Source of the DNA: a virus
Length of the DNA stretch: 64,000 nucleotides
Strand: one strand, 5' to 3'
Virus record (IMG/VR): IMGVR_UViG_3300025030_000076
Location: 16,306 to 80,305 of that record
In this document: positions 1-64,000 of the stretch, piece by piece
Layout: every line of letters starts with the position of its first letter
Position numbering within the stretch: position 1 is the first letter of the stretch
The notes under the pieces: generated by a model
What the model was told of the DNA's origin: nothing
The model's input: only the letters and a program-made list of their open reading frames with translations
The model's database searches: none
Made by a program: the position numbers and the translations under genes

Positions 1-662
1 TACTTCCGCACGCCTGCCTGCGTAGGCAGGTCAACCAATTCGAAGCCGTGATGGTATCCCAAATTGAGATAATCCCGCAACGTGAAATGATTTAGGTGCT
101 TGGTATTGAAGTCCAATATCGGCATCTTCCACTTTTGAAGCAGGCCCGTCGCGTCTGGTCCGTCCATGATGAGCAAGCCATCAGGCGCGAGCGCATCGTC
201 TATCCGTTCCATCGTCTTAGGCAAATCGTAGACATGCTCGATGACGTGGGAGGCATAGATAAGGTCACATTGCTGGGGCAGGGGATCGCCTGCACCCACG
301 CAGACGGCGTTCGTATATCCCCTGTCCTGCAACATGCCAACGATGATACTTTTGCCATCATCGCCCGCTCCGCCGAAGTCCACGATGACGGCCTCCCGGT
401 TGCGTTCCAGTTCCGCTATCCGTACCGCGTCCATTTTCAGGCGCTCGATATTGGAGGGGTTGTTGACGCCGTAGCCGTAGTATTTGGTGTAGTATTCGTT
501 GAGCATCGCTTGATCAAAATTACCATCTCCGTAAAACATCGAACAGGCGTCACAGGTGTACCAGATAATCTCAGACGGCAGAGGCCAAGAGTCGGGGATG
601 CGGTAGGGCATACGAAATACTTCGGTGCGGGAGAGATGTTCACAGACGGGGCAAGGCCTCAT
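1..662 (-). CDS. C-methyltransferase with N-terminal zinc domain (partial, C-terminus off window)
   Basis: The frame is open from the window edge to an ATG at 662, which overlaps the stop of the upstream radical SAM gene (ATGA). The N-terminus has two Cys-x-x-Cys pairs (residues 5-8 and 38-41) spaced like the zinc-binding domain of sugar C-methyltransferases. It is followed by a SAM-binding segment VIVDFGGAGDDG and a Rossmann methyltransferase core. It is the diverged copy of the complete gene at 53088-54104. Near the left edge an 18-bp palindrome (12-29) adds six residues (LPTQAG) that are absent from the other copy. The family methylates carbon atoms of deoxysugar nucleotides; the substrate here is unknown. 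Confidence 0.75.
   Translation of the reverse strand, partial: MRPCPVCEHLSRTEVFRMPYRIPDSWPLPSEIIWYTCDACSMFYGDGNFDQAMLNEYYTKYYGYGVNNPSNIERLKMDAVRIAELERNREAVIVDFGGAGDDGKSIIVGMLQDRGYTNAVCVGAGDPLPQQCDLIYASHVIEHVYDLPKTMERIDDALAPDGLLIMDGPDATGLLQKWKMPILDFNTKHLNHFTLRDYLNLGYHHGFELVDLPTQAGVRK
12..29. repeat. 18-bp palindromic element inserted in frame, copy 1
   Basis: GCCTGCCTGCGTAGGCAG interrupts the sequence AC-GTC. The homologous empty site is intact in the second copy of the gene near 53465, where the flanking bases join directly. The insertion is a multiple of three and adds LPTQAG to the methyltransferase. It matches the elements at 3181-3198 and 25183-25200. Confidence 0.75.
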
Positions 663-1675
663 ACAACACGCAACCTTTCTGCAAATTCTTCGCGGTATTC
701 GTCAATATTGTCAACGGCTGGCAAAGCTAAAACATAATCACACGTACCACATGCGCGGTTCTCGCTTCGTTTACCCTCAAGGTGCATCAGGCGAAAATCC
801 CGTAAACGTTTCCCGTTCCAAATGTCAATAAGGGATTCTGTGTTTACGTTTCCAAGCTGGTGATAATGGGCAAAGTCATCATTACACACGGATATATCGC
901 CATTGCTGTTTACCGTGAGCATGTACATCGTCAACGGGCAGGCAATCTTGTGCGTTCGCGGCGAGCCATCGAAGCTGTTATCCGTACCCAGCCGCCAGTC
1001 TTTCAAATCAGACGTAGACCAGCCGTGTAAACCTTCTATTGCGATGAAGTCGCAGCGATCACTAAAGTCGTCTATGAATTTCTGCTTGTCGGCGTCGCTA
1101 AATCCAACATCAGCTATCTTCGTGCTAATCTGTACGCCGGTATCCCGGCTCCGCTGGTACAGATCAAGCACGTTGGCACGATACTCCTCATAATCGATCC
1201 GCACGCGGGCGATGTCGTAGAAGCCTTGCGCGTGGACGTGTTGGACTGATACGCCAATCATGTCCAGGCCGCAGGTAACGAGGCGGGCGTTGTAGGAGGG
1301 GGAGAGTTTTGATCCATTAGTTTTCAACCAGATGCGTTCAACTGTATCAGCGTCGCGAAGGTATCGCACCATCTCACAGAAACGGGGATGAAGCAAACTC
1401 TCACCATCTTTGTAAACATTGCACTGCCGGATGCGATTAGGGAACGCCCGCAGATCATCCACGACTTTGACCCATAAACCCCAATCCATCAGCGTGTTCT
1501 TTCTGCCTATCTTGCGGAGTAGGTCAGTGTCACCCGTAGGACAATATCGGCAGCGATATTGGCATAAATTTGTCGGCTCCAAAAAGAGCGTCCAGGGTGT
1601 TGATAATGGCACAACGTCTATAAGACGGTCAGTTCTTTTCCCACGCAAATCCTTAGCCTGGATTATCTTAGCCAT
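659..1675 (-). CDS. Radical SAM enzyme with SPASM-like C-terminus
   Basis: The 338-residue protein has the radical SAM cluster motif C-x3-C-x2-C at residues 38, 42 and 45. A C-terminal segment with several cysteines (CPLTMYMLTV..., then CGTCDY) resembles SPASM auxiliary iron-sulfur domains. I start it at ATG 1675 because the protein then matches its homologue at 54304-55311 from MAK onward, and it overlaps the upstream stop by 8 bp. Its own stop overlaps the methyltransferase start. Radical SAM enzymes perform difficult C-H chemistry. Next to an SDR and a C-methyltransferase, a role in sugar or peptide modification is plausible, but the substrate cannot be read from sequence. Confidence 0.82.
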   Translation of the reverse strand: MAKIIQAKDLRGKRTDRLIDVVPLSTPWTLFLEPTNLCQYRCRYCPTGDTDLLRKIGRKNTLMDWGLWVKVVDDLRAFPNRIRQCNVYKDGESLLHPRFCEMVRYLRDADTVERIWLKTNGSKLSPSYNARLVTCGLDMIGVSVQHVHAQGFYDIARVRIDYEEYRANVLDLYQRSRDTGVQISTKIADVGFSDADKQKFIDDFSDRCDFIAIEGLHGWSTSDLKDWRLGTDNSFDGSPRTHKIACPLTMYMLTVNSNGDISVCNDDFAHYHQLGNVNTESLIDIWNGKRLRDFRLMHLEGKRSENRACGTCDYVLALPAVDNIDEYREEFAERLRVV

Positions 1676-1916
1676 CACTCCCGCTTTCTTCATAGGTGGC
1701 AATGTTGCCATTGATGTTATAACGAGCCTGTAGAACATCACCCCTCTTCAATATTGGCCCCCAATCATCCCACCCAATAATGGGGAGTACGTCGCTCTCG
1801 TCTATCAATAAATTTATGTCTTGTGCGAAAGGCACTATCACATAGGCAACGCCTTCTGAAACATCCACCTTTGCGCCGTCAGCGGGGCCGCCAATAAGTG
1901 AAACCGTTTTAGCCAT
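1668..1916 (-). CDS. Small conserved phage protein (GGPADG family)
   Basis: This 82-residue protein begins MAKTVSLIGGPADGAKV and ends with a tyrosine-containing strand. That layout is seen in many small phage proteins of unknown function. It overlaps both neighbours by 8 bp, which suggests coupled translation. It has no counterpart in the second module copy, where the SDR and radical SAM genes overlap directly, so it is an insertion or loss between the two units. Confidence 0.6.
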   Translation of the reverse strand: MAKTVSLIGGPADGAKVDVSEGVAYVIVPFAQDINLLIDESDVLPIIGWDDWGPILKRGDVLQARYNINGNIATYEESGSDG

Positions 1917-2598
1917 TCTTCGCCAGCCATCCCCCATCAATCACGATGGTTTGACCGTACACAAACTCACTTTGAATTAAGTACATCAGCGCCCCAGCGA
2001 TCTCCTCCGGCCTTCCGAATCTGCCCGCGGGCGTTATGCTTTCCAGCAGTTCCCGCCTCTGCAAATCAATGTACTCCGCCGTCATCTGCGTATCCATGAG
2101 ACCGGGCGCGATTGCATTAACTCTTATCAGCGGTGCAAGCTCTATTGCCATCGCCCGCGTGAGGCCGAGCAGACCATGTTTCGCGGCGACATAGCCGGAT
2201 ATGTTGCGCGCTCCCTGGAAGGCGGACGTGGACAGGATATTGATGATGTGTCCGCCGCCGTGGGTAAGCATGTGCCGGGCGGCCTGCTGGGATAGGTCAA
2301 ATGGGGCGGTGAGAATCAGATCGAGTTGATATTGCCACTCAGACAGCCAGTAAGCCGTCACAGGTGCATGATGTTGATAGCCCGCGTTATTGACGAGAAT
2401 ATCCAGCCCGCCTAGTTCTCTCTCGACCTTATCAACGATGTGTTCCCGATCTTGTTCATTCGATAAGTCCGCTTTGATGAACATGTCACAATCCGCCCTT
2501 GTCCTTGCCACAACCGCGACGGTATGCCCCGCGTCCTTCAGCGCACAGACACACGCCGCGCCGATGCCGCGTGAGCCGCCGGTGACAAGGGCAATCAC
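1909..2598 (-). CDS. Short-chain dehydrogenase/reductase (FabG-like SDR)
   Basis: This is a classical SDR of 229 residues. It has the nucleotide-binding motif TGGSRGIG (6-13), NNAG (70-73), catalytic Ser123, Tyr136 and Lys140 in YxxxK, and the PG segment near residue 165. It shares the operon with a radical SAM enzyme and a C-methyltransferase, so it may reduce a keto group in a sugar precursor. The copy at 55304-55993 is near identical at both ends but strongly diverged at residues 35-110. That pattern suggests recombination or selection in the substrate-facing half. Confidence 0.88.
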   Translation of the reverse strand: MIALVTGGSRGIGAACVCALKDAGHTVAVVARTRADCDMFIKADLSNEQDREHIVDKVERELGGLDILVNNAGYQHHAPVTAYWLSEWQYQLDLILTAPFDLSQQAARHMLTHGGGHIINILSTSAFQGARNISGYVAAKHGLLGLTRAMAIELAPLIRVNAIAPGLMDTQMTAEYIDLQRRELLESITPAGRFGRPEEIAGALMYLIQSEFVYGQTIVIDGGWLAKNG

Positions 2599-2831
2599 TC
2601 GTCCGTGCTTTCTAGCAGTTCCAGCCGCTCGGCGGGTAGTTCGATGTCATAGAAACTTGGAACATATACGCTTACTATTCCTTTACGCCCCGTTCTGAGT
2701 GTTCCACATCTTGAACACCAGTAAACAGAAGCAAAGATTTTATCCATAGTGTTTCCACAGTGACGACATTTGAAAACCAGGTTCATATTCAGGTCAATAT
2801 CATTTCGGGCTATATCATTTCGGGCTATCAT
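2595..2831 (-). CDS. Small zinc-ribbon protein
   Basis: The 78-residue protein has two Cys-x-x-Cys pairs (CRHCG and CSRCG), a zinc ribbon. ATG 2831 is preceded by a good ribosome-binding site (AGAAAGGA). The N-terminus contains a 15-bp tandem duplication giving IARND twice. The last 15 residues are the same as in the positional equivalent at 55990-56178, although the rest of the two proteins is unrelated. The stop overlaps the SDR start. Confidence 0.65.
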   Translation of the reverse strand: MIARNDIARNDIDLNMNLVFKCRHCGNTMDKIFASVYWCSRCGTLRTGRKGIVSVYVPSFYDIELPAERLELLESTDE

Positions 2832-2886
2832 CTTTTTCCTTTCTACTCGATTCAATTATAGTCCGCATGTTCGAATTTTAAAAGTC

Positions 2887-3582
2887 TCAAATCGTAAACT
2901 CGTTTCCATCTTTGTCTGTTATCGAGCAATCGCAGTTATATCCGTTGCAATCCATACCTGCCCCCGGCTTGCGTGGGATGTAATTATTGTCAATGAGCCA
3001 GCTTATTCGATGCCTCTTACCGTCCAGGCTGATGCACGTGGCGCAATGCTTCTCGGTTGCGCCCAAATGCCATGTTACCAACTGGTTTCTTGACCCGCGC
3101 AACACCGCCTCATTATAGAAACCATCAAGACCACTTGCCCATCCATTCGCTCTCCCCAGCGCCTCCGCTGTGGCGTTTACGCCTGCCTGTGCAGACAGGT
3201 CGCCTTTCCGTAGCTCCCGCAGATTCTCAAAGAGTTGATCCACGAAACTAAGCTGCGCGTCCAGTTCCGCCCGCGCCCAAGCAGCCGTCTCCGCGTCAAG
3301 CGGCAATTCCGCACCAGCGTCTGTATAGCCCACGTCCGCCGTCTCGACATATGCCTTCGAGATAGCCGCAGCCATCAACGCCTTGTATATCGTGATGTAG
3401 CCTGAGCCGGTTAGATAATCGTATATCGCATCGTGGATCTCGCCGCTCATCTCGGCGCGGATAGAGGTGTAATCGCCGGATGCTTTCAGCGCCGCGAGTG
3501 TGGCTACGGAGAGGTGCGGGAGGACTTCCGGCACTAGCCGCACAGCCGCACGCAGGGAGGCGAGTAGGATGGTTTTATTCAT
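2887..3582 (-). CDS. Minor head protein (Mu gpF-like)
   Basis: The 231-residue protein has a helical N-terminal part and a C-terminal Cys/His cluster (KHCATC..LDGKRH, then CNGYNCDC) typical of Mu F-type minor head proteins, which sit beside the portal in the assembling head. It is 231 residues in both module copies, but here the 18-bp palindrome at 3181-3198 adds LSAQAG. The C-terminal cysteine pattern differs from the copy at 56234-56929. The start overlaps the upstream gene by 8 bp. Confidence 0.65.
   Translation of the reverse strand: MNKTILLASLRAAVRLVPEVLPHLSVATLAALKASGDYTSIRAEMSGEIHDAIYDYLTGSGYITIYKALMAAAISKAYVETADVGYTDAGAELPLDAETAAWARAELDAQLSFVDQLFENLRELRKGDLSAQAGVNATAEALGRANGWASGLDGFYNEAVLRGSRNQLVTWHLGATEKHCATCISLDGKRHRISWLIDNNYIPRKPGAGMDCNGYNCDCSITDKDGNEFTI
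3181..3198. repeat. 18-bp palindromic element inserted in frame, copy 2
   Basis: GCCTGCCTGTGCAGACAG sits between AC and GTC inside the minor head gene. The other module copy (56530-56533) has the uninterrupted ACGTC. It adds six codons (LSAQAG) in the same reading frame as the other two copies. Confidence 0.8.
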
Positions 3583-3760
3583 CCATCACCTCAAGGACGT
3601 ACCAGGCGAGTAATTCGTCCTCATCGTCTATCTCCGGCGGACGGCGGCGCACAGGCGCGTGCATGAGAAGCCAGCCAGCATTATCCGCCGCTGCTTCCGC
3701 CCCGTTGTAGGGGATTGCCGCGTCGTAGTTGATAGCGTCATCGTAGTCGGTGATCGCCAT
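3575..3760 (-). CDS. Small acidic head-region protein, unknown
   Basis: The 61-residue protein has an acidic C-terminus (PPEIDDEDELLAWY). It is closely conserved at 56922-57107 in the second module. Its start meets the stop of the upstream gene at base 3760, so it is translationally coupled. Conservation in both copies between minor head and fibre genes suggests a virion assembly role. The function is unknown. Confidence 0.6.
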   Translation of the reverse strand: MAITDYDDAINYDAAIPYNGAEAAADNAGWLLMHAPVRRRPPEIDDEDELLAWYVLEVMDE

Positions 3761-3966
3761 TATCCCTCAGGCTTCGGCAGCGGCACGACGCCGGAGGCGA
3801 TGACCAGCCGGTAGTCGCCTGTATCCTGGCTCTGCTTCCAGCGCGGCTCAAATGCGATGTTGAAGCCGGTACGCTGACAGAGTTCGCGATATTCTTTCGC
3901 GAACTCCTCAGCCGTGTACTTGTGCGGCGTCACCGCCGGGGCGGGGGTGGTGTTTCCTTTTGCCAT
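3760..3966 (-). CDS. Small conserved head-region protein, unknown
   Basis: The 68-residue protein has a Pro/Ala/Thr-rich start (TTPAPAVTP) and a compact C-terminal half (GDYRLVIASGVVP). The homologue at 57107-57307 keeps the same layout and the same overlap with its downstream neighbour. No domain is recognised. Confidence 0.6.
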   Translation of the reverse strand: MAKGNTTPAPAVTPHKYTAEEFAKEYRELCQRTGFNIAFEPRWKQSQDTGDYRLVIASGVVPLPKPEG

Positions 3967-3977
3967 TATCTACCTTT

Positions 3978-4286
3978 CTACAAACTAAAACTGGAGCGCA
4001 TCCGGTCAATGTTTGCGCGTGTATTTGCGTCTGCTGCGATTGCGCTGCCATTCATCAGATTGTTGTATTTCGCGGCGGTCGTGAAAAATGCGAGTGCCTC
4101 CGCCACTGTGAACCCTGCTTCTGCGGGAATGTCAGCAGAAACAATTGGGTCTGCTCCACCTGCGTTCCAGCCCTGATTGACCAGGACCGACCCCGCATCT
4201 TTGATTGCCGCGTCAAGGATCGCCATCATGTTCGCGATGTTCTGTGCCCGCTGAAGAAACGTATATTTTTGTGCTGAATCTGCCAT
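3978..4286 (-). CDS. Helical small virion-region protein, unknown
   Basis: The 102-residue protein is rich in alanine and predicted helix. It sits directly after the fibre-like gene. The gene in the same place of the second module (57304-57627) is not similar in sequence, so this slot is exchanged together with the neighbouring fibre. An accessory of the fibre, such as an assembly factor, is one possibility, but nothing in the sequence proves it. Confidence 0.55.
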   Translation of the reverse strand: MADSAQKYTFLQRAQNIANMMAILDAAIKDAGSVLVNQGWNAGGADPIVSADIPAEAGFTVAEALAFFTTAAKYNNLMNGSAIAADANTRANIDRMRSSFSL

Positions 4287-4297
4287 GTCAAAACTCC

Positions 4298-5947
4298 TTA
4301 TGCAAATAGATTTACGCCCGTTGCAGAACCGAGTCTTGCTTCCAATTCCGCTACTCGTGTTTGCAAGTTGGCGATAACTGATAGAACCGTGTTGCCCTCA
4401 TCCTGGGTAACGAACCCATAAGGCGCAACATTGGTCAAGTTCTGGATTGCGTAATCCGGCGTCGGGGCTGTGAACGTGATGGTCGTCAGTTGTGTAGTGA
4501 GTGCCGCACCGCGCACAACCGTGGTCCCGCCGTAAAATGCCAGCCGCGCCGCCGTCCCGCTGGCTTCTATCTCCATCCCCAAGCGCGCCGCCGTGTCGTA
4601 GGCTGAGAGAGACAGTTTGGCTTTGCGTGTGGCGTTGGTTGCATCAATCCATGAGGTTGAGATAATTCCTTGAGGCTGGGAAGTGTTGTTGGTGGCTGTC
4701 TCTGCATACCATGACAGCCCAACACCAAACCCTGCCGAACCACCTGTTGATGCCGTTGAAACAATTGCCTGTATTCGTTCAACTTCTAGTACCGCGTTTG
4801 TCGTTGTGGTCGAATCGATAATATGCAATTTTGCAGAAGCAGAAGTACTACCAATCCCAACGCTCCCGGCAATTATCATACCGCTTGCTGGAGCAGCAGC
4901 AGATCGATAAGATGCATCCGAACCTATGGATACCCCTCCACCAATATATAACTGCGAACCTGGCTGAGTTGCAGAAATGCTTGAGTCGCCAATAACAACT
5001 TTTGAGCCGCCAGTTTTGCCAAGATTCAAAGCTCCATACGCTAAGTTGTCGCCCCTCACAACGTCCCATAATGGCGCTCCAGTTGAGATTACTAATCTGT
5101 TAAAATATCCAGTGGACAATCCCAAATAATCAACATCTCCAAACCATAACTGCTTATTAGCTAGGGCGTTATATCCCAATGCCACAACACAACCAGTCCC
5201 GGTGTCCACACCCCCAATAGACATACCTGTGAAAATAAATCCGTCCGTCGTTGCTTTTTGTGTGAGCGTAAGACTGGTTGTTGGTACGCCATTGATACCA
5301 ACTCTTGCGTTTGTAGTGTCCACAATAAAGACATTATCTTTTACCCCATCCTGCTCCGCTAGCAAGGCCAAAGTAGAATTAACATTTATTTTTTGAATGG
5401 CGGTAAACACATTCGCCGTCGCCAGCAGCGCCGCCGTCCCTGTCGCCGGAACAGTCAGCGTGAAGCCTCCCAGCGCAACCGTTCCCCCGCCTGTGATGGT
5501 TGTATTCGATGCGTTGGTTATCGTGCCTGTGTTCGCGACACCAGTCCCGCCGTTGGCTGCCGAGAGGGGCAGGGTAAGCGCGGCCTGTCCGCCAATCGTA
5601 GCCAGAACCGCCGTCCCGTTTGCATCGTCCAAGATCGTGCGTGCGAAGGCAGACAGCCCCGTTTCTGCCCACGTATCCAGCGCCGTTGTATAAAGCATCT
5701 TGTCGGCGGCTGTGCCGAGCAGGGCGATGCTGGTCAGGGTTGCGTCAAGCGGCTGTCTGTTGGCGACCTTGTAATCCAACGACGCCGTGACCGCCGAGCT
5801 ATCTACCCCGACCTTCGCTTCAAGCGCCTCCACCGCGTCGTTGATGCTGGCGTGCTGGGTCGAGTGTAGGACGGCGGGCGTAGAGAGATTGTCCGCCGGG
5901 GTCGGGTTGGTAAAGTCATCGAGTGTTGTTGGGAATGTGGTCGGCAT
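4298..5947 (-). CDS. Fibre- or spike-like virion protein
   Basis: The 549-residue protein has a conserved N-terminal 60 residues, which the product of 57629-59422 shares almost unchanged. A long Gly/Ala/Thr/Val-rich beta-type body follows, and then a C-terminal coiled coil (LQTRVAELEARL). A conserved anchor with a variable body is typical of receptor-binding or decoration fibres. It lies immediately downstream of the portal with stop-start contact at 5947/5948. No chaperone or enzymatic domain was seen. Confidence 0.6.
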   Translation of the reverse strand: MPTTFPTTLDDFTNPTPADNLSTPAVLHSTQHASINDAVEALEAKVGVDSSAVTASLDYKVANRQPLDATLTSIALLGTAADKMLYTTALDTWAETGLSAFARTILDDANGTAVLATIGGQAALTLPLSAANGGTGVANTGTITNASNTTITGGGTVALGGFTLTVPATGTAALLATANVFTAIQKINVNSTLALLAEQDGVKDNVFIVDTTNARVGINGVPTTSLTLTQKATTDGFIFTGMSIGGVDTGTGCVVALGYNALANKQLWFGDVDYLGLSTGYFNRLVISTGAPLWDVVRGDNLAYGALNLGKTGGSKVVIGDSSISATQPGSQLYIGGGVSIGSDASYRSAAAPASGMIIAGSVGIGSTSASAKLHIIDSTTTTNAVLEVERIQAIVSTASTGGSAGFGVGLSWYAETATNNTSQPQGIISTSWIDATNATRKAKLSLSAYDTAARLGMEIEASGTAARLAFYGGTTVVRGAALTTQLTTITFTAPTPDYAIQNLTNVAPYGFVTQDEGNTVLSVIANLQTRVAELEARLGSATGVNLFA

Positions 5948-7924
5948 TTACTTACTCTCTATCTCTGTGATCTTGCCGTCCGCACCGCGCTTGATGGTCG
6001 CCTTTCGCGGCTTCCGCTCCTCTTTCTGGATAACAACATCGGACGGCTGGACCGTGATATTATTCTCTACCGGAGTTGGCTGGACCGTGTTAGTCACACT
6101 TACTGCCACCTCCGACGGATGGATGACGGGCGCAAATGCTACCTCCGACGGATGGATGATTGGCGCGAATGTCACGTTCGGCGGGGGTAGGGGATTCGCA
6201 ACCGCCTGCTTCATTGCCGCCAGATTTTCCGTCATTGCCTTGACCGCTGCAATCGTTTCTTTGCTGGTCATATCCACGTTAGCAGGATTTGTAATGTTGA
6301 TAATCATTTCATCTCTCCCATGTGCGACTGTCGGCTCCACATTCGCGGCGACAATCGCCCGCTCGATGGTCAGCGCCAGCGCCTTGATCGCTTCGGTATT
6401 ATCGGGTACAGGCTGATACACCGGCGCGGGCGTGGTCGTCTCGCCGATTACAAATGCCGCCGCAATATCTCCCTCATTCTTTGCGTCCGCCAGTCTGAGG
6501 CGGATCGGAGCGGCAATGGTCTCGCGCAAGTGTTTGCACTCCCAATCCACCGCCGTGCCTTTGCCTTTCGCGTGCCACTGCCGCGCCCGGTCGTACCATA
6601 ACGCCAAATCCTTGATTTCATCGGCGGTAAGGTCAAAAGACTTCTTCGGCTCCTGCTCCTCTTCCGACTCCGCCACGACCGGCTCGCCTTGCTCCGCGAC
6701 CGGCGGCTTCGTCTGCTCCGCCACGTTTTGCCGCGCTTCCTCTTTCGCCGAGATAAGTTTCTCCAATTGCTCCTGTTGTGCCTTGTCAAGATCGTAGCCG
6801 AGTATTGACATCCCCAACTGCGCCACCTCCGGGTTATCTGCAATGGAAGATACAAGAGAGCCGAGCGACTCTGCCCGTTTACTTTCATCCTCCTGGAATA
6901 TCTCAAGCGCCTCCAGGTTGAAGCGCATCTTGTAGCCGTAGGGCTTGAATAACTGGTCGGTGAATGTTTCCTCAATTGTCTGCTTGATGCCGACAAAGCG
7001 GGAGGCGGTGTACCACTGTTTACGCAGCGCGTCGAATTCGCTGGCGAAGGCGTTGTCGGACATGAACAGGGCGGTCGGGATGCCGAAACTATCCGAGACA
7101 GATTCCTTTGCGTCCCGGCGCAGTTCGATATATGATTGCTTGAGTTCATCCATCCCAGCGCCGACGCGGATAAGAGATAGCGCATCCGCGTTGACGATCT
7201 TTGCCAGCACGTTGAAGCCACCGCGCAACAAGCGGTCGAAGAAGCCCTCCGCCTTTTCCCGCTCCCCCTGGTTCACCATCCCTTTCGCGCCGAGCAGGGT
7301 TATCGGAACGAAACCACGCTCGCCATACATCCGCATGGTGTTTTTCATGTTCCAGATGACCTGCGCGTCCAACGTTGCATTGCCGAGCGGGTGATTTTCG
7401 GCGGGACCAATCTCCACATCGCTATCTGGCAGCCAGAAATAAATGATCTTGTTCGGATATACCTTCTCCGCCTTGCCCCGTTGCGCCGTACGCTCGAACC
7501 ACTGCAAGCCGTTTATGTCGATATAGGGCTGGATCGTTCCCGGCGCACAGTATTGCAAGTTAACGATCATTTTGGTGGTGCGCCATGGAATGAGATACGC
7601 CGCGCCGCCGCATAGTGATGAGGCGATCAGGTAGATGATCTTCTGCGGGTTCGGCAGCCCGCCCAGGTTGTTTTTCCAGTTCGCCGACGTATCGAAAATA
7701 TCGTCGTTCTTATCGAGTATGTCGAACGGCAGGGACGAGATCGCCACGGCGGTCATATCTACCGCGTGTGCCAGGTCAGGGACAAACTTTTTTAGCGACG
7801 TGACGTTACCCGTCTGCCCAGTCCTGGACGCCTCAAGGAACCCCTCAATGCCTCCCCAGGGAGAAAAATCAAATCCAGATTTATAGGGGTTTGGACTTGC
7901 AAAAATGAATGGTGAATTCGTCAT
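5948..7924 (-). CDS. Portal protein (HK97 type)
   Basis: The 658-residue portal is recognised from its place after terL and its core layout, including the conserved segment SVSDSFGIPTALFMSDNAFASEF. The portal ring is the DNA entry and exit channel of the head. The C-terminal third is an unusual low-complexity tail with a duplicated unit FAPxIHPSEVA and a Lys/Arg-rich end. The copy at 59422-61920 is nearly identical over the first 340 residues but carries about 180 extra residues forming a 2H phosphoesterase domain. This copy has a short Glu-rich linker there instead. Confidence 0.88.
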   Translation of the reverse strand: MTNSPFIFASPNPYKSGFDFSPWGGIEGFLEASRTGQTGNVTSLKKFVPDLAHAVDMTAVAISSLPFDILDKNDDIFDTSANWKNNLGGLPNPQKIIYLIASSLCGGAAYLIPWRTTKMIVNLQYCAPGTIQPYIDINGLQWFERTAQRGKAEKVYPNKIIYFWLPDSDVEIGPAENHPLGNATLDAQVIWNMKNTMRMYGERGFVPITLLGAKGMVNQGEREKAEGFFDRLLRGGFNVLAKIVNADALSLIRVGAGMDELKQSYIELRRDAKESVSDSFGIPTALFMSDNAFASEFDALRKQWYTASRFVGIKQTIEETFTDQLFKPYGYKMRFNLEALEIFQEDESKRAESLGSLVSSIADNPEVAQLGMSILGYDLDKAQQEQLEKLISAKEEARQNVAEQTKPPVAEQGEPVVAESEEEQEPKKSFDLTADEIKDLALWYDRARQWHAKGKGTAVDWECKHLRETIAAPIRLRLADAKNEGDIAAAFVIGETTTPAPVYQPVPDNTEAIKALALTIERAIVAANVEPTVAHGRDEMIINITNPANVDMTSKETIAAVKAMTENLAAMKQAVANPLPPPNVTFAPIIHPSEVAFAPVIHPSEVAVSVTNTVQPTPVENNITVQPSDVVIQKEERKPRKATIKRGADGKITEIESK

Positions 7925-7933
7925 TTGTCCTCT

Positions 7934-9178
7934 TTAGCTAACCAGCCATGTATCGATCATGTCGCCCTCGTGCGCGTACCTGCCAGCGGCTATCAGATGG
8001 TCGTTCTTCTCGACCGGCTTACGTATTGCGTTGCCGTTAGCATCTTCCTGCCAGTGAAAAGTAGAAATCTCGTTCTTTGCGTTGACGCATTTCGCATCAA
8101 TGATGATCTCTTGCTGTTGCAGCCATTGGATACCGAATAATACGCTATCCTTGCCCTTGACCGCCGCAAGCGCCGAAACGCCATACTGCTGTAATTCGGC
8201 GATGGATTTCGGCTCGGCGCTATCACAGACTACGTAATCCGAGCCGATCCTGTTCTTTACTTCCACGGCCAGCAGGTCATTTGTAAGCCCGCGCTCGTAC
8301 AACTCATCGAAGATATAAATGCGTTTGTGCTTCGCGTCATAGTGAGACACCCACAGGGCGGCGGGGTCTGCTGAGAAGCCGAAATCCAGGCCGTTGCGGT
8401 GGTTGGTGAATTGCGCCTGCATCCCGGACAAATCCTCTACCCGCCAGTTGGTGAAGATGACATAGCCGAGAATGCCCCAGTTGCCTTCTGAATATACGTC
8501 AAAATAATACTTATCCTTCTCGTTTTCCAAGCCCCTAACATCTTCCCTGGTAAGAAACCTATTGTCTCGGTATGTAGTTTTTAGAATGTATAAATCGGGC
8601 GACTTATATTCTTTCTGGTCGTCAGTCCACCCAATCATTGAGAAGTAATCCGCATAGATAAAATGTGATTGTAGAATTGGATTAAATGACAGCATCAGCC
8701 TCTTAGGTGTTTTCTCGCTCCCCCCGCGCTGACGCTTCAAAAGTTGTTTGATGATTGACGAACGTTCTATTTCTGTTGCCTCTTCAATGCGAACATCAGT
8801 GAATACACCTTTAGCCGGGGTCAGGCTTTTTAGCTTCTCAACATCATCTAAACCTGCAAATATTATCTGGTATCCGTTTACACAAGTCACTGTCCCGTCT
8901 GTTTTATTTATAGAGAACAAATCAGACAAACCCCAATCCCTAATAACTTTTGTTATCTCTTGCACAACTGAGCCGCGAAGCGTACGCGCCACCTGCCTGC
9001 AAACAAGGAAATTACGTCCGCCCTTCATAATGTCCCTGATGTCACGTTGCGCCAAAAAAACAGACTTTCCAGACGACGCACCGCCATAGTAAATTTGTAT
9101 TCGCGCCATTTCGTTTAAACACGGAATATAGGCATCATTAAACACGGCGGGGTCTATATCTACATTAATCATTGTCAT
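7934..9178 (-). CDS. terL: Terminase large subunit
   Basis: The 414-residue packaging motor has a Walker A motif GGASSGKS (32-39), a Walker B region ending in paired glutamates (125-136), a coupling motif around SFNP (164-167) and the nuclease domain starting at LDFGFSADPA with Asp265. It is of the Terminase_3/PBSX type. The homologue at 61930-63171 differs at only a few positions. ATG 9178 gives MTMINV; the second copy begins MEHKV, so the exact start is less certain than the body. Confidence 0.93.
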   Translation of the reverse strand: MTMINVDIDPAVFNDAYIPCLNEMARIQIYYGGASSGKSVFLAQRDIRDIMKGGRNFLVCRQVARTLRGSVVQEITKVIRDWGLSDLFSINKTDGTVTCVNGYQIIFAGLDDVEKLKSLTPAKGVFTDVRIEEATEIERSSIIKQLLKRQRGGSEKTPKRLMLSFNPILQSHFIYADYFSMIGWTDDQKEYKSPDLYILKTTYRDNRFLTREDVRGLENEKDKYYFDVYSEGNWGILGYVIFTNWRVEDLSGMQAQFTNHRNGLDFGFSADPAALWVSHYDAKHKRIYIFDELYERGLTNDLLAVEVKNRIGSDYVVCDSAEPKSIAELQQYGVSALAAVKGKDSVLFGIQWLQQQEIIIDAKCVNAKNEISTFHWQEDANGNAIRKPVEKNDHLIAAGRYAHEGDMIDTWLVS

Positions 9179-9179
9179 T

Positions 9180-9800
9180 CTATTTCTTTTTCCACGTCCA
9201 ATGTTTACCTAATGTATTTGTATTGCCTTTCATTGCATTAGCTATGCCTTGTTTATTCTTGTCTGAAAGCGGCTTGCCTTTTAGTGCGGCTGAAATCTTT
9301 TGTTTCGCCTTCGCTGTGTGCGCTCCTTTAGAAACACCAGTATGAGATACAGAGATTTTCCGCTTAGTTTCTTCGGATGGTCGCCATCCATTTGCCTTGT
9401 GAGACATGGACATTTTCTGCCGAGTTTCAATTGTGTGCCTCTCACCAAGGTTGGCAATAGCAAGTTTCAGCCTAGTCGCCAATGAGCGCGGCGTTCCAGC
9501 CTTGCTGCCAGCCGTCACACAGACGTTGTATTCAGGATTACAGGAATCTAGATAATCCTGTTCGTAAATCAAAAGGTCGGTGCGTAAACAGGCAACAAGT
9601 ATTACAAAATCGAAGTTTTTAGCCCCGTATTTATTCCAAGCGCGTTGCAGATGTATGCTGTGATGTTTCCCCGCGTTAAGTAATGAGATGTGTTTTTTCC
9701 ATCGGCTTTCAATATTCCACGACGAGCCTACGTATCTTTTGCCGTCTGCTTTGTTTACAATGGCATAAACCCCACTTGTCTTGTGTGTTAAAATGTTCAT
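9180..9800 (-). CDS. GIY-YIG homing endonuclease with NUMOD-type repeats
   Basis: The N-terminus has the GIY-YIG signature (GVYAIV near residue 9, then KRYVGSSWNIESRW) with catalytic Arg and a following conserved Glu. The C-terminus has repeated short basic helices (ETRQKMSMSH, ETKRKISVSH, KAKQKISAAL), the NUMOD3-type DNA-binding repeats of free-standing homing endonucleases. I start it at ATG 9800, behind AGGAG in a hairpin loop. It interrupts the terS-terL junction. The second module has a different GIY-YIG gene at exactly the same place. Confidence 0.85.
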   Translation of the reverse strand: MNILTHKTSGVYAIVNKADGKRYVGSSWNIESRWKKHISLLNAGKHHSIHLQRAWNKYGAKNFDFVILVACLRTDLLIYEQDYLDSCNPEYNVCVTAGSKAGTPRSLATRLKLAIANLGERHTIETRQKMSMSHKANGWRPSEETKRKISVSHTGVSKGAHTAKAKQKISAALKGKPLSDKNKQGIANAMKGNTNTLGKHWTWKKK

Positions 9801-9878
9801 ATCAGCACTCCTATGCTGGTCACGCCCTCGGATGTCCAACCATCGCGGGGGCATTTCCTGAATATTTGTTCTATTATA
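9801..9878 (-). promoter_or_regulatory. Promoter and structured leader of the GIY-YIG gene
   Basis: On the minus strand a TATAAT (9873-9878) is followed by a leader with a G/C-rich hairpin (about 9823-9850) and a small hairpin (stem 9804-9807 with 9814-9817). The small hairpin displays the ribosome-binding site AGGAG in its loop just before ATG 9800. The same layout precedes the endonuclease genes at 32251, 40856 and 63802. No good -35 box is seen. Confidence 0.5.
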
Positions 9879-9888
9879 GCACGTGACG

Positions 9889-10275
9889 TTATTCATCAAT
9901 ACCTTTGACTGTGACAGTAATTGTCAGCGGCGCGCCAAGTGGCCCGCCGATTTCAACATTATCCCCATACCCGCGCTTTTTGCCGCGCTTGGACAGTAGC
10001 CATTTGGCGTCGCCAGCATCAACCGGCTTCTGCGTCTGCTCCTGTTCCTTTACGGCATAGGCGATATTCTTGACCAGCACGCTTTCTGCCATGTCAAGCG
10101 GTAACTCGCACTCCGCATCATAGGCGGCCTGTGCTTCGGGGTATACAGGAATAGCATCCTTAGCCGTAGACCATGAGACATCCAGCCGCGCCGCGATAGT
10201 CGAGACAATGCCGCCGCTGCCTGCGATTGCCTTGAGTAGTTGCGCCTTGCGTATCTTGGTCGGATGCTTTGCCAT
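9889..10275 (-). CDS. terS: Terminase small subunit
   Basis: The 128-residue protein has an N-terminal helix-turn-helix (about 18-42, IAARLDVSWSTAKDAI) and a C-terminal basic segment, the usual plan of small terminases that recognise the packaging site. It lies directly upstream of terL apart from the inserted endonuclease. The 3' end of its homologue is at 63894 to the right edge. Confidence 0.75.
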   Translation of the reverse strand: MAKHPTKIRKAQLLKAIAGSGGIVSTIAARLDVSWSTAKDAIPVYPEAQAAYDAECELPLDMAESVLVKNIAYAVKEQEQTQKPVDAGDAKWLLSKRGKKRGYGDNVEIGGPLGAPLTITVTVKGIDE

Positions 10276-10292
10276 TCGCGTTATTCTCAGAA

Positions 10293-11426
10293 TTACTCTA
10301 GATTCCAGACTTTCTGTGCTTCGTCTTTTGACAAAGCAGAGCCGATGTATTCAAAGGTAGCTCTAAATCTTATGGCGAAGCCTTTTGTTTTTTGGGAAAC
10401 GACTTCACAGGGGAAGTCGTTTCCCATTGTCTGTGTGCTTATGTTTGGTTTTGCTATCATGCGCCATTTTCCAGATTTAGCCCGTGCTCGTATCATTGCC
10501 GGGTGGGAAGTCTGCGAGATAAAAGACCATCCCAACCCCTTACACAATGCGCCGATATATGCGCTCATTGCGTTCCCAATCCCTACGCCTTGATAATCGG
10601 GTAGACAAACCGTCCGATGTTCGCGCTTTGTGTTCTTGCGCGTCGGATGCGGGAAATGCAAAACAGCCGTAAACGCTACGGGTATATCGTTCCAAAAGGC
10701 ACAGAAACAAACAGATGATGTGTTCAATTTTGTATCTAAATAATGATGCTTCCTGAATAATTGCCAAGCGGACGAATGAACGCGCTTGACTTCGAGAATG
10801 ATTTGAGGTCGCTGAAGATACCTCCCGCTCGCAAACTCATTGGTCGCGGGCTGGTATATCCAATCAGGTTGTAGCCACTCCATAATGTCATAATGACAGG
10901 ACACTGCAATAAACTTCTGCTTTCTTCGCCTCACGGTCTTGGCTATTGCCGCGCTTCCTATCTGTGCAACCGTCCTGTCTATAACACTTGTAAACTCATC
11001 TACCACTGACAATTCCTTACTCTCTGCCAATGTTCGCGCCATATTAACGCGGAACTGTTCGCCGTTACTCAGTACATGGAACGGGCGCACCCAGGACGGC
11101 GGCGAAGAAAACCCAACAGATGACAATAAATCTGTAATCTCTTTGATGCTCATATCCTTCGGAAAATCATCAAGGATACTTTTGTTTTGCGACCATTGCC
11201 AATCTTTGACAATGTAATCACCGAACAATTCACGCGCTACGGTTGTCTTACCGCTCCCGCTTGGTCCCACAATCAAGCCGATATTCCATTCTTGCGGCAA
11301 GTCGAAATTAACCTGCCACGTTTCAATGCTTCTCTCAGACGGCGGAACGTCAAAAATCCCAAGCATCTGCATTAGACGCGGCGTCTTTATGATGTCAGAT
11401 TGTTTTATGATATTAATGCTCGGCAC
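10293..11426 (-). CDS. ABC-type ATPase fused to a GNAT domain
   Basis: The 377-residue protein has an ABC ATPase half with Walker A GPSGSGKT (54-61), signature LSNGEQ (119-124) and Walker B LSVVDE (139-144). From about residue 215 it has a GNAT-like half with the acyl-CoA loop region around QGVGIGNA. There is no membrane segment, so it is not a transporter. Fused or neighbouring ATPase, GNAT and ParB-like genes occur in phages, and some GNAT proteins (Mu Mom) modify adenine in DNA. A DNA-modification role is a reasonable guess but unproven. It overlaps the ParB-like gene by 22 bp. Confidence 0.78.
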   Translation of the reverse strand: MPSINIIKQSDIIKTPRLMQMLGIFDVPPSERSIETWQVNFDLPQEWNIGLIVGPSGSGKTTVARELFGDYIVKDWQWSQNKSILDDFPKDMSIKEITDLLSSVGFSSPPSWVRPFHVLSNGEQFRVNMARTLAESKELSVVDEFTSVIDRTVAQIGSAAIAKTVRRRKQKFIAVSCHYDIMEWLQPDWIYQPATNEFASGRYLQRPQIILEVKRVHSSAWQLFRKHHYLDTKLNTSSVCFCAFWNDIPVAFTAVLHFPHPTRKNTKREHRTVCLPDYQGVGIGNAMSAYIGALCKGLGWSFISQTSHPAMIRARAKSGKWRMIAKPNISTQTMGNDFPCEVVSQKTKGFAIRFRATFEYIGSALSKDEAQKVWNLE

Positions 11427-12025
11427 TGCAAGCCTTCCTCAATAAATCGTTCTAATAATTGCGTTTGCGTCTGTTCATTTTCACACGTAATCATTATTGA
11501 GAATTGCTCAGGTATATCTTCCGCTTGTCCGTTCGTTTGCTCTGTTACGCTTTTCAGCATCGCATCCAGCGCGCTCCCAAAGCTACGCGTGTTCAGGAGC
11601 ATCTCGGTATCGAAGCCGACCGATGTTAGAACAGATGTGTCAATTCCACTTAGCAGGTCAATATCCCATGCACCGCCTCCAGCATTTGCTACCAGATTCG
11701 CCCGCGTGCGCTTATCCGCGTCCCAGCCCGTTACCGCCCGGTATGCGAAGCGCCTGCCCTGGTACTCGAAGTGTCCGAGTAACGCGGTTCCGTCCGGTAG
11801 GGCAGGGTCAAAGCGTTCGGTGATGACCGGCGCTGTCTGCATCAGCGCCGCAACGTTGGAACGCTGGTTCCCGCCGATGACCTCATCAGTCTCAAGATCG
11901 TGGACGATTCCAGATAGATCGCCAAATTCCTGCATGGTTTCCTTTAGGCGCTTGGCTTGCGTCTTGGATAACTGGCGAGGGTTATTCGTGAATGGCCTCA
12001 TTTGGTTTATTCTTCCCAAGTCCAT
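11405..12025 (-). CDS. ParB/sulfiredoxin-fold protein
   Basis: The 206-residue protein has a ParB-N-like core with the characteristic GGNQR segment after a short beta strand (DEVIGGNQRSNV). Phage ParB-like proteins of this length often act as nucleases or partner DNA-modifying enzymes rather than in partitioning. It overlaps the ATPase-GNAT gene downstream and the small membrane protein gene upstream, so the three are co-translated. Confidence 0.7.
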   Translation of the reverse strand: MDLGRINQMRPFTNNPRQLSKTQAKRLKETMQEFGDLSGIVHDLETDEVIGGNQRSNVAALMQTAPVITERFDPALPDGTALLGHFEYQGRRFAYRAVTGWDADKRTRANLVANAGGGAWDIDLLSGIDTSVLTSVGFDTEMLLNTRSFGSALDAMLKSVTEQTNGQAEDIPEQFSIMITCENEQTQTQLLERFIEEGLQCRALIS

Positions 12026-12198
12026 GTTACCGTGTGTCCGGTGTCAGTCCTGGTCATGATGTAATTATAGGGAGGCACGTCCTCATCAGCGCAGGTGGTT
12101 GCGGGCTTCCAGAGGTCGTACTGCCTACGCATCATTAGCCAGGGCAGGACGTAGGCGGAGAGAAGGAGGCCGAGCAGGAAGGGGAGGATGCGTTTCAT
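12007..12198 (-). CDS. Small membrane-anchored protein
   Basis: The 63-residue protein has an N-terminal basic start and hydrophobic helix (residues 3-22), followed by a short soluble tail ending TVTWTWEE. It could be an uncleaved signal anchor. It overlaps the ParB-like gene by 19 bp. The function is unknown. Confidence 0.5.
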   Translation of the reverse strand: MKRILPFLLGLLLSAYVLPWLMMRRQYDLWKPATTCADEDVPPYNYIMTRTDTGHTVTWTWEE

Positions 12199-12396
12199 TT
12201 ATATTTCATGCTTTCGACAAGTATAGTTATAACAAGCATTCCGAAGAGCCACAAACGGCAGCAAATCATTCGCATAACTGAACATCATTACAGCACCGCC
12301 TCCGCATGACGAGCAGACGAAATCGCAAGGGTCACGCCACACGATAATCGTTTCCTCACCACAGCAATCACATTGATGCCATTCGCCACGCCGCAT
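12199..12396 (-). CDS. Zinc-ribbon protein
   Basis: The 65-residue protein has paired CxxC motifs (CDCCGEE and CSSCGGG) separated by about 18 residues, a zinc ribbon. It directly abuts the upstream end of the membrane protein gene. The function is unknown; such proteins often bind nucleic acid or act as protein adaptors. Confidence 0.5.
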   Translation of the reverse strand: MRRGEWHQCDCCGEETIIVWRDPCDFVCSSCGGGAVMMFSYANDLLPFVALRNACYNYTCRKHEI

Positions 12397-12402
12397 TCAG
12401 CC

Positions 12403-12624
12403 TCACTCACTCGCGCCCATGTCCTGCTCACCATACAACGACAAGCGCCTGTCGGTTTCGTCGCCTGGATATGACTTGACTGTTACACGAAATCGCCTCC
12501 CGCCTACGTCATGAACGTGGTCATATGGCAGCGGGTCCAGATGCTGAGCAACCATCCGGGCTAGAAACTGAGCAGTCTCTTTGACAATGGACGTTCGGAC
12601 GGTATCGGCTTCGCGGTCAGTCAT
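12403..12624 (-). CDS. Small phage protein, unknown
   Basis: This 73-residue protein has no recognised domain. It is the first gene of the minus-strand operon leading to the ParB-like gene. It diverges from the plus-strand gene pair at 12747-13730 across a 122-bp regulatory gap. Confidence 0.45.
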   Translation of the reverse strand: MTDREADTVRTSIVKETAQFLARMVAQHLDPLPYDHVHDVGGRRFRVTVKSYPGDETDRRLSLYGEQDMGASE

Positions 12625-12652
12625 TCAGCCTCTAAAATTAGAACAGATGTAC

Positions 12653-12666
12653 ATGACAAATGTCAT
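12653..12666. promoter_or_regulatory. Inverted repeat ATGACA-AA-TGTCAT
   Basis: A perfect 6-bp inverted repeat with a 2-bp centre lies in the divergent gap between 12624 and 12747. It could be an operator for the minus-strand operon, for which I find no convincing promoter. Confidence 0.3.
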
Positions 12667-12688
12667 ACTTTTTTTAAGGTTGTGTCTA

Positions 12689-12716
12689 TTGACATATACC
12701 CGACGTCGGGTATAAT
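12689..12716 (+). promoter_or_regulatory. Sigma70 promoter with a 20-bp perfect palindrome as operator
   Basis: TTGACA (12689-12694) and TATAAT (12711-12716) are both consensus with a 16-bp spacer. The spacer and half of the -10 box form the perfect palindrome TATACCCGACGTCGGGTATA (12695-12714). A dimeric repressor bound there would block RNA polymerase. It drives the pair of genes at 12747 and 13230. Confidence 0.75.
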
Positions 12717-12746
12717 CCAATCATACACAGATAAGGAGATGACAAA

Positions 12747-13220
12747 ATGACGACAATAACAGCAAGCAGAATGATTAGCACAAATGGCAAGACAATCAAA
12801 GTATCCCTGGAGCGCGGCACCTGGGACGAGGAAATCCGCCTGGATGGTATGCTCTGTGGAACCAAGACACACCCCATTGACAGAACCGAAATTGTTATCT
12901 ACGACGCCAGCGGTAAGGCAGTTGCCAGCGGGAGCGGTTTGTCTGGCTTGAGTAAAGCCTATAATCAATATAATGAGGCCATAAAGCGAGGATGTATCGG
13001 GATGGTTGGCAAGTGCTACCTCATGCCAGATACATATAATCTGATTGCTTCCGCCCTCGCAGAACTGGAAGCCGAGAATCCCAAGACCGCCGAGCAGATT
13101 GCGATTGTGTCCGGCAAAGCCATCGCCAAAGCCGAATACGATGCTTGGTATAACTCGGATGAGCAACGCGCCGCCCGTAAGTTTGAGCGCGAAATGAATG
13201 ACCCAAACAGCGATTATTAG
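12747..13220 (+). CDS. Plus-strand early protein, unknown
   Basis: The 157-residue protein sits behind the repressed consensus promoter, with ribosome-binding site AAGGAG six bases before ATG. The N-terminal half looks like a beta-rich small domain and the C-terminal half is helical and charged. No family is recognised. The isolated plus-strand position with its own promoter and terminator suggests early or lysogenic expression. Confidence 0.6.
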   Translation: MTTITASRMISTNGKTIKVSLERGTWDEEIRLDGMLCGTKTHPIDRTEIVIYDASGKAVASGSGLSGLSKAYNQYNEAIKRGCIGMVGKCYLMPDTYNLIASALAELEAENPKTAEQIAIVSGKAIAKAEYDAWYNSDEQRAARKFEREMNDPNSDY

Positions 13221-13229
13221 GAGGACGAC

Positions 13230-13730
13230 ATGACCAAACACTATGACCCTTATGGTAACGAGTTGCGACCCTACTCTGTAAGGCAACCCTCTCACCCACT
13301 GCTGCCAAACTTTGTGCCATCCGAAGTCGAGCCACACATCGCGGCTCTTGAAAAGGCTAATATATACAACGATCTTACCCAGGAGCAGCAAGCGACCATT
13401 ATCCGATTGATGCAACAAGCCTATCGCAATGGGCAAGCCCATCAGGGCGCTGAAAAGATTGACAATGATTGTGTATGGGTCAATGATGTGGGAATGATTG
13501 AGCGCCAAGCAGACAACACCTGGATCGTCACTGGATACGACGCGGCGAAAGACGCCGAAATGATTCGGGCGCGTGACGCTGAACTTGGAATCGGGTACAC
13601 CATCCAGCAATACAACGAGTGGTGCAAATCCTACGCCGCCCGCGCCCTGCGCGCAATCCCCTCTGAGACGCGTAGTGAACAAAGCCGAATCAACGGCAAA
13701 CTCGGAGGCCGTCCCCGCAAAATCAAATAA
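13230..13730 (+). CDS. Plus-strand early protein with basic C-terminal tail
   Basis: The 166-residue protein ends in SRINGKLGGRPRKIK, a basic tail like those seen on DNA-associated phage proteins. A shared-looking segment (YDAxxDAEMIRARDAELGIGYTIQQYNEW) gives it helical character. GGAGG precedes the ATG. It is co-transcribed with 12747-13220 and followed by a strong terminator. The function is unknown. Confidence 0.6.
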   Translation: MTKHYDPYGNELRPYSVRQPSHPLLPNFVPSEVEPHIAALEKANIYNDLTQEQQATIIRLMQQAYRNGQAHQGAEKIDNDCVWVNDVGMIERQADNTWIVTGYDAAKDAEMIRARDAELGIGYTIQQYNEWCKSYAARALRAIPSETRSEQSRINGKLGGRPRKIK

Positions 13731-13748
13731 CACTTCTCTTACTCCTCT

Positions 13749-13772
13749 GCCCCGCTCCGTGCGGGGCTTTTT
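13749..13772 (+). terminator. Intrinsic terminator
   Basis: GCCCCGC (13749-13755), loop TCCGT, GCGGGGC (13761-13767) and a run of Ts follow the plus-strand gene pair. Confidence 0.9.
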
Positions 13773-13779
13773 ATTTGTC

Positions 13780-13974
13780 TCATGCCGTCACCAACTTGGA
13801 CAGGTATCCAACCACACCATTTTTCGCCGCGTATGCTTGCGCCGCGTCCCAGCCGTTGGACCTCAGTATGCGCCGTACCTTGTTCATTTCGCGCGTGTGC
13901 ATCGCCCGATACCGGGCGCATTTTTCCTTGTTGCGCCCGATCTTTTTCGCGCCGCCTGATTTGGCTTGTGTCAT
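13780..13974 (-). CDS. Small basic protein, unknown
   Basis: This 64-residue, strongly Lys/Arg-rich protein starts at ATG 13974, which overlaps the TGA of the tiny membrane protein gene upstream (ATGA). A GTG six bases earlier is an alternative. It may bind nucleic acid; no family is recognised. Confidence 0.45.
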   Translation of the reverse strand: MTQAKSGGAKKIGRNKEKCARYRAMHTREMNKVRRILRSNGWDAAQAYAAKNGVVGYLSKLVTA

Positions 13975-14066
13975 CGCCACACTCCGCTAATAAGGATCGC
14001 CACGAACAGCAGAAACAAGAACACGTACCAGAGCCACCATTTGCCTTTATGATCGTCGTCTCTCAT
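13971..14066 (-). CDS. Tiny single-pass membrane protein (31 aa)
   Basis: ATG 14066 opens a 31-codon frame. It has a charged start (MRDDDHKGK) and one hydrophobic helix (WWLWYVFLFLLFVAILISG). Its ATG and its stop both overlap the neighbouring genes, which supports real translation. The function is unknown. Confidence 0.5.
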   Translation of the reverse strand: MRDDDHKGKWWLWYVFLFLLFVAILISGVWR

Positions 14067-14248
14067 CTGTCTTTCTCTACCAGCAGTTTCAGAAAATCAA
14101 GGATGCTTGTAATGACTGCATATCCATCAGCCCATGTTGACAAATACAGGATTTCAGGTTCTTTCTGGAACGCCAGATAGACTTGTACCTCATACATCGT
14201 CCCGTATTCACGGTCATCCGTTTTGAGTTCGATCTTTCGTATGTTCAT
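14063..14248 (-). CDS. Small phage protein, unknown
   Basis: The 61-residue protein has beta strands followed by a C-terminal helix (TSILDFLKLLVEKDR). Its stop overlaps the next start, and the ribosome-binding site region reads AAAGAAAGGCG. No family is recognised. Confidence 0.45.
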   Translation of the reverse strand: MNIRKIELKTDDREYGTMYEVQVYLAFQKEPEILYLSTWADGYAVITSILDFLKLLVEKDR

Positions 14249-14353
14249 TCATGCGCCTTTCTTTATCTCATAAAAAACGCCGGGTATAGGATTATGGCAA
14301 TAAGAATAAATGGAATAACAAACCTTAATATTCTTTGTGTTTTTCTGCTCATT
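14249..14353 (-). CDS. Possible 34-aa peptide
   Basis: The stretch between two coupled genes is open from ATG 14353 with AAAGAAAGGCG upstream, the same leader as the next gene. The peptide has no clear features. Another frame of the same stretch would encode a hydrophobic helix but lacks a start codon, so a small indel may have broken a membrane protein gene here. Confidence 0.25.
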   Translation of the reverse strand, partial: NEQKNTKNIKVCYSIYSYCHNPIPGVFYEIKKGA

Positions 14354-14614
14354 TCATACGCCTTTCTTTACAATCTTCCACGCGTCGGAAACGTGATTGA
14401 ACATCGGTTCACTTCGCTTTCCAACGTACTCGATCAGCCCGCCTGCCAACCATCGCTTAATCATTCCCTTTGCCCTCACTCGTCCACAGTCCGCCCGGCC
14501 TGCAACCCGGTTAATGGTCAGTTCGTCATCAGCCAGTATCGGAGCGGATTCCTGCGCGATCAGGTTGTCAAGCAGACCGTAGAAATCGGCGAATTCCTTG
14601 ACCTCTTTTTTCAT
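14354..14614 (-). CDS. Probable winged-helix-like small protein
   Basis: The 86-residue protein is mostly helical, with a segment resembling a winged helix (ELTINRVAGRADCGRVRAKGMIKRWLAGGLIEYVG). It follows the exonuclease gene after a single base. DNA binding is possible but not established. Confidence 0.45.
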   Translation of the reverse strand: MKKEVKEFADFYGLLDNLIAQESAPILADDELTINRVAGRADCGRVRAKGMIKRWLAGGLIEYVGKRSEPMFNHVSDAWKIVKKGV

Positions 14615-14615
14615 G

Positions 14616-15215
14616 TCAATAAATCTTTTTCAGCGCCGGACGCGGGTCTGCATTCCACAAATAACGAAAAACGTTAGCATTAAGACGGACATCTCTCGAA
14701 CAATGGTCTACAATTTCGTCCATTGATTCCTTGCGCTTTGCTTCCTTAGCCCAGATCGTTTCCCACCAATCGTGGGGGAAGATACTGGTCTTTAGCTGTT
14801 TGACATGCAGGAAATCCGCAACCATCGCCAACCCGCCGGACGGCTTTCCAAAACCATTCGGGATCGTGAGATAGCCGGTCCTGCGAAATGCCGTCAGCGT
14901 GTCATAAACCACTACCGGCTTTGTTTCCATGTCCCGCTGAAAGGCTCTGGACTTCAGGTATGGAATATCGTATCTGATTACATTGTGTCCAATCAACACA
15001 TCATATTTATCAAGCTCATCCATTACATCTGTCAGCAGCGCCTTTTCTTCGCGCTCCACTATTCCGTATTCCTTGCTCGCCTTGAAATCATATTGGTCGA
15101 GCCGAAATGATCTTGTCCTCTGGGTAGCCGTCGGCCTCACACAAACCGCCAATAGAATGCCCGCCCCAACTGCTCCCAAGCTCGTTGTTTCAATGTCGAA
15201 AACGCAGGAGTTCAT
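14616..15215 (-). CDS. DEDD-family 3'-5' exonuclease (RNase H-like)
   Basis: The 199-residue protein starts MNSCVFDIETT, giving Asp7 and Glu9 of the DEDD site. It continues with GHNVIRYDIPYL (second Asp) and ends with DHCSRDVRLN (last Asp). It resembles the RNase_H_2/YprB-type exonuclease fold. Phage enzymes of this type trim DNA ends for recombination or replication. It could partner the RecT protein at 24916, since no classical RecE or lambda-type exonuclease is seen. Confidence 0.75.
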   Translation of the reverse strand: MNSCVFDIETTSLGAVGAGILLAVCVRPTATQRTRSFRLDQYDFKASKEYGIVEREEKALLTDVMDELDKYDVLIGHNVIRYDIPYLKSRAFQRDMETKPVVVYDTLTAFRRTGYLTIPNGFGKPSGGLAMVADFLHVKQLKTSIFPHDWWETIWAKEAKRKESMDEIVDHCSRDVRLNANVFRYLWNADPRPALKKIY

Positions 15216-15355
15216 TTGTTAAGGGGCACGGCCTCTATGGACGGCAAGCACAACAGGCAGTACCAGCCGTCTTTGCGCCAGATCAACGTCCTGTGTCTTG
15301 CGCCGCATTTGCAGCACTCATAAACACGGACATAACCGCTTGAATATACGTACAT
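15212..15355 (-). CDS. Zinc-ribbon protein (47 aa)
   Basis: ATG 15355 follows the upstream stop closely (TGAG-ATG). The peptide has CCKCGARH and YCLLC, a four-cysteine zinc ribbon. The stop overlaps the exonuclease start. An upstream in-frame extension would overlap the neighbouring gene by over 100 bp and is less likely. Confidence 0.45.
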   Translation of the reverse strand: MYVYSSGYVRVYECCKCGARHRTLIWRKDGWYCLLCLPSIEAVPLNK

Positions 15356-15356
15356 C

Positions 15357-15545
15357 TCAGCCTGCTTTCTCAATTTCAACCGTTCCGATTCGCAGCCCCC
15401 CCATGCTTCCATAATGAGATACGTACTGGTCACCCGTATCCACGACGACCATTCCATGTACAGGAACATTCAACAGAATGCGCCGCCCGCAAATCGGGCA
15501 GAACCATTCATCTGCACCATCTGACCGTGTAAACTCAAACTCCAT
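15357..15545 (-). CDS. Small protein with a CPICG knuckle
   Basis: The 62-residue protein has one CPICGR motif and a beta-rich C-terminal half. ATG 15545 was preferred because the upstream alternative (15596) lies deep inside the preceding gene. The function is unknown. Confidence 0.4.
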   Translation of the reverse strand: MEFEFTRSDGADEWFCPICGRRILLNVPVHGMVVVDTGDQYVSHYGSMGGLRIGTVEIEKAG

Positions 15546-15553
15546 TTCGTGTT

Positions 15554-15910
15554 TCAAAGCGGCATCCCTCCTGTGTATCCATTGTCCCTTGCCCATGCGT
15601 CAATCGAGAGCGCCCAGGCCAGGGATACGACAACGGTGTCCGGGGTTCCTTCAAACGGTGAAACCAAATCGGCAAACAGGGTATTCCCGTTCCAAAGACA
15701 TACATAATGCGCCTGAGGCGCACCATTTGGGGTGATGATGCCCCATGGGAAGCCCTTCCTATCGAATTCGATGGCATAGACAGGAAATTCTTTTCCCTGC
15801 GTGAGTTGTATTCCCACGAGATTCCCGTCCTGAGTAGAGTCGGGCGTGCCTCTTACGTTGAGTCGAAACGCTTTCAGACGATATGTACCTGGGATGAAGT
15901 TATAAGTCAT
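15554..15910 (-). CDS. Conserved-looking phage protein, unknown
   Basis: The 118-residue beta-rich protein (MTYNFIPGTYRLKAF...) starts cleanly behind AAGGAATAAAATG. It lies in a row with the methyltransferase gene. No domain is recognised. Confidence 0.5.
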   Translation of the reverse strand: MTYNFIPGTYRLKAFRLNVRGTPDSTQDGNLVGIQLTQGKEFPVYAIEFDRKGFPWGIITPNGAPQAHYVCLWNGNTLFADLVSPFEGTPDTVVVSLAWALSIDAWARDNGYTGGMPL

Positions 15911-15931
15911 TTTATTCCTTGTTTATTTCAC

Positions 15932-16702
15932 TCACAATGCGAACTCCATTATCATTTGCTGTTGCGCCTGTTCGATGCGCTTCTCTGCAATTGCGAAGTA
16001 ATTCTCTTCGCGCTCAATTCCGATAAAATCACGGCCAGTCTTTACACACGCCACGCCCGTAGTACCTGAACCCATGCAGAAATCCAAAACGGTATCCCCT
16101 TCGTTCGTGTATGTCTTGATTAGATACTCGTACAGCGCGACGGGCTTTTGGGTGGGGTGTCCATTATTCTTTTTAGCCCAGCCATTACCAGTCCTAAACT
16201 CGATAATCGTTTTCGGGTATGAGTAATCGCTTCTAAACCCTGACCCGTTGACATGTTCCCCGTAAACACCTGCCTTGATAGGCTTGCCAACCCTTGTAAA
16301 ATTATCGCCTGAGCGATGAGTATTTCCAGACTTCTTAAACTTTTGCGGGTTGTAGGTATATCCATTTTGAGAAAACACAATAATGTTTTCGTGTTGCTTT
16401 AGCGGTATTCTCTTAGCGTTCAAGAAACCCGTTGGTGTGTGTTTATCCCAAATCCATTCATGCCTAAACATTTTCATATTTGAGTTAATTAAAATAGTTG
16501 TAAATGGCTGGCTTGCGGTCGTCACGAACGCACCCTTGCACAACCGCCTGACCTGCTCCCACATCGGCTCTAAGGGAATAATCACATCCCACTTGCAGGC
16601 CGTCGTGCCGTAGGGAACATCCGTGATAATCGCATCCACCGACCTTTCAGCCAGCATTGGCAGTATCTCAAGGCAGTCGCCAAGATGCAAGTCGAATGTC
16701 AT
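15932..16702 (-). CDS. DNA adenine/cytosine-N4 methyltransferase (beta class)
   Basis: The 256-residue protein has the catalytic motif near the N-terminus (DVPYG, 28-32, a variant of DPPY) and the SAM-binding motif near the C-terminus (LDFCMGSGTTG), preceded by HPTQKP. This order is typical of beta-class amino-methyltransferases. No restriction partner is seen, so it is probably an orphan phage enzyme protecting DNA or regulating expression. ATG 16702 overlaps the upstream stop (ATGA). Confidence 0.85.
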   Translation of the reverse strand: MTFDLHLGDCLEILPMLAERSVDAIITDVPYGTTACKWDVIIPLEPMWEQVRRLCKGAFVTTASQPFTTILINSNMKMFRHEWIWDKHTPTGFLNAKRIPLKQHENIIVFSQNGYTYNPQKFKKSGNTHRSGDNFTRVGKPIKAGVYGEHVNGSGFRSDYSYPKTIIEFRTGNGWAKKNNGHPTQKPVALYEYLIKTYTNEGDTVLDFCMGSGTTGVACVKTGRDFIGIEREENYFAIAEKRIEQAQQQMIMEFAL

Positions 16703-16863
16703 TGCAATCCAAAAAACCACAGCACCACGAGCGCCAGGCAGTCCAATAACAAAGCCACGAAAAAGAGCGGGTTCATGACCAGCGCCTCACACAAGGCACG
16801 TACATAGTCGCGGGTATCCTGCAACCATCTTTCAAAGCGGGACGGGACGCGGTAGTGTCTCAT
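16699..16863 (-). CDS. Small membrane protein, possible lysis component (54 aa)
   Basis: ATG 16863 opens a 54-codon frame with a charged N-terminal half and a single C-terminal membrane helix (NPLFFVALLLDCLALVVLWFFGL). Both ends overlap neighbouring genes through ATGA junctions. Its place after a XhlA-like gene makes a holin or holin-accessory role conceivable. Confidence 0.5.
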   Translation of the reverse strand: MRHYRVPSRFERWLQDTRDYVRALCEALVMNPLFFVALLLDCLALVVLWFFGLQ

Positions 16864-17207
16864 CGGTTCCATCCCACCGCCGCGGCAACGGCAACGCCGA
16901 GACCATTTACAATATCGAACAGATTTGATTTCTTTTGCAACTCCCGAAAGTTTCCACCCAGGTTATCCATGTCGGCGATCAATTTCTCTATTCGTTTGGA
17001 GTTATCCAAACTGCGCTGTATCTGCTCCATGATGCCCCGGAAACGCTCGCTATCCCGGCTGTCACTTTTTTCCAGCACAGAGACGCGGCTCACTAATTCG
17101 GTATGCCTTTCCTCATATCGCTTGTAAAAATCAGATTGATTTTGTATCATCACATCCATTAGCGTCTTGAGCGTTACAAGAATGTCATGATCGTTTTGGT
17201 CAGTCAT
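16860..17207 (-). CDS. XhlA-like coiled-coil membrane protein
   Basis: The 115-residue protein has a long coiled coil (about residues 20-85) and a short hydrophobic C-terminal segment (IVNGLGVAVAAAVG). This architecture is that of XhlA-type haemolysin/holin-associated proteins of phage lysis modules. It is coupled to its neighbours by overlaps of 4 bp. No endolysin gene was found nearby, so lysis assignment is tentative. Confidence 0.5.
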   Translation of the reverse strand: MTDQNDHDILVTLKTLMDVMIQNQSDFYKRYEERHTELVSRVSVLEKSDSRDSERFRGIMEQIQRSLDNSKRIEKLIADMDNLGGNFRELQKKSNLFDIVNGLGVAVAAAVGWNR

Positions 17208-17455
17208 GATACAAGCCTCCCGATAACCGTCACCGTCTGGTCGGTATACGGTTCCTTCTCCAGTTTTTCCCCCAGCCAGTCATGGAATTTTTTCATGTCA
17301 TACGGAGTCAAATGCAATTCGTACGATGACCTGACCACGTCTATAGAGGCAGACGGCTCGAATACTATTGCGTCCACAAATAGCTTGAGCGGGAAACGAA
17401 CTATGTCGGTGTATTCCGTACTCCCATCGAATTCTGTTTTCTTGTTTTTATCCAT
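17204..17455 (-). CDS. Small phage protein, unknown
   Basis: The 83-residue protein is beta-rich in the first half with a helical C-terminal part. It overlaps the XhlA-like gene by 4 bp. No family is recognised. Confidence 0.45.
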   Translation of the reverse strand: MDKNKKTEFDGSTEYTDIVRFPLKLFVDAIVFEPSASIDVVRSSYELHLTPYDMKKFHDWLGEKLEKEPYTDQTVTVIGRLVS

Positions 17456-17769
17456 AGTTCTATGTGGTCAAGCCCCGGCCATCACCTGTATCAGGCATGG
17501 AGTGAGTGTTGGCCGGGACGTTGACACTACATATATGCCAGGAGGTCGCGTTACTCCTCCAACCTTCGACGGCGATCAACCCGCCTCCAGCGCGGGCGGC
17601 ACGTCGGCCGCCCCACAATACAAGCCAGTGGAAGCTACCCACTCGGTTCATGATCCCGCTACGCATCAGATTTGAACCTTCGGTTTCTGTCATGGCATAG
17701 GGTAATAACTGTCCCGCCGCGCCGCCCCGGAGAATAGATCGAGCCAGCGGCGCAGGCACGGGACGGGGG
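17456..17769. other. 314-bp gap with inverted repeats, no convincing gene
   Basis: The open frame across this gap is compositionally odd and overlaps the gene to its right. The gap holds an inverted repeat CCCGGCC (17474-17480) with GGCCGGG (17511-17517) and further G/C-rich self-complementary stretches. It may be a structured untranslated region between the 17970 gene and the 17455 gene. I see no tRNA that folds. Confidence 0.35.
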
Positions 17770-17970
17770 TTATTTGAAGCCGCGTAAGCCAACCTTAACA
17801 AGCCCATCGCGAACGAAAGGCTCGACGATCTCGATGCCCAGCTTCACCAGGACGTAGACCACAAAGGCAAGTAAGACCTCTTGTGAGACCGGGAAGTCCG
17901 GGAAGTATTGCACGATGATCCCGTATGCCAAACCAACCGCAAGGGCAATCAGAGTCAGACTAAGTTTCAT
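17770..17970 (-). CDS. Two-helix membrane protein, holin candidate
   Basis: The 66-residue protein has two hydrophobic stretches (LSLTLIALAVGLAYGIIV and VLLAFVVYVLVKLGIEIV) and a charged tail, the size and topology of small holins. ATG 17970 is preceded by AAGGAG at good distance. A strong terminator on the same strand ends the upstream transcript just before it, so it needs readthrough or its own promoter. Confidence 0.5.
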   Translation of the reverse strand: MKLSLTLIALAVGLAYGIIVQYFPDFPVSQEVLLAFVVYVLVKLGIEIVEPFVRDGLVKVGLRGFK

Positions 17971-18001
17971 GTTTACAATCTCCTTATTTATGTTGATAAA
18001 C

Positions 18002-18046
18002 AAAAAAAACACGTCGCAAAGACTCGGTTGAGTCTCTGCGACGTGT
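18002..18046 (-). terminator. Strong intrinsic terminator, minus strand
   Basis: The stem is ACACGTCGCA-x-AGACTC with tetraloop GGTT and the complementary arm (18009-18046). On the minus strand it is followed by a run of Ts (18002-18008). It separates the operon at 18253 and above from the holin candidate. Confidence 0.88.
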
Positions 18047-18116
18047 CACTTACGTGAGAGGTCGCTTTGCGTCTACCAGGGGATTTTATTCGCGTGGCAA
18101 ACGATATTCAATTAGC

Positions 18117-18233
18117 GTTCGGGCGTCCAGGTCGCTCATCTGTGCAATGACGACGCCGACTTATATATTCGCTCGGCCAACACGATTCCCTGCACTACGT
18201 CTTAGTGGCGGGACGCCCTCGATGCGCCCGAAC
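18117..18233. other. Structured region with nested and competing inverted repeats
   Basis: GTTCGGGCG (18117-18125) pairs with CGCCCGAAC (18225-18233). GGGCGTCC (18121-18128) can instead pair with GGACGCCC (18211-18218). The two pairings share bases and exclude each other. No convincing gene lies in 18047-18252, only peptides of under 25 codons on the minus strand. A small RNA or a conformational switch upstream of the terminator is possible. Confidence 0.4.
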
Positions 18234-18252
18234 TACCAAAGAACATTATACA

Positions 18253-18510
18253 CTATTCCAGTAGTTTTGACAGTTGACCGGCGCTTCTTTTCAGAGCGCC
18301 AAAAAGTTTATTCAGCCGCGTATCATGCTCGGCTACTTTCTGCTCGATAAAATTCAAGTTCCTGTACCACTCCACCCCCTCTGGAATAACCATAGCCTGA
18401 TTCTCTGGCCTGGCGTTAATCATTATCCTTCGGAAAAATTCACGCCGATACGTCGTGTCGATTTGTCGCAGCCAGTTCTCCTGGCTCTGTGTCAGTTGTG
18501 CTTCGCCCAT
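18253..18510 (-). CDS. Helical small protein, unknown
   Basis: The 85-residue protein is almost entirely helical, with a coiled-coil-like C-terminal half (EQKVAEHDTRLNKLFGALKR). ATG 18510 has TGGAG upstream; a TTG twelve bases earlier is an alternative. The function is unknown. Confidence 0.45.
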   Translation of the reverse strand: MGEAQLTQSQENWLRQIDTTYRREFFRRIMINARPENQAMVIPEGVEWYRNLNFIEQKVAEHDTRLNKLFGALKRSAGQLSKLLE

Positions 18511-18592
18511 ATCGTGCTCCAATGACGGATGGTTCCGCCCCGCTTAATCTAGACGTGATCGTCCTGCAAAGGCAACATTACAATTTCATTAC

Positions 18593-18626
18593 TGAACATT
18601 TGTTCACAAAGGATAATTAACTATCC
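18593..18626. promoter_or_regulatory. Pair of inverted repeats in intergenic gap
   Basis: TGAACA-TT-TGTTCA (18593-18606) and GGATA-ATTAAC-TATCC (18611-18626) lie between two minus-strand genes. They look like operator sites, but no promoter with consensus boxes is evident. Confidence 0.3.
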
Positions 18627-18635
18627 AATATCGGG

Positions 18636-18791
18636 TCATTTGCGCTGCCTGTATTCTGCAGATGTAATTTCGCTGCCGGGCGGTATTCGTAATATTTTGT
18701 CTACTTGCCCTATTCCGTGATAAGTTCCGTGTCTATGCCCGATAACGTAGCCAATCACCAAACCAATCAAAATGCCGATTAGTATTTCCAT
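18636..18791 (-). CDS. Small N-terminally anchored membrane protein (51 aa)
   Basis: The frame from ATG 18791 begins with a membrane helix (MEILIGILIGLVIGYVIG) followed by a His-containing loop and a soluble tail. The start overlaps the stop of the lipoprotein gene (TAATG). The function is unknown. Confidence 0.45.
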   Translation of the reverse strand: MEILIGILIGLVIGYVIGHRHGTYHGIGQVDKILRIPPGSEITSAEYRQRK

Positions 18792-19168
18792 TATTTCGCC
18801 TCGCACCCAAGCCCGTCATTGATACTCAAACAGCCCTGCCACACATACCCGGATGGTTCTGCAATGGAACACCATCTGTAATCATCTGCTTCCGGGTCAG
18901 TTCCACATCCCAGTACCGTCACCGCATCCCCGGCCTTGAGCGTCCCGATCACCGTACCGTCAGGAGTTTGTCTGACATTTACAGTAGGGGCAACGATCTG
19001 CGCCATGTCCGGGGAGAGAGTCACAGTGGGGGAGGGGATAGGGGAGGGGGCCACGGTAAGCGTCTGAGTAATCGCGATTACAGCAGTGGGAATAGGTGTT
19101 GTCACGATCTGCCCGCAGGCAAGACTCGCCAGTACAAGCACCAGTATAAAAATACGGGCTTGAATCAC
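18791..19168 (-). CDS. Lipoprotein with bacterial SH3 domain
   Basis: The 125-residue protein starts with a signal peptide ending in a lipobox (LASLAC, Cys18). A Pro/Thr/Ser-rich spacer follows, and then an SH3_3-type domain (VNVRQTPDGTVIGTLKAGDAVTVLG ... YVWQGCL). Such proteins bind cell-wall or surface polymers on the outer face of the cytoplasmic membrane. In a phage, a superinfection-exclusion or lysis-related role is possible. The composition resembles secreted proteins of Anaerolineae and is the main, weak, host clue. Confidence 0.7.
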   Translation of the reverse strand: MIQARIFILVLVLASLACGQIVTTPIPTAVIAITQTLTVAPSPIPSPTVTLSPDMAQIVAPTVNVRQTPDGTVIGTLKAGDAVTVLGCGTDPEADDYRWCSIAEPSGYVWQGCLSINDGLGCEAK

Positions 19169-19545
19169 TCTTCCGCCAGTAGTTTTTCAATCAATATACT
19201 GGCGGGTTCATTGTCCACCAGTAGAATTCCATCCATGATAGAGAGAGTATGCCCAGGTAGTTCTGCGCTCCAGTATATTTTTCCGTTACCGCTTGCTTGT
19301 CGACTTGCCGGTAGTTCTGCCTTCAATGCCCTGAAATCTCCCATCATCACTTGCACCGCCAGTATTTTTGAAGCTGAGACTTCGGCGGTAGAAATCAAGG
19401 ATTCGTCCTTCATAGGGGCATCTATCAATACTAGTGATCCGCTTCTCTCTGCGGTAGATTCTACTGGGGCTAACGCGCTTTCTTTGCCCATTGGCGTAGG
19501 TAGTGTATATCCAGTAGATTTTTCCGGTCTTAATCCATCGTCCAT
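19165..19545 (-). CDS. Protein overlapping a repeat-rich region, unknown
   Basis: The 126-residue frame is coupled to the lipoprotein gene through ATGA. A second frame on the same strand (ending at 19286, open upstream towards 19690) encodes a plausible basic segment with KIYWIYTTYANGQRKR, so which frame is used is unclear. The DNA is packed with copies of a short repeat, and both proteins may be by-products of it. Confidence 0.4.
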   Translation of the reverse strand: MDDGLRPEKSTGYTLPTPMGKESALAPVESTAERSGSLVLIDAPMKDESLISTAEVSASKILAVQVMMGDFRALKAELPASRQASGNGKIYWSAELPGHTLSIMDGILLVDNEPASILIEKLLAEE

Positions 19546-19676
19546 TTTGTTTCACCTTTCCGTAATAGAACTCAATGCTCGGTAGATTTTCAGCATCGCC
19601 AGTATATTCTTCACCAGTAGTTTTGTAGGCTTCTTCGGCTTCTTCCGCCAGTATATTCGAAACTACTGGATATTCC
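19172..19676. repeat. About 15 degenerate repeats around core TACTGG (iteron-like)
   Basis: In about 500 bp there are some fifteen matches to a 12-16-bp motif. Read on the minus strand it is approximately GAAAAWCTACYGGCG. Examples lie near 19172, 19214, 19272, 19305, 19358, 19459, 19508, 19583, 19600, 19613 and 19652, with inverted copies near 19190 and 19666. A given 6-mer should occur far less than once by chance in this length. Such clusters are typical of replication origins or of protein-binding arrays. Confidence 0.5.
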
Positions 19677-19692
19677 TCTTCCGCCGCCTCAG

Positions 19693-20418
19693 CTAACGGG
19701 CGGCGCGGGTAGGGTCCGCGTTTTGTCCGTTCATGAGCTCGCCATACATGCGGCGCATGTTCCCGCCGCTAATGTAGTCGAATTTCCCGCTAGCAACTCT
19801 CATGAACGCGTCCCGATCCTTGAACTGCGCCTGGGCCTGCTGTCTGGTCATTCCGGCGCCGGCCAGGAACTCGTCGAGTGTGTGCTGCGGCTGTTGGTCG
19901 GTCTGTGTGTATGCGGGACGCTGATTAGAACCTTTGTTCTTGCCAATCCTGCCATCCTTATTTATATCCTTGCCTGATGCCTCTTCAATGATTTCAAATA
20001 TTCGGTCACCAAACCAGTACAGCAGGAGAGCAAGACCGTGTACAAGCATAATAATTCGGATTGCCAAAATCATGAAGTCATAATCAGCAGGGGTAAGCGC
20101 CCAGCCCATCTTCTTCCAGCCTTCGATTTGCATCCCAAAACCTGCTGTTGCCAATTCTCCGATCAATCCAACGCCGGTCATAATCAAAGCAACCGTCTTT
20201 TGCAAGGAGGTTTCCGCGTCCTTCAAAAGCAAGTATAGGTATACAGCAAATGCGCCCATAGTCAGACCGAAAATCGTATAGGCGATATACCACTTGTCAG
20301 GAGGGGTGATGAAGTTGGCGAAATTCATCGTTTCTGATCCTAAAAGCGCAGCCACCATAACAGCAAGAACTATTTTTAGCGCCAACCCAATCCATTTTGC
20401 CATCGTCATATCTTTCAT
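19693..20418 (-). CDS. Four-helix membrane protein with EF-hand-like loop
   Basis: The 241-residue protein has about four membrane helices in the first 140 residues. A cytoplasmic or external tail follows, with DINKDGRIG, a calcium-binding EF-hand/dockerin-type loop, and a Gln-rich C-terminus with a short helical domain (LDEFLAGAGMTRQQAQAQF). It is coupled to the upstream small gene by ATGA. No family is recognised; calcium binding is inferred only from the loop pattern. Confidence 0.55.
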   Translation of the reverse strand: MKDMTMAKWIGLALKIVLAVMVAALLGSETMNFANFITPPDKWYIAYTIFGLTMGAFAVYLYLLLKDAETSLQKTVALIMTGVGLIGELATAGFGMQIEGWKKMGWALTPADYDFMILAIRIIMLVHGLALLLYWFGDRIFEIIEEASGKDINKDGRIGKNKGSNQRPAYTQTDQQPQHTLDEFLAGAGMTRQQAQAQFKDRDAFMRVASGKFDYISGGNMRRMYGELMNGQNADPTRAAR

Positions 20419-20609
20419 GTCATTTCCTTTCCGTTATTCCTGCCAGCCATCTTCGCGATATCTTCGGCTTTCACACCGAACCGCGCCCCGATCTGGACGG
20501 GAGAATATCCCACCAGCACACGGTATTTCAGTTTCTTGCCGAATTTCTCTTCGAACTCAGTCTTGACGCGGGCGGCCTCCCATTGCGTCAAAGGATTTTT
20601 TAAGTCCAT
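20415..20609 (-). CDS. Small HTH-like protein
   Basis: The 64-residue protein has a C-terminal segment resembling a helix-turn-helix (SPVQIGARFGVKAEDIAKMAG). It is the first gene after a consensus promoter at 20634-20662 and overlaps the membrane protein gene. It may be a regulator of this operon. Confidence 0.45.
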   Translation of the reverse strand: MDLKNPLTQWEAARVKTEFEEKFGKKLKYRVLVGYSPVQIGARFGVKAEDIAKMAGRNNGKEMT

Positions 20610-20633
20610 AGTTTCTGCCTTTCTTTTTTATTT

Positions 20634-20662
20634 ATTTTATCAAATCAAATTCCCCCTGTCAA
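20634..20662 (-). promoter_or_regulatory. Sigma70 promoter, minus strand
   Basis: On the minus strand TTGACA (20657-20662) and TAAAAT (20634-20639) are separated by exactly 17 bp. It lies 25 bases before the ATG at 20609 with AAAGAAAGG between, so it starts the 20609-to-18636 operon. Confidence 0.8.
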
Positions 20663-20712
20663 TCCCCGCGTGGCTCCTTCATCAGCCCGCCGCAGCGGGG
20701 GCAGGTGGTCAT
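20659..20712 (-). CDS. 17-aa peptide with CPRCGG knuckle
   Basis: ATG 20712 overlaps the stop of the preceding gene and encodes MTTCPRCGGLMKEPRGD. The stop lies inside the -35 box of the next promoter. It is short but fits the coupled arrangement; it may be the remains of a larger zinc protein. Confidence 0.3.
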   Translation of the reverse strand: MTTCPRCGGLMKEPRGD

Positions 20713-21032
20713 TTCGTAAAATCCGTGTCCCATTCCTCGACACGTATCTCCCACTTGTTGCGCCCGGTATGGACAATGGCAATGGATGCGTTTCCTTCGA
20801 TGGTCACGCCTTCGGAAAACTTCGCGGCCTCTGCGTAGTTATTGGCCGTGACTTCCAAAACCGTGTATGCTTTGCTGTTTGGACGCTTGCCGGTTATGTT
20901 TGCAGCCCCTTTGCCGGTCTTAGCTTTGCGTGTGTCTGTCACCGCAGGGGTCACGCGCTCGCGCTTGTCGTACGGATCGTCCAGGGTCAGCAACTCACAA
21001 GTTATTCCCACAATGTGCCGGAATATGCTCAT
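20709..21032 (-). CDS. Conserved-looking small phage protein, unknown
   Basis: The 107-residue protein has a basic middle (DTRKAKTGKGAANITGKRPNSK) and a beta-rich C-terminal half. ATG 21032 overlaps the stop of the upstream 30-aa membrane protein. No family is recognised. Confidence 0.5.
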   Translation of the reverse strand: MSIFRHIVGITCELLTLDDPYDKRERVTPAVTDTRKAKTGKGAANITGKRPNSKAYTVLEVTANNYAEAAKFSEGVTIEGNASIAIVHTGRNKWEIRVEEWDTDFTK

Positions 21033-21121
21033 TTGTGCCTTCCCGCGTCCCACCGAAGCAGGACGATGAACGCGAACAGCAGCACGTATGCCGCGACACA
21101 AATCAAAACGGGGTCTATCAT
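21029..21121 (-). CDS. Tiny single-pass membrane protein (30 aa)
   Basis: Starting at ATG 21121 with AAAGGA upstream, the peptide is one membrane helix (VLICVAAYVLLFAFIVLL) with a basic end. It is coupled by ATGA on both sides. Confidence 0.5.
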   Translation of the reverse strand: MIDPVLICVAAYVLLFAFIVLLRWDAGRHK

Positions 21122-21237
21122 TTCAATTCCTTTCTATGTAATTGACTGATACGTCGCCGTGGCGCCGTGGCGACACAATAGGCCGCCCAAACAACAGCGG
21201 CGGCAAGAAAACAAGCGGCGAGAATGAACGCAATCAC
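21118..21237 (-). CDS. Tiny single-pass membrane protein (39 aa)
   Basis: GTG 21237 overlaps the stop of the upstream gene (GTGA). One membrane helix (AFILAACFLAAAVVWAAYC) is followed by a basic tail. It is the second of three consecutive tiny membrane proteins. Confidence 0.45.
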   Translation of the reverse strand: MIAFILAACFLAAAVVWAAYCVATAPRRRISQLHRKELK

Positions 21238-21350
21238 GGCTCACGCTCCTTTTCTTCGCGGGCGTGGTCTGCCATCGCGCCCAGCCCAGCCGCAAGCAGC
21301 AGGAACCACACGAACAGCACACCTAAAACAAGTGCGGCAATGTAGATCAT
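21234..21350 (-). CDS. Tiny single-pass membrane protein (38 aa)
   Basis: ATG 21350 overlaps the preceding stop (ATGA). The peptide has a membrane helix (YIAALVLGVLFVWFLLLAAG) and a charged C-terminal tail. The function is unknown. Confidence 0.5.
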   Translation of the reverse strand: MIYIAALVLGVLFVWFLLLAAGLGAMADHAREEKEREP

Positions 21351-21547
21351 TTTGTCAGCCTTCCTTTCTCCTGCAACAAAGGCAGGAATATATTTACAAA
21401 CGTATCCCGCATCGCTTTCCATTCAGGACTACGTATGAGTTCAACCGTCACGCGCTGGCCTGTCACCTTCTCGAAGTCAAGCAGAAACATCGTCATTAGG
21501 AGCGACTTATGCTTGCGCGTCTCAGTGGCGGGAAAGGGGGTGGTCAT
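21347..21547 (-). CDS. Small phage protein, unknown
   Basis: The 66-residue mainly helical soluble protein overlaps neighbouring genes at both ends by 4 bp. No domain is recognised. Confidence 0.45.
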   Translation of the reverse strand: MTTPFPATETRKHKSLLMTMFLLDFEKVTGQRVTVELIRSPEWKAMRDTFVNIFLPLLQEKGRLTK

Positions 21548-21714
21548 GGCTTCACCTTCCGGTAGTAGTTCCGGCTCGTCACGACCCGGTATTTATCGCT
21601 CTCGAATTCCACCAGCGCCGAATTCATGCGCCGCCCAAACACAATCACCCTGCAACGCTCCCCGAAACGCTCAGGCAGGCGGGTATGCACGCGCCAGTAA
21701 TACGGGTATATCAT
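21544..21714 (-). CDS. Small basic protein (56 aa), unknown
   Basis: From ATG 21714 a 56-codon frame encodes a basic, aromatic-rich protein (MIYPYYWRVHTRLPERFG...). It fits exactly between two coupled genes with 4-bp overlaps at both ends. Confidence 0.45.
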   Translation of the reverse strand: MIYPYYWRVHTRLPERFGERCRVIVFGRRMNSALVEFESDKYRVVTSRNYYRKVKP

Positions 21715-21893
21715 TTGCCACGCAGCAGTCTTTCCGCCGCCTCGCGGCAGACTCTAGCCATACCGAAGTCGCCGCATTTCTCGTACAACTGCGCGGCGAC
21801 AATGTAGTCAGTCGCCAGCCCGCTTTTCTGCGCGGCTTCATGAGCGGCATCCGCTTCCTTGTGCAGCATTGTTTCATATCGGGCTATGTTCAT
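21711..21893 (-). CDS. Small helical protein, unknown
   Basis: The 60-residue helical protein has an Ala-rich heptad-like pattern reminiscent of a single TPR-like hairpin (YIVAAQLYEKCGDFGMARVCREAAERLL). It is coupled by overlaps. Confidence 0.45.
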   Translation of the reverse strand: MNIARYETMLHKEADAAHEAAQKSGLATDYIVAAQLYEKCGDFGMARVCREAAERLLRGK

Positions 21894-22099
21894 GCCAAAC
21901 TCCTTTCTCGGAACGTGCGCCCGTCACGCACAAAACCGGCCTGACGAACGCCGCCGATCTTCTTCGTGAAAATAGGGTAGACATTTTCTTTGTATTCCTT
22001 CCAGCGGCGATTGTTGCGGCATCTGAGACACTTCCCATTTATGTAGTCCGCATGGAAGCACTTGTGGACTGTACTTCGTTTTTGTTTTGCGGGAGGCAT
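21890..22099 (-). CDS. Small basic zinc-knuckle protein
   Basis: The 69-residue basic protein has the pattern HKCFHADYINGKCLRCRNN, giving three Cys and two His for a zinc site. This is seen in HNH-like or nucleic-acid-binding mini-proteins. There is no clear HNH motif. It overlaps the next gene by 4 bp. Confidence 0.45.
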   Translation of the reverse strand: MPPAKQKRSTVHKCFHADYINGKCLRCRNNRRWKEYKENVYPIFTKKIGGVRQAGFVRDGRTFRERSLA

Positions 22100-22100
22100 G

Positions 22101-22271
22101 TCAATCCTTACTTTCTGGCACTAAAAGGTACAGCGCCTTGATGATCTGCGACTGGAACAGGTAGCATCCGGTCTTGCCTTGCGCTATCTGCGCGGCTTCC
22201 GCTTCGTCGTGAACCAGAAACCATCTGTGCCAGCCGTGCGGTAAATCCATCGTCGTGTGTATCGTTGCCAT
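22101..22271 (-). CDS. Small phage protein (56 aa), unknown
   Basis: The frame from ATG 22271 encodes MATIHTTMDLPHGWHRW..., ending two bases before the next gene. It directly follows the helicase-loader gene (stop 22273). No domain is recognised. Confidence 0.45.
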   Translation of the reverse strand: MATIHTTMDLPHGWHRWFLVHDEAEAAQIAQGKTGCYLFQSQIIKALYLLVPESKD

Positions 22272-22272
22272 T

Positions 22273-22989
22273 TCATTTTTCCAATCTGGCTGTAAGCCGT
22301 TTCATTTGCTTGCTGAGTTCTGCACTCTCGCCGGTATCAAGCGCTGCGCGCTGGTCATCTTCCAGCAGGTGTTGAGACTGTTCAATAAACTGTGATACTC
22401 GCGGCGTCATCGCCATCTTCATGCGCTCGCGGGCGACTACTTCGCGGTATGCTTCAATAAAGCGCGCTCGGTCTGCTACGGGGTTGTCGGTCAGAATGAT
22501 GTCACGCCCCCCCAGCAGACGCACAGTTTCAGCGACGGCATTATGCCCGTAAATTTCCTGAAAGCCACCAGGACGACAGGACGTACATTCGTCATCATGC
22601 TTGCGTGATTCCTTGACCACCTTCCAGTATTCTTCATTCGCCTTATCCCCGGTTGATCGTGACCTCCAGCCCTCGGCACAAAATACAGGCTCCACATATT
22701 GCCGCGCCGTGAGCACCATTCCCCATGCCTCCGCAGGCGTCGGGATTCCAAGAGCCAGCATTTGCAGTTCCATCGCCTTATCGCGGATTGCGCCAGGAGT
22801 GGGGAAGAAGGGGTTGCCCTCGCTCAAGTATTGGATGGTCGCCGTCTTTATAGTTTCAGCAGGTAGATCACCCAGCACCGCCAGGAACAGGCGTACCGTT
22901 TCGTCAAGTCCGATCTTGTCTGTAATAGGGGAGTTTGGGAGACGCTTGATTAAGTTTACGACTTCTGTTATCTCAAAATGCGTTGCCAT
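22273..22989 (-). CDS. Putative helicase loader (G39P/DnaC-inhibitor type)
   Basis: The 238-residue protein has an N-terminal helical domain like the G39P family (TDKIGLDETVRLFLAVLGDLPAETIKTATIQYLSEGNPFFPTPGAI). That domain recruits or loads the replicative helicase. The C-terminal half is helical and charged. It follows the DnaD-like gene with a 17-bp overlap, as initiator-loader pairs often do. ATG 22989 has GAGGA eight bases upstream. No phage helicase is present, so the host DnaB is probably used. Confidence 0.65.
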   Translation of the reverse strand: MATHFEITEVVNLIKRLPNSPITDKIGLDETVRLFLAVLGDLPAETIKTATIQYLSEGNPFFPTPGAIRDKAMELQMLALGIPTPAEAWGMVLTARQYVEPVFCAEGWRSRSTGDKANEEYWKVVKESRKHDDECTSCRPGGFQEIYGHNAVAETVRLLGGRDIILTDNPVADRARFIEAYREVVARERMKMAMTPRVSQFIEQSQHLLEDDQRAALDTGESAELSKQMKRLTARLEK

Positions 22990-23740
22990 ATCCATGTTCC
23001 TCTGCATATTCGCGCATGATTTCGGTGAGGTCAGGCTTGCTGGATTTCCATTTACCGTTTTTATTCATCGCTTCTTGGTTGCCTTGCGCCTTCCAGCGTT
23101 TCAAAATCGCCTCGATGTACTTCCAGTTCCGGACGTTGTTTTTCACGGCTTCTGTAATGGCATCACAGACCCATTTGGGGCCGTAAGTCTTTTCAGCATC
23201 TTCCAAGAAGTCAGCAGATACTTTAGTCAATACACCAATCTCGCGTTGGTAAACTTTGAAAATGTCTTGAGTTACGTCCTCCTCCTCAATCTTTGAAGTA
23301 GTCTCTGCTGTAGTCTCTGTTAAGGAAAGTTCGGATTCGGACGTTCCATCGTCCGTTTTCGCACTTTCCGTTCGTTCGTTTTCAGACGAACGGAGCCAGC
23401 TAATCCACTCGTTTTCTAGAGTTTCCCAAAGGATTAGGTAATGAGTGGTTGGTGCGCCGTTGAATTTCTTTATTTGTGTTTCAGCCACACCCATCAATAC
23501 AAGTGTCTCGGTTGCTTTTCGATGCCCGTATCTGGTAAGACAAAGTTCCTTTTTCCAGTCCTTATCTGACTTTGCTATCCACCCGCCCATTGTTGATCTT
23601 GATGTCCAGTAGAGCAATTGAGATAGCATCATTGCCGCCTCAAGTGATCCTGTGAACTCGACAAACGGGCGGTGAACCGTAATAACATTATCTTGCCCTG
23701 TCATCGAAATAAGGGTTTGAAGTAGTGGGTTCTTGCTCAT
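22973..23740 (-). CDS. DnaD-like replication initiation protein
   Basis: The 255-residue protein has an N-terminal winged-helix region (about 20-110), an acidic linker, and a C-terminal DnaD/DnaB_2 domain (about 165-225, VYQREIGVLTKVSADFLEDAEKTYGPKWVCDAI ... NWKYIEAILKRW). DnaD-type proteins remodel the origin and recruit the helicase loader. ATG 23740 has AGGAGAGC upstream and overlaps the preceding gene by ATGA. Confidence 0.75.
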   Translation of the reverse strand: MSKNPLLQTLISMTGQDNVITVHRPFVEFTGSLEAAMMLSQLLYWTSRSTMGGWIAKSDKDWKKELCLTRYGHRKATETLVLMGVAETQIKKFNGAPTTHYLILWETLENEWISWLRSSENERTESAKTDDGTSESELSLTETTAETTSKIEEEDVTQDIFKVYQREIGVLTKVSADFLEDAEKTYGPKWVCDAITEAVKNNVRNWKYIEAILKRWKAQGNQEAMNKNGKWKSSKPDLTEIMREYAEEHGYGNAF

Positions 23741-23946
23741 GTGCTCTCCTGTTCCAGCGCGGCGGCGAGTTCCACGATCTTCGTGATCGGCTGTTTGCAA
23801 ACGATACAGATGTACCCGCCGTGGCCATCACGGTCTACGCCGTGCCTGTTCCGCCAGCCGTGCTCCATGCACCAGAAGGCGCGGGGCGGGCTGATGCGAA
23901 TGCTCTCCATTCGCGTTTTGAGTGTTTGGTCGATATATGCCAACAT
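23737..23946 (-). CDS. Small zinc-knuckle protein
   Basis: The 69-residue protein has FWCMEHGWRNRHG and YICIVCKQP, a Cys/His metal site. It is the first gene of the replication operon and is coupled to the DnaD-like gene. Confidence 0.45.
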   Translation of the reverse strand: MLAYIDQTLKTRMESIRISPPRAFWCMEHGWRNRHGVDRDGHGGYICIVCKQPITKIVELAAALEQEST

Positions 23947-24393
23947 TGGTCAATCCTTTCTCATGTAGCAAGTCACGCCCACTCGACTAAGCCAAACGCC
24001 TGTTTTCAAGAGACTGCAAGACCCGCTTGCTCGGTGACCTATGCTCCCCTTGCCGCTCGCTAGAATTACGTTGTCGTCGGTAGCGATAAGAGACAACTCA
24101 CACGGCAGGGGTGGTAGCGGGCTGGTAGGGGCTTGTTTGTCTCTGGATGTTCTGCAACTTCGGCATACTTATCGAGAATTGCTAACGGCTATACAGCCCA
24201 AGCACCCTTTCGACCAGCCCGTAATACCTTATGTTTTGCCCCGCCGCTCCGGGGCTGTTGCTGGTGGAACCGCCAGCAGGGTTATGTAGTGGTTCATACT
24301 GGTCGGTGGGGGCGGCGGCCAGCCGGCGGTTGCAATCATCTGTGTAATCTAATCAGATTAGATTTGCCAGCATGCCGCCGGTCACGCTTGTGG
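23947..24393. other. 447-bp gap without a convincing gene
   Basis: Only short frames occur, for example a Pro-rich 35-codon frame on the minus strand and others on the plus strand, none with good starts. The gap has a G/C-rich hairpin (GCCCCG...CGGGGC near 24237-24257), a GCTGG/CCAGC hairpin and the palindrome at 24346-24364. It may be a regulatory leader for the replication operon or carry an unrecognised RNA. Confidence 0.35.
24346..24364. promoter_or_regulatory. Perfect 19-bp palindrome, operator candidate
   Basis: AATCTAATC-A-GATTAGATT is a perfect inverted repeat. The half-site AATCTAAT recurs as an inverted repeat at 32739-32768 over the -35 box of another promoter, suggesting that one regulator binds both places. 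Confidence 0.5.
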
Positions 24394-24585
24394 CTAAAGT
24401 CCGGGGTCTGCGTCGGAGAAGTCGTCAAACTCTTGGGTGTAGATAGAATATTGCTGCCCAGTTCCCAAGGGATGAACAAGATCGCCATACTCTTCTTCGG
24501 TGATCTCTATCCATAAATTACCAAATGGCGGATCGTCAAAATCCCTTGCTGTTACTTTTCCTGTATCAATATTCATCCAATACAT
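24394..24585 (-). CDS. Small acidic protein, unknown
   Basis: This 63-residue acidic protein begins MYWMNIDTGKVTARDF, a strand-rich pattern. There is no family assignment. It stands alone between the replication operon and the recT group. Confidence 0.45.
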   Translation of the reverse strand: MYWMNIDTGKVTARDFDDPPFGNLWIEITEEEYGDLVHPLGTGQQYSIYTQEFDDFSDADPGL

Positions 24586-24645
24586 GTCATCCTTCTTTCA
24601 TGTTCGCGCCGGTGGTACGCGGAGTGGCTTAGGTAGTGCGAAGGC

Positions 24646-24849
24646 TCACGGCGTGTTGCCCGCTTCACCGCCATACTCGGCTTGAAGTTTCGCCTGGGCT
24701 TCTTTCAAAAGCGCGATTGCTTCATCAACAGTTTTCGCGCCTGTGATAGTTGCTTCATAGTTGAAACCCTTTGTATTCTTTTCAACTTTTACATTGATAC
24801 GTGCGCCGTCATTATCTGAGTGGTGATAAATATGTTGTTCTTCCATCAT
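24646..24849 (-). CDS. Small protein downstream of recT, unknown
   Basis: The 67-residue protein has a beta-alpha pattern ending in a helix (TVDEAIALLKEAQAKLQAEYG). It resembles small single-strand-binding-like or secretion-like proteins only loosely. Its context beside recT suggests a recombination accessory. Confidence 0.45.
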   Translation of the reverse strand: MMEEQHIYHHSDNDGARINVKVEKNTKGFNYEATITGAKTVDEAIALLKEAQAKLQAEYGGEAGNTP

Positions 24850-24871
24850 GTCCTTCTTTCATGTTTGCCCA

Positions 24872-24905
24872 CCCCAGCGCGGCGAGCCAAGAAACCGCGC
24901 TGGGG
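24872..24905 (-). other. Strong hairpin after recT
   Basis: CCCCAGCGCGG (24872-24882) and CCGCGCTGGGG (24895-24905) form an 11-bp perfect stem ten bases after the recT stop. No U-run follows on the minus strand, so it is more likely an RNA 3'-protecting or pausing structure than a standard terminator. Confidence 0.45.
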
Positions 24906-24915
24906 GATGATAGGG

Positions 24916-26028
24916 TTATAAAAGTTTTGGGCTTTCCGGTTCTGCGCTCACGGCTTCCATCTGGAAATCATGGGCAAGCACAATCCTGGCGGCTTCGACT
25001 TTCTCGTTCAGGATGGATTTTTCAATCACATAATCGAGTTGCTCTTTGGTCAACTCGCCCATAAACTTCTCTTTGCCGCCTTTGACTTTGACGACAACCT
25101 GCTTCGCTTCGTCGTAGGTCATGGGGTGCAAGTCGGTTTCGGGTGGAAAATCTTTATCCAAATCGCCAGTGATGTCCTCCGGCTCTGCCTGTGCAGACAG
25201 GTCTTGCGTCACCGGAATATCCTCTGCCTCCACGTCAATCGGCTCATCTGCCCTCAATGCTTCCCTGAGTTGCGGAGAGTGTTCGATGCCGCTCTTATCC
25301 GCCCAATTCAAAAGCGCACGCAGGACGGTTTTCATTTCCATCGTGGGGCGCTTCTTTGGGTCTTTCCAGTTTGGGTTTTTTATCTTCCCGTCGTCGTCTA
25401 AATAGTCTTTGACATAGTTCATGGCGTGTTCTTCGATCTCGACGCAGGACATATAGACGGACTTCTCAAACCCCTTCGTGGTCTTGTAGTAGCCAAGCCA
25501 GCCTATTACTTTCTTGCCCTGGTCGCGTCGCACAGTGACATTGCGGGAATATGCGGCGTTATAGGATTGCGGCTGACCCATAAATCCATTTTCCTCCTGT
25601 ACCGCGTGCAGTCCGGTCAATGGGTTTTCAAACACCTGCTGGCCTTCATAGATCGGCGCAACGTTGATGATCCAGTACTTGTTCGTTCGCATAGCGAGGA
25701 AGTAAACCCCAAAATAATGAGGCTGAAATTGCGCTTCCTTGATCCACTTCGGGGTCTGCCCTTTCGGGGCAATGTTTCGATTGCGAGGGATAAGCCATGC
25801 CTGTTTTACGGCGGGGTCACAGGATAAACCGAGAGACGCGGCGCGCAAGGCGGCTCTATGAATGCTCTGCGGCGTGCATTGCATCAAGTCCTCTGTGGAG
25901 GACGCGGCAATGATTACGCTTTGCACATAAGGCGCGGCATCTTTTCCAAGCAGGTTGACAAAATCCTGGAAGTTGTCAGGCTGGCGGAGGTATTCGGTAA
26001 CTGGATTTTTTACGATTGCATTTTGCAT
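24916..26028 (-). CDS. recT: RecT-family single-strand annealing protein
   Basis: The 370-residue protein has the RecT core (SIHRAALRAASLGLSCDPAVKQAWLIPRN ... GYYKTTKGFEKSVYMSCVEIEEHA). It anneals complementary single strands in phage recombination. The C-terminal third is acidic and variable; inside it an 18-bp palindrome (25183-25200) encodes LSAQAE. ATG 26028 has AGGAA upstream. No adjacent exonuclease was recognised; the DEDD exonuclease at 14616 may serve. Confidence 0.85.
   Translation of the reverse strand: MQNAIVKNPVTEYLRQPDNFQDFVNLLGKDAAPYVQSVIIAASSTEDLMQCTPQSIHRAALRAASLGLSCDPAVKQAWLIPRNRNIAPKGQTPKWIKEAQFQPHYFGVYFLAMRTNKYWIINVAPIYEGQQVFENPLTGLHAVQEENGFMGQPQSYNAAYSRNVTVRRDQGKKVIGWLGYYKTTKGFEKSVYMSCVEIEEHAMNYVKDYLDDDGKIKNPNWKDPKKRPTMEMKTVLRALLNWADKSGIEHSPQLREALRADEPIDVEAEDIPVTQDLSAQAEPEDITGDLDKDFPPETDLHPMTYDEAKQVVVKVKGGKEKFMGELTKEQLDYVIEKSILNEKVEAARIVLAHDFQMEAVSAEPESPKLL
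25183..25200. repeat. 18-bp palindromic element in frame, copy 3
   Basis: CTCTGCCTGTGCAGACAG followed by GTC differs from the copy at 3181 at only two end positions. It is read in the same frame (DLSAQA), inside the disordered acidic tail of RecT. No empty-site homologue is available in this window. Confidence 0.65.
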
Positions 26029-26053
26029 GATGTTTATTCCTTTCTTTCTGTGA

Positions 26054-26272
26054 TTAGGGTTCAATTTCAGGCACACTTGCGAACCACTCCGCCGATCCAA
26101 AGACGGGAGGCGGTTGCGGCGCTCGTGCGGCGGCTCGCTCGGCTCGCTCCCGACTCAATGTGCGGGATAGGTGCGCCCATTCGCTCAGGTTCTCGTCGCA
26201 GTCGTCCGCTTCAAATGCGGCATGTGCGTAGAGTTCCAGGAATATCAACTCGAAATAATCGTTGTCGGTCAT
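26054..26272 (-). CDS. Small protein, unknown
   Basis: The 72-residue protein has an acidic N-terminal half and an Arg/Ala-rich centre. It is coupled to the upstream gene by a 4-bp overlap. No domain is recognised. Confidence 0.45.
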   Translation of the reverse strand: MTDNDYFELIFLELYAHAAFEADDCDENLSEWAHLSRTLSRERAERAAARAPQPPPVFGSAEWFASVPEIEP

Positions 26273-26607
26273 GATCGCACCGCTTTCAGCAATCGGCGCA
26301 TTCCCTCTGTGTCGTTTGCCAGGATAGCGTCAAAAAACGGGAGGCGTTTTTCAAGTTTGGCACGCTGGGGGTCTGCGTAAATGTGCGCCTTGATCTGCTC
26401 GCGCTCCATCTCGAAGCGGGCGAGTGTCGCCTGATGAGTGGCAGCTTCTTTGGCCTGCCCCGCCTTGAGATAAACAGTTATCCAGCCGCGGAGCGTCTTG
26501 ATCTCTCTGTCGAGAATGTCAAGCTGCTCCTGCGGCGTGATCTCGCGTACAGGAACCTGCGCGAGGGAGATACGTTCGATTGTTTTGGATTTGTAGGGAT
26601 GATACAT
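26269..26607 (-). CDS. Helical charged protein, unknown
   Basis: The 112-residue protein is a long helical, coiled-coil-like chain (DILDREIKTLRGWITVYLKAGQ...). ATG 26607 has GGAAAGG upstream; an ATG at 26631 would add eight residues. It heads the recT operon. Confidence 0.5.
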   Translation of the reverse strand: MYHPYKSKTIERISLAQVPVREITPQEQLDILDREIKTLRGWITVYLKAGQAKEAATHQATLARFEMEREQIKAHIYADPQRAKLEKRLPFFDAILANDTEGMRRLLKAVRS

Positions 26608-26697
26608 TCTTGCCTTTCCGCCCTTTCCCATTTTCCACGAGTTGTGGTAAGATGGAGAAGAGCCTAATCCCGGAGAAGGATGATTGCTCAGTTGCCT

Positions 26698-26725
26698 GCC
26701 CGTCATTCACGTGACGGGCTTTTTC
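26698..26725 (+). terminator. Intrinsic terminator, plus strand
   Basis: GCCCGTCA (26698-26705), loop TTCACG, TGACGGGC (26712-26719) and TTTTT form a terminator on the plus strand. Upstream on the same strand only a short frame (26653-26712) is seen, so it may end a small RNA or stop antisense transcription into the array. Confidence 0.7.
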
Positions 26726-26763
26726 TATTCTATCACCAACATGACGCTGGCGATGTGTTTTGG

Positions 26764-26979
26764 TTACGCTTCCCCTTCCGCCTCCTTATCTGATGGATAG
26801 TATATATTCATCCATAAATTAATTGTTTGGTGGCTAACCCCGATGATCGCCGCGGCCCGTCTCAGCGAGTAACCTTTCTTTAGCAGGCTGCGCGCCCGCT
26901 TTGCATATTCGCGGCGGGTCTGTTCATATTCATTTCCCAGCACGCGGCGGGAGTGGGGGGTGGGGTATTTTTTTTCCAT
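26764..26979 (-). CDS. HTH transcriptional regulator, nearly leaderless
   Basis: The 71-residue protein has a resolvase/transposase-type helix-turn-helix (GYSLRRAAAIIGVSHQTINLWM, about 36-57) and basic flanks. Its ATG lies only 7 bases after the -10 box of a consensus promoter (26986-27014), so the message must be leaderless or nearly so, a situation known for repressors such as lambda cI. It diverges from the promoter of the cassette array, with palindromes between, making it the likely controller of the array. Confidence 0.65.
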   Translation of the reverse strand: MEKKYPTPHSRRVLGNEYEQTRREYAKRARSLLKKGYSLRRAAAIIGVSHQTINLWMNIYYPSDKEAEGEA

Positions 26980-26985
26980 GTCCTG

Positions 26986-27014
26986 ATATTACTACGCCTT
27001 GATTGTGTTGTCAA
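26986..27014 (-). promoter_or_regulatory. Sigma70 promoter of the HTH gene
   Basis: On the minus strand TTGACA (27009-27014) and TAATAT (26986-26991) have a 17-bp spacer. It overlaps the operator-like repeat at 27008-27029, so its activity is probably autoregulated. Confidence 0.8.
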
Positions 27015-27029
27015 GTAAATTTACTGTCA
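27008..27029. promoter_or_regulatory. Operator-like repeat, site 1
   Basis: It contains the perfect palindrome AGTAAATTTACT (27014-27025) flanked by TTGTCA on the left and GTCA on the right. It covers the -35 box of the HTH promoter. A closely similar 22-bp site is at 27206-27227. Confidence 0.55.
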
Positions 27030-27053
27030 TTTTTGTAACTTCTTTATAAACCA

Positions 27054-27064
27054 GTTTAGTAAAC
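27054..27064. promoter_or_regulatory. Inverted repeat GTTTA-G-TAAAC
   Basis: It lies five bases upstream of the -35 box of the array promoter and is partly similar in sequence to the neighbouring operator-like sites. Confidence 0.35.
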
Positions 27065-27068
27065 GCCC

Positions 27069-27098
27069 TTGACAAATTCAATGTTCCTGCTTTATAAT
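27069..27098 (+). promoter_or_regulatory. Consensus sigma70 promoter of the cassette array
   Basis: TTGACA (27069-27074) and TATAAT (27093-27098) both match consensus, with an 18-bp spacer. It directs transcription into 27124-32146, in the orientation of every cassette. Confidence 0.85.
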
Positions 27099-27123
27099 CC
27101 TGGTATAGAAAAGGAAAACGCAC

Positions 27124-27390
27124 ATGAACAAATTCGAAGAATTGCATGGTAGTCAAACACAAACTATCGCGGCGCTGGAAGCGGAGAATGCGAAACTGAG
27201 GGAGTTTGTCAGTAAATTTTCTGACAACTTCAGCGATTGTGATTACTGTAATGGCAAAGGCGTTTTTTCGGATGATATGATTGAGTGCCGCGTCTGTAAC
27301 GGGACCGGAAAACACATAACCTCAATTGGTGTGATGTTCGTGGAATTACCTGAAGAAGCCCGCGCCCTTCTCGCCCAGGAGCCAGCATGA
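27124..27390 (+). CDS. DnaJ-type zinc-finger protein
   Basis: The 88-residue protein has a coiled N-terminal segment and two CxxCxGxG-type motifs (CDYCNGKGVF, CRVCNGTGKH) as in the DnaJ central zinc domain. It is the first gene behind the array promoter with AAAGGA before ATG. An operator-like repeat (27206-27227) lies in its coding sequence. It has no attC, so it precedes the cassettes. Confidence 0.65.
   Translation: MNKFEELHGSQTQTIAALEAENAKLREFVSKFSDNFSDCDYCNGKGVFSDDMIECRVCNGTGKHITSIGVMFVELPEEARALLAQEPA
27206..27227. promoter_or_regulatory. Operator-like repeat, site 2
   Basis: TTGTCAG (27206-27212) and CTGACAA (27221-27227) flank TAAATTTT. It resembles site 1 at 27008-27029 over most positions. 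A protein bound here would roadblock elongation from the array promoter. Confidence 0.5.
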
Positions 27391-27545
27391 CCCGCCTCAC
27401 CTTCGACCCTCCCTCCGAATCCCCGGACGGCGATCCCGTCTGCCGGATATGCGATCACGAGATGGAGTACAACCCACTCACCCGCGAGTGGGAATGCGTC
27501 CAGGATCACGACGCGCTGGAAAACGAAGATGAAATACCGACCTGA
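27387..27545 (+). CDS. Small protein with CRICD zinc knuckle (52 aa)
   Basis: ATG 27387 overlaps the preceding TGA (ATGA). The acidic 52-residue protein has CRICDHE and a later Cys. It overlaps the next gene by 17 bp. Confidence 0.5.
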   Translation: MTRLTFDPPSESPDGDPVCRICDHEMEYNPLTREWECVQDHDALENEDEIPT

Positions 27546-27723
27546 TCTCACGGACTACCTGCCTTGCATCGAAGCACTTGCAGATAAATTGAATGAGGAT
27601 GCGATCTACAAAATGAGCAGGACTGATGCGGTAAAAATCGCCCTGGAAAAGGCACTTGAGAAAGTCGTGCCTGATGTTGTAATAAACAAAAAGCGGAAAA
27701 GGTACATCAAGCTGGATTTTTGA
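27529..27723 (+). CDS. Small protein, unknown
   Basis: The 64-residue helical protein has a basic end (NKKRKRYIKLDF). It is coupled to the upstream gene by overlap and is the last gene before the first cassette boundary. Confidence 0.5.
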   Translation: MKYRPDLTDYLPCIEALADKLNEDAIYKMSRTDAVKIALEKALEKVVPDVVINKKRKRYIKLDF

Positions 27724-27760
27724 AAATGAGTGCGACGATGTACACTCCGCTCATACCCTA

Positions 27761-27767
27761 GTTAGAC
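27761..27767 (+). other. First recombination core GTTAGAC (attI-like or attC remnant)
   Basis: GTTAGAC is exactly complementary to the R'' box GTCTAAC (28092) of the first cassette's attC, as required if the first cassette begins at TTAGAC. No full attC lies upstream, so it occupies the position of an attI site or is what remains of a lost cassette. Small inverted repeats (ATGAG/CTCAT, TACCCT/AGGGTA) surround it. Confidence 0.5.
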
Positions 27768-27809
27768 CCCTGTCTTGCTGGCAGGGTATCACCCAAAAGG
27801 AGAAAAAAC

Positions 27810-28097
27810 ATGAGCGCAGCAAGTGATTTGATTGAACGAATGGAACGCGAAACAGGTCTGCGGATTGATTCTGATGACCCAAACAATATGGCAATGGCTG
27901 GTTTATTCGGCGCAGTTGCCCGCATGATGGGCAAGTCAAGCCACGATGAGCGCGATGATGTTGTGGCTGGTCTCTTGGTCATGCACCAAATGACCCCAGA
28001 GTATCGCAATGAACAAGAGAGTAAACAAATGATTGCTTCTCTTTTGTCCAGTGGTCTCTCCCCTGATGATATTCGCAATATGTGGGGCGGGGTCTAA
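27810..28097 (+). CDS. Cassette 1: helical protein, unknown
   Basis: The 95-residue helical protein starts behind AAAGGAG and ends with a TAA that is part of the R'' box of its attC, the usual arrangement in integron cassettes. The cassette spans 27762-28176. No family is recognised. Confidence 0.6.
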   Translation: MSAASDLIERMERETGLRIDSDDPNNMAMAGLFGAVARMMGKSSHDERDDVVAGLLVMHQMTPEYRNEQESKQMIASLLSSGLSPDDIRNMWGGV

Positions 28098-28182
28098 CAA
28101 ACGCTTGCAGTGGACTTGGCGGTACGGTGTGTCTTTTTGCGAAGGTTACGAACCGCCAAGCCACTAAAGCGAACCGTTCGGC
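28092..28182 (+). other. attC 1
   Basis: R'' GTCTAAC (28092-28098) to R' GTTCGGC (28176-28182), 91 bp. The arms AGTGG-a-CTTGGCGGT and ACCGCCAAG-CCACT are fully complementary apart from one extrahelical A, the hallmark of a folded attC bottom strand. Confidence 0.85.
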
Positions 28183-28214
28183 GGCTACCTTGCCAGCCGA
28201 GAAGTGAGAAATAA

Positions 28215-28448
28215 ATGGGTATTTATGAATGTAGTTGTTTGCCAGCAAATCTAAGCCCAAGCGGTGAATTTGAGTTGTGCGAAGTTTGCCGCCTGGAAGA
28301 AGAAAACGAAGATGATAACGCCGCCGAACAAAGCCTGCACCTGACGCTTGGGAGTCTGCGCCTAAAAAAGCAGTTTCCAAGCCGAAAGTTTTATCCACAT
28401 CTCAAACCTTATCCAAGCCCACCAAGCGCAGGTAAAGCACACCGTTAG
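28215..28448 (+). CDS. Cassette 2: small protein ending inside attC
   Basis: The 77-residue protein has CSC and CEVC in the first half, then an acidic stretch. From residue 37 on it is encoded by the attC itself; the stop lies in the R' box. The cassette spans 28177-28444. The attC-encoded tail is basic and Pro-rich. Confidence 0.5.
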   Translation: MGIYECSCLPANLSPSGEFELCEVCRLEEENEDDNAAEQSLHLTLGSLRLKKQFPSRKFYPHLKPYPSPPSAGKAHR

Positions 28449-28450
28449 GT
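28323..28450 (+). other. attC 2
   Basis: R'' GCCGAAC (28323-28329), exactly complementary to the cassette's own start TTCGGC (28177), to R' GTTAGGT (28444-28450). Arms ACCTG-a-CGCTTGG and CCAAGCG-CAGGT (28422-28433) pair. The variable loop is long. Confidence 0.8.
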
Positions 28451-28455
28451 GGCTT

Positions 28456-29082
28456 ATGGCTAAATTTGATACGAAGTTTGCACACGCAAGAGAAGATTGG
28501 GAAACTCCCGATAGTATCTTCAAACCGTTGGAGGCTGAATTTGACATCGTGATTGATGTTTGTGCTTCCGAGCATAACAAGAAGTGTTCACTAAGATATA
28601 CCATTGAGGAGAATGGTCTTTTGCAAGATTGGTCACAGTGGCATGCGTGTTGGATGAACCCGCCATTTGGTCGGCAATCTGTGTGGGTCAAAAAGGCTTA
28701 CACGGAAAGCCTGCGAGGAGCAACGGTTGTCTGTCTACTTCCTGCCCGCACTAATACTAATTGGTGGCACGACTTTTGCATGAAAGGCACGGTTCGCTTT
28801 TTGCGTGGTCGTCCCATCTTTGTCGGAGCCAAACATGGTTTACCCCAGCCGTTGGCTGCTGTGATGTTGAGCGCCAGTGTGCTCGCGGCCGCATTGGTCA
28901 GGGTCAGAATGTTTGTGGCGGGTGGGATGATTGCCGCCGCCGTGATGTGCATTGTCATATTCCAGCCACCTAACACATGCGTGCAGTCGGACGGGGCTTA
29001 CTGTGCGTGCAAAGAAGGGTTATCCTTCACGGTGGCGAATGGCACAAATTATTGTCTTGCGTGCGGTCAGCCCCGCCGCTAA
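28456..29082 (+). CDS. Cassette 3: Dam-type DNA N6-adenine methyltransferase
   Basis: The first 140 residues match the phage Dam family (WETPDSIFKPLEAEFDIVIDVCA, catalytic NPPFG near 69, VVCLLPARTNTNWW, FLRGRPIFVG). The remaining 65 residues are unusual: a hydrophobic stretch, then a Cys-rich segment read through the attC to a TAA at 29080. In the +2 frame the coding sequence would instead stop exactly in the R'' box, so a small indel may have shifted the normal end. The cassette spans 28445-29091. Confidence 0.75.
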   Translation: MAKFDTKFAHAREDWETPDSIFKPLEAEFDIVIDVCASEHNKKCSLRYTIEENGLLQDWSQWHACWMNPPFGRQSVWVKKAYTESLRGATVVCLLPARTNTNWWHDFCMKGTVRFLRGRPIFVGAKHGLPQPLAAVMLSASVLAAALVRVRMFVAGGMIAAAVMCIVIFQPPNTCVQSDGAYCACKEGLSFTVANGTNYCLACGQPRR

Positions 29083-29097
29083 CGCAAGCCGTTAGCT
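28968..29097 (+). other. attC 3
   Basis: R'' ACCTAAC (28968-28974) exactly complements the cassette start TTAGGT. R' is GTTAGCT (29091-29097). The inner arms CGG-a-CGGGGC and GCCCCG-CCG pair. Confidence 0.85.
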
Positions 29098-29120
29098 GGC
29101 ACTTTGCAAAGGATGTAATT

Positions 29121-29285
29121 ATGAGTATTGTCAGACCGCACGGAAGCAGTACCAAGATTTTTCGTGAACTACGTAAAACAAGATGTATTTTTTGTGGGTT
29201 CGGCGTGAAACTTGTTGTCAGGAAAACTGGCAACAAAGTCGAGAAAGTATGTCCGAAGTGTGGCAGGAAGTTTCAGAGGTCATGA
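29121..29285 (+). CDS. Cassette 4: zinc-ribbon protein (54 aa)
   Basis: The basic protein has CIFCG and CPKCGRKF, a zinc ribbon. ATG 29121 is chosen; a longer frame upstream would start inside the preceding attC. It ends five bases before its attC. The cassette spans 29092-29373. Confidence 0.55.
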   Translation: MSIVRPHGSSTKIFRELRKTRCIFCGFGVKLVVRKTGNKVEKVCPKCGRKFQRS

Positions 29286-29289
29286 AGCG

Positions 29290-29379
29290 GGCTAACAAAT
29301 GCGTGCAGGCGACATGGGTGGGCGGCGGTCAAAATCGGACAGTCATAGCCACCCATGCGCCTAACGCAAGCCGTTCGGC
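29290..29379 (+). other. attC 4
   Basis: R'' GGCTAAC (29290-29296) to R' GTTCGGC (29373-29379), 90 bp. Arms GGCG-a-CATGGGTGG and CCACCCATG-CGCC pair perfectly around the extrahelical A. Confidence 0.85.
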
Positions 29380-29408
29380 GGCTACCTTATAGCCAGAAGG
29401 AGCAAACA

Positions 29409-29678
29409 GTGAAAATTTTAGGTGATACTATCGTGTGTAAGATCATGCACTCTCAATACTGTTTTTCGTGTGGTCGCCATTTGGCAACTGCCAAAACAAC
29501 CAAAGCCACCGAAAAGATTGTTTTGAAAAATGGCGGCTCGATCCGTAAAGATGGTTTTTATCGTGCGTACTGCGCGTCCCATGTGCCGCCCAACACGGCG
29601 TGCAGCGGATTGGCGGATGAATTATTACCCGGTATTGCGTTGCCCGAATGGATTTTGAGAAATCCCGCCAACCGCTAA
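29409..29678 (+). CDS. Cassette 5: Cys-rich protein ending inside attC
   Basis: GTG 29409 with AGAAGGAG upstream opens an 89-residue frame with CFSCGRH and a distal CASH, a metal-binding pattern. The last 31 residues are encoded by the attC and the stop TAA lies in its L' box. The cassette spans 29374-29687. Confidence 0.5.
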   Translation: MKILGDTIVCKIMHSQYCFSCGRHLATAKTTKATEKIVLKNGGSIRKDGFYRAYCASHVPPNTACSGLADELLPGIALPEWILRNPANR

Positions 29679-29693
29679 CGCAAACCGTTAGCC
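29588..29693 (+). other. attC 5
   Basis: R'' GCCCAAC (29588-29594) to R' GTTAGCC (29687-29693). Arms AGCGG-a-TTGGCGG and CCGCCAA-CCGCT pair. Confidence 0.8.
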
Positions 29694-29717
29694 CGCTCTT
29701 TCGGGCAAGGAAAATCA

Positions 29718-29831
29718 ATGAACAAGAAACGAGAACTAATATTTATCACAGTATGGCTGGCTGGAGTCATAGGTTTGGTTTTGGTTGTATTACAGCTTCG
29801 CCAAATTTGTCCGTGTTGGTGGCTACCATGA
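29718..29831 (+). CDS. Cassette 6: single-pass membrane protein (37 aa)
   Basis: ATG 29718 with AAGGAAAA upstream. The peptide is one membrane helix (LIFITVWLAGVIGLVLVVLQL) with a basic start and a Cys/Trp-rich end (CPCWWLP). It stops five bases before its attC. The cassette spans 29688-29954. Confidence 0.5.
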   Translation: MNKKRELIFITVWLAGVIGLVLVVLQLRQICPCWWLP

Positions 29832-29835
29832 AGCG

Positions 29836-29960
29836 GTCTAACAATGCGTGCAGTTGACGGCGGGAAGGCTCCCGGCTGTACATGCAACGCCTACCAATTA
29901 GAGAACTTCGGTTGTAAATGTGGTGCGGCAACCCGCCGCAACTAACGCAAACCGTTGGTG
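29836..29960 (+). other. attC 6
   Basis: R'' GTCTAAC (29836-29842) to a degenerate R' GTTGGTG (29954-29960). Arms GTTG-a-CGGCGGG and CCCGCCG-CAAC pair. The loop itself reads as a short Cys-rich peptide in one frame. Confidence 0.75.
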
Positions 29961-29985
29961 CGGACTTAGTTAGGAAAGGTAAAAT

Positions 29986-30219
29986 ATGTATCTAAAACTC
30001 ATGAATGATTACGAGGAAGAATTGAGACTAGCAGGAAGAAAAATTAAGGTAAACGATCATTTTGCAAGGTTTGATTTTGCAAGTTGGCTAGATAGACAAG
30101 CCGCCCAACAACCGCTTGCACAGCCGACTGGTTGCTGGGCGTGTGGCGATAAAGGTATCATCCGCGCCGATGGTATCGCTATCAACTGTTCGGTTTGCAA
30201 TCCCGCAACCAGCCGCTAA
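29986..30219 (+). CDS. Cassette 7: zinc-knuckle protein whose knuckles are attC-encoded
   Basis: The 77-residue protein has a charged helical N-terminal half. Its C-terminal half (from about residue 40) is read through the attC and contains CWACGDKG and CSVC. The cassette spans 29955-30227. Confidence 0.55.
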   Translation: MYLKLMNDYEEELRLAGRKIKVNDHFARFDFASWLDRQAAQQPLAQPTGCWACGDKGIIRADGIAINCSVCNPATSR

Positions 30220-30233
30220 CGCAAGCCTTGGGC
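30103..30233 (+). other. attC 7
   Basis: R'' GCCCAAC (30103-30109); R' is degenerate (CTTGGGC, 30227-30233). The inner arms CTGGTTGC and GCAACCAG pair. Confidence 0.7.
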
Positions 30234-30253
30234 GGAAGCCCTGCAAGGTAAAC

Positions 30254-30454
30254 GTGAAAGAAAGTTTTTGTGAATGCAATCACCCCCAAAGGTTTCATGG
30301 TACGCACTTGTCTGATGATACTTATGATGGTGCTTGCGTGCGTCAAACCTGCAAATGCCGTAAATTCCGCCCAACAAAGCGTGGGCTTTGGGCGTGGGCT
30401 AATTATCGTATTGGTGAATTTGTGTGGTCTTGCCGAGCGTGGTTGGATGTATAA
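30254..30454 (+). CDS. Cassette 8: CECNH-type zinc protein
   Basis: GTG 30254 opens a 66-residue frame with SFCECNHPQRFHG and CVRQTCKCRKF, a Cys/His pattern shared with cassette 12 (CDCNH). The C-terminal part is basic and Trp-rich and crosses the R'' box. The cassette spans 30228-30479. Confidence 0.5.
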   Translation: MKESFCECNHPQRFHGTHLSDDTYDGACVRQTCKCRKFRPTKRGLWAWANYRIGEFVWSCRAWLDV

Positions 30455-30485
30455 ATCGCCAGCCAGTAATGCAAGACCATTGGAC
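30369..30485 (+). other. attC 8 (degenerate)
   Basis: R'' GCCCAAC (30369-30375) exactly complements the cassette start TTGGGC. The distal end ATTGGAC (30479-30485) and the arms are poorly matched, so this site is probably inactive. Confidence 0.5.
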
Positions 30486-30506
30486 AGTGCGCTGTAAGGA
30501 GTAGAA

Positions 30507-30770
30507 ATGAACGTTGATTTAGAAAAAGAGATCGACACTGTTGCGGAATTCTGCTGTGACAATCCTAACTATAATGAGTTGCGCGAAGAAATTGCAACTC
30601 TTGTCCGTAAATATCATCAAATTGCTGGAGACTTGGCGTTGGAGGTTTGGAGATTGAGCCGCCCAACTACGGGTGCAGTTGACTCGGCGGAGATTCCCGA
30701 AGTTTTCAACCTGCAACCAAAAGTGATTGCAAAAGGTCGTATTGTGTTCGATGACCCGCCGAGCAACTAA
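30507..30770 (+). CDS. Cassette 9: helical protein, unknown
   Basis: The 87-residue protein has a helical N-terminal two thirds with AAGGAG before ATG. The last 35 residues come from the attC and the TAA lies next to the R' box. The cassette spans 30480-30773. Confidence 0.5.
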   Translation: MNVDLEKEIDTVAEFCCDNPNYNELREEIATLVRKYHQIAGDLALEVWRLSRPTTGAVDSAEIPEVFNLQPKVIAKGRIVFDDPPSN

Positions 30771-30779
30771 TCGTTAGCT
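30661..30779 (+). other. attC 9
   Basis: R'' GCCCAAC (30661-30667) to R' GTTAGCT (30773-30779), 119 bp. Arms AGTTG-a-CTCGGCGG and CCGCCGAG-CAACT are perfectly complementary. Confidence 0.85.
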
Positions 30780-30803
30780 GGCTCTTCAAGAAAGAAGGTA
30801 ATC

Positions 30804-31016
30804 ATGGAAAAATGTGATCGTTGTGGTAAAAAAGTAAAGGTGTATCCAACTCATTATTCGGCATGGAATGAACTTTGCCTGCCGTGTATCAAACTCATGG
30901 GGCTTGGTTTGCCTGAAATGCAACCAGCTAACAAAAGCGTGGAGCCGACTTGTCCAAACTGCGGCGAACCATTGCATTATCACCCTACCGCCGACTGCAA
31001 AGTAGCCCGCTCTTGA
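30804..31016 (+). CDS. Cassette 10: double zinc-knuckle protein
   Basis: The 70-residue protein has CDRCGKK and CLPC in the cassette body and CPNCGEP in the attC-encoded tail. ATG has AAGAAGG upstream. The cassette spans 30774 to about 31001. Confidence 0.55.
   Translation: MEKCDRCGKKVKVYPTHYSAWNELCLPCIKLMGLGLPEMQPANKSVEPTCPNCGEPLHYHPTADCKVARS
30926..31007 (+). other. attC 10 (degenerate right end)
   Basis: R'' AGCTAAC (30926-30932) exactly complements the cassette start TTAGCT. The right end reads AGTAGCC (31001-31007) instead of a GTT core, so recombination there is doubtful. Confidence 0.55.
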
Positions 31017-31027
31017 AAGGATAGGTT

Positions 31028-31240
31028 ATGAACTATACAAAAGCGAATCAGGCTCTTGCTAATGAGTTCGGCGCAGGTCAGGTCGAAGTCCATAAGGCAA
31101 AGAAGGGTGATCCGTGGGAATACACACTCTGGTTCTTGGATGATGATCCTGCGCCTGGCGTAATCGAGAAGGCTAAGAAAATCGTTGGTCGCTTCGAGCC
31201 GTCTCGGTGGTTCGATAAGTTGAAATTCCATTCCGAGTAG
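31028..31240 (+). CDS. Cassette 11: small mixed alpha/beta protein
   Basis: The 70-residue protein (KANQALANEFGAGQVEVHKAKKGDPWEYTLWFLDDD...) has a start behind GAAAGGATAGG. It stops before the R'' box. No cysteine motif is present; the function is unknown. The cassette spans about 31002-31364. Confidence 0.55.
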   Translation: MNYTKANQALANEFGAGQVEVHKAKKGDPWEYTLWFLDDDPAPGVIEKAKKIVGRFEPSRWFDKLKFHSE

Positions 31241-31242
31241 CG

Positions 31243-31370
31243 GGCTAACACGGGCTTGCACAGGGACGGCTTGCCAGCCGAACATCGCGTGCAGTGGACT
31301 TTGGCTACTGTGTGGCAAATTTTTTGTGGCTCTATATCGCCGCCAAAGCCACTAACGCAAACCGTTGGGC
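31243..31370 (+). other. attC 11, fused remnant plus complete site
   Basis: GGCTAAC (31243-31249) complements the start of cassette 11 but breaks off by 31276. It runs into a second complete site with R'' GCCGAAC (31277-31283) and R' GTTGGGC (31364-31370), whose arms AGTGG-a-CTTTGGC and GCCAAAG-CCACT pair perfectly. A deletion probably fused two cassettes here. Confidence 0.75.
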
Positions 31371-31397
31371 GGACTAGCTCAACAGAAAGATTTTGAA

Positions 31398-31622
31398 ATG
31401 AATTGTCAATATTGCAAACATTCGATAGACGAGCATGATAGTGGGGGATGTCATCGTAAAATTGACGGCGGTATCTGCGATTGTAATCATTCCCCAAACT
31501 ATATCGCCGCCCAACAAATGCGTGCAGGCGACTTGGCTACTGGTTGCCCGTTCTGCGGTGTCTCCGCCGAAGATATTGCATTGCTCAATGAATCGCTTGC
31601 GCGTGAAACGCCAAGCGTCTAA
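31398..31622 (+). CDS. Cassette 12: Cys/His-rich protein with attC-encoded CPFCG knuckle
   Basis: The 74-residue protein has CQYCKHS, CHRK and CDCNH in the cassette body (pattern like cassette 8). CPFCG is encoded in the attC loop; the TAA is in the attC right arm. ATG 31398 is used; the frame is open further upstream into the preceding attC. The cassette spans 31365-31632. Confidence 0.55.
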   Translation: MNCQYCKHSIDEHDSGGCHRKIDGGICDCNHSPNYIAAQQMRAGDLATGCPFCGVSAEDIALLNESLARETPSV

Positions 31623-31638
31623 CCCAAGTCCGTTGGGC
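31509..31638 (+). other. attC 12
   Basis: R'' GCCCAAC (31509-31515) to R' GTTGGGC (31632-31638), fully complementary outer boxes. Arms AGGCG-a-CTTGGC and GCCAAG-CGTCT pair. Confidence 0.85.
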
Positions 31639-31667
31639 GGACTACCCGACTTTGAAAGGAAAATAAA

Positions 31668-31856
31668 ATGTCAGACGAGAAAAAACAAGTAGTAATTCAC
31701 AGGGATGGCTCTGTGACCGAGCAAAGAAGTAATGATCTTCCAATTGTTTTGCTGCCATCAAAGCAAACCGCCCAACACGGCGTGGAGCCGACTGTTTGTC
31801 CTAAGTGCGGTCACGCTGTTGGTGGTCATAATGCACTTTGTCCAATTGGTAATTAG
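31668..31856 (+). CDS. Cassette 13: small protein with attC-encoded zinc knuckle
   Basis: The 62-residue protein has a charged N-terminal half with GAAAGG before ATG. The C-terminal half, read through the attC, contains CPKCGHAVGGHNALC, a compact Cys/His site. The cassette spans 31633-31875. Confidence 0.55.
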   Translation: MSDEKKQVVIHRDGSVTEQRSNDLPIVLLPSKQTAQHGVEPTVCPKCGHAVGGHNALCPIGN

Positions 31857-31881
31857 TGGCGGCTCACGCGCCCCGTTGGGC
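31770..31881 (+). other. attC 13
   Basis: R'' GCCCAAC (31770-31776) to R' GTTGGGC (31875-31881), 112 bp. Arms GAGCCG and CGGCTC pair with a slightly larger internal bulge than in other sites. Confidence 0.75.
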
Positions 31882-31908
31882 GGACGCTCCGCCAGGAAGT
31901 GAGGAAGC

Positions 31909-32130
31909 ATGAAAATTTGTGATGCTTGCGGAAAAGCATGTTATAGTTTTGCAACTTACAAAATATGTAGGCATATTGTTTGTAGCCGTCACGAATATCC
32001 AGAAAGTTGCCCTGTGTGCGCCGCCCAACACGGCGTGCAGCGGACGACTGATGACGTCCGCGAAAATGTTGGTGTTTCTGAAAATGGTGAACTGCATTCA
32101 GTAATGCGTGGAACAACCCGCCGCCGCTAA
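31909..32130 (+). CDS. Cassette 14: Cys-rich protein
   Basis: The 73-residue protein has CDACGKAC, CRHIVC and CPVC in the cassette body, a possible double zinc site. The last third is encoded by the attC. The start follows AGGAAGTGAGGAAGC. The cassette spans 31876-32140. Confidence 0.55.
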   Translation: MKICDACGKACYSFATYKICRHIVCSRHEYPESCPVCAAQHGVQRTTDDVRENVGVSENGELHSVMRGTTRRR

Positions 32131-32146
32131 CGCAAGTCCGTTGGGC
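32023..32146 (+). other. attC 14
   Basis: R'' GCCCAAC (32023-32029) to R' GTTGGGC (32140-32146), 124 bp. Arms AGCGG-a-CG and CG-CCGCT pair. It is the last site; the array terminator begins seven bases later. Confidence 0.8.
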
Positions 32147-32152
32147 TCCAAT

Positions 32153-32175
32153 AGCCCCCACTTAGGGGGCTTTGT
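32153..32175 (+). terminator. Intrinsic terminator at the end of the cassette array
   Basis: AGCCCCC (32153-32159), loop ACTTA, GGGGGCT (32165-32171) and a T-rich tail. It closes the transcription unit that starts at 27069. Confidence 0.8.
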
Positions 32176-32177
32176 GT

Positions 32178-32247
32178 TATAATCAGAACGAATGTGCTCC
32201 CGCGTGATGGAACACCGGGAGCGTGATCTCAGCACAACGGAGGTGCT
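32178..32247 (+). promoter_or_regulatory. Promoter and structured leader of the HNH gene
   Basis: TATAAT (32178-32183) is followed by a hairpin GCTCCCG (32196-32202) with CGGGAGC (32216-32222), and then AGCAC/GTGCT (32231-32247) with the ribosome-binding site AACGGAG in its loop. The same two hairpins precede the GIY-YIG gene at 63802, a different endonuclease family. Confidence 0.6.
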
Positions 32248-32250
32248 TCG

Positions 32251-32739
32251 ATGGAAGAGATTTTAACACGCTTTTGTCCAAGGTGCGGGGTAGAGCATAA
32301 ATTATCGGAATTCAAAAGAGAACCCAAGCCAGGTAGATACCCAGGGTCATGCGTTTACAGCGGACGAGATGCGCGTATTTCTAAACCACCTAAAACAAAA
32401 ACAACAAAACCGCCTCCCGTTTATCTAGACGCCAGTTATCTTCCAAAAAAGAGGGTGGTAGGGTTATTTCCGCGTATTCAGACAATATTTTCCCATTCTT
32501 ACCGCGCTCGCGCCAACGGCAACAATGGGAAAATCATATATCAGGAATGGGAGGATCTGAAAGAAAAATATAACAATACCTGTCTGTGTTGTGGCAGACG
32601 ATCTCCTGAAGTCGAAATAACTCTTGACCACGTACTCCCCTTGAGTATGGGGGGTAGGAATACTATTGAGAACGCCCAGCCGCTTTGTCTTTCTTGTAAC
32701 TGCAAGAAAAGCACGAAATACATTGATTATCGCCCCTAA
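32251..32739 (+). CDS. HNH endonuclease
   Basis: The 162-residue protein has an N-terminal CPRCG zinc knuckle and a C-terminal HNH domain: CLCCGRRSPEVEITLDHVLPLSMGGRNTIENAQPLCLSCN, with the His of DH, Asn of the middle motif and four cysteines. It is probably a free-standing homing endonuclease between the cassette array and the tail genes. It has its own leader and lies on the plus strand. Confidence 0.85.
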   Translation: MEEILTRFCPRCGVEHKLSEFKREPKPGRYPGSCVYSGRDARISKPPKTKTTKPPPVYLDASYLPKKRVVGLFPRIQTIFSHSYRARANGNNGKIIYQEWEDLKEKYNNTCLCCGRRSPEVEITLDHVLPLSMGGRNTIENAQPLCLSCNCKKSTKYIDYRP

Positions 32740-32768
32740 ATCTAATTCGATGCCTATTGAATTAGATT
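32739..32768. promoter_or_regulatory. Inverted repeat with AATCTAATTC arms, operator candidate
   Basis: AATCTAATTC (32739-32748) and GAATTAGATT (32759-32768) are perfect inverted arms. The right arm overlaps the -35 box of the following promoter by two bases. The inner half-site equals that of the palindrome at 24346-24364. Confidence 0.55.
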
Positions 32769-32795
32769 GACACGCGTAGCCGAAAGTGCTACACT
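32767..32795 (+). promoter_or_regulatory. Sigma70 promoter of a probable small RNA
   Basis: TTGACA (32767-32772) and TACACT (32790-32795) are separated by 17 bp. A start near 32802 would leave AGGAGG (32798-32803) at the very 5' end, too close to any start codon to serve translation. Confidence 0.7.
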
Positions 32796-32801
32796 TTAGG
32801 A

Positions 32802-32959
32802 GGTAGTGGCCTCTTCCTTTAGACCGCCGCCACCCGAATACAGCAGAGAAACCCTGCCCGACAGGAAACTAAAAGAGAAATCGCCGCCAGCGTCGCCCTT
32901 TGCTAGTTTCTGCAACCCCCGCTTCCATTTCCCAAGTCGAAGCGGGAGTGTTGTTTTTA
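32802..32959 (+). ncRNA. Probable small RNA of about 155 nt
   Basis: The unit runs from the promoter at 32767-32795 to an intrinsic terminator (CCCGCTTC 32918-32925, GAAGCGGG 32939-32946, T-rich tail). Inside are CCTG-CCCGA-CAGG and complementary AAACTA/TAGTTT arms, so it is well structured. A GTG-initiated frame at 32806 exists but lacks a usable ribosome-binding site and runs through the terminator. The target is unknown. Confidence 0.5.
32917..32959 (+). terminator. Intrinsic terminator
   Basis: An 8-bp stem with a 13-base loop and TGTTGTTTTT tail ends the small-RNA unit just before the convergent tail gene. Confidence 0.7.
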
Positions 32960-32969
32960 TGGGGGAGTG

Positions 32970-33512
32970 CTATCTTACAAACACCTGCACCCAGCCCAGC
33001 ACGTTCGTCGGATCTGTCACCCAGGTCGGCGTTACCCACTTGATCTCGAAATAATCCCCGGCCACTACCGCAATAGAGAGCGCCGTGTTTTGCACGTGGA
33101 ACGGCGACGCGTTCAAAGCCACGGCGCTTGAGATGGTTGTATCGGTCGTATTATTCAGGCGGAATGAGATTGTGCTTGTCTCACTCGTCCCGGTCGTGGC
33201 AACCAAAAAAACATCAGCGGCGACTACCGTCCCGGCGCGCATGACGTAAAGCCGCTGTATGGCTGCGGTTGTCCCAAGCGCTACATGCGGGAACGCGCCG
33301 AAGTAATAAGTCGTTGCATCAGCAGGATTGACGGAGGCGAAGCCCGCCGGGATTGCATAGCATCCCGCAACGGTGCGAGTATAGGTGGCGATGGAGGACA
33401 CGAGCGCGACTTGGTTGCCCGAAATAGGGAATACTTCCGTTCCAACCAGCGTTGTCTTTTCGCCTGAGGGCGCGCCTGTGGTTGTGTTGGTGCTTATATA
33501 TCTGTTTGTCAT
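32970..33512 (-). CDS. Tail-tip or fibre protein, beta-rich
   Basis: The 180-residue Thr/Val/Ala-rich protein ends in a jelly-roll-like domain (SIAVVAGDYFEIKWVTPTWVTDP), resembling fibre heads. It is the last gene of the tail operon. No chaperone or enzyme motif is present. Confidence 0.5.
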   Translation of the reverse strand: MTNRYISTNTTTGAPSGEKTTLVGTEVFPISGNQVALVSSIATYTRTVAGCYAIPAGFASVNPADATTYYFGAFPHVALGTTAAIQRLYVMRAGTVVAADVFLVATTGTSETSTISFRLNNTTDTTISSAVALNASPFHVQNTALSIAVVAGDYFEIKWVTPTWVTDPTNVLGWVQVFVR

Positions 33513-33520
33513 GTAATCTC

Positions 33521-33742
33521 CTATGACCAGTTGATATGATCGCCGCTGTCATAGACGATAAAATCATCATTATCCCAAAGCAACTCAGCGCCCAGCACCG
33601 CCACTTCCGCCGGTCTGCCGTTGGACCAGCCCCCGGCCACGATGCGGGATACCGGCTCAAAGGTGAGCGGCGCGGAGAGATTGGTAATCATCTCGCCTAT
33701 GGCGTGGAAGCCGATCCCGTCAAAGCCGATCATTTCAGCCAC
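33521..33742 (-). CDS. Small tail-region protein, unknown
   Basis: The 73-residue protein overlaps the upstream gene by 13 bp. It is Gly- and Ile-rich with an acidic end. The context suggests a minor tail component. Confidence 0.45.
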   Translation of the reverse strand: MAEMIGFDGIGFHAIGEMITNLSAPLTFEPVSRIVAGGWSNGRPAEVAVLGAELLWDNDDFIVYDSGDHINWS

Positions 33743-34452
33743 GCCTCTATCTGCACGTCATTGATAATCGTGTTCGCGTTCGCGCCCAAGTGGTTGTCGA
33801 ATTGAAAACTAACCGCCTGCGTTGTTGTAACGTTGAACAGGAACGGGCCAAGAAAAATTGTATCTGCCAGGATGCCCATCGCGGTCGTGTATCCTTTGCG
33901 GGTTCCCTGCCCGTATTGGTTGCACTCGACATGGACATAACCATTGAAAGCCGACGCCGCGTCGAATGTGACGTGCATGGAGATACTCGCCCAGCATGGA
34001 TAATTAATCGTGATTACGTCGCTTGCCAGCGTTGCTAGGCCGTGTTCGTCTGTCCACTCGGTATCTACATCCAGCAGCGCATTATCCACTGTATCATTGA
34101 CCACCAATGTCGATCCGTAATAGGCTGCAAAGACCGGCAAGTCCTTTCTGCTAGGACAAATGTAAACTTCGGATAATCCCGTCAATACAATCTTTGCCCC
34201 GGCATTTGTTGATGATTCTACCGTTGTGCGTGCCACTGTATTTGTTGCAGTGTTATATGCCCCCAAACTTATCTCGGAGTGTGTCGGGCGGTTGGATGTT
34301 GTCGAGTAGGTGATGATCCCAAAGCGCACGACTTCGCCGTTTGTGATCCCAGCCAGTTCCCAGGTATTGCAGCCGGGAACCGCGCCGGTAAGGACACAGT
34401 CGCTTGTGCCTGTGGTAGTTGAGTATTCTCTAGCTAAGTTTCTATATGGCAT
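33730..34452 (-). CDS. Tail-tip protein with C-terminal jelly-roll-like domain
   Basis: The 240-residue protein has an N-terminal beta region and a C-terminal beta-sandwich-like part (YPCWASISMHVTFDAASAFNGYVHVECNQ). It is similar in style to C1q-like or carbohydrate-binding fibre heads. It is probably involved in host attachment. Confidence 0.5.
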   Translation of the reverse strand: MPYRNLAREYSTTTGTSDCVLTGAVPGCNTWELAGITNGEVVRFGIITYSTTSNRPTHSEISLGAYNTATNTVARTTVESSTNAGAKIVLTGLSEVYICPSRKDLPVFAAYYGSTLVVNDTVDNALLDVDTEWTDEHGLATLASDVITINYPCWASISMHVTFDAASAFNGYVHVECNQYGQGTRKGYTTAMGILADTIFLGPFLFNVTTTQAVSFQFDNHLGANANTIINDVQIEAWLK

Positions 34453-34483
34453 AAGTTCTCCATGAGTTTTCTAAACGGGTGGG

Positions 34484-35323
34484 TTATCTGGTATCCAGCC
34501 GCACGATTGCAAGCGAGCTTGTCAGGTCAACCGAGCCGTCGGCATTTCTAAAATTAACTGTCAGTGATGTCGTATGACTTGCTGTTTTATGGATAATGAT
34601 CGTCCTGAATTCAGGCAAGAAATCTGTGCCTGATCTGACAAAATGAAAGCGCGGATTACTGACACCGCCACTATCCAATTGTGTGGCAAAGTGCATGTAT
34701 AGATCATTTGTGGCGGTTGGTGGCGTGTTCCATGCTGTTGTAGCTTCTGTTCTATAAGTAATTGCATAAGTTCCTGGTACGGCCAGTGTGACCGTGCTGC
34801 CGGAAGTCCAACTCATCGAAGTCCCGGATTGGAATTGAATTGCGCTCCAGCTAATCGCCTGGTTGAATGAATTCAGGGTCTGGGATGCAGCCGATAAAAC
34901 CAGTGTATCTTTTGCTACTGCGGTTCCCATTGCCCCGGCCAGTTCCCCGGTATTGGTAAATCCATATTGCAACACGCCGTTTTCGTCCATCACGACGAAC
35001 GGGTAGGTATTGCCGTCTGAGAGCGTGAAGCCGAGCGACGAGAAACTCACGCCGGGAGGCGGTATCAGCGTCCCGTATTCGGTCTGTGTCCAGCCCTCTA
35101 CTCCCATATAGATGACGTTGCCCACCCAGCCGACCTGCTGGGACAAATCCGAGAGTTGGTTCACCTGGACAATCGCCGCTTCCAATTCCGCGACCCTCTG
35201 TTCCAAGTCCTTGATACGGTTAAGGGCGTTGCCCGTGTAACCGACTAAATCAGATGGCGAGATGGCGCAGACGCCCGTATCTGTGGAAGAACCGCCGCCG
35301 CCGCTCTCATTCACGATTGCCAT
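34484..35323 (-). CDS. Tail protein with coiled coil and C-terminal binding domain
   Basis: The 279-residue protein has a Gly/Ser-rich start, a coiled coil (about 34-65, RIKDLEQRVAELEAAIVQVN) and a beta-rich C-terminal domain with C1q-like strands. A trimeric fibre or adsorption protein is likely. It overlaps the hub-like gene by one base. Confidence 0.5.
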   Translation of the reverse strand: MAIVNESGGGGSSTDTGVCAISPSDLVGYTGNALNRIKDLEQRVAELEAAIVQVNQLSDLSQQVGWVGNVIYMGVEGWTQTEYGTLIPPPGVSFSSLGFTLSDGNTYPFVVMDENGVLQYGFTNTGELAGAMGTAVAKDTLVLSAASQTLNSFNQAISWSAIQFQSGTSMSWTSGSTVTLAVPGTYAITYRTEATTAWNTPPTATNDLYMHFATQLDSGGVSNPRFHFVRSGTDFLPEFRTIIIHKTASHTTSLTVNFRNADGSVDLTSSLAIVRLDTR

Positions 35324-36387
35324 TAGATGATCTCCAAATTAAGCGGTGCTTTGCCTATTGTCAGGTCGTTGTAATCCAGTGATAATATCCGCGCGGCTGC
35401 GCTAAACCCGAAGCCCCCGCCGGGCTTGAAACCAACTGTATTATCTCGCACGGTGATGGTATTGCCCGCCGCCAAACTGTCAAAAGTCTTGCCAATATCC
35501 AGCGCGACGCGATGAAGTTTCATGCGCGGCGGCGAGTTATCCGCCGCTGTCTGCGCGGCGTTGGTAAGGGATGTTTGATCCGTGATGCCGGAGAAAACGA
35601 TATTGGTCGCCAGCACCCCATATTTATCCACTGATGCCTGATTGACCCCCTTTGCGAAATAACGGCTCTCTTTCGTGGATGCCTGGGAATATCCGTAGAT
35701 GACGTTATATGGTGTTCCCTGTTCCGTCAGGAGAGGCCCGCTGCCCTCGACATTGTCTCTTGTCAGTTCCAGGCGCGTGACCGCGCCCTTGCGCCTGTAC
35801 AGGTTGGCGTATAGTTGCAGATTGCCGCGCCCATCTATCTGCCCGGTCACGTCCCAATCCATGCCGGAATTGGCACATAATTTTTTGATGTGGTCATAGG
35901 CGGACGTGGCGAGGCTATCCCCGAACGTTTCGGGGATGTCCTCAATAACTCCCGGCTGAATGACAATATCGTCTGTAATCGTGTGTGCCATGTCCAGCAT
36001 CTGCTTGAACATGCTCCCTGGTGTGCCGCTTATCTTGGTCAGCGGCATGGGGCGAAAGGTTAATATCGCTTCCGCGCTGTATGCGGTTGCGTTCAGAATC
36101 TTGTCAGGCCAATTCCTATCAGGCAGGATGATACCCGTCCAGTCCGGTAATTTCCCGTTTGCTGTTCCCGCCGCGTCCTTGGACGGGATATGTTCCACGA
36201 ATACAAGGTTACCGTATTGCATGACCGTTTCTTCTTTTGGCGTGAACTTGTCCTTGAGATATGGCAAGCCTACGGAAAACTCCGCCTTGCCGAAGCTGTT
36301 CAGGAGCCATGAGCGTGGCGTCGTTGGTGCTTCTAGAAAACACAAAGGTTTGGAAAAATGGTCGAATATTCTCAAATTGCTAGGCAT
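35323..36387 (-). CDS. Tail hub/baseplate protein (Gp37-like siphovirus family)
   Basis: The 354-residue protein follows the distal tail gene and has the layout of siphovirus hub proteins (N-terminal beta barrel, SMFKQMLDMAHTI segment, C-terminal barrel). It probably forms the tail-tip hub below the tube. Confidence 0.6.
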   Translation of the reverse strand: MPSNLRIFDHFSKPLCFLEAPTTPRSWLLNSFGKAEFSVGLPYLKDKFTPKEETVMQYGNLVFVEHIPSKDAAGTANGKLPDWTGIILPDRNWPDKILNATAYSAEAILTFRPMPLTKISGTPGSMFKQMLDMAHTITDDIVIQPGVIEDIPETFGDSLATSAYDHIKKLCANSGMDWDVTGQIDGRGNLQLYANLYRRKGAVTRLELTRDNVEGSGPLLTEQGTPYNVIYGYSQASTKESRYFAKGVNQASVDKYGVLATNIVFSGITDQTSLTNAAQTAADNSPPRMKLHRVALDIGKTFDSLAAGNTITVRDNTVGFKPGGGFGFSAAARILSLDYNDLTIGKAPLNLEII

Positions 36388-36403
36388 GTGTTAAAATTTA
36401 TCC

Positions 36404-36673
36404 ATGAAAAAGACATTGCACGGTAAAAGATACTTGCGCTCCAGGGCCAGCGTTCAATTTGGTAGGCGCAAAAAAGCAGAACAAAAATTCGAGCGGCTCA
36501 TATTCTTTCTTAACCAAATCCCAAAAATGGTAGAGGTTATTAGCGAAGGGCTTGTAGAACTTTCCAACGCTATACAAGAAGTCATGGAAAAAGTGCGAGT
36601 AATTTACATTGATAAACTTCATAACATCTATGATCCTACAGGGTTCTATCGCGATGAATCACATGCACGGTAA
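36404..36673 (+). CDS. Plus-strand moron between tail genes
   Basis: The 89-residue protein is basic at the N-terminus and helical (LIFFLNQIPKMVEVISEGLVELSNAIQEVMEKV). It is oriented against the tail operon and its 3' end overlaps the distal tail gene by 38 bp. No promoter with good boxes is seen. An accessory gene carried by the phage is likely; the function is unknown. Confidence 0.45.
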   Translation: MKKTLHGKRYLRSRASVQFGRRKKAEQKFERLIFFLNQIPKMVEVISEGLVELSNAIQEVMEKVRVIYIDKLHNIYDPTGFYRDESHAR

Positions 36674-38552
36674 CGGCGTTGCTGCCCACATCGTCGTATT
36701 GCAGGGTACTCGCGCCGGGAGATAAATCCAGCCATTCGGCGCGGTCGGTGGATAGCGTCACATTGACCCGCGAGCCGTCTGAGAGATACGCATCCTTAAC
36801 TTCGCAGTCAATTGTCACCGTCTCATTCAGGAAGCAAGGCACGGCGCACTTAATATATTCCGTGCTTGTATTGTTGGTGATCGTAGCATCGAAGTAATAC
36901 GCCGCCGCCTCAGCCCCTACCGCAATGGTTGGCAGGTTGGAACTCGAAAAGGTGACGGTTACCGTGTCGAATTGAGCCAGTGCCATCTCGCTGATGGCAG
37001 ATGACAGCAGGCCATCGATTACAAAGCGGATCGCGGAGGGGTAGGGAGATGCAAGGTTGGCAGTCGTGGGGCCAAAACTCTGCCAGGAATAAGTAACGGT
37101 CGGTTCGGCCTGGTTGTCAGCCGTGAACCATACGGCATTTGTCTGGAGATATTGAAGCCCTACAATGGCAGGCCACGAGCCACTCATATACTTATCACCC
37201 GAAAACAAAACAGTCGTGATCGTGGCGGGGTGGGAGAATATCCAATCCAGCGTACCTGTCTCATTCTGTACCTGGAAGTCCGCACTCCCTATCAATGCCA
37301 GCCCCAGGGATGTGGACGGGTCAGCAAATGTATTATCCGGCGCGGTATAGACGTATGACAGGCCTGTTCGGGATGATAATACCTCCCCTTTCCACATGCC
37401 CGTGCGTGCGCCGGTTGCCTGAAAATAGTTAGTAAGCACCCATGCCCCGTTTGTGGACGCGAGTGAGCACATCGGCTTGTTATCATTGTCCACATCCGGG
37501 GCGGTCAATGTGCTATCCCCGTAGAGTATCCAGATGTCATGCTCGATCCAGCGTACAGTTTTCGGCGCGGTGTGCGCCGCGATGGTCGTATCTTTTTTGG
37601 TACGTGTTACACCTGTCAATTGATAGGTTACCAGATTGGCGCCTGTAAATGTAAATGCCTCCGAATCGATCAGCACGACCTTGTTGACCGCCGCTGCCAT
37701 CGCGTGTAGAAATTCCAGGTTAGCTTTTGTTTTTGATAGCGTGATGGTCGTGATCGCCCCGCTGCCCGCTATGCTGGTATTCGTCGTCCCTTCACGGCGC
37801 GGCCCCAGGTTTAGATTGACCCAACATTTCGTCGTTGCCGTATCCATGTCCTGAAGCCATCTATCTACAAAGACCCCATCCACAAGCACCAGGAAATCAT
37901 CCCCGTCTGCCTGCATCTTGGCAGTGGTGAGTGTCGCCGTATCCAGCCCGCCATTAGTAATGTCCAGCGGCGCAATATAGGATATATCCATATTGTTATA
38001 AATCGGTATCCAGCGCCGATAACTCAGCCCGCCCGTTTTCGCGCTGGTGGGGGTCAGGGTCAGCTTCGGCCCGATCTTGCGGTTACCTGCGTTGGTGATC
38101 GCCTGCGTCTGCCCGGATGCCGTTACACTCCAACTGGTATCGGTCGCCGTGACAAGTTTCCAGTATGGATACTCGATCTGGAATAAGACCATGAAGGAAT
38201 TTTTATTCGTTCCCTCATTTCGGACGTCGCGTACAAAGCCGGTCACGTACCACTGCGTTCCGCTTGCTCCATTCTCCGCAATCAGATTATGACGCTGCCC
38301 GTCCTCAAAATTGAAATACTGCTTGAGTAGTTCCCGATTGGTGTCAATATCCTGTCCCGCTGCAATCCTCACCCGGATTATAAGAGACTGCGGATCTGCT
38401 ACGATCCCCGATACATAGGGATAGTTATCTGCGCGCGGAACGGTAACGACGTTGCCGTGTATATTGACCTTTGAGCCGGGTGGGAAATCGGAATAGAACG
38501 GCGAGCCGTTGTTGATGCTAATCCCGTTCCACGTCAATAGAAGCAGATTCAT
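36636..38552 (-). CDS. Distal tail protein (Dit-like, sipho_tail family)
   Basis: The 638-residue protein has an N-terminal Dit-like part (residues about 1-135, ending in FVRDVRNEGTNKNSFMVLFQIEYPYWK), followed by long beta-rich extensions. Dit proteins connect tube and tip, and large versions carry carbohydrate-binding insertions. It overlaps the tape-measure gene by 4 bp. Confidence 0.65.
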   Translation of the reverse strand: MNLLLLTWNGISINNGSPFYSDFPPGSKVNIHGNVVTVPRADNYPYVSGIVADPQSLIIRVRIAAGQDIDTNRELLKQYFNFEDGQRHNLIAENGASGTQWYVTGFVRDVRNEGTNKNSFMVLFQIEYPYWKLVTATDTSWSVTASGQTQAITNAGNRKIGPKLTLTPTSAKTGGLSYRRWIPIYNNMDISYIAPLDITNGGLDTATLTTAKMQADGDDFLVLVDGVFVDRWLQDMDTATTKCWVNLNLGPRREGTTNTSIAGSGAITTITLSKTKANLEFLHAMAAAVNKVVLIDSEAFTFTGANLVTYQLTGVTRTKKDTTIAAHTAPKTVRWIEHDIWILYGDSTLTAPDVDNDNKPMCSLASTNGAWVLTNYFQATGARTGMWKGEVLSSRTGLSYVYTAPDNTFADPSTSLGLALIGSADFQVQNETGTLDWIFSHPATITTVLFSGDKYMSGSWPAIVGLQYLQTNAVWFTADNQAEPTVTYSWQSFGPTTANLASPYPSAIRFVIDGLLSSAISEMALAQFDTVTVTFSSSNLPTIAVGAEAAAYYFDATITNNTSTEYIKCAVPCFLNETVTIDCEVKDAYLSDGSRVNVTLSTDRAEWLDLSPGASTLQYDDVGSNAVTVHVIHRDRTL

Positions 38553-40738
38553 ACGCCGCCGCCTAATTGCCCGCTGGTCGCTGCGATGAACGGGTTGGGA
38601 TAAATGCAGTCATAAGCAATTTCTCCCCACGAGCCGACGTTGATCGTCGCGCCCGCGAAGTATTGATTGACGACCGTTCCCGTTCCGCTGCCAGTCCCGC
38701 TGCCAGTCCCGCTGCCTGTCCCACCACCAATCGGGATGGGTGTGGGATTGGTCAAGCTGCTGATGTCGATACCAAGCAGGTTCAATATCGGCTCGAAGGG
38801 GGCTAGTAATAATGCAACGATGTTTTGAATTGTATTTATCAACCAGGCCGTTGCAGCGGTAAGACCAGCCACCAATCCCGCAACGATGTTGACGCCAATT
38901 TCCATAAAGACGGTTGATGGACTGGAAATGCCTAGCCATTTCTTTATAGGGTCGATGATTTTCTCATGTACCCATTTGTCAGCATCCCAAGACCAATCGA
39001 AATCCACAGCCTTTTGCCAACCTTGAGAGATAGCTTCTCCTATTTGTCGCCAATCATCAGTGCCAACAATAAAATCCACTATTTCTACAAAGAGAAAGGT
39101 GAGCATATCCATGAAACCTGTCGCGATTTCTCCAAGAGTGTCTAATGAAGCAAGAACGACATAACTCCACATGTCTGCAAAGCCGATACCGATTGCTGCC
39201 CAGTCAGCATTAGCAATCATATTTGGAATACTTAATACAAGATAGCTCCACATATCGGCAAAGCCAATACCGATTGCAGTCCAATTTTCCTGGCTTGTAA
39301 CTTGATCTAACATTCTTTGCCAGAAAACCTTCCAACTAGGAAAGAAATCTGCCAATCCCATAGCACCAAAGAACCAGTCGCTGATTGCCTGACCAATAGC
39401 AGGAACGGCTTCCGATTCATTGCTCTCTATACCTGCTCCAAATGCTGCAAGTAGCGCATCTCCGAACGCATCACCAGATGCCGTCCAATCGTGAAGTTTT
39501 ATCGCCTCCGCCAGCTTAACGTCAATCTCGTCCGTCAAATCAACAACCCAAGTAGCAATATCTTCTATTGGTATACTTGCGAGAACAAAGCCAATTACAC
39601 CTATAACATCACCCTCACCAAAAGCATCTTTTAAATCTAAAATATACTCAAGAACTCCAGCTAATGGACTGCCAGAACCACCTAACCTGTCTGCCGCTGT
39701 AATCAATGCGCCCCAGAGCGTATCACCATTATCAAGAGCCTGCTGAATAATTCTCAATGCTGTTCCAAGATCATAGAAGATTGGATTTACATCTTTCCAC
39801 GATTGCATCGCAGCACCAAGATCATATAATTTGACTATATCGCCGCTTACCAGTTTCATAAAAATATCAACTAATTCTGCAAACCCCTCACCTGCGATTG
39901 CAGCAATTCTCCCAATATCTTCCAGGATTGGACGCAAAGTACCGCCTTCTGAGACAGCCTTACCAAACCATTTAGCAAGATCGGCAATAGCAAAAATGAC
40001 AGTTCCAAACGCCTCCTGAAATGGTTCACCAATAGCGACCATGATGTCATCGAAGTATCGGGGAAATGAGCGCAATACTTTTCCAGGCTCTTCCATTGCA
40101 GCGGCATACGCGCCTGCAATCCCTACGCCTGCTTCCAATACCTCATTCAATGCTATCTGCTGCTTTTCGGCAGTGGTCAGGCTTTCTGTTGTTCTATCGT
40201 TTTCATCCGCCCATTCTTTGTATGCCAATTGTAGATCAACGACAATCCCGGCATGGCGCAATACAAGCGGGTTGAGAGTTTCAATACCATATACAATATC
40301 TTTTAGAGTCTGACTTGAATTTTGTCCTGCAATAACTGCTGCATCCTGAGCAATACGAGCAATGTCAGTAGCATACGCTAAATCGAGTTCTGCACCAATA
40401 AACGCCGCGATTGTTGTTTCGGCAATTCCCGCTTCGATACCCATACTGCGAATTGATGTCGCTATCTTTTCAAGATATAACGCCGGAATTCCAGCAGTTT
40501 CTCCTAAAACCTGATTGACTACTCTAAGTTCATCTACGCGTGCGGCGGTAAGGATGGCTTCCTGTCCAAACGCAATAACCGGCGTAAGCACAGCATCAAT
40601 TGCACCGGCAGCCAAGTCAAGAGCCGATTTGATACCAGTGACGATATTTCCGAAGTCGCCGAATGATCCAACTATTCCCCCCATAACTCCCGAAAATTCG
40701 TCCTTCCCCGTTATCACTATCTCTACTTCGGCAGCCAT
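38549..40738 (-). CDS. Tail tape measure protein
   Basis: The 729-residue protein has hydrophobic helices in several places and repeated Trp-containing segments (QENWTAIGIGFADMWSYLVLSIPN and NADWAAIGIGFADMWSYVVLAS). Near the C-terminus a (GTGS)n repeat is encoded by a 12-bp tandem repeat (about 38683-38720). Size and place between chaperone and distal tail gene fit the tape measure, which sets tail length. Confidence 0.8.
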   Translation of the reverse strand: MAAEVEIVITGKDEFSGVMGGIVGSFGDFGNIVTGIKSALDLAAGAIDAVLTPVIAFGQEAILTAARVDELRVVNQVLGETAGIPALYLEKIATSIRSMGIEAGIAETTIAAFIGAELDLAYATDIARIAQDAAVIAGQNSSQTLKDIVYGIETLNPLVLRHAGIVVDLQLAYKEWADENDRTTESLTTAEKQQIALNEVLEAGVGIAGAYAAAMEEPGKVLRSFPRYFDDIMVAIGEPFQEAFGTVIFAIADLAKWFGKAVSEGGTLRPILEDIGRIAAIAGEGFAELVDIFMKLVSGDIVKLYDLGAAMQSWKDVNPIFYDLGTALRIIQQALDNGDTLWGALITAADRLGGSGSPLAGVLEYILDLKDAFGEGDVIGVIGFVLASIPIEDIATWVVDLTDEIDVKLAEAIKLHDWTASGDAFGDALLAAFGAGIESNESEAVPAIGQAISDWFFGAMGLADFFPSWKVFWQRMLDQVTSQENWTAIGIGFADMWSYLVLSIPNMIANADWAAIGIGFADMWSYVVLASLDTLGEIATGFMDMLTFLFVEIVDFIVGTDDWRQIGEAISQGWQKAVDFDWSWDADKWVHEKIIDPIKKWLGISSPSTVFMEIGVNIVAGLVAGLTAATAWLINTIQNIVALLLAPFEPILNLLGIDISSLTNPTPIPIGGGTGSGTGSGTGSGTGTVVNQYFAGATINVGSWGEIAYDCIYPNPFIAATSGQLGGGV

Positions 40739-40768
40739 GTGATATAATCCTTGTAAATCAATTCGTCT

Positions 40769-40855
40769 GGGCTAGCAGGCGTTTCCATGTTAAAATCCAT
40801 ATACCTTTCGTGTCGCGCTAGCCCGCGATGCGAGAGGTATTTTGTTTGGAGTACC
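40769..40855 (+). promoter_or_regulatory. Leader of the HNH gene in the tail operon
   Basis: It contains GGGCTAGC (40769-40776) with GCTAGCCC (40817-40824), TAAAAT (40791-40796) and a terminal hairpin GGTA (40836-40839)/TACC (40852-40855). The loop of that hairpin holds the ribosome-binding site GGAG next to ATG 40856. The plan is like that of the other three endonuclease leaders. Confidence 0.45.
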
Positions 40856-41530
40856 ATGTCACTAATCGAAATTCACTGCGAACAATGTGGAAAGCATTTT
40901 CAAGGGCGCAGCGATAGGATAATTCGCTTTTGTTCGCGCGCCTGCTGACGTAATTCCCAAATAGAAACAAGAGTGTGCGTTGTATGTAAAAAGCCTTTTC
41001 GGGTAAGGCCATCATATGAAACATCCACTTGTTCCAGAGAGTGCAAGAAGAAAAATTATTCATCCATTCACCTTACAGATAGGCTTAGAGAAATTATTAG
41101 CCGCGTAGGAAAAGCCAACAAGGGACGCACCCGCCCTCACAAGCCACTTTTGGAAAAGATTTGCGAACAATGCAAAACGATTTACTATGTTCCAGGAAAA
41201 CAAAAGGCAAGCCGCTATTGTTCTACTAAATGCTGGTACAACCACATTCGACAAGACCCTGTTAAGCACCCGAATTGGCGCGGAGGAGAATACGATCATA
41301 ACTATGGTCGAAACTGGTTTCAGCAAAAACGCTCCGCACGCAAGCGCGACAAGTACACATGCCAGAACTGTGGCATTACTGAAAGAGAATATGGTCGTCA
41401 CTTGGATGTCCATCACAAAGTTCCTTTTAGAAATTTCGGTATCGAAAGATATAAAGAGGCCAACGTTCTCAAAAACCTAATTTCTCTTTGCAGAGGTTGC
41501 CATATGATTGCCGAGCGTGGCGTTTATTGA
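40856..41530 (+). pseudogene. HNH endonuclease with an in-frame TGA
   Basis: From ATG 40856 the frame encodes a zinc-finger start (CEQCGKHF ... FCSRAC), then TGA at 40946-40948, then 193 more codons with two further CxxC zinc fingers. The C-terminal HNH domain reads CQNCGITEREYGRHLDVHHKVPF ... NLISLCRGCH. Either the first finger is lost by a nonsense mutation with restart at GTG 40973, or the stop is read through. It splits the tail chaperone from the tape measure gene and lies antisense. Confidence 0.7.
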
Positions 41531-42059
41531 TTCCTCATTGCATCTATCTCGCGCTGTTGCCTTGCATTCAATTCATTGATATATAAAGTGAGCCTTAATT
41601 GCCATACATACCGCCGCCAGCGCGACGGTTTTTCGCCTGTGATTTTCCAGGGTAATTGATGCAAAGCGAACGCCAACACTACAACGTCGAACCATCCGGG
41701 GAGGTCTGCGGGGTCAGGGAATCGACTTCTGAAGTAGAGTTCAATTGACCCCCTTTCGCGTTTGGGATGGTAGATTCCACAAGTGCTTCGCTAAATTTGT
41801 TGATAGCATCCGCCGCTTCATCCCGGCTCAATTCATCAAATATTGCATACGCTTCGTCTTGCGGAAGGTACTGATTATTTTCGTCAGCCATGAAGCGACA
41901 GGATAGAATCTGGATTTGTTCCAGAAACTCGTCGTTAATATCGTTGCCTTGTGCTTTCAAGCGCCTGAATTTTTGCACCTTTTTTATGTCTTTCCACTTC
42001 AGGCGCTTCCCTACTGTTTTCGCGTCGAACAAAAACTTAATGTGTATATCCTCAGACAT
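41524..42059 (-). CDS. Tail assembly chaperone with programmed -1 frameshift (gpG/gpGT-like)
   Basis: The zero frame (41679-42059) gives a 126-residue protein. The -1 frame stays open through the gpG stop to TAA at 41524-41526 and contains a plausible C-terminal domain (PDPADLPGWFDVVVLAFALHQLPWKITGEKP ... NELNARQQREIDAM). The stretch AAAGGGGGT (41756-41748 on the minus strand, AAA in the zero frame) is a likely slip site. Chaperone pairs made this way precede the tape measure in most siphoviruses. An HNH gene sits between them here. Confidence 0.7.
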
Positions 42060-42088
42060 TACAAACTACTTTCTCGCGCATTAGCGCG

Positions 42089-43090
42089 TTATGGAACTGT
42101 TGCCAATTCAACTACAACGATGATCGACCCAGCGGCGGCGGCTGTGGTATCGTACGCAGACACAAACTTACCTGTCACAATATCGTTACCGTTGGCCTCC
42201 CCGATCTTCGAGAAGCTCTCCCAATAGCCGGGGAGATTGATCTTCATCGTCGGGACGCTGTATGTCGTGCCGGGAGTGGCGAATGCCGTCAAACCTTCGA
42301 CTTTGACTTGCAGTAGGACAGGCGTTTGTGCGCGCCATAAAACTTTCTGCGCGGCGGCGATTGCGTCATGCTCGAATTCCAAATCACAGGTAACTACATA
42401 ATCCGTTCCCTGTGCAAAAGAGAAGTCGAGCCGCCCGTCTGCGGTATCCTTCGCCTCAATTCCTGATGCAAACTTGAAATTGACGCCCCGCACCGTATTG
42501 GACTTGATCGTCGTTCCAACCGTGCCGCCAATCGCATCTTGATAGATTTTCGTCAATCCGAAATTCATGTTGTTGACAGCCAGCAGGGATAGACCGGCTG
42601 AGAAGGCGCCCAGGGCCGGGGCGCGCCCCTGGATATTCGCCTGCAACTGGTATGCGGTGCGCCCGTTGCCGGATAGCGTCCAGTCCTTGACGAAACAATA
42701 CGCCATGCGCTCAACTTCGTTATCATCCCCGCCCTCGATGGAATAAGTTTTGATCGCGTTGCCTGCGGTAGTGGGGAACGCATAGGTATAGATGTAGTCA
42801 GTCCCTGCGCCGTCCTGGGAACCGGCAACGGTTTTTACACTCATTTCAAGGATGTGCAGGAGACCCTCAAATGTCGCGGGGGTTTGGCTAATTGCCAGCG
42901 TCCCACCCTTCATGGGTACATTCGTGCGGGTCGTGCCGCTGATAATCCCGATGTCCTCACTGACACGTTGCACCTGGATATTGTCCAGGATCGTCCCGAT
43001 GCCGCGAAAAATAAATGTCGCGGATGAGGTTGTCCCGGCTGTTGCCTCCCTGTAAAACTGGAGCTTTCTCAAACTTCTACGACCAGCCAT
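42089..43090 (-). CDS. Major tail tube protein
   Basis: The 333-residue protein shows the beta-rich pattern of tail tube proteins (GGTLAISQTPATFEGLLHILEMSV near the N-terminal half, and LPGYWESFSKIGEANGNDIVTGKFVSAYD at the end). Its position before the chaperone fits. It forms the stacked rings of the tail. Confidence 0.75.
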   Translation of the reverse strand: MAGRRSLRKLQFYREATAGTTSSATFIFRGIGTILDNIQVQRVSEDIGIISGTTRTNVPMKGGTLAISQTPATFEGLLHILEMSVKTVAGSQDGAGTDYIYTYAFPTTAGNAIKTYSIEGGDDNEVERMAYCFVKDWTLSGNGRTAYQLQANIQGRAPALGAFSAGLSLLAVNNMNFGLTKIYQDAIGGTVGTTIKSNTVRGVNFKFASGIEAKDTADGRLDFSFAQGTDYVVTCDLEFEHDAIAAAQKVLWRAQTPVLLQVKVEGLTAFATPGTTYSVPTMKINLPGYWESFSKIGEANGNDIVTGKFVSAYDTTAAAAGSIIVVVELATVP

Positions 43091-43296
43091 TATTCACCTT
43101 CCTTAGCCGTTTTGATTTTCTTCGGCTGTTCTATTTTTGGTTTCTCATACAGGCCGCTTGCAAGCATCCCGGCCTCATCTATTCCAAGTTCCTTCCAGAG
43201 TTCCGCACGCTCGGCGAAATCTTCGTCCATCAGGTCGCGGGCGGGTATGTGTATGAGCGCGTCACCCCGGCCAATGTAATGCAATTTAATTGCCAT
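43090..43296 (-). CDS. Small tail-region protein, unknown
   Basis: The 68-residue protein has a Lys-rich C-terminus. It directly abuts the tail tube gene (shared base 43090). It may be a tail completion accessory. Confidence 0.5.
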   Translation of the reverse strand: MAIKLHYIGRGDALIHIPARDLMDEDFAERAELWKELGIDEAGMLASGLYEKPKIEQPKKIKTAKEGE

Positions 43297-43306
43297 GTTT
43301 GTCTCC

Positions 43307-43714
43307 TTACAATCCTACGCGGCGCGTCACCATCGTGATCTCCTCTTCGATTGCCTTCGGAAGTTTCGCGACTTCCTCCTCCTGCACGTCGCGCAGAAGG
43401 TTCCAGCGCCCTTCGTGCATCCAGGCTTGTTCCAAGCCATAGGCGTTACCCACGACATATTTTGTATATGGTGTATCGTTGCGCGTGGTATAGCCGTTTG
43501 TGTTCGGTATAATCATCCAACCACCGCCGAGCCTGCCTGTGCGGATATATCTCTGCCCCGGTCGCTCAGGCGGGTAAATCTTCATCCGGCGGACAATCGC
43601 CTGTGATGTCTGATAGATTTGCAAGCGCCCGATTTTCGGGATCTCCGCCGACAAATCCTGCAAGCCTCGGCGCACAATATCCGCGTTGTTGATCTGGATG
43701 GATAATTGCGTCAT
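43307..43714 (-). CDS. Head-tail joining protein (HK97 gp10-like)
   Basis: The 135-residue protein has the features of the HK97 gp10 family: basic early part (QAIVRRMKIYPPERPGQRYIRTGRL), then the segment TKYVVGNAYGLEQAWMHEGRW. These proteins join the finished head to the tail. The gene overlaps its neighbour by 4 bp. Confidence 0.65.
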   Translation of the reverse strand: MTQLSIQINNADIVRRGLQDLSAEIPKIGRLQIYQTSQAIVRRMKIYPPERPGQRYIRTGRLGGGWMIIPNTNGYTTRNDTPYTKYVVGNAYGLEQAWMHEGRWNLLRDVQEEEVAKLPKAIEEEITMVTRRVGL

Positions 43715-44142
43715 AGGTTTATCTTCTGTTTCACATTCTCAAGCATGGCTCGGTAGCCGACGCAATCCACGCTAGAGTAGATATATACGGGCAGAAATTC
43801 CCATCGCAAAATCCCAAAAGTGTCAATCGAGCCGTCAAAGAAGCGGCTGGTGGTCGTGATTTCGGTTAGGAGCGCCGTGTCAACCAGGTCTACAATCGGC
43901 AGGAGTGCGGCGATGTTCTGCGCAAGGTCGGTATGCGGCGTCAGGATGTCAACGGCAATTGTCGCAAGGTGTTGCATCGTCCCGGTCTCGCTGATCTCGG
44001 TCATTGAGGTCATAAGATACGTCAGTGCAAAAATCCGTTCGTTGATATTTTCCTGCGGCGTCGCGGGCGCGGCTCCGATGCCCGCCACCGCCGCCACGAC
44101 CTCAGCAACTTCCGTTACCGCTGTGGTATAGTCCTGCGTCAC
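43711..44142 (-). CDS. Tail terminator-like protein
   Basis: The 143-residue protein is Ala/Thr/Ile-rich. Its place between the connector and the gp10-like gene matches the tail terminator slot of siphoviruses. Sequence support is weak. Confidence 0.45.
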   Translation of the reverse strand: MTQDYTTAVTEVAEVVAAVAGIGAAPATPQENINERIFALTYLMTSMTEISETGTMQHLATIAVDILTPHTDLAQNIAALLPIVDLVDTALLTEITTTSRFFDGSIDTFGILRWEFLPVYIYSSVDCVGYRAMLENVKQKINL

Positions 44143-45083
44143 GTAATCCTCACATAAGGACAGAGGAGCTTTTCAACATCCGGGTCGAGCGCCGGGATGG
44201 TTAGCGTAATCGTGCCAACGCTGGACGCCCCGGCCTGTCCAAGCGCGGTGTTGAAGCGTTTATATTCGCGATTGCTTTGCAGGATACAAGCCAGCACAAC
44301 AGTTTTCGGAACCGACGCCCAGCCGAATGAGGCGGTGACTTTCACGCCCTTTTTTGTGCCAGGAAACGAGTAATCTCCCTCAGGTGTGGTTTCTATCATC
44401 TGGTAAGGCCAGCCATCCAGCGTCGCGTTGAATGATGTCAAGTCGTAGTCTGTCGTCGCCCAAGTCGTTTCATACGTTCTGTCCCCGTCCTCATCTGTGA
44501 CAAGCGTCAGCCCGCTTGAGGTTGAGATGTCATCCACGAACATCAGGTCGCCTTCGTCAGCGGTGTAATATCTCGTTTCGGATGCGGAGAAGAAGCGGCG
44601 GGCGCATTTGTTGTCTATCAGGCGCGAGACGGCTTCGATGATGGTTTCCAAAATCTCATCATGGGTCGTGTTCGAGAAATTCAGCACGTCAGACGATTTG
44701 AGTTGCGCCAGCGTGACGTAGCCGTTTGTCATCCCCGTTCCGGCGGTCGTATTCGTGGATGTTGGCGCGGCGGTCAGGCCGGTACAAGTGCCGTTTGCAA
44801 TGGCAATATTCAGCGTGTCATCATTGGCGACCGCGATATGTTTTGTCAGGACTACATTCGCGCCGCTGCCGGATACCAAAAACAGCGCCGCCACATCCAC
44901 ATCGAAGGCCAGCGCCGTGCGTATCAGCCCGCCAACAATGGAGGCGGTATCTGCTGAAGTGACGGCGACTGAGATAGCCTTCGGCGTGTTTGCCATGCCG
45001 AGCGCGGTCACGGTCACAGTAGCATTCCCCGAGCCGGTGACTGTCCCGACGACGGTCGCGGTTTCAACTTGTTTTGTGGTCAT
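44139..45083 (-). CDS. Head-tail connector (gp6-like) with N-terminal beta domain
   Basis: The C-terminal 190 residues have the helical adaptor pattern (VTLAQLKSSDVLNFSNTTHDEILETIIEAVSRLIDNKCARRFF). The first 120 residues are a Thr/Val-rich beta repeat that is not usual in connectors. It could be exposed as a decoration. The gene overlaps both neighbours by 4 bp. Confidence 0.65.
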   Translation of the reverse strand: MTTKQVETATVVGTVTGSGNATVTVTALGMANTPKAISVAVTSADTASIVGGLIRTALAFDVDVAALFLVSGSGANVVLTKHIAVANDDTLNIAIANGTCTGLTAAPTSTNTTAGTGMTNGYVTLAQLKSSDVLNFSNTTHDEILETIIEAVSRLIDNKCARRFFSASETRYYTADEGDLMFVDDISTSSGLTLVTDEDGDRTYETTWATTDYDLTSFNATLDGWPYQMIETTPEGDYSFPGTKKGVKVTASFGWASVPKTVVLACILQSNREYKRFNTALGQAGASSVGTITLTIPALDPDVEKLLCPYVRIT

Positions 45084-45265
45084 GCTGTTCCCATAGTGGT
45101 AAGTAGCACGCCTAGTATTTGGTTAAGTTCTTTTATGGCTTCATCGCGTCCACATGAACAATGCCGATCACAGCTAAATACCCAAAAAGTACAATGCTTC
45201 GAATGGTATTTCAGCATCTTGTCAAGCGCCTTTGTTTTGGGTGCTTTAGTTTTCTTGGTTGTCAT
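45080..45265 (-). CDS. Small Cys/His-rich protein
   Basis: The 61-residue protein is Lys-rich at the start and has a cluster of Cys and His (HSKHCTFWVFSCDRHCSCG). It overlaps the connector and glycosyltransferase-like genes. Zinc binding is likely; the function is unknown. Confidence 0.5.
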   Translation of the reverse strand: MTTKKTKAPKTKALDKMLKYHSKHCTFWVFSCDRHCSCGRDEAIKELNQILGVLLTTMGTA

Positions 45266-46001
45266 TTATTACAGGCTCTCCCGTATTGTGAAAATCACTC
45301 ACGCTATCCCAAGCAATGAAATCGGCGCTGGATGTGGGAATGTCGCCAGCCACATGACCAGCTATACAGGAGCGGTCTACAAACGCTTCGTAACCAGCAG
45401 CCCGCGCGTATTCGTAGAAGCGCCGATCCTCCCCGCCGCCTGAAGTCTCGTTGTCGCAGGCAAACCACAAGCCATCACCCTGGTCGGGTACTTTGGCGCG
45501 GATGTCCTCAAAGACAGTCCGGTGTATCAGCGTGCAGGCGGTCGCGGTGAAGCCGACAGAGACAAGCGCATCGGGGGGGCAGGGGTCTATCAAGAACGGC
45601 CCAAACTTGATCCACTCTTTATGATCGTAGAACCATTCGCGAGTATCATTGATTCTCATCACATAATGGCCTTCATCTCTATCGTAGGATTTCCAAATCT
45701 GTGGGACGACCGGGTTATGTCGCATGAACACCAGCGCCGATATAAGGGGCTTATCCCAGGACAGTAATCGCTTCAATGTTTCAGGGACGAAAACAACATC
45801 GTGGTGCGTCGAGAATATCCATTCGGCGTCGGTTGCGAGAAACTCCCGCACAATATCATTCCAGACGACACGAACCGAGCCAGCGCCGCTCTGCTTAAAT
45901 GTCCGCTTTGCGCCATCAGGCAAGAGCAGGTTTACCCACGAGTGAACGCACGACCACGGAGGCGGCGCGCCAGACGAGGGAACCCAATGGAATATGTGCA
46001 A
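45246..46001 (-). CDS. Glycosyltransferase-like protein (GT-A fold)
   Basis: The 251-residue protein has an N-terminal segment leading to FSTHHDVVFVPETL, resembling the metal-binding DxD region of GT-A enzymes. Later it has PDALVSVGFTATACTLIHRTVFEDI and GEDRRFYEYARAAGYEAFVD, as in GT2-type transferases found in phage head clusters. It may glycosylate a virion protein, linking to the sugar enzymes at 49162-55993. Confidence 0.65.
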   Translation of the reverse strand: MHIFHWVPSSGAPPPWSCVHSWVNLLLPDGAKRTFKQSGAGSVRVVWNDIVREFLATDAEWIFSTHHDVVFVPETLKRLLSWDKPLISALVFMRHNPVVPQIWKSYDRDEGHYVMRINDTREWFYDHKEWIKFGPFLIDPCPPDALVSVGFTATACTLIHRTVFEDIRAKVPDQGDGLWFACDNETSGGGEDRRFYEYARAAGYEAFVDRSCIAGHVAGDIPTSSADFIAWDSVSDFHNTGEPVINDNQEN

Positions 46002-46059
46002 GATAAAACGCTTTCCGGGGGAGGCAATTGCTCGCCTCCCCCATTACTTATCAGTAGTG

Positions 46060-46497
46060 TTAGACGGTTACGACTTCGATGCTGGATGCTGTTGGCGGAC
46101 GATTGATGCCGTTGTACAGTTCCACCACGCACGAATGCGGGACGGCTGTCGAGAGCAGTGAGCCACCGGAGACAAGCAGCCAGGGCGTACCCGCTGAAAT
46201 AGGTACATCCACTTCCAGCGTGACCGAGGTGCTCGATAGCACGCCGGAGGTCACAGCGGCCAGAGATGCGCTTGCGATAGCAGCGTAAGTTGCGCCGGAT
46301 GTGGACGCCTGCCAGGGTCCAATACCCGCCGAAAGTGCGGCGGTCGTTGCGGCGCCGTTACCGAAATTGAAGATGAAGTGCGCGCGGGAGTATCCGGTCG
46401 CGTCGACCTTTGTTCCGACCAGCGCACCAACTTGTCCGCCGCTGGCTGCTACTGCAACCATCGACTTCTGGACATCAGGATTCTTGTTGCGTGACAT
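46060..46497 (-). CDS. Small virion protein next to capsid (decoration candidate)
   Basis: The 145-residue Ala/Ser/Thr/Gly-rich beta protein starts at ATG 46497 behind AGAGGTG, 12 bp after the capsid gene stop. Head decoration or stabilising proteins commonly occupy this place. There is no enzymatic motif. Confidence 0.55.
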   Translation of the reverse strand: MSRNKNPDVQKSMVAVAASGGQVGALVGTKVDATGYSRAHFIFNFGNGAATTAALSAGIGPWQASTSGATYAAIASASLAAVTSGVLSSTSVTLEVDVPISAGTPWLLVSGGSLLSTAVPHSCVVELYNGINRPPTASSIEVVTV

Positions 46498-46508
46498 GTC
46501 ATCACCTC

Positions 46509-48575
46509 TTATGCAGCGTTGGTCAGATAGTAGAATGCTTCGCTCTGAAGTACTCCGCCACCGCGGAAGATAGAGGCGAAGATACCGATTTGCCCGGTTG
46601 CCATGTACAGGTAGGGGTTGCGCTGTACGACCATGCCCGGCTTTTCCACTACTGCGTAGTAGGAGAAATTGCCGAACACGACGCACTTGGCTGAGGCTGT
46701 GGTATACGGGTCAAGGTCGTCATCAATGACAGCCTTGTAGCCGAAGAAATCGCCATCCTGCGGGGTCTGCACGTATGCAAACGGGACAGCCGATGTTCCG
46801 CCACTGCCTTTGAGATACCATTTGGTCTTATTCGCCATGAGCATGGCGGACTCGGACGGCACGTTATACCCGCCGCCGAGATAGCCGATCAGGGCCGAAA
46901 GTTCTGAAGGCAGAATGACATCGGTCGTGGCGGTCGTGTTTGCAACCGTCGCGCCGGTCACGATACCCTCAGGCTGCGCCGTGCCTGTGCCTGTGGTGTA
47001 GATGGTGTTCTCGGTGTTGGCAACCGCACGACCCAGGGCATTGGTAAACCATGCTTCCCAGTTCGTGCCGTTGTACATCAAGAACTCTTCATTCATCTTG
47101 GTCAGCTTGGTGTACTTGTACAAGATGAGGTCTTTCTGCGATACCGTGCCCTCATTCTCATCGTATGTACCAGCCTCAGCCGTCAGGACGAAATCGGTTA
47201 GCTTGGTGTCTTCACGCGGGACCAACAGGTGATCGGAAGGGGTCGTCAGGAACGTGCAAGGAACCTGCCGCGCCCACGACATAATGTCGCGCTTGGCGAT
47301 GATCTGGTTGTACAGGGGATCAGGAACCAGGAATCCACCGCTTGCTCCGGTCGTGATGTTCCAGGCCGCCTTGCCTGCCTTGATGTTGTCGAAGGACGAG
47401 TCGGGGCGGATCAGCCCTTGATTTTCCTGCCCGGTCTTGAGCCAGGACTTGAATGCTCCGATACCATCGTTGTCATCGTCGGTCGGCTCGGTGGGGTGGT
47501 AGAACTTCTGCGGCCCGTGCTCCTTCAATTCCTCAATGGCCTTTTTGTACCCGGCGTCCTCAGCAGCTTTCAATTCTGCCGCCTTCTGCAATTCCGCCTG
47601 GGTTTTCGCTTCGCGCATTGCAAGCGCGTCTGCGACCGCCTTATCAACGGCGGATTTGATTTCTTCTTCCATGATGTTCTCCCTTTGTTTGGTAACAGGT
47701 TGATTGGTTGGTTTAGTTTGGTTATACTCCTCAACGGGCAACGCCGTATGGGAAGTTAGTAACGATTTAATTGGTAGTATCTGGTTGGTCTTGCGGAATT
47801 CTGCCGGGGTAGGGGTCAGTGACGCGTCCAGACCAAGAGGCCAGCGCGTGATTTCCCACACGCCGCTCTTGATTGCTTTGCGGTCTACAAGGTGCGAAGC
47901 TGTGCCGGATGACCAGGCTAATTTCCCCGCAAGTCCCAGTTCCGCGATTGTCTTTTCGTATTCATTACGCGCTTCGATTACCACCTCGGCAAACACTCCA
48001 ACGTCATCAATGGTAAGCGTCGCTTTATTGGATAGCGGCTCGGTGTATTTCACTTCGATGTTGTGCTTTTTGATCTGGATCGGCAGGCGGTGGTTGAACC
48101 ATACATCAGACTGTTTTGCATCGCCGTAGTTGGCCCTTTTCGTGAAATAGTCGCCCGCCAGGTCTGTATTCTCTGCATCCCTGAAACTGATTAGATAACC
48201 CCCTAGTTTGACCGCACCGCCGTCCAATGACGTGGCTTTGACCGCATCGCCGGGGTAGATATATTCCTCATCCAGCGATTTGCCCTCCATCATCGGCATT
48301 TCACCCCCTGGCTTTTCACACTCAGCGCCGTTTTCCACCATGATGTCATGCACGGTCTGGAACGCCTCTGTTTCTTTGCGCGTGTGCCGCGCGCCGATTT
48401 TCAGGAAATGCTTGACCGCATCTTCCACAGACATCCCGTAGAATGACTTTTTTTCTCCCCACATAGACATGCACGCGGCGGCGGCTTCGTCCTGTTCTTT
48501 CCCCTCTTCCGTCATGGCGGACATACACGCGCTCATCCATTTGTCTTTATCGTCGTATTCCGAAACGTTCGGCAT
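46509..48575 (-). CDS. Prohead protease - scaffold - major capsid protein fusion
   Basis: The 688-residue polyprotein has three parts. Residues about 115-265 are a Caudovirus prohead protease (S78-like) with candidate catalytic His162, Ser223 and Glu241. Residues about 300-380 are a charged coiled-coil scaffold. From about 385 it is an HK97-fold capsid protein (TGASGGFLVPDPLYNQII ... ending in RGGGVLQSEAFYYLTNAA). The protease would release the capsid subunit by cutting before the fold. A short Met-rich N-terminal domain precedes it. Confidence 0.85.
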   Translation of the reverse strand: MPNVSEYDDKDKWMSACMSAMTEEGKEQDEAAAACMSMWGEKKSFYGMSVEDAVKHFLKIGARHTRKETEAFQTVHDIMVENGAECEKPGGEMPMMEGKSLDEEYIYPGDAVKATSLDGGAVKLGGYLISFRDAENTDLAGDYFTKRANYGDAKQSDVWFNHRLPIQIKKHNIEVKYTEPLSNKATLTIDDVGVFAEVVIEARNEYEKTIAELGLAGKLAWSSGTASHLVDRKAIKSGVWEITRWPLGLDASLTPTPAEFRKTNQILPIKSLLTSHTALPVEEYNQTKPTNQPVTKQRENIMEEEIKSAVDKAVADALAMREAKTQAELQKAAELKAAEDAGYKKAIEELKEHGPQKFYHPTEPTDDDNDGIGAFKSWLKTGQENQGLIRPDSSFDNIKAGKAAWNITTGASGGFLVPDPLYNQIIAKRDIMSWARQVPCTFLTTPSDHLLVPREDTKLTDFVLTAEAGTYDENEGTVSQKDLILYKYTKLTKMNEEFLMYNGTNWEAWFTNALGRAVANTENTIYTTGTGTAQPEGIVTGATVANTTATTDVILPSELSALIGYLGGGYNVPSESAMLMANKTKWYLKGSGGTSAVPFAYVQTPQDGDFFGYKAVIDDDLDPYTTASAKCVVFGNFSYYAVVEKPGMVVQRNPYLYMATGQIGIFASIFRGGGVLQSEAFYYLTNAA

Positions 48576-48597
48576 TTTGTCCCTTTGCGTATTAACG

Positions 48598-48649
48598 CAA
48601 AAAGCCGGTTATCTTTCCCGACCCATTTCGAGTCGAAAGATAACCGGCT
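48598..48649 (-). terminator. Intrinsic terminator or attenuator ahead of the capsid gene
   Basis: A perfect 15-bp stem (48603-48617 with 48635-48649) is followed on the minus strand by TTTTTG. It lies directly after the promoter at 48660-48689 and only 23 bases before the capsid start. Transcription of the capsid gene must pass it, so attenuation or a 5'-protecting hairpin are possible. Confidence 0.7.
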
Positions 48650-48659
48650 ATAACCTGGG

Positions 48660-48689
48660 GTTGTATTAGTTAAGCACTGTCTGTGTCAA
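48660..48689 (-). promoter_or_regulatory. Promoter upstream of the capsid gene
   Basis: On the minus strand TTGACA (48684-48689) has TACAAC (48660-48665) 18 bp downstream, or TAATAC with a shorter spacer. The start would fall at the foot of the hairpin at 48603-48649. Confidence 0.5.
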
Positions 48690-48746
48690 CACGTATTCAG
48701 TGCCTTAAACTTCGGCATTCCTGCCTGCAAGCATTATAACACAGAA

Positions 48747-49016
48747 TTAGATTTTATGTTCTGTCAAGTACCTTTTGGTCTTGCGTATCGCCACGTCTTT
48801 CGCGATGTTGGCAAAATCCTTTGACCTTACAAAATCACCTGCGAATCTGTATACCCAGGTATATCCATACCCACCTATTTTCACCTTTAATAGATATGCA
48901 AACACATCGTCAGGCAGTGGAGGCTTGTAATAATCAAACATTTCTGTGTATCGGTGGGTAATATCCTCTAACCCTACAAACTCAATATCGTTCTCAATAT
49001 CGTTATCGTTGCCCAT
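48747..49016 (-). CDS. Small protein, unknown
   Basis: The 89-residue protein is acidic at the start (GNDNDIENDIEF) with a compact aromatic-rich middle (KIGGYGYTWVYRFAGDFV) and a basic end. It lies between the sugar genes and the capsid promoter. No family is recognised. Confidence 0.5.
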   Translation of the reverse strand: MGNDNDIENDIEFVGLEDITHRYTEMFDYYKPPLPDDVFAYLLKVKIGGYGYTWVYRFAGDFVRSKDFANIAKDVAIRKTKRYLTEHKI

Positions 49017-49019
49017 TAC

Positions 49020-49157
49020 TCAACTTCCTTTCTTCCAACATTCTTTGCAGTCGCGGCGGTGCTTGTCCAGCGCCCGCCAGCGGTGGGTAACTAAAGCACG
49101 GTCATAAATTATCCACCCAATCTCACAGATATAAATCATAAAACGATATGACCACAT
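49020..49157 (-). CDS. Small basic Cys-containing protein (45 aa)
   Basis: ATG 49157 opens a 45-codon frame ending in a basic Cys-containing segment (HRWRALDKHRRDCKECWKKGS). It fits between neighbouring genes, and the AAAGGA for the next gene lies in its end. The function is unknown. Confidence 0.4.
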   Translation of the reverse strand: MWSYRFMIYICEIGWIIYDRALVTHRWRALDKHRRDCKECWKKGS

Positions 49158-49161
49158 AGCT

Positions 49162-49839
49162 CTATTTCAAAAGCCTCTTCGTTTTAGCCGTGTCACGCGG
49201 CATATAGAACGGCATCGGGATGTGGTGGTCTGGCTCCATGATGATCTCAGATTTGCTCCGGTAGTGGCTGATGATCCTGCGCGCAAGTTCCAGCATCGTG
49301 ACCGGCGTATCATCCCCCACGTCATACGCCTGCCCGCGCTCGCCCCGTAGCAGGATCGCCCACAGCCAGCGGCCAAGTTCTGCGCCATACATATATGACC
49401 GCACACAAGACCCGTCGCCCCAAATCTTGAGCGGCTCGCCTGCCTTCGCCGCCTGGACAAATTGGGTGTATGCCTTGCCATCGTCTAGGCGCTCGCCGTA
49501 GAAGGTGAACAGGCGCGCAATGACTACATCGATGCCGCTGTCCAGGCACTCTTTTTCCCAATCGAGTTTATTCTGCCTGTACTCGGTATCGTTCTCATCG
49601 TGGTAGACGATCCCGCTCGAAGCGTATAGCACGCGGACACCGAATGGCTGGCTGAATTCCAGGACTTCATACGGCGAGATATTCGCAAGGTGTACGATGT
49701 AATCCCAGGTCATCCATTCCCAGTGTCGTAGTTCGTAGTCGCTTTTGCCGAAGTAACTGATACGTAAATCGGGCGGGGCGGTCTGCCGCATCCATGAACC
49801 GCAGAAGCCGGTCCCGCCTGTGACTAAAACTTTATCCAT
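49162..49839 (-). CDS. NAD-dependent sugar epimerase/reductase (extended SDR)
   Basis: The 225-residue protein has the Rossmann motif TGGTGFCGS (8-16), YASSGIVYH with the catalytic Ser, and YRQNK giving the YxxxK pair. It is shorter than typical epimerases because the first domain is trimmed. It overlaps the RfbH-like gene by 8 bp and probably acts on the same nucleotide sugar, reducing or epimerising C4. Confidence 0.8.
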   Translation of the reverse strand: MDKVLVTGGTGFCGSWMRQTAPPDLRISYFGKSDYELRHWEWMTWDYIVHLANISPYEVLEFSQPFGVRVLYASSGIVYHDENDTEYRQNKLDWEKECLDSGIDVVIARLFTFYGERLDDGKAYTQFVQAAKAGEPLKIWGDGSCVRSYMYGAELGRWLWAILLRGERGQAYDVGDDTPVTMLELARRIISHYRSKSEIIMEPDHHIPMPFYMPRDTAKTKRLLK

Positions 49840-50980
49840 TGAAATACTTCCGTATTACTTCGACTTGATAGTCTCGCATGTCCGGGGTGATTCCTGGGAA
49901 TACGCCAATCCAAATACCGCGCTCATATATTAAATCGGCTCCATCCAAATTACCTACCACACGATAATCTACGCCATTTATCAATTTTCGGTAAGCTGGT
50001 TGCCGTAATAAATTACCAGCCATCACAGGTCTACTGCCTACACCGTGCTCGTCAAGATAACGCGCCAATTCGTTACGTCTTTCTGTCAAGAACGCAAAAC
50101 CAAACCATGACGGATTGCTACCAGGAGTAGCTTGAACTATCTCAATCGGCAAATCCTTCAAACCTTCGTTCAAGTAAGCCCAATTCTCGCGGCGCTTCTG
50201 TATAAAACCTTCTAATCTATCTAATTGCGCTACACCTACAGCGGCGGCTAAGTCGTTAGCTTTGAGGTTCCATCCGATACGACTGTAAATATATTTATGA
50301 TCGACTTCGTAGTTGAAGCGTTTTCCACATGTATTATCTTTACCTGGTTCACAGAAACAATCCCGCCCCCAGTCGCGATAACTCTCGATGACCTTCCTCA
50401 GCCGCGGGCTGTCTGTTAGCACCGCGCCTCCCTCCCCGGTAGTGATATGATGCGCCGGGTAGAATGAGACGGTAGACATTATGCCGCGACGACCAACCAT
50501 TTGCCCGTTGATTGTGCTCCCTACCGCGTCGCAGCAATCTTCGATAGTTGGATACCAATCACATATACCAGACAGATCAACAGGGTTTCCGAGTGCATGC
50601 GCCATAATGACAGCGCGTGTTTTATCGCTGATGGCTTCCCAAACATTCGCCATATTAATATTATTCAGCGTCTTTGGGTCACTATCCACGAACACCGGCA
50701 CTAGCCCAAGCTGGATGATGCAATTGACCGTCGTGGGGAAGTTCACCGCCGTCGTGATGACTTCGCTTCCTTTTGGCAGTTCCAGCGCAGCCAATGCCAG
50801 CAGATTTGCGGATGACCCGCTATTGCACAGGATCGCCTCACGCGCGCTCATGAATCGGGCAAAGCCGCGCTCGAAGCGGTTCGTCCAGATGAAGCCGCCA
50901 TAGCTCTGCGAGTTTGCGACCTGCATCACGTTATCCGCTTCTTCCTTTCCAGTCACTTGCCCCGAAATAGGGACTTTCAT
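49832..50980 (-). CDS. rfbH: RfbH/E1-type nucleotide-sugar 3-dehydrase
   Basis: This is a DegT/AHBA-fold enzyme of 382 residues in which the PLP-binding Lys is replaced by His (SFYPAHHITTGEGG, His178). It carries the complete [2Fe-2S] motif C-x57-C-x-C-x7-C at Cys150, 208, 210 and 218. Both features define E1 enzymes (RfbH, AscC) that remove the C3 hydroxyl of CDP-4-keto-6-deoxyglucose with a reductase partner. The reductase, the cytidylyltransferase and the 4,6-dehydratase are not in the window and must come from elsewhere in the phage or from the host. Confidence 0.88.
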   Translation of the reverse strand: MKVPISGQVTGKEEADNVMQVANSQSYGGFIWTNRFERGFARFMSAREAILCNSGSSANLLALAALELPKGSEVITTAVNFPTTVNCIIQLGLVPVFVDSDPKTLNNINMANVWEAISDKTRAVIMAHALGNPVDLSGICDWYPTIEDCCDAVGSTINGQMVGRRGIMSTVSFYPAHHITTGEGGAVLTDSPRLRKVIESYRDWGRDCFCEPGKDNTCGKRFNYEVDHKYIYSRIGWNLKANDLAAAVGVAQLDRLEGFIQKRRENWAYLNEGLKDLPIEIVQATPGSNPSWFGFAFLTERRNELARYLDEHGVGSRPVMAGNLLRQPAYRKLINGVDYRVVGNLDGADLIYERGIWIGVFPGITPDMRDYQVEVIRKYFNG

Positions 50981-51100
50981 TGCACACCTCCATTGAGTAG
51001 CAGGTGTACAACGACACTCTACGGTTGAAAATTATTTTATTTCCTGTTTTACTGCGATAACTCGTAAAGCAAAGGACTTACGAAACAATTAGTAATCGCC

Positions 51101-51280
51101 TTATATGTGGTAATAATAGAATACCAGAGAGAGAAGAAACAGTATTGTGCTGATCGCTCCGCAAATATCGCATAGGGGCGGGTCTGGTTCTAAATCTCCC
51201 ATTCTCTTATCGGGCGGTATTAGAGCAATACCTATTAAACCAATTACCAAGGCCAACAAAATAGATATACCTGTTAACAT
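51101..51280 (-). CDS. Small two-helix membrane protein (59 aa)
   Basis: ATG 51280 has AAAGGA upstream. Two hydrophobic helices (ISILLALVIGLIGIALI and ISTILFLLSLVFYYYH) flank an acidic loop with CDIC. It lies in the gap between the TPP enzyme and RfbH genes. Confidence 0.45.
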   Translation of the reverse strand: MLTGISILLALVIGLIGIALIPPDKRMGDLEPDPPLCDICGAISTILFLLSLVFYYYHI

Positions 51281-51312
51281 AGTTTTCCTTTCTTGCCGCC
51301 AGCGTCAACGCG

Positions 51313-51429
51313 CTAGACAGGCGAACATGATTGTATAAGTTGTATTATTATAATTGAGGCGATTAGAATCATAACGGCTCTTGAAATCACCTCCACCAAT
51401 CCAAAGCATCCTGGTTTATCACTGTTCAT
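51313..51429 (-). CDS. Tiny single-pass membrane protein (38 aa)
   Basis: ATG 51429 has AAGGAAG upstream; the peptide has one helix (AVMILIASIIIIQLIQ). It directly follows the TPP enzyme gene. The function is unknown. Confidence 0.45.
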   Translation of the reverse strand: MNSDKPGCFGLVEVISRAVMILIASIIIIQLIQSCSPV

Positions 51430-51452
51430 TTTCTTCCTTTCTGGATGAGGCG

Positions 51453-52589
51453 TTACCCATCCCACTCCATAAGAGCCTGTAAATCATCAATCTTAGGCGT
51501 CATGTCCTGCATGTCATCTGTCCTGATAGGGTTGCCCGATGCCATTACGCGCGGGAGCTGCTGCCAGTCGGGGTCTACGAATACCTCAACTATCATCGGA
51601 GCAAAGTCCAGACATTTGCAGAAGTTTGACAAATCCATGCCCCTCAGCGGCATGTACACAAAGCGATACGCCTCCGCAATCGCTTCGATGCTGGGGAGCG
51701 TCAGCCCGCTTTGTGGGTTCGCTCCTGTCACGCGCCCGAAGCGCGCAAGCTGTCCCACTCGAATACTGTTATAGCCACCGTTGTTCATCACAAAGAAGAT
51801 AATCGGCAATCTCAGTCGCCGGATCGTCTCAAGTTCCTGCGCGTTCATGGCAAAGCCGCCGTCGCCCGTCACGCAGATGGTGCGCCGCCCGGATGCGAGA
51901 GCAGAGCCGAGAGCCATCGGAATATCAGCGCCCATTGCGCCAATCGTGCAGACGTTGGAGATTCGCTGCCCCGCCTTGACTTTATATGCCTGAAAGAACA
52001 CGGTTGGCGCGTTGCCCGATGAGCCGAGGGCGAATACGTCATCGGGATGGCTGAATTCATGAAGTAAAGACATCAGCCGAAACGGATTAACATACTGTGC
52101 CCACTTGTGAACATCCATAGTTTCATGCACCCAGCCGTCCAGTTCCGGGCGGAAGCGGGCGTAGAGCGCCTTGCACCAGTTGAGCCAATCGCGATGAGGC
52201 GGGGCAAGGGATGGAAGAAAATCAATATCGTCTCTACAGTCAAGGGTCTGCGAAACATGGTAACGCTTCGGGAACTTCTGCGCTTCCGCCTCATCAATGT
52301 CATACACATAGATTTGAGCATTCGGCGCAAAGCGGTCGTAGTCGTAGGCGACCTGTTCGCCGTCCAGCCGCGCGCCGAAGCAATAGAGATGGGTCGCTTT
52401 TTGCGTCGCAATATTCGCGGCGCGTTGCCCGAAGATTCCGGGGCGGCCTATAAACACAGGTGAGTTTTCAGGGAGTAAGTCCGCCGCCATCCAAGTTGTG
52501 CAAATCGGGATGTTCAGACTGCATAGATGTTCGATGAGCGCAGGGTTATTGCGGATGCCGTTACCGAGAATTATCACTGGCTTATACAT
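51453..52589 (-). CDS. TPP-dependent enzyme, C-terminal subunit (PP domain)
   Basis: The 378-residue protein has the central Rossmann domain and the pyrophosphate-binding domain with GDG (242-244) and NN (269-270), the TPP-binding motif. ATG 52589 overlaps the stop of the N-terminal subunit gene (ATGTATAA), so the acetolactate-synthase-like enzyme is encoded as two coupled polypeptides. Next to an RfbH-type dehydrase, the closest pathway precedent is YerE of yersiniose synthesis, which adds a two-carbon branch from pyruvate to a keto-deoxysugar. The exact reaction is inferred. Confidence 0.78.
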   Translation of the reverse strand: MYKPVIILGNGIRNNPALIEHLCSLNIPICTTWMAADLLPENSPVFIGRPGIFGQRAANIATQKATHLYCFGARLDGEQVAYDYDRFAPNAQIYVYDIDEAEAQKFPKRYHVSQTLDCRDDIDFLPSLAPPHRDWLNWCKALYARFRPELDGWVHETMDVHKWAQYVNPFRLMSLLHEFSHPDDVFALGSSGNAPTVFFQAYKVKAGQRISNVCTIGAMGADIPMALGSALASGRRTICVTGDGGFAMNAQELETIRRLRLPIIFFVMNNGGYNSIRVGQLARFGRVTGANPQSGLTLPSIEAIAEAYRFVYMPLRGMDLSNFCKCLDFAPMIVEVFVDPDWQQLPRVMASGNPIRTDDMQDMTPKIDDLQALMEWDG

Positions 52590-53091
52590 CGGCGGCCTGC
52601 ACATCCATTGGAATATCGAGCCAAGCACCGCCGCGCCTGCCTTCCTTAGCTGCGGTAATGCAGTTGTCTAACTCAATCATCGCCTCTACCGCGCTTTGTG
52701 GTTGCGCCACGTATTTCGTTATCGGTCTCACCATTTCAATCGTCGGCCCTTCCTGCGTCCCGCGTGAGCGCATCCCAGGTAGAGCCAGCCACTTGACCAT
52801 AACCTGCCCGGATATAAATAGAACAGGCACGCTATCCAGCCACGCCGCAAGGCAGGGGGTCATGGCATTGGTAACGCCGGGTCCGCTCGTCACAAGGCAC
52901 ACGCCAAAACCCTTGTATTGTGCATACCCGACCGCGGCATACCCGGCTGATTGTTCATGGAGACAGCATACGGCGCGCAATCCCGACGCGCCCAGCGCAT
53001 CCACCAGCGGACCGGAGCCACCGCCGGGGAGGTAGAATACGGTGGAAACTTCACTTTTCAGTCTTTCCCAAATTGCTTGTGATACATTCAT
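52582..53091 (-). CDS. TPP-dependent enzyme, N-terminal subunit (Pyr domain)
   Basis: The 169-residue protein is the pyrimidine-binding domain of acetolactate-synthase-type enzymes, with FYLPGGGSGPLVDAL and the activating Glu46 in LHEQSAGYAA, then TSGPGVTNAM. It ends exactly where the next domain would begin. A frameshift is unlikely because both halves have clean coupled ends. It overlaps the methyltransferase stop by 4 bp. Confidence 0.8.
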   Translation of the reverse strand: MNVSQAIWERLKSEVSTVFYLPGGGSGPLVDALGASGLRAVCCLHEQSAGYAAVGYAQYKGFGVCLVTSGPGVTNAMTPCLAAWLDSVPVLFISGQVMVKWLALPGMRSRGTQEGPTIEMVRPITKYVAQPQSAVEAMIELDNCITAAKEGRRGGAWLDIPMDVQAADV

Positions 53092-54104
53092 GTTTCGATC
53101 AGGGGATTGGTAATCCCGGCCTTTCGTATATTTTCGATAAGTCTCTGTCTTTGACCTTGACTCATTATTAATATCGGCGCGGCGTTGGTAGGTCGTTCCT
53201 GTACCGGCTTGCCGTTGTACGTCTGCCCACGGTACGCGGGATCATTGTCAATGTAGTCCAAGATGTTCAATTCCACCTGTGCCAGCAGATGCCACGTAAT
53301 ATCACCCATGCCCCACACGTTGAGCGGCAAGCCCTCAAGCGTCCTGAGCCTGTCCACGCGGGCGGATATATTGTCTGTGATGTGCTTCGCTGACTCCTGC
53401 GCCACGTCCAGCCGCCTGAATTGCAACTGGTACGCGGGCGCGTTCTCAAGCTCGTACTTCCGCACGTCTATCAATTCGAAGCCGTGCCGGTATCCCAAGT
53501 CGAGATAGTTTCGCAGCGTGAAATGGTTGATGTGCTTCGTGTTGAAATCCAGAATCGGCATTTTCCAGTGTTGCAAAAGCCCCGTCGCGTCCGGCCCATC
53601 TATAATGAGTAGGCCGTCAGGCGCAAGCGCGCCGCTGATGCGCTCCATCGTTTCGGGCAGATCGTAGACGTGCTCAACAACGTGTGAGGCGTAGATAAGG
53701 TCACATTGCTGGGGCAGGGGGGCGCCCGCGCCCACGCAGACGGCGTTGATATATCCCCTGTCCCGCAACATATCTACGATGATGCTCCGACCATCGTCTC
53801 CGTTGCCGCCGAAGTCCACAATGACGGCCTCTCTCTCGTGCTTCGCCAGACCGCTTATCACGACCGCGTCCATTTTTAGCCGCTCGATATTGGATGGGTT
53901 GTTGATGCCATAACCGTAGTATTTCAGGTAATACTCATTGAGCATCGCCTGATTGAAATCCCCGTCGCCGTAGAGCATCGAACAGGCGTAACAGGTATAC
54001 CAGATGATCTCGGACGGCAAGGGCCACGAATCGGGCACGCGGTAGGGCATACGGAATACTTCTGTGCGGGAGGGGTGTTCACAGACGGGGCAGGGGCGGG
54101 TCAT
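53088..54104 (-). CDS. C-methyltransferase (zinc domain, SAM domain, C-terminal sugar domain)
   Basis: The 338-residue protein has zinc cysteines 5, 8, 38 and 41, SAM motif VIVDFGGNGDDG (94-105) and a C-terminal Rossmann-like domain (VWGMGDITWHLLAQVELNILDYIDNDP). This is the three-part plan of deoxysugar C-methyltransferases. ATG 54104 overlaps the upstream stop. It is the full copy of the gene cut at the left edge and has the empty site of the 18-bp palindrome near 53465. Confidence 0.82.
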   Translation of the reverse strand: MTRPCPVCEHPSRTEVFRMPYRVPDSWPLPSEIIWYTCYACSMLYGDGDFNQAMLNEYYLKYYGYGINNPSNIERLKMDAVVISGLAKHEREAVIVDFGGNGDDGRSIIVDMLRDRGYINAVCVGAGAPLPQQCDLIYASHVVEHVYDLPETMERISGALAPDGLLIIDGPDATGLLQHWKMPILDFNTKHINHFTLRNYLDLGYRHGFELIDVRKYELENAPAYQLQFRRLDVAQESAKHITDNISARVDRLRTLEGLPLNVWGMGDITWHLLAQVELNILDYIDNDPAYRGQTYNGKPVQERPTNAAPILIMSQGQRQRLIENIRKAGITNPLIET

Positions 54105-54307
54105 TCTTCCTCCACGAAAGAAGAATTTGCCCAATAATAGACAATTCCGTAATTTCTTGATATACCCTCGTAATTCTGTTCAACAGTAACCCACTCAAGC
54201 CATCTGGTTTCAGAGACATGATAGTTTTCGGTTGTAACCGGGAACCACGCAAACCACCTTTTTATTCTTTTTTCACCAACCTGCGGAATTATTTTAATAT
54301 TTCTCAC
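54101..54307 (-). CDS. Small protein present only in module copy 2
   Basis: The 68-residue basic, Trp/Tyr-rich protein lies between the radical SAM and methyltransferase genes with ATGA contacts on both sides. In the left module these two genes overlap directly, so this gene was inserted or lost cleanly. The function is unknown. Confidence 0.5.
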   Translation of the reverse strand: MRNIKIIPQVGEKRIKRWFAWFPVTTENYHVSETRWLEWVTVEQNYEGISRNYGIVYYWANSSFVEEE

Positions 54308-55311
54308 TTTTGTATTCTTTCTGCGAATTCTTCGCGGTCATTGTCGATGTTATCTGGTAATGCCTGTATATAGTCGCACGTACCACAAGCCGCGTTCTCG
54401 CTCTTGCGCGCTTCCAGGTGCATCAGCCGGAAGTCACGCAATCGTGCGCCGTTCCAAATCTGGTACAGACTTTCATTCTTGATGTTCCCTAATTGGTGTA
54501 GATGGTATTGGTCATCGTTGCATATTGAAATGTCGCCGTTGGAGTTGATCGCGAGCATGTAGAGCACCAGCGGGCAGGCTATTTTCTGTGTGCGCGGCGT
54601 GCCATCAAAACTCTGATTAGTTCCCAGCTTCCAATCGAATTTGTCGGACGTACTCCAGCCATGCAGGTTTTCTATGGCGATGAAATCACAGCGGTCAGAG
54701 AAGTCGTCAAGGAATTTCTGCTTGTCGCCGTCCGTCAAACCCACGTCTGCTATCTTTGTTGACACCCGTGTACTCGTATCCCGGCTCCGCTCGAACAGGT
54801 CAAGCACACCATCCCTAAACTTTTCGTAATCCACTTTGACGCCTGCAATGTCGTAAAACATCTGCGCGTTTATGCCTGTTACACTCACGCCGATCATATC
54901 CAGCCCGCACGTTACCAGTTTGGCATTTAGTTCAGGCCGCAAAACATGACCATTTGTTTTCACCCATATACGCTCTGACACATTTGCATCCTTCATGTAG
55001 CGCACCATATCGGTAAAGCGGGGGTGTAGAGTTGGTTCGCCATCTTTATATAGATTCGCCTGCTTACATGGTCTGTCAAATTCTCGCAGGTCGTCCACGA
55101 TCTTGCAGAACAGTTCGTAACTCATTAGTACGTTCTTGCGCCCGTACTCACGCAGTAAGTCGGGGTGTCCAGTCGGGCAAAATTTGCATCTGTAGTTACA
55201 CGCGTTGCACGGATCAATAAAAAGCGTCCACGGCGCGGGCAATGGTACGACATCTATCAGCCGCTCCCGCCGCTCGCCGCGCAAGTCTTTCGCCTGAATG
55301 AGTTTAGCCAT
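54304..55311 (-). CDS. Radical SAM enzyme with SPASM-like C-terminus
   Basis: The 335-residue homologue of 659-1675 has C-x3-C-x2-C at residues 38, 42 and 45 and the Cys-rich end (CPLVLYMLAIN ... CGTCDY). Start 55311 (MAKLIQAKDL) aligns with the other copy and overlaps the SDR stop by 8 bp. Confidence 0.82.
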   Translation of the reverse strand: MAKLIQAKDLRGERRERLIDVVPLPAPWTLFIDPCNACNYRCKFCPTGHPDLLREYGRKNVLMSYELFCKIVDDLREFDRPCKQANLYKDGEPTLHPRFTDMVRYMKDANVSERIWVKTNGHVLRPELNAKLVTCGLDMIGVSVTGINAQMFYDIAGVKVDYEKFRDGVLDLFERSRDTSTRVSTKIADVGLTDGDKQKFLDDFSDRCDFIAIENLHGWSTSDKFDWKLGTNQSFDGTPRTQKIACPLVLYMLAINSNGDISICNDDQYHLHQLGNIKNESLYQIWNGARLRDFRLMHLEARKSENAACGTCDYIQALPDNIDNDREEFAERIQK

Positions 55312-55993
55312 TTTTTGAAAGCCACCCTCCGTCAACGGTAATAACCTGACCGTAAACGTATGTACTCGAAATTAGATACATCAGCGCCCCGGCTATCTCC
55401 TCCGGCTTCCCGAACCTGCCCGCGGGCGTGATGCTTTCAAGTAGCTTGCGCCGTTCGGGTGTTATGTATTCATCTACCATGCTAGTCTGCGTTAAACCGG
55501 GGCACACTGCATTGACCCGAATCAGCGGCGCGAGTTCGATTGCCATCGCCCGTGTGAGGCCGAGCAGACCATGTTTCGCGGCGACGTAGCCGGCTATGTT
55601 GCGTGCTCCCTGGAAGGCGGACGTAGAAAGGATATTGACGATATGCCCGCCGCCGTGCGCGAGCATGTGCCGGGCTGCTTCCTGGGACAGAAAGAACGGG
55701 ACGGTAAGCATCAACTCGATTTGTTCACGCCATCTTCCCGCGCTGTATTCGATAAGATTTTGATGATACTGCGAGCCTGCGTTGTTGACAAGGATGTCAA
55801 TACTACCAAGTTTGTCTATCACTTCAGATACAACCGGGTTACGTCCAAAAAAATCTGTCAGGTCAGCATGGATGAATAAATCACAGTCCGCCCTTGTCCT
55901 TCCTGCCACCGCGACGGTATGCCCTGCGTCCTTCAATGCACGGACGCATGCCGCGCCGATCCCGCGTGAGCCGCCGGTAACAAGGGCGATCAC
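55304..55993 (-). CDS. Short-chain dehydrogenase/reductase
   Basis: The 229-residue homologue of 1909-2598 has TGGSRGIG, NNAG, the catalytic Ser, and YVAAK. Ends are nearly identical between the copies and the middle is diverged. Confidence 0.88.
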   Translation of the reverse strand: MIALVTGGSRGIGAACVRALKDAGHTVAVAGRTRADCDLFIHADLTDFFGRNPVVSEVIDKLGSIDILVNNAGSQYHQNLIEYSAGRWREQIELMLTVPFFLSQEAARHMLAHGGGHIVNILSTSAFQGARNIAGYVAAKHGLLGLTRAMAIELAPLIRVNAVCPGLTQTSMVDEYITPERRKLLESITPAGRFGKPEEIAGALMYLISSTYVYGQVITVDGGWLSKNG

Positions 55994-56178
55994 TCGTCTG
56001 TACTTTCTAGCAACTCCAGCCGCTCGGCGGGTAGTTCGATTTCGGCTGGCGTCTCGTTGATGATCTCGATAGTAAATCGCCCATGACCGCTGAAATCATG
56101 TACGTAGTTTTCCTCAAACCAATATAGATCGGTTATTTCTTGTTTGTTGCCGTTTTGGTCTGTTGCAAATATCCTCAT
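55990..56178 (-). CDS. Small protein with conserved C-terminal tag
   Basis: The 62-residue acidic protein shares only its last 15 residues (ELPAERLELLESTDE) with the zinc-ribbon protein at 2595-2831. The shared end overlaps the SDR start and its upstream region, so the conserved DNA may be kept for translation of the SDR. Confidence 0.5.
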   Translation of the reverse strand: MRIFATDQNGNKQEITDLYWFEENYVHDFSGHGRFTIEIINETPAEIELPAERLELLESTDE

Positions 56179-56233
56179 GCCAATCCTTTCTACTCGATTC
56201 GATTATAGTCCGCATGTTCTAATTTTAAAAGTC

Positions 56234-56929
56234 TCAAAGTGTAACTACATTTCCGTCATCGTCTACAAGACCGTCGCCGCAGTTACCGCCCGGCGCACAT
56301 GCCAAGCCGCCGCCTTTCGGGGGTACGAAATCATGTTCAACCCACCACGACGCGCGATGTCTCTGCCCGCGCAGCCTCACGCAATCAGGACAAGATTCTT
56401 TTGTGTCGCTTATCTGCGTGAATGTAAGCATCTTATTCTTGGACCCGCGTAAGACTGCCTCATTGTAGAAGCCATCCAATCCGCTTGCGTACCCGTTCGC
56501 CCGCGCTAGCGCCTCCGCCGTTGCGTTCACGTCACCCTCTTTCCGTAATTCCCGCAAGTTCTCAAAGAGTTGATCCACGAAACCAAGCTGCGAATCCAGT
56601 TCTGCCCGCGCCCAGGCTGCGGTTTCTGCGTCAAGCGGTAGTTCCGCTCCCGCGTCCTGATACCCTGCGTCAGCCGCGGCGACATACGCCTTCGAGATAG
56701 CCGCAGCCATCAACGCCTTGTATATCGTGATATAGCCTGAGCTGGTCAGGTAATCATATATCGCATCGTGGATTTCGCCGCTCATCTCGGCGCGGATAGA
56801 GGTGTAATCGCCAGCCGCCTTGAGCGCGTGTAACTTCACGAACCGCCGCGCATCAGCGGACAGGTACGGCAGGACTTCCGGTACGGTCTGCACTGTGTCG
56901 AGCACGATCTTGGTCAATGCGTCAGTCAT
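56234..56929 (-). CDS. Minor head protein (Mu gpF-like)
   Basis: The 231-residue homologue of 2887-3582 lacks the palindrome insertion. The C-terminal metal site reads KESCPDCVRLRGQRHRASW, then CAPGGNCGDG. It overlaps the upstream gene by 8 bp. Confidence 0.65.
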   Translation of the reverse strand: MTDALTKIVLDTVQTVPEVLPYLSADARRFVKLHALKAAGDYTSIRAEMSGEIHDAIYDYLTSSGYITIYKALMAAAISKAYVAAADAGYQDAGAELPLDAETAAWARAELDSQLGFVDQLFENLRELRKEGDVNATAEALARANGYASGLDGFYNEAVLRGSKNKMLTFTQISDTKESCPDCVRLRGQRHRASWWVEHDFVPPKGGGLACAPGGNCGDGLVDDDGNVVTL

Positions 56930-57107
56930 CCATCACCTCAAGGAAATACCAGGCGAGCAATTCGTCCTCATCGTCTATCTCCGGCGGACGGCGTACCGGC
57001 GCGTGCATAAGAAGGTAGCCAGCGGCCTCCGCTGCTGCCTCCTCCGCTCCGTTGTAGGGGATCGCAGCGTCGTAATTGATCGACTCGTCGTAGCTAGTGA
57101 TAGCCAC
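56922..57107 (-). CDS. Small acidic head-region protein
   Basis: The 61-residue homologue of 3575-3760 has the same PPEIDDEDELLAWY end. It is coupled on both sides. Confidence 0.6.
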   Translation of the reverse strand: MAITSYDESINYDAAIPYNGAEEAAAEAAGYLLMHAPVRRPPEIDDEDELLAWYFLEVMDD

Positions 57108-57307
57108 TATTCCTCTTTCGGCATCGGCGCGACGGATGACACAATCACCAGCCGGTAATCGCCTGTGTCCTTACTCTGTGCCCACTGCGGCGCGAACACG
57201 ATCTGGAAGCCTGTCTCTTTGCATAGCTCCTGATAGAGTTCGACAAAGTCCTTCTCTGCGTACTTGCGCGGCGTCACTGCCGGGGCGGGGGTGGTTTTAC
57301 CTTTCAT
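57107..57307 (-). CDS. Small conserved head-region protein
   Basis: The 66-residue homologue of 3760-3966 has the start KTTPAPAVTP and the conserved middle. It overlaps the next gene by 4 bp. Confidence 0.6.
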   Translation of the reverse strand: MKGKTTPAPAVTPRKYAEKDFVELYQELCKETGFQIVFAPQWAQSKDTGDYRLVIVSSVAPMPKEE

Positions 57308-57627
57308 GGGGTCACTATCTCGCTTTCTTCCGCTGTGATTGCGGCGTCTCTGGCGGCGTTTGCGTCGACGTTGGCTTTGTACGACTTGGACGCGTCCAGA
57401 ATGGTACTGAGAACATACTTATCCAATATTGCCAGCTTCTCAGCCGCCGATAAGTCGGCATAGACACGCGGCGCTTCTGGCGTGCCGTGATTGCCCATAC
57501 CAACATCGAAAAGATAATGCGCTGCCTGGTCTGCTTTCTTATCAATGAGTGCGGTGGTCGCGCTGTATTGGAAACGGTACGCGGTCAGTCCTGCTGAGGG
57601 TGTGTTGGGTAGTCGAGTGAGTGCCAT
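57304..57627 (-). CDS. Small helical virion-region protein
   Basis: The 107-residue protein is in the slot of 3978-4286 but without sequence similarity to it. It is helical and Ala-rich, with YADLSAAEKLAILDKY. It is exchanged along with the fibre. Confidence 0.55.
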   Translation of the reverse strand: MALTRLPNTPSAGLTAYRFQYSATTALIDKKADQAAHYLFDVGMGNHGTPEAPRVYADLSAAEKLAILDKYVLSTILDASKSYKANVDANAARDAAITAEESEIVTP

Positions 57628-57628
57628 A

Positions 57629-59422
57629 TTAAGCTGCTCCTTTCATGATTCCTGTGTTGACTAATGCCGTCCGCATTGCAACGACTAAATCATACAATGC
57701 GTGCATGTTGGCATCGCTATCCAATCCAAATATGCCGGTAGAATACGCGGCGGGCGCGGCCTGCGTTGCTCCTGCTGGCTGTATGATCGGCGCCACGTTC
57801 CAAAAGCCTAGTTTCTGCGTTGTTGCCGTGCCGATCTTCGTTCCAGTGGTAGTATCAGTCTGGATGTTCGCAACCGATAAATCTAGTCCGCCATCAAAGC
57901 GGGATAATCCATCATCCACCCAAATAGCGTAGGGATTTGAGATTGTCGCTGGCCCTGCTCCGCCTCCAAGCGGTGAATTGGCAATGTACAGGGTTGCGGC
58001 GTTGGTCACAGTCAAGGCGGAGGCTGCCGAAAGGGTAGGACGTGCGATGTCGAGATAGTTGAAGCCTGTCGCGGTTGTGATATTGGTCGAGCCTGAAATG
58101 GTTGCAGTTGCGGCGCGTAGTTCAATCCCTTTCCAGACCGCGCCTGCTGCGCTTGCGCGTGTGCCAGAACCTAGAAATGATATATCTCCTATATTGGTGT
58201 AAATGGCGTAATTCAGAGTGCTGGCTATATTCTGATTTTGGATGTACACCCCATACATATTTACAATAGTTCCGGCTGCACCTTTAGTTGGCGTCTTTAC
58301 AAATAGACCTCTAGCATCAGTGATCGTCCCTGCCGTATTTGCCTGCCGAATATCAACCACAGCCGCGCTAGAGTCGGTGATGGTTCCGGTTGAATTATTC
58401 CAAATAGTCGCAACAAAACCAGAAGCGCTTGTGAGTGTTCCTGCTGCCGAGTTGAAAATATCATACTGCGCTCCTATCGCTGAACTCATTGCGGACGCAA
58501 ATGAATTAGCCACTGAGAAATAAGCACCCCTTATAGTACCGGTCAGATTTTGGATTGTATTAGTCCCAACTTGTACAAACATTCCGTAGAAGTTGGCGGA
58601 CGACGCTGACGCAGGATTTACGGTTTGTTGAACCCACAATGTCCTTTCGTTGTCGCCCGATAATGCCGTACTAACTTGCTTTAGGTAGACAAGTTTTTGT
58701 GTGACGGTTTTGTTGATTTCAAAAAACCCGACCCCCGCCGTATCAGTCGTTCCAATTATAAGTTTACCAGCGCCTGATATACTAGCCCATACAGCACCCG
58801 TGCTCGCCTCCCACGTTTGCAGTGCGCTTGTCTGTGTGCTATGCCCCTGTACCCGAAACTGTATCTGGTCGCTTGTGCCGTCCACCATCTGCTGAGTCGT
58901 AAACACATTCGCCGTTGCCAGCAGCGCGGCCGTGCCTGTGGCCGGGATGGTCAGGGTGAACCCACCGAGTGCCACGGTTCCCCCGCCTGTGATGGTGGTC
59001 GCCGCTCCGAGCGTGAGCGTCGAGCCTGCCGCGTTGGCAATGCCTGTACCGCCCAAGTCTGCACCCAACGGGAAGGTGAGCGCGGCCTGCTTCGCGTTGA
59101 ATGTGCTCCAGTCTGTACCGGATAGCGTGCCTGTCACACCAGCAGAAGCAAGGCCAAGAGATAATGCCTGTCCCACCAGAGACAGCCCGTTAGCCGTGCC
59201 GATGGTGACGGCGGCGTGGTCAATGGCTTCCAACTGCACAACCCGGTAATCGAGCGACGATGCAACCGCCGAACCGTCTACCCCTATCTTCGCTTCGAGC
59301 GCCTCAACTGCGTCGTTGATGTTGGCGTGCTGGGTCGAGTGCAAGACGGCAGGCGTAGAGAGATTGTCCGCCGGGGTAGGGTTGGTGAAGTCATCGAGTG
59401 TTACTGGAAATGAAGTAGGCAT
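57629..59422 (-). CDS. Fibre- or spike-like virion protein
   Basis: The 597-residue protein shares the N-terminal anchor (about 60 residues) and a short LLATANVFT segment with 4298-5947. The rest of the body differs and consists of Gly/Ala/Thr-rich beta repeats. The end lacks the coiled coil. This is a typical host-range difference between two related phages. Confidence 0.6.
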   Translation of the reverse strand: MPTSFPVTLDDFTNPTPADNLSTPAVLHSTQHANINDAVEALEAKIGVDGSAVASSLDYRVVQLEAIDHAAVTIGTANGLSLVGQALSLGLASAGVTGTLSGTDWSTFNAKQAALTFPLGADLGGTGIANAAGSTLTLGAATTITGGGTVALGGFTLTIPATGTAALLATANVFTTQQMVDGTSDQIQFRVQGHSTQTSALQTWEASTGAVWASISGAGKLIIGTTDTAGVGFFEINKTVTQKLVYLKQVSTALSGDNERTLWVQQTVNPASASSANFYGMFVQVGTNTIQNLTGTIRGAYFSVANSFASAMSSAIGAQYDIFNSAAGTLTSASGFVATIWNNSTGTITDSSAAVVDIRQANTAGTITDARGLFVKTPTKGAAGTIVNMYGVYIQNQNIASTLNYAIYTNIGDISFLGSGTRASAAGAVWKGIELRAATATISGSTNITTATGFNYLDIARPTLSAASALTVTNAATLYIANSPLGGGAGPATISNPYAIWVDDGLSRFDGGLDLSVANIQTDTTTGTKIGTATTQKLGFWNVAPIIQPAGATQAAPAAYSTGIFGLDSDANMHALYDLVVAMRTALVNTGIMKGAA

Positions 59423-61920
59423 TACTTACTCTCTATCTCTGTGATCTTACCGTCCGCTCCGCGCTTGACGGTCGCCTTGCGCGGCTTCCGTTCCTCTTTC
59501 TGGATAACAACATCGGACGGCTCGACTGTGATGTTATTCTCGACCGGCGCAGGCTGGACCGTGTTGGTCACATTGACGATGGGCGTCTGTACTTCATTTG
59601 TCACGCTTACCGCCACCTCCGACGGATGGATGACAGGCGCAAATGTCACGTTCGGCGGGGGCAGGGGAGTCTCAACCGCCTGCTTCATTGCCGCCAGATT
59701 TTCCGTCATTGCCTTGACCGCTGCAATCGTTTCCTTGCTGGTCATATCCACGTTAGCAGGATTTGTAATGTTGATAATCATTTCATCTCTCCCGTGTGTG
59801 CCCGTTGGCTCTACCTTCGCGGCGACAATTGCCCGCTCGATGGTCAGCGCCAGCGCCTTGATCGCTTCGGTGTTATCGGGCACAGACTGATATATCGGCA
59901 CAGGCGTGGATGTCGTCTCGCCGATCACAAACGCAGCTGCAATATCCGCCTCACTCTTTGCGTCCGCCAGTTTCAGACGGATCGGAGCGGCGATAGTCTC
60001 GCGCAAATGTTTGCACTCCCAATCCACCGCCGTTCCCTTGCCTTTTGCGTACCATTGTCGCGCACGGTCATACCATAGCGCCAGGTCCTTGATCTCATCG
60101 GCGGTAAGGTTCGCGGCGTTGGATGCGGTCGCGCTCTTGTTTTCGTAGCCGACCAAATCGACAGGGAACCACACCTCACCATCTACATAATAGACTTCCG
60201 AAAAATTGATCTCAATCGGCTCGATGGTTTCAACGGGCAGATCGCTATTCTTTGGAATATAAGCTAGTGTCATGTGGGGGATAAACCCGTAATCTTTATG
60301 ATATGGCACATGATAGTTATCCAGCAAGCCGCAAAGCATGTTATACAGCTTCGGCGCCTGCGGGCTATCGAACGTCATAACAACCGGGTCGTTCTCGCCG
60401 TCGCTAACAAAGCGCGCCAGTCCTTGCAGTCTGCCCTTGATCGGGCTTTGGAACATTCCCAAATCTGACACGGCGCGAATAACATCTAGTTTGTCTATCG
60501 TTCTGTTATCGCCCAGGTAAACAAGCGTGATGTGCAAATCCTTTAGTAATTCCTCATCCGCGAAAGTGTACTTACTTTGTATCTCTGCCTTGATTAAGTC
60601 AGGGATACGTAACGCGATCATTGCCGAGTATTCACCCGCTTTGAAAGCCTTCATATCTTCCAACTCTGTCTCAACTGGCTTGCTCTGCTCCGCGACCGGC
60701 GGCTTCATCTGCTCCACCACTGCAAGCCGCGCTTCCTCTTTCCGGGCAATGATCCTATCCATCTTTCCCTGCTGCACCTTATCGAGATCGTAGCCCATGA
60801 AGCTCATGCCCAAATCAGCCACTTCCGGGTCAGTCGTTACGGCGGTAACAAACGAAACGAGCGACTCGTTACGCTTTACTTCATCTTCCTGGAATATCTC
60901 CAACGCCTCCAAGTTGAAGCGCATCCTGTAGCCGTAGGGCTTGAATAACTGGTCGGTGAATGTTTCCTCGATTGTCTGCTTGATGCCGACAAAGCGGGAT
61001 GCGGTGTACCATTGCTTACGCAGCGCGTCGAATTCGCTGGCGAAGGCGTTGTCGGACATGAACAGGGCGGTCGGGATGCCGAAACTATCCGAGACAGATT
61101 CCTTTGCGTCCCGCCGCAGTTCGATATACGATTGCTTGAGTTCATCCATCCCGGCCCCGACGCGGATAAGAGATAGCGCGTCCGAGTTGACGATCTTTGC
61201 CAGAACGTTGAAGCCGCCGCGCAATAAGCGGTCAAAGAAACCCTCCGCCTTTTCCCGCTCCCCCTGGTTTACCATTCCCTTAGCACCGAGCAGCGTGATC
61301 GGAACGAAGCCGCGCTCGCCATACATCCGCATGGTATTCTTCATGTTCCAAATGACCTGCGCGTCCAGCGTCGCATTGCCAAGCGGGTGGTTCTCGGCGG
61401 GACCAATCTCCACGTCGCTATCTGGCAGCCAGAAGTATATGATCTTATTCGGATATATCTTCTCCGTCTTGCCCCGTTGCGCCGTACGGTCGAACCACTG
61501 CAGGCCGTTTATGTCGATATACGGCTGGATTGTGCCCGGCGCACAGTATTGCAAGTTAACGATCATTTTGGTGGTGCGCCAGGGAATGAGATACGCCGCG
61601 CCGCCGCACAGGGATGAGGCGATCAGGTAGATAAGTTTCTGTGGGTTCGGCAGCCCGCCCAGGTTGTTCTTCCAGTTTGCCGACGTGTCGAAAACATCGT
61701 CGTTCTTGTCGAGTATGTCGAATGGCAGGGACGAGATCGCGACGGCGGTCATGTCCACCGCGTGTGCAAGATCAGGTACGAATTTCTTGAGCGACGTGAC
61801 GTTACCCGTCTGCCCGGTCTTGGACGCCTCAAGGAAACCTTCAATACCTCCCCAGGGGGCAAAGTCAAAGCCAGATTTATAGGGGTTTGGACTTGCAAAA
61901 ATGAATGGTGAATTCGTCAT
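59422..61920 (-). CDS. Portal protein with inserted 2H phosphoesterase domain
   Basis: The 832-residue protein has portal residues 1-420, nearly identical at first to the left copy. Then comes an insertion of about 180 residues (421-604) with two HxT motifs, LHITL (His463) and PHMTL (His549), in the spacing of 2H phosphoesterases. The shared low-complexity tail follows. The 2H enzymes hydrolyse 2',5' or cyclic phosphodiesters; phage members can degrade immune cyclic nucleotides. Here the domain would ride in the virion, with the portal C-terminus pointing into the head. Confidence 0.82.
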   Translation of the reverse strand: MTNSPFIFASPNPYKSGFDFAPWGGIEGFLEASKTGQTGNVTSLKKFVPDLAHAVDMTAVAISSLPFDILDKNDDVFDTSANWKNNLGGLPNPQKLIYLIASSLCGGAAYLIPWRTTKMIVNLQYCAPGTIQPYIDINGLQWFDRTAQRGKTEKIYPNKIIYFWLPDSDVEIGPAENHPLGNATLDAQVIWNMKNTMRMYGERGFVPITLLGAKGMVNQGEREKAEGFFDRLLRGGFNVLAKIVNSDALSLIRVGAGMDELKQSYIELRRDAKESVSDSFGIPTALFMSDNAFASEFDALRKQWYTASRFVGIKQTIEETFTDQLFKPYGYRMRFNLEALEIFQEDEVKRNESLVSFVTAVTTDPEVADLGMSFMGYDLDKVQQGKMDRIIARKEEARLAVVEQMKPPVAEQSKPVETELEDMKAFKAGEYSAMIALRIPDLIKAEIQSKYTFADEELLKDLHITLVYLGDNRTIDKLDVIRAVSDLGMFQSPIKGRLQGLARFVSDGENDPVVMTFDSPQAPKLYNMLCGLLDNYHVPYHKDYGFIPHMTLAYIPKNSDLPVETIEPIEINFSEVYYVDGEVWFPVDLVGYENKSATASNAANLTADEIKDLALWYDRARQWYAKGKGTAVDWECKHLRETIAAPIRLKLADAKSEADIAAAFVIGETTSTPVPIYQSVPDNTEAIKALALTIERAIVAAKVEPTGTHGRDEMIINITNPANVDMTSKETIAAVKAMTENLAAMKQAVETPLPPPNVTFAPVIHPSEVAVSVTNEVQTPIVNVTNTVQPAPVENNITVEPSDVVIQKEERKPRKATVKRGADGKITEIESK

Positions 61921-61929
61921 TTGTCCTCT

Positions 61930-63171
61930 TTAGCTAACCAGCCATGTTTCAATCATGTCGCCCTCGTGTGCGTACCTGCCCGCGGCAATTAGATGGTCGT
62001 TCTTCTCGACCGGCTTGCGTATGGCGTTGCCGTTAGCATCTTCCTGCCAGTGAAAAGTAGAAATCTCATTCTTTGCGTTGACGCATTTCGCATCAATGAT
62101 GATCTCCTGCTGCTGTAACCACTGGATACCGAATAGCACGCTATCCTTGCCCTTGACCGCCGCAAGTGCCGAAACGCCGTACTGCTGTAATTCGGCGATT
62201 GACTTCGGTTCGGCGCTATCACAAACCACGTAGTCGCCACCGATCCTGTTCTTTACTTCCACGGCCAGCAGGTCATTTGTCAGGCCGCGCTCATACAATT
62301 CATCGAATACATAAATGCGTTTGTGCTTCGCGTCGTAGTGCGATACCCATAGCGCCGCAGGGTCGGCTGAGAAGCCAAAGTCCAGCCCGTTGCGGTGGTT
62401 GGTGAATTGTGCCTGCATCCCGGATAAGTCCTCAACGCGCCAATTGGTGAAGATGACATGGCCGAGAATGCCCCAGTTGCCTTCTGAATATACGTCAAAG
62501 TAATACTTATCCTTCTCGTTTTCCAAGCCCCTAACATCTTCCCTGGTAAGAAACCTATTGTCTCGGTATGTAGTTTTTAGAATGTATAAATCGGGCGACT
62601 TATATTCTTTCTGGTCGTTAGTCCATCCAATCATTGAGAAGTAATCCGCATAGATAAAATGTGATTGTAGAATTGGATTAAATGACAGCATCAGCCTCTT
62701 AGGTGTTTTCTCGCTTCCCCCGCGCTGACGCTTCAAAAGTTGTTTTATGATTGACGAACGTTCTATTTCCGTTGCCTCTTCAACACGAACATCAGTGAAT
62801 ACTCCTTTAGCAGGGGTCAAACTTTTTAGTTTCTCAACATCGTCTAAACCTGCAAATATTATCTGGTATCCATTTACACAAGTAACCGTCCCATCTGTTT
62901 TATTTATAGAGAATAAATCAGACAAGCCCCAGTCCCTAATAATCTTTGTTATCTCTTGCACAACAGAACCGCGAAGCGTACGCGCTACCTGCCTACAAAC
63001 TAGGAAGTTACGACCGCCTTTCATAACGTCTCTCACGTCGCGCTGTGCTAAAAACACAGACTTACCAGACGATGCGCCGCCATAGTAAATTTGTATTCGC
63101 GCCATTTCATTTAAGCACGGAATATAGGCATCATTAAACACGGCGGGGTCTATCTCTACTTTATGTTCCAT
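61930..63171 (-). CDS. terL: Terminase large subunit
   Basis: The 413-residue near-identical copy of 7934-9178 keeps the same Walker A, Walker B and nuclease motifs. Its N-terminus is MEHKVEID instead of MTMINVDID because the endonuclease gene, which overlaps it by 11 bp, replaces the upstream sequence. Confidence 0.93.
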   Translation of the reverse strand: MEHKVEIDPAVFNDAYIPCLNEMARIQIYYGGASSGKSVFLAQRDVRDVMKGGRNFLVCRQVARTLRGSVVQEITKIIRDWGLSDLFSINKTDGTVTCVNGYQIIFAGLDDVEKLKSLTPAKGVFTDVRVEEATEIERSSIIKQLLKRQRGGSEKTPKRLMLSFNPILQSHFIYADYFSMIGWTNDQKEYKSPDLYILKTTYRDNRFLTREDVRGLENEKDKYYFDVYSEGNWGILGHVIFTNWRVEDLSGMQAQFTNHRNGLDFGFSADPAALWVSHYDAKHKRIYVFDELYERGLTNDLLAVEVKNRIGGDYVVCDSAEPKSIAELQQYGVSALAAVKGKDSVLFGIQWLQQQEIIIDAKCVNAKNEISTFHWQEDANGNAIRKPVEKNDHLIAAGRYAHEGDMIETWLVS

Positions 63172-63802
63172 TTTTCCCAGCCTTGCGCCTTATCCAAGCC
63201 TGCTTAAGTTTCTCTATGGTCTCCTTTTTCGGCTTGTATCCTTTTTGTGCGTCGCTGATTTTCTTGCGGGTTTCGGCACTCTTGGGGTTATACTGCCCGA
63301 TTGCTAATCCGCGTTTCTGGTTGTCGTTTATCTTCTTTCCCTTGTGCGCCGCTGAAATTTTAGCAGCTCTCTCCTCTGTGTATTTTCCACGCGGCCTGCC
63401 TGCCCATATTTCAGACATCTTCTTTTTGGATTCTTCTGTATGCTTAAATCCAGAATGAATGAGAGACATTAGTTTTTTGGCTTCCTCGCTAAACCTAAAA
63501 CCAAACATACTCCCGGCTCTCCTGTTTGTGTTGTATTCTGGAAAGTCACGATCTAGATACCCCTGCTCAATAGGTATAAGACTGTTCTTATCTTTGACAG
63601 TCTCTAGAATCACGAAATCAAAACTTGCCGCCCCGTATTTATTCCATGCGTTTTGTAGATGTTTACTTGGATGTGTGCCTTTTCTGAGTTTATAGGTATG
63701 TTGTCGCCATCTCCCAGAAATATCAACAGCGGATCCGATATACCTGTGTCTATTGCGTGTGTTTACAATGGCATAAATCCCACTTATAATAGTTGACATC
63801 AT
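63161..63802 (-). CDS. GIY-YIG homing endonuclease, second type
   Basis: The N-terminus has GIYAIVNTRNRHRYIGSAVDISGRW (GIY and YIG with catalytic Arg) and the C-terminus has repeated NUMOD-like basic helices (EEAKKLMSLIHSG, EESKKKMSEI, ETRKKISDAQKG). It sits at the same terS-terL junction as the gene at 9180 but is clearly diverged from it, so the two belong to different lineages. ATG 63802 or 63799 is used, behind AACGGAGG in a hairpin loop. Confidence 0.85.
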   Translation of the reverse strand: MMSTIISGIYAIVNTRNRHRYIGSAVDISGRWRQHTYKLRKGTHPSKHLQNAWNKYGAASFDFVILETVKDKNSLIPIEQGYLDRDFPEYNTNRRAGSMFGFRFSEEAKKLMSLIHSGFKHTEESKKKMSEIWAGRPRGKYTEERAAKISAAHKGKKINDNQKRGLAIGQYNPKSAETRKKISDAQKGYKPKKETIEKLKQAWIRRKAGKNGT

Positions 63803-63883
63803 TGCACCTCCGTTGTGCAGTGGTCGCGCTCCCGGATGCTTCAACATCGCGGGAGCAGCGCTTAGATTATTTGTTCTATTATA
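63803..63883 (-). promoter_or_regulatory. Promoter and structured leader of the second GIY-YIG gene
   Basis: On the minus strand TATAAT (63878-63883) is followed by the hairpin GCTCCCG/CGGGAGC (63850-63856 with 63828-63834). A terminal hairpin TGCAC/GTGCA (63803-63819) then shows AACGGAG in its loop. These parts match the leader of the HNH gene at 32251 almost base for base. Confidence 0.6.
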
Positions 63884-63893
63884 ACACGTGACG

Positions 63894-64000
63894 TTATTCA
63901 TCAATACCTTTGACTGTGACAGTAATTGTCAGCGGCTCGCCAAGCGGCCCGCCGATTTCAACACTATCCCCATACCCGCGCTTTTTGCCGCGCTTGGACA
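63894..64000 (-). CDS. terS: Terminase small subunit (3' end only)
   Basis: The frame from the right edge to the stop at 63894 matches the C-terminus of the protein at 9889-10275 (ending ITVTVKGIDE). The N-terminus is beyond the window. Confidence 0.8.
   Translation of the reverse strand, partial: SKRGKKRGYGDSVEIGGPLGEPLTITVTVKGIDE

Follow-up and report, generated by a model that had tools for sequence, protein, structure and literature searches.

A phage-borne integron-type cassette array without an integrase, headed by a conserved attI-like site

Integrons have been studied as bacterial devices, usually with intI divergent from the cassettes, and integrase-less attC clusters (CALINs) are often taken for remnants. 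Integrons and CALINs in phage genomes have been published from a scan of 10,705 NCBI phage genomes, and IntI1 recombined five of the six phage attC sites that were assayed (according to the available part of Qi et al. 2023, PMC9892861). Here we describe a cassette array in a phage genome in which no integrase gene was found, and which begins at a putative attI site that recurs in distant phages.

The array and its attC sites

The window (the whole 64,000-nt stretch of viral DNA analyzed) carries fourteen integron-type cassettes on the plus strand (27762-32140), each closed by an attC-like site (Table 1). The initial annotation had proposed such a fourteen-cassette array, embedded in a phage genome and lacking an integrase, and each of these points is borne out. 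The cassette boundaries and the matches of a covariance model (R1) delimit the array; neither a tyrosine recombinase nor IntI was found in the entire record (PF00589 and TIGR02249 without a match), and hence the intI gene of a complete integron was not found with these models; and RecT and replication genes lie on one side, endonuclease and tail genes on the other. The record is a virus record with terminase, tape measure, RecT and endonuclease VII genes, its terminase being closest to those of Marinitoga viruses (54% identity), which points to no particular host. A cluster of two or more attC sites in whose neighbourhood no integron integrase is found falls under the definition of a CALIN, and the array fits it. 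However, the earlier description of it as an array-only cluster is incomplete, because at its head lies a conserved attI-like site, preceded by a conserved leader gene that is common to other phages.

R1 is our own model, neither that of IntegronFinder nor that of HattCI, and was trained on 20 attC sites from other phage contigs and on none from the window. It found 12 of the 14 sites, contrary to the refuting case of a covariance model that finds no attC. These were its only matches at E ≤ 1 in 80,400 bases, all on the plus strand of 28092-32146 (E 1.1e-18 to 1.3e-6); sites 8 (30369-30485) and 10 (30926-31008), both degenerate, were missed, and neither of two class 1 integron loci (L176 and L177) gave a match with R1. 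The arms of the attC helix are 96.7% paired and covary (0.475, versus 0.147 in shuffles; 0/500), and 12 of the 14 sites combine the R''-L''-L'-R' order, paired arms and extrahelical bases with a model match. Bottom-strand folding of all 14 sites, which had also been proposed, gave z from +0.74 to -3.45; attC 10 folded no better than shuffles.

In a circular cassette unit, R'' is complementary to the first bases of the cassette to which it belongs, and we observed agreement at 111 of 154 positions (permuted mean 93.8, P = 0.00017; 87-95 in shift controls). The complementarity claimed as exact for cassettes 1, 2, 3, 8, 10, 12, 13 and 14 is correct over the six TTRRRY positions. In contrast, cassette 11, said to be nearly complementary, agrees poorly (3/11 positions); agreement is poor in cassette 7 as well (5/11). 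The start of cassette 11 would fit R'' if one base had been lost. A simple arm-complementarity rule gave no separation (7 matches in the array; mean 4.6, maximum 10 in 60 shuffles), because every site has an R' that is already part of the following cassette. Thus, it is the model, the covariation and the permutation test that carry the case for attC.

The promoter and terminator claimed for the two ends of the array are both present, but as consensus matches only, and the region totals (9 promoter-like and 6 terminator-like) are not above those of shuffles (6.3 and 6.6). No Rfam family reached its gathering score in the window.

Table 1. Features of the array and its flanks, in window coordinates.
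Feature	Positions	Strand	Evidence
Flank: RecT-like single-strand annealing protein	24919..26100	-	phrog_148 E 8.7e-38
Sigma-70-like promoter TTGACA-18-TATAAT, upstream of leader operon	27069..27098	+	12/12 hexamer matches, consensus only
88-aa gene, operon start	27124..27390	+	ORF
52-aa gene (MTRLTFDPPSE..)	27387..27545	+	translation
Leader gene, 64 aa, immediately 5' of attI-like site	27529..27723	+	pN/pS 0.18-0.42
attI-like site, 30 nt, ATGTACACTCCGCTCATACCCTAGTTAGAC, array head	27738..27767	+	conservation, position
Cassette 1, ORF 27810-28097	27762..28176	+	boundary analysis
attC 1	28092..28182	+	R1 66.7 bits
Cassette 2, ORF 28215-28448	28177..28444	+	boundary analysis
attC 2	28323..28450	+	R1 53.7 bits
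Cassette 3, Dam-family DNA adenine methyltransferase, ORF 28456-29082	28445..29091	+	PF05869 E 9.1e-29
attC 3	28968..29097	+	R1 52.4 bits
Cassette 4, ORF 29121-29285, zinc-ribbon similarity under cut-off	29092..29373	+	
attC 4	29290..29379	+	R1 61.6 bits
Cassette 5, ORF 29409-29678	29374..29687	+	boundary analysis
attC 5	29588..29693	+	R1 67.9 bits
Cassette 6, short ORF 29718-29831	29688..29954	+	boundary analysis
attC 6	29836..29960	+	R1 64.5 bits
Cassette 7, ORF 29986-30219	29955..30227	+	boundary analysis
attC 7	30103..30233	+	R1 30.0 bits
Cassette 8, ORF 30254-30454	30228..30479	+	boundary analysis
attC 8, degenerate	30369..30485	+	boundary only; R1 no match
Cassette 9, ORF 30507-30770	30480..30773	+	boundary analysis
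attC 9	30661..30779	+	R1 29.9 bits
Cassette 10, ORF 30804-31016, zinc-ribbon similarity under cut-off	30774..31002	+	
attC 10, degenerate	30926..31008	+	boundary only; R1 no match; fold no better than shuffles
Cassette 11, ORF 31028-31240	31003..31364	+	boundary analysis
attC 11	31277..31370	+	R1 69.1 bits; second R'' at 31243
Cassette 12, ORF 31398-31622	31365..31632	+	boundary analysis
attC 12	31509..31638	+	R1 42.2 bits
Cassette 13, ORF 31668-31856	31633..31875	+	boundary analysis
attC 13	31770..31881	+	R1 36.2 bits
Cassette 14, ORF 31909-32130	31876..32140	+	boundary analysis
attC 14	32023..32146	+	R1 52.7 bits
Terminator-like hairpin, 3' of array	32153..32171	+	consensus match only
Flank: endonuclease VII / HNH endonuclease	32251..32739	+	phrog_1035 E 3e-19
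Flank gene, probe for related phages (89-100% aa identity in 7 loci)	33733..34452	-	no PHROG family

A conserved attI-like site and the arrays of related phages

The array first described is real, but its anchor had been missed: the attI-like site lies at its head, behind the 64-aa leader gene. We consider the site a putative attI, since it is conserved in both sequence and position, and its crossover would fall at the G^TT of 27761. The R box of the site has the form TAGTTRGRC. Both leader and site were found again in distantly related phages, with leader relatives at 10 viral loci (nine distinct phages, that of the window included). Nine leader contigs had been identified from the protein only; in eight of them, mean pairwise identity is 0.79 over 27 nt of the site, compared to 0.29 over 40 nt starting 17 nt beyond the crossover and to 0.26 in the DNA upstream of the leader; synonymous differences in the leader amount to 0.72-0.99 in 20 of 21 pairs. 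A scan for the attI pattern returned 22 viral loci, of which 8 were set aside because by eye they resembled coding sequence and had no attC core behind the site. A model attC lies 169-1032 nt downstream of 13 out of 14 attI-like sites. A shorter pattern found 4 viral loci, three of them known sites and one (L269) in coding sequence with no attC. The exact pattern had only three matches, apparently by chance, in 84,980 prokaryote genomes. The leader protein had no Pfam match above cut-off, no convincing PHROG match and no match among 50,697 named phage records, and its predicted fold (a middling model, pLDDT 75) no significant match in the PDB.

A search of related phages for different cassettes at the same place had been proposed, and we found that the arrays of three related phages (G000, L073/L011 and L263) have no cassette gene in common; the longest stretch that matches spans 116 nt and is a single attC. 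A counterpart of the 52-aa gene adjoins the array in L073/L011 (93.7% nucleotide identity over 95 nt in L073), and attC 14 is 91% alike to an attC of this phage that follows a different gene. Within one phage species no reshuffled array was seen, L039, L078 and the overlap with L260 matching the window at 99.4-100%, nor were circular cassettes or recombination events seen. In no case were two different phages found to have an entire cassette, gene and attC together, in common, so that the transfer of a single cassette was not observed; in three pairs (G008/G032, G012/Rctr41k and G002/G011) the same cassette gene family occurs in both phages, but the attC sites that follow differ, and like attC sites accompany different genes in 48 of 50 pairs. 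We do not claim this last pattern as new, because the VCR-type attC repeats of Vibrio chromosomal integrons behave likewise, near-identical sites standing behind unrelated genes.

Proposed integrase supply in trans and competing explanations

We conclude that the locus is quite probably an integron cassette array that the phage carries as an exchangeable block, with the integrase acting in trans. This integrase would come from a co-resident IntI-bearing phage or from an integron of the host, and the phage would need no intI of its own. It would recombine folded single-stranded attC sites with the phage attI-like site and with one another, and cassettes would thereby enter, leave and be replaced. 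The promoter upstream of the leader would transcribe the leader and the cassettes, which may supply small accessory functions such as the Dam-type methyltransferase, which in turn may shield phage DNA against restriction.

The helper could be a phage that has both IntI and this attC family, as some phages in the same samples do, and host integrases are one option only. IntI accompanies this attC family in G023, G015, Rctr41k, L179-L183, L185, L240 and L246. In G023, G015 and Rctr41k, IntI lies beside R1-type attC sites, an arrangement not found in the window; of these three only G023 passes the curated IntI cut-off of 265 bits (G015, 257 bits), and the Rctr41k IntI, 38% identical to that of G023, was not scored by the curated model. 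Sample 3300025030 contains G001 together with L179, and sample 3300009285 contains G029 and G030 plus the IntI phages G015 and L185. In G015, the attI-like site lies downstream of the IntI gene; this is the only integrase found beside this type of attI, and no close relatives of it were found in viral contigs. In nine related phage integrons, intI is co-directional with the cassettes, and the first GTT is at the intI stop codon or up to ~30 nt behind it. An IntI tree was drawn from 44 of 80 listed loci, 7 of which were removed because of stops, and from 4 further loci; two supported groups take in 10 of the 11 phage IntIs that are co-directional with their cassettes, G015 sits on a long branch, and no single origin is apparent.

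Possibly, and we suggest this tentatively, the integron is split, such that attI, leader and cassettes form a satellite-like platform under selection in integrase-less phages, and the integrase comes from integrons of the same attC family in other phages, with intI co-directional with the cassettes. If so, cassettes would circulate among phages themselves and also via bacterial integrons. We hold this slightly less readily because the attC family also occurs on a bacterial plasmid, and thus bacterial integrases may serve as well.

It is unlikely, in our judgment, that the array is a relic, in which an ancestral phage took up an integron once and integrases now play no part, arrays changing only where the phage's own RecT-like annealing recombines the repeated attC arms by homology. 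The failure to find an integrase in the record, the end of the RecT-like gene 1.4 kb from the leader gene, the occurrence of the same array in three records, the decayed IntI of phage integrons G017 and G034 and the two degenerate attC sites are all consistent with a relic. Nevertheless, neither the attI-like site nor the pairing of the attC arms has been lost despite far-diverged synonymous sites in the leader, R'' still agrees with its own cassette start, and three arrays at one place have no common gene. The 30-nt block could instead be a regulatory element of the leader operon rather than attI, with cassettes adjoined by chance or through a cryptic attC remnant. Against this, conservation drops behind the R box, at the start of cassette 1. 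Moreover, motif searches found the site without the leader in G026, G028, G029 and at one of two G027 sites, each time before cassettes (in G028 with degenerate attC only), and in G015 it follows the IntI gene. Thus, we regard a regulatory element as improbable, even though the leader is conserved and may be DNA-binding (two of five members match PF07704 weakly, with E 0.0098 at best and under the cut-off) and ATGTACAT is palindromic and operator-like.

Wrong joining of a bacterial cassette array to phage DNA is barely credible. The record does wind ~1.5 times round a 54-kb genome and combines two diverged strains, and is therefore not a simple single genome, but the assembly break that had been raised as a refutation (near 27100 or 32200) fails, since both junctions are spanned in other records: L039 covers both at 99.99%, L078 the left at 100% and L260 the right at 99.4%. 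Furthermore, L258, which comes from the contig of L078, shows these 12 model sites again and includes the tail gene, and two related phages hold arrays at the same place.

Retention of the attI-like site in distant phages without intI, beside wholly different arrays of related phages, suggests that integrase-less arrays can be working platforms served in trans, and that viruses trade cassette genes using an enzyme borrowed from others. This offers a testable route for the passage of cassettes from one bacterium to another, along with natural attI, attC and IntI parts from phages.

Comparison with known systems

The window array shares with complete integrons, both mobile and sedentary chromosomal, the attC anatomy (R'', L'' with extrahelical bases, L', R'), the cassette unit and an attI-like R box, and differs from them in that no intI was found. 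Unlike the Vibrio VCRs, like attC sites here are mostly in different phage contigs. A comparison of the array to the 50,697 named phage records matched Virus Rctr41k (KX853513.1) at attC, and 13 others in the methyltransferase gene of cassette 3 only. Rctr41k has the same attC family, with 6 model matches behind its IntI gene; in contrast to the window it has IntI, annotated only as 'integrase-like protein', and the word 'integron' is absent from the main text, as available, of Gambelli et al. 2016 (PMC5099504). In plasmid pA of the cyanobacterium Kovacikia minuta CCNUW1 (L270), the model finds four sites of this attC family (E ≤ 0.0005), but pA is a bacterial plasmid, in a record without annotation; the IntI of plasmid pB is 49% identical to that of phage G023.

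Our array resembles the phages of Qi et al. 2023 (PMC9892861) in its integrase-less attC cluster and methyltransferase cassette, and two of them in cassettes that run in one direction; the available part of that paper does not describe a conserved attI-like site and leader common to distant phages, or related phages with differing cassettes at one place. Integron parts in phages are thus already known (Qi et al. 2023); what is new, judging from sequence, is an integrase-less array on a conserved, putative attI site that is seen only in viral contigs.

Paired attC sites inside a phage genome

With the boundaries of the 14 cassettes placed by their R' and R'' boxes, we found that 111 of 154 R'' positions match the start of their own cassette, compared to an average of 93.8 in permuted cassettes (p = 0.00017) and 87-95 with the starts of neighbouring cassettes (shift control). 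This permutation test is conservative, since the start GTTGGGCGG is common to many cassettes. Thus, the claim of the initial annotation that R'' complements its own cassette start is supported for the array as a whole.

We built a covariance model (R1) from 20 attC sites of 88-107 nt in other phage contigs, taken from 39 sites of 84-128 nt that were themselves chosen by core motif. With the attC structure imposed on this alignment, 92.5% of cells are paired (96.7% in the inner helix), and the covariation score is 0.475, compared to 0.147 in shuffles (0/500 reach it) and 0.05-0.12 with slid partners. By a weaker measure, 13 pairs vary on both sides (shuffled mean 10.4; 13 reached in 10/500). 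Pairing in the outer R''-R' helix (83.6%) is below that of the inner helix, as expected because R' belongs to the next cassette. R1 is narrow, with no match in two class 1 integron stretches; over the whole record it found 12 sites, every one in the array on the + strand, and thus 12 of the 14 attC sites that had been proposed by inspection were recovered by a model built here from phage sites. A first rule-based scan did not separate the array from shuffles. Folded alone, the bottom strands of the 14 sites gave z-scores of -3.45 to +0.74, and site 10 was no better than shuffles. Cassette 11 has two successive R'' starts (see table), as though two attC sites had fused there.

The IMG/VR virus record has 80,305 bases (the window is its positions 16306-80305), and its two ends are 69-97% identical over matching pieces; therefore it represents ~1.5 turns of a ~54-kb genome from two diverged strains, either joined by assembly or standing in tandem. 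The array lies in the single-copy middle, flanked by a RecT-like gene on one side and by an endonuclease VII/HNH gene, then tail genes, on the other. Records from other samples rule out that assembly wrongly joined the array to phage DNA at 27.1 or 32.2 kb: L039 (3300025012; 99.99% match to window 22.0-35.5 kb), L078 (3300025326; 100%, 17.5-31.2 kb), L258, on the same contig as L078, with the same 12 model attC sites plus the tail-side gene, and L260 (3300025174; 99.4%, 31.9-37.3 kb). Thus, the array does stand inside a phage genome, as first described. Near the record end, the stretch 3' of the array terminator recurs in inverted orientation (54 nt, 83%).

Coordinates of the features described in the text
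Feature	Sequence	Position	Strand
Leader gene	window	27529-27723	+
attI-like site	window	27738-27767	+
Inferred crossover, G^TT	window	27761	+
Cassette array	window	27762-32140	+
Double R'' of cassette 11	window	31240-31300 (R'' starts 31243, 31277)	
Stretch 3' of array terminator; inverted copy	window	32195-32246; 63804-63857	
Similar ends of the record	record	2-26300; 54808-80305 (window 38503-64000)	
IntI with apparent internal deletion	G017 (L152)	230-437	
IntI and second recombinase genes starting 3' of attC	G015 (L134)	752-908; 4801-4910	
Like attC sites of unrelated genes	G008; G015	11311; 3743	
IntI and six R1 attC sites	Rctr41k (KX853513.1, L174)	4680-10101	
Four R1 attC sites	Kovacikia minuta pA (L270)	4843-8690	

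Different cassettes at the same place

Related phages were sought via a tail-side gene, which is 92% identical (aa) in L073/L011 (two samples) and 92% in L261, a short contig in which the model found no attC; in L263, a 60-kb contig, it is 89% identical. At the same place as the window's array, L073/L011 carries 8 R1 sites at E <= 0.01, the same in both samples, and L263 carries 7 at E <= 0.001; of the attI-like site L263 retains the right half, together with the first codons of the leader gene that precedes the window's array, and L073/L011 retains only the right part of that site. The three arrays have no common cassette gene: their longest nucleotide match (116 nt) is one attC, and at the protein level they match just twice, over 36 and 23 residues, both times within attC-coded ends. 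Thus, the prediction of different cassettes at one place in related phages was borne out.

Window cassette 14 and an L073 cassette have attC sites 91% alike and different genes. A survey took in 127 sites from 20 contigs plus Rctr41k; the eight of G001 were dropped as copies of G002, and the window's 14 were placed manually. In it, 50 attC pairs, some within one contig, reach 75% or more similarity across 80% of their length, and 48 of these have no similar gene body. One attC pair, in phages G008 and G015, is 95% alike over 105 nt beside unrelated genes. Like cassette gene families with different attC sites occur in three phage pairs (G008/G032, G012/Rctr41k and G002/G011), matching over 100-122 nt by nucleotide and also at the protein level. 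Both kinds of pair are of interest for cassette origin. Among 10 window cassette proteins scanned, one belongs to a firm family (Dam-type methyltransferase), and two have zinc-ribbon similarity below cut-off.

An attI-like site behind a leader gene

Directly 5' of the array is a 64-aa gene, the leader, whose relatives, sought by protein alone, occur at 10 viral loci (9 distinct phages). A site near ATGTACATTCCGC-N8-TAGTT stands just 3' of the leader stop codon in 8 of these 9 and is absent from G032. Mean pairwise identity (28 pairs) is 0.79 over 27 nt of this attI-like site, 0.65 over the last 150 nt of the leader, 0.26 upstream of the leader and 0.29 over the 40 nt starting 17 nt beyond the crossover point. 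Among seven leaders compared by codon, pS is 0.72-0.99 in 20/21 pairs (0.44 in one) and pN/pS is 0.18-0.42; therefore selection acts on the leader as a protein, and the site has persisted despite strong neutral change. These phages are otherwise distant, since their terminases diverge (G005 28% identical to the window's; best families phrog_3717 in the window, phrog_2 in G015 and phrog_5909 in G027).

A pattern scan of viral contigs gave 22 loci, of which 14 precede cassettes; we rejected the other 8 as apparent chance matches in what looks like coding sequence. On whole contigs, with the pattern slightly widened, an R1 attC lies 169-1032 nt downstream of 13 of 14 sites, the exception (G028) having a degenerate attC by eye. 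Two phage contigs, G026 and G027 (L139-L143), have two such sites each, with arrays. Across 84,980 bacterial and archaeal genomes the pattern had 3 matches, all archaeal, where the frame reads NVHPAK by eye, which we take to be a MutL-like motif.

Integrases and known phage integrons

As initially noted, no recognisable integrase accompanies the array: neither the tyrosine recombinase family (PF00589) nor the integron integrase (IntI) model TIGR02249 matched anywhere in the record. IntI absence is weak evidence in the comparison contigs, which are mostly fragments, and stronger in the window's phage (1.5 genomes) and G026 (60 kb). With TIGR02249, 5 of 35 records match at E <= 0.01, one of them, G023, above the curated cut-off; 14/14 control genomes also match, none above it, and therefore the G030 match (E 0.0015) could be that of any tyrosine recombinase.

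Possible helpers exist. G023, a phage with terminase and portal 2-6 kb downstream, carries IntI, whose stop codon coincides with an attI-like GTT, followed by a single cassette. At least 524 viral stretches among 600 candidates listed encode IntI relatives (tblastn E <= 0.001), which need not all be IntI; at the best 80 loci, R1 attC sites lie downstream on the IntI strand in 9 and on the opposite strand in 3. In the phage integrons L178-L183, L185, L240 and L246, IntI is co-directional with the cassettes, with the first GTT at or just behind its stop codon. IntI phages occur alongside the integrase-less platform in samples 3300025030, 3300009285 and 3300033067, the last with no R1 site found beside IntI. 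We consider it most likely that an external integrase brings cassettes in through the attI-like site and swaps them between attC sites; they would be expressed from the upstream promoter.

Decay is a possible path to integrase-less arrays: G017 has an IntI with an apparent internal deletion, an attI-like GTT and ten R1 sites, and in G034 (L153) only the IntI 3' end remains, with an attI-like GTT and cassettes. G015, a phage (major head protein, portal, terminase), has an attI-like site of the window's type and cassettes; its IntI-like gene scores 257 bits against a cut-off of 265, and its leader is interrupted by an in-frame stop. An attC lies immediately 5' of this IntI gene, and another immediately 5' of a second gene for a tyrosine recombinase, as if both were in cassette position.

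The R1 attC family is not phage-only, since the one plasmid record matched by the array, pA of the cyanobacterium Kovacikia minuta, has four such sites; plasmid pB of the same strain encodes an IntI that shares 49% identity with G023 IntI. Our literature search, which covered few subscription papers, turned up no description of this leader, nor of a phage attI conserved in the absence of intI. Virus Rctr41k, judged by its genes and sites, carries a complete phage integron, which KX853513.1 lists only under an integrase-like protein and further genes; the word integron is absent from the main text of Gambelli et al. (2016; PMC5099504). Components of integrons have been described from phages before: according to Qi et al. 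(2023; PMC9892861), 10,705 phage genomes contained 3 complete integrons, one In0 and 17 CALINs, and IntI1 acts on phage attC sites.
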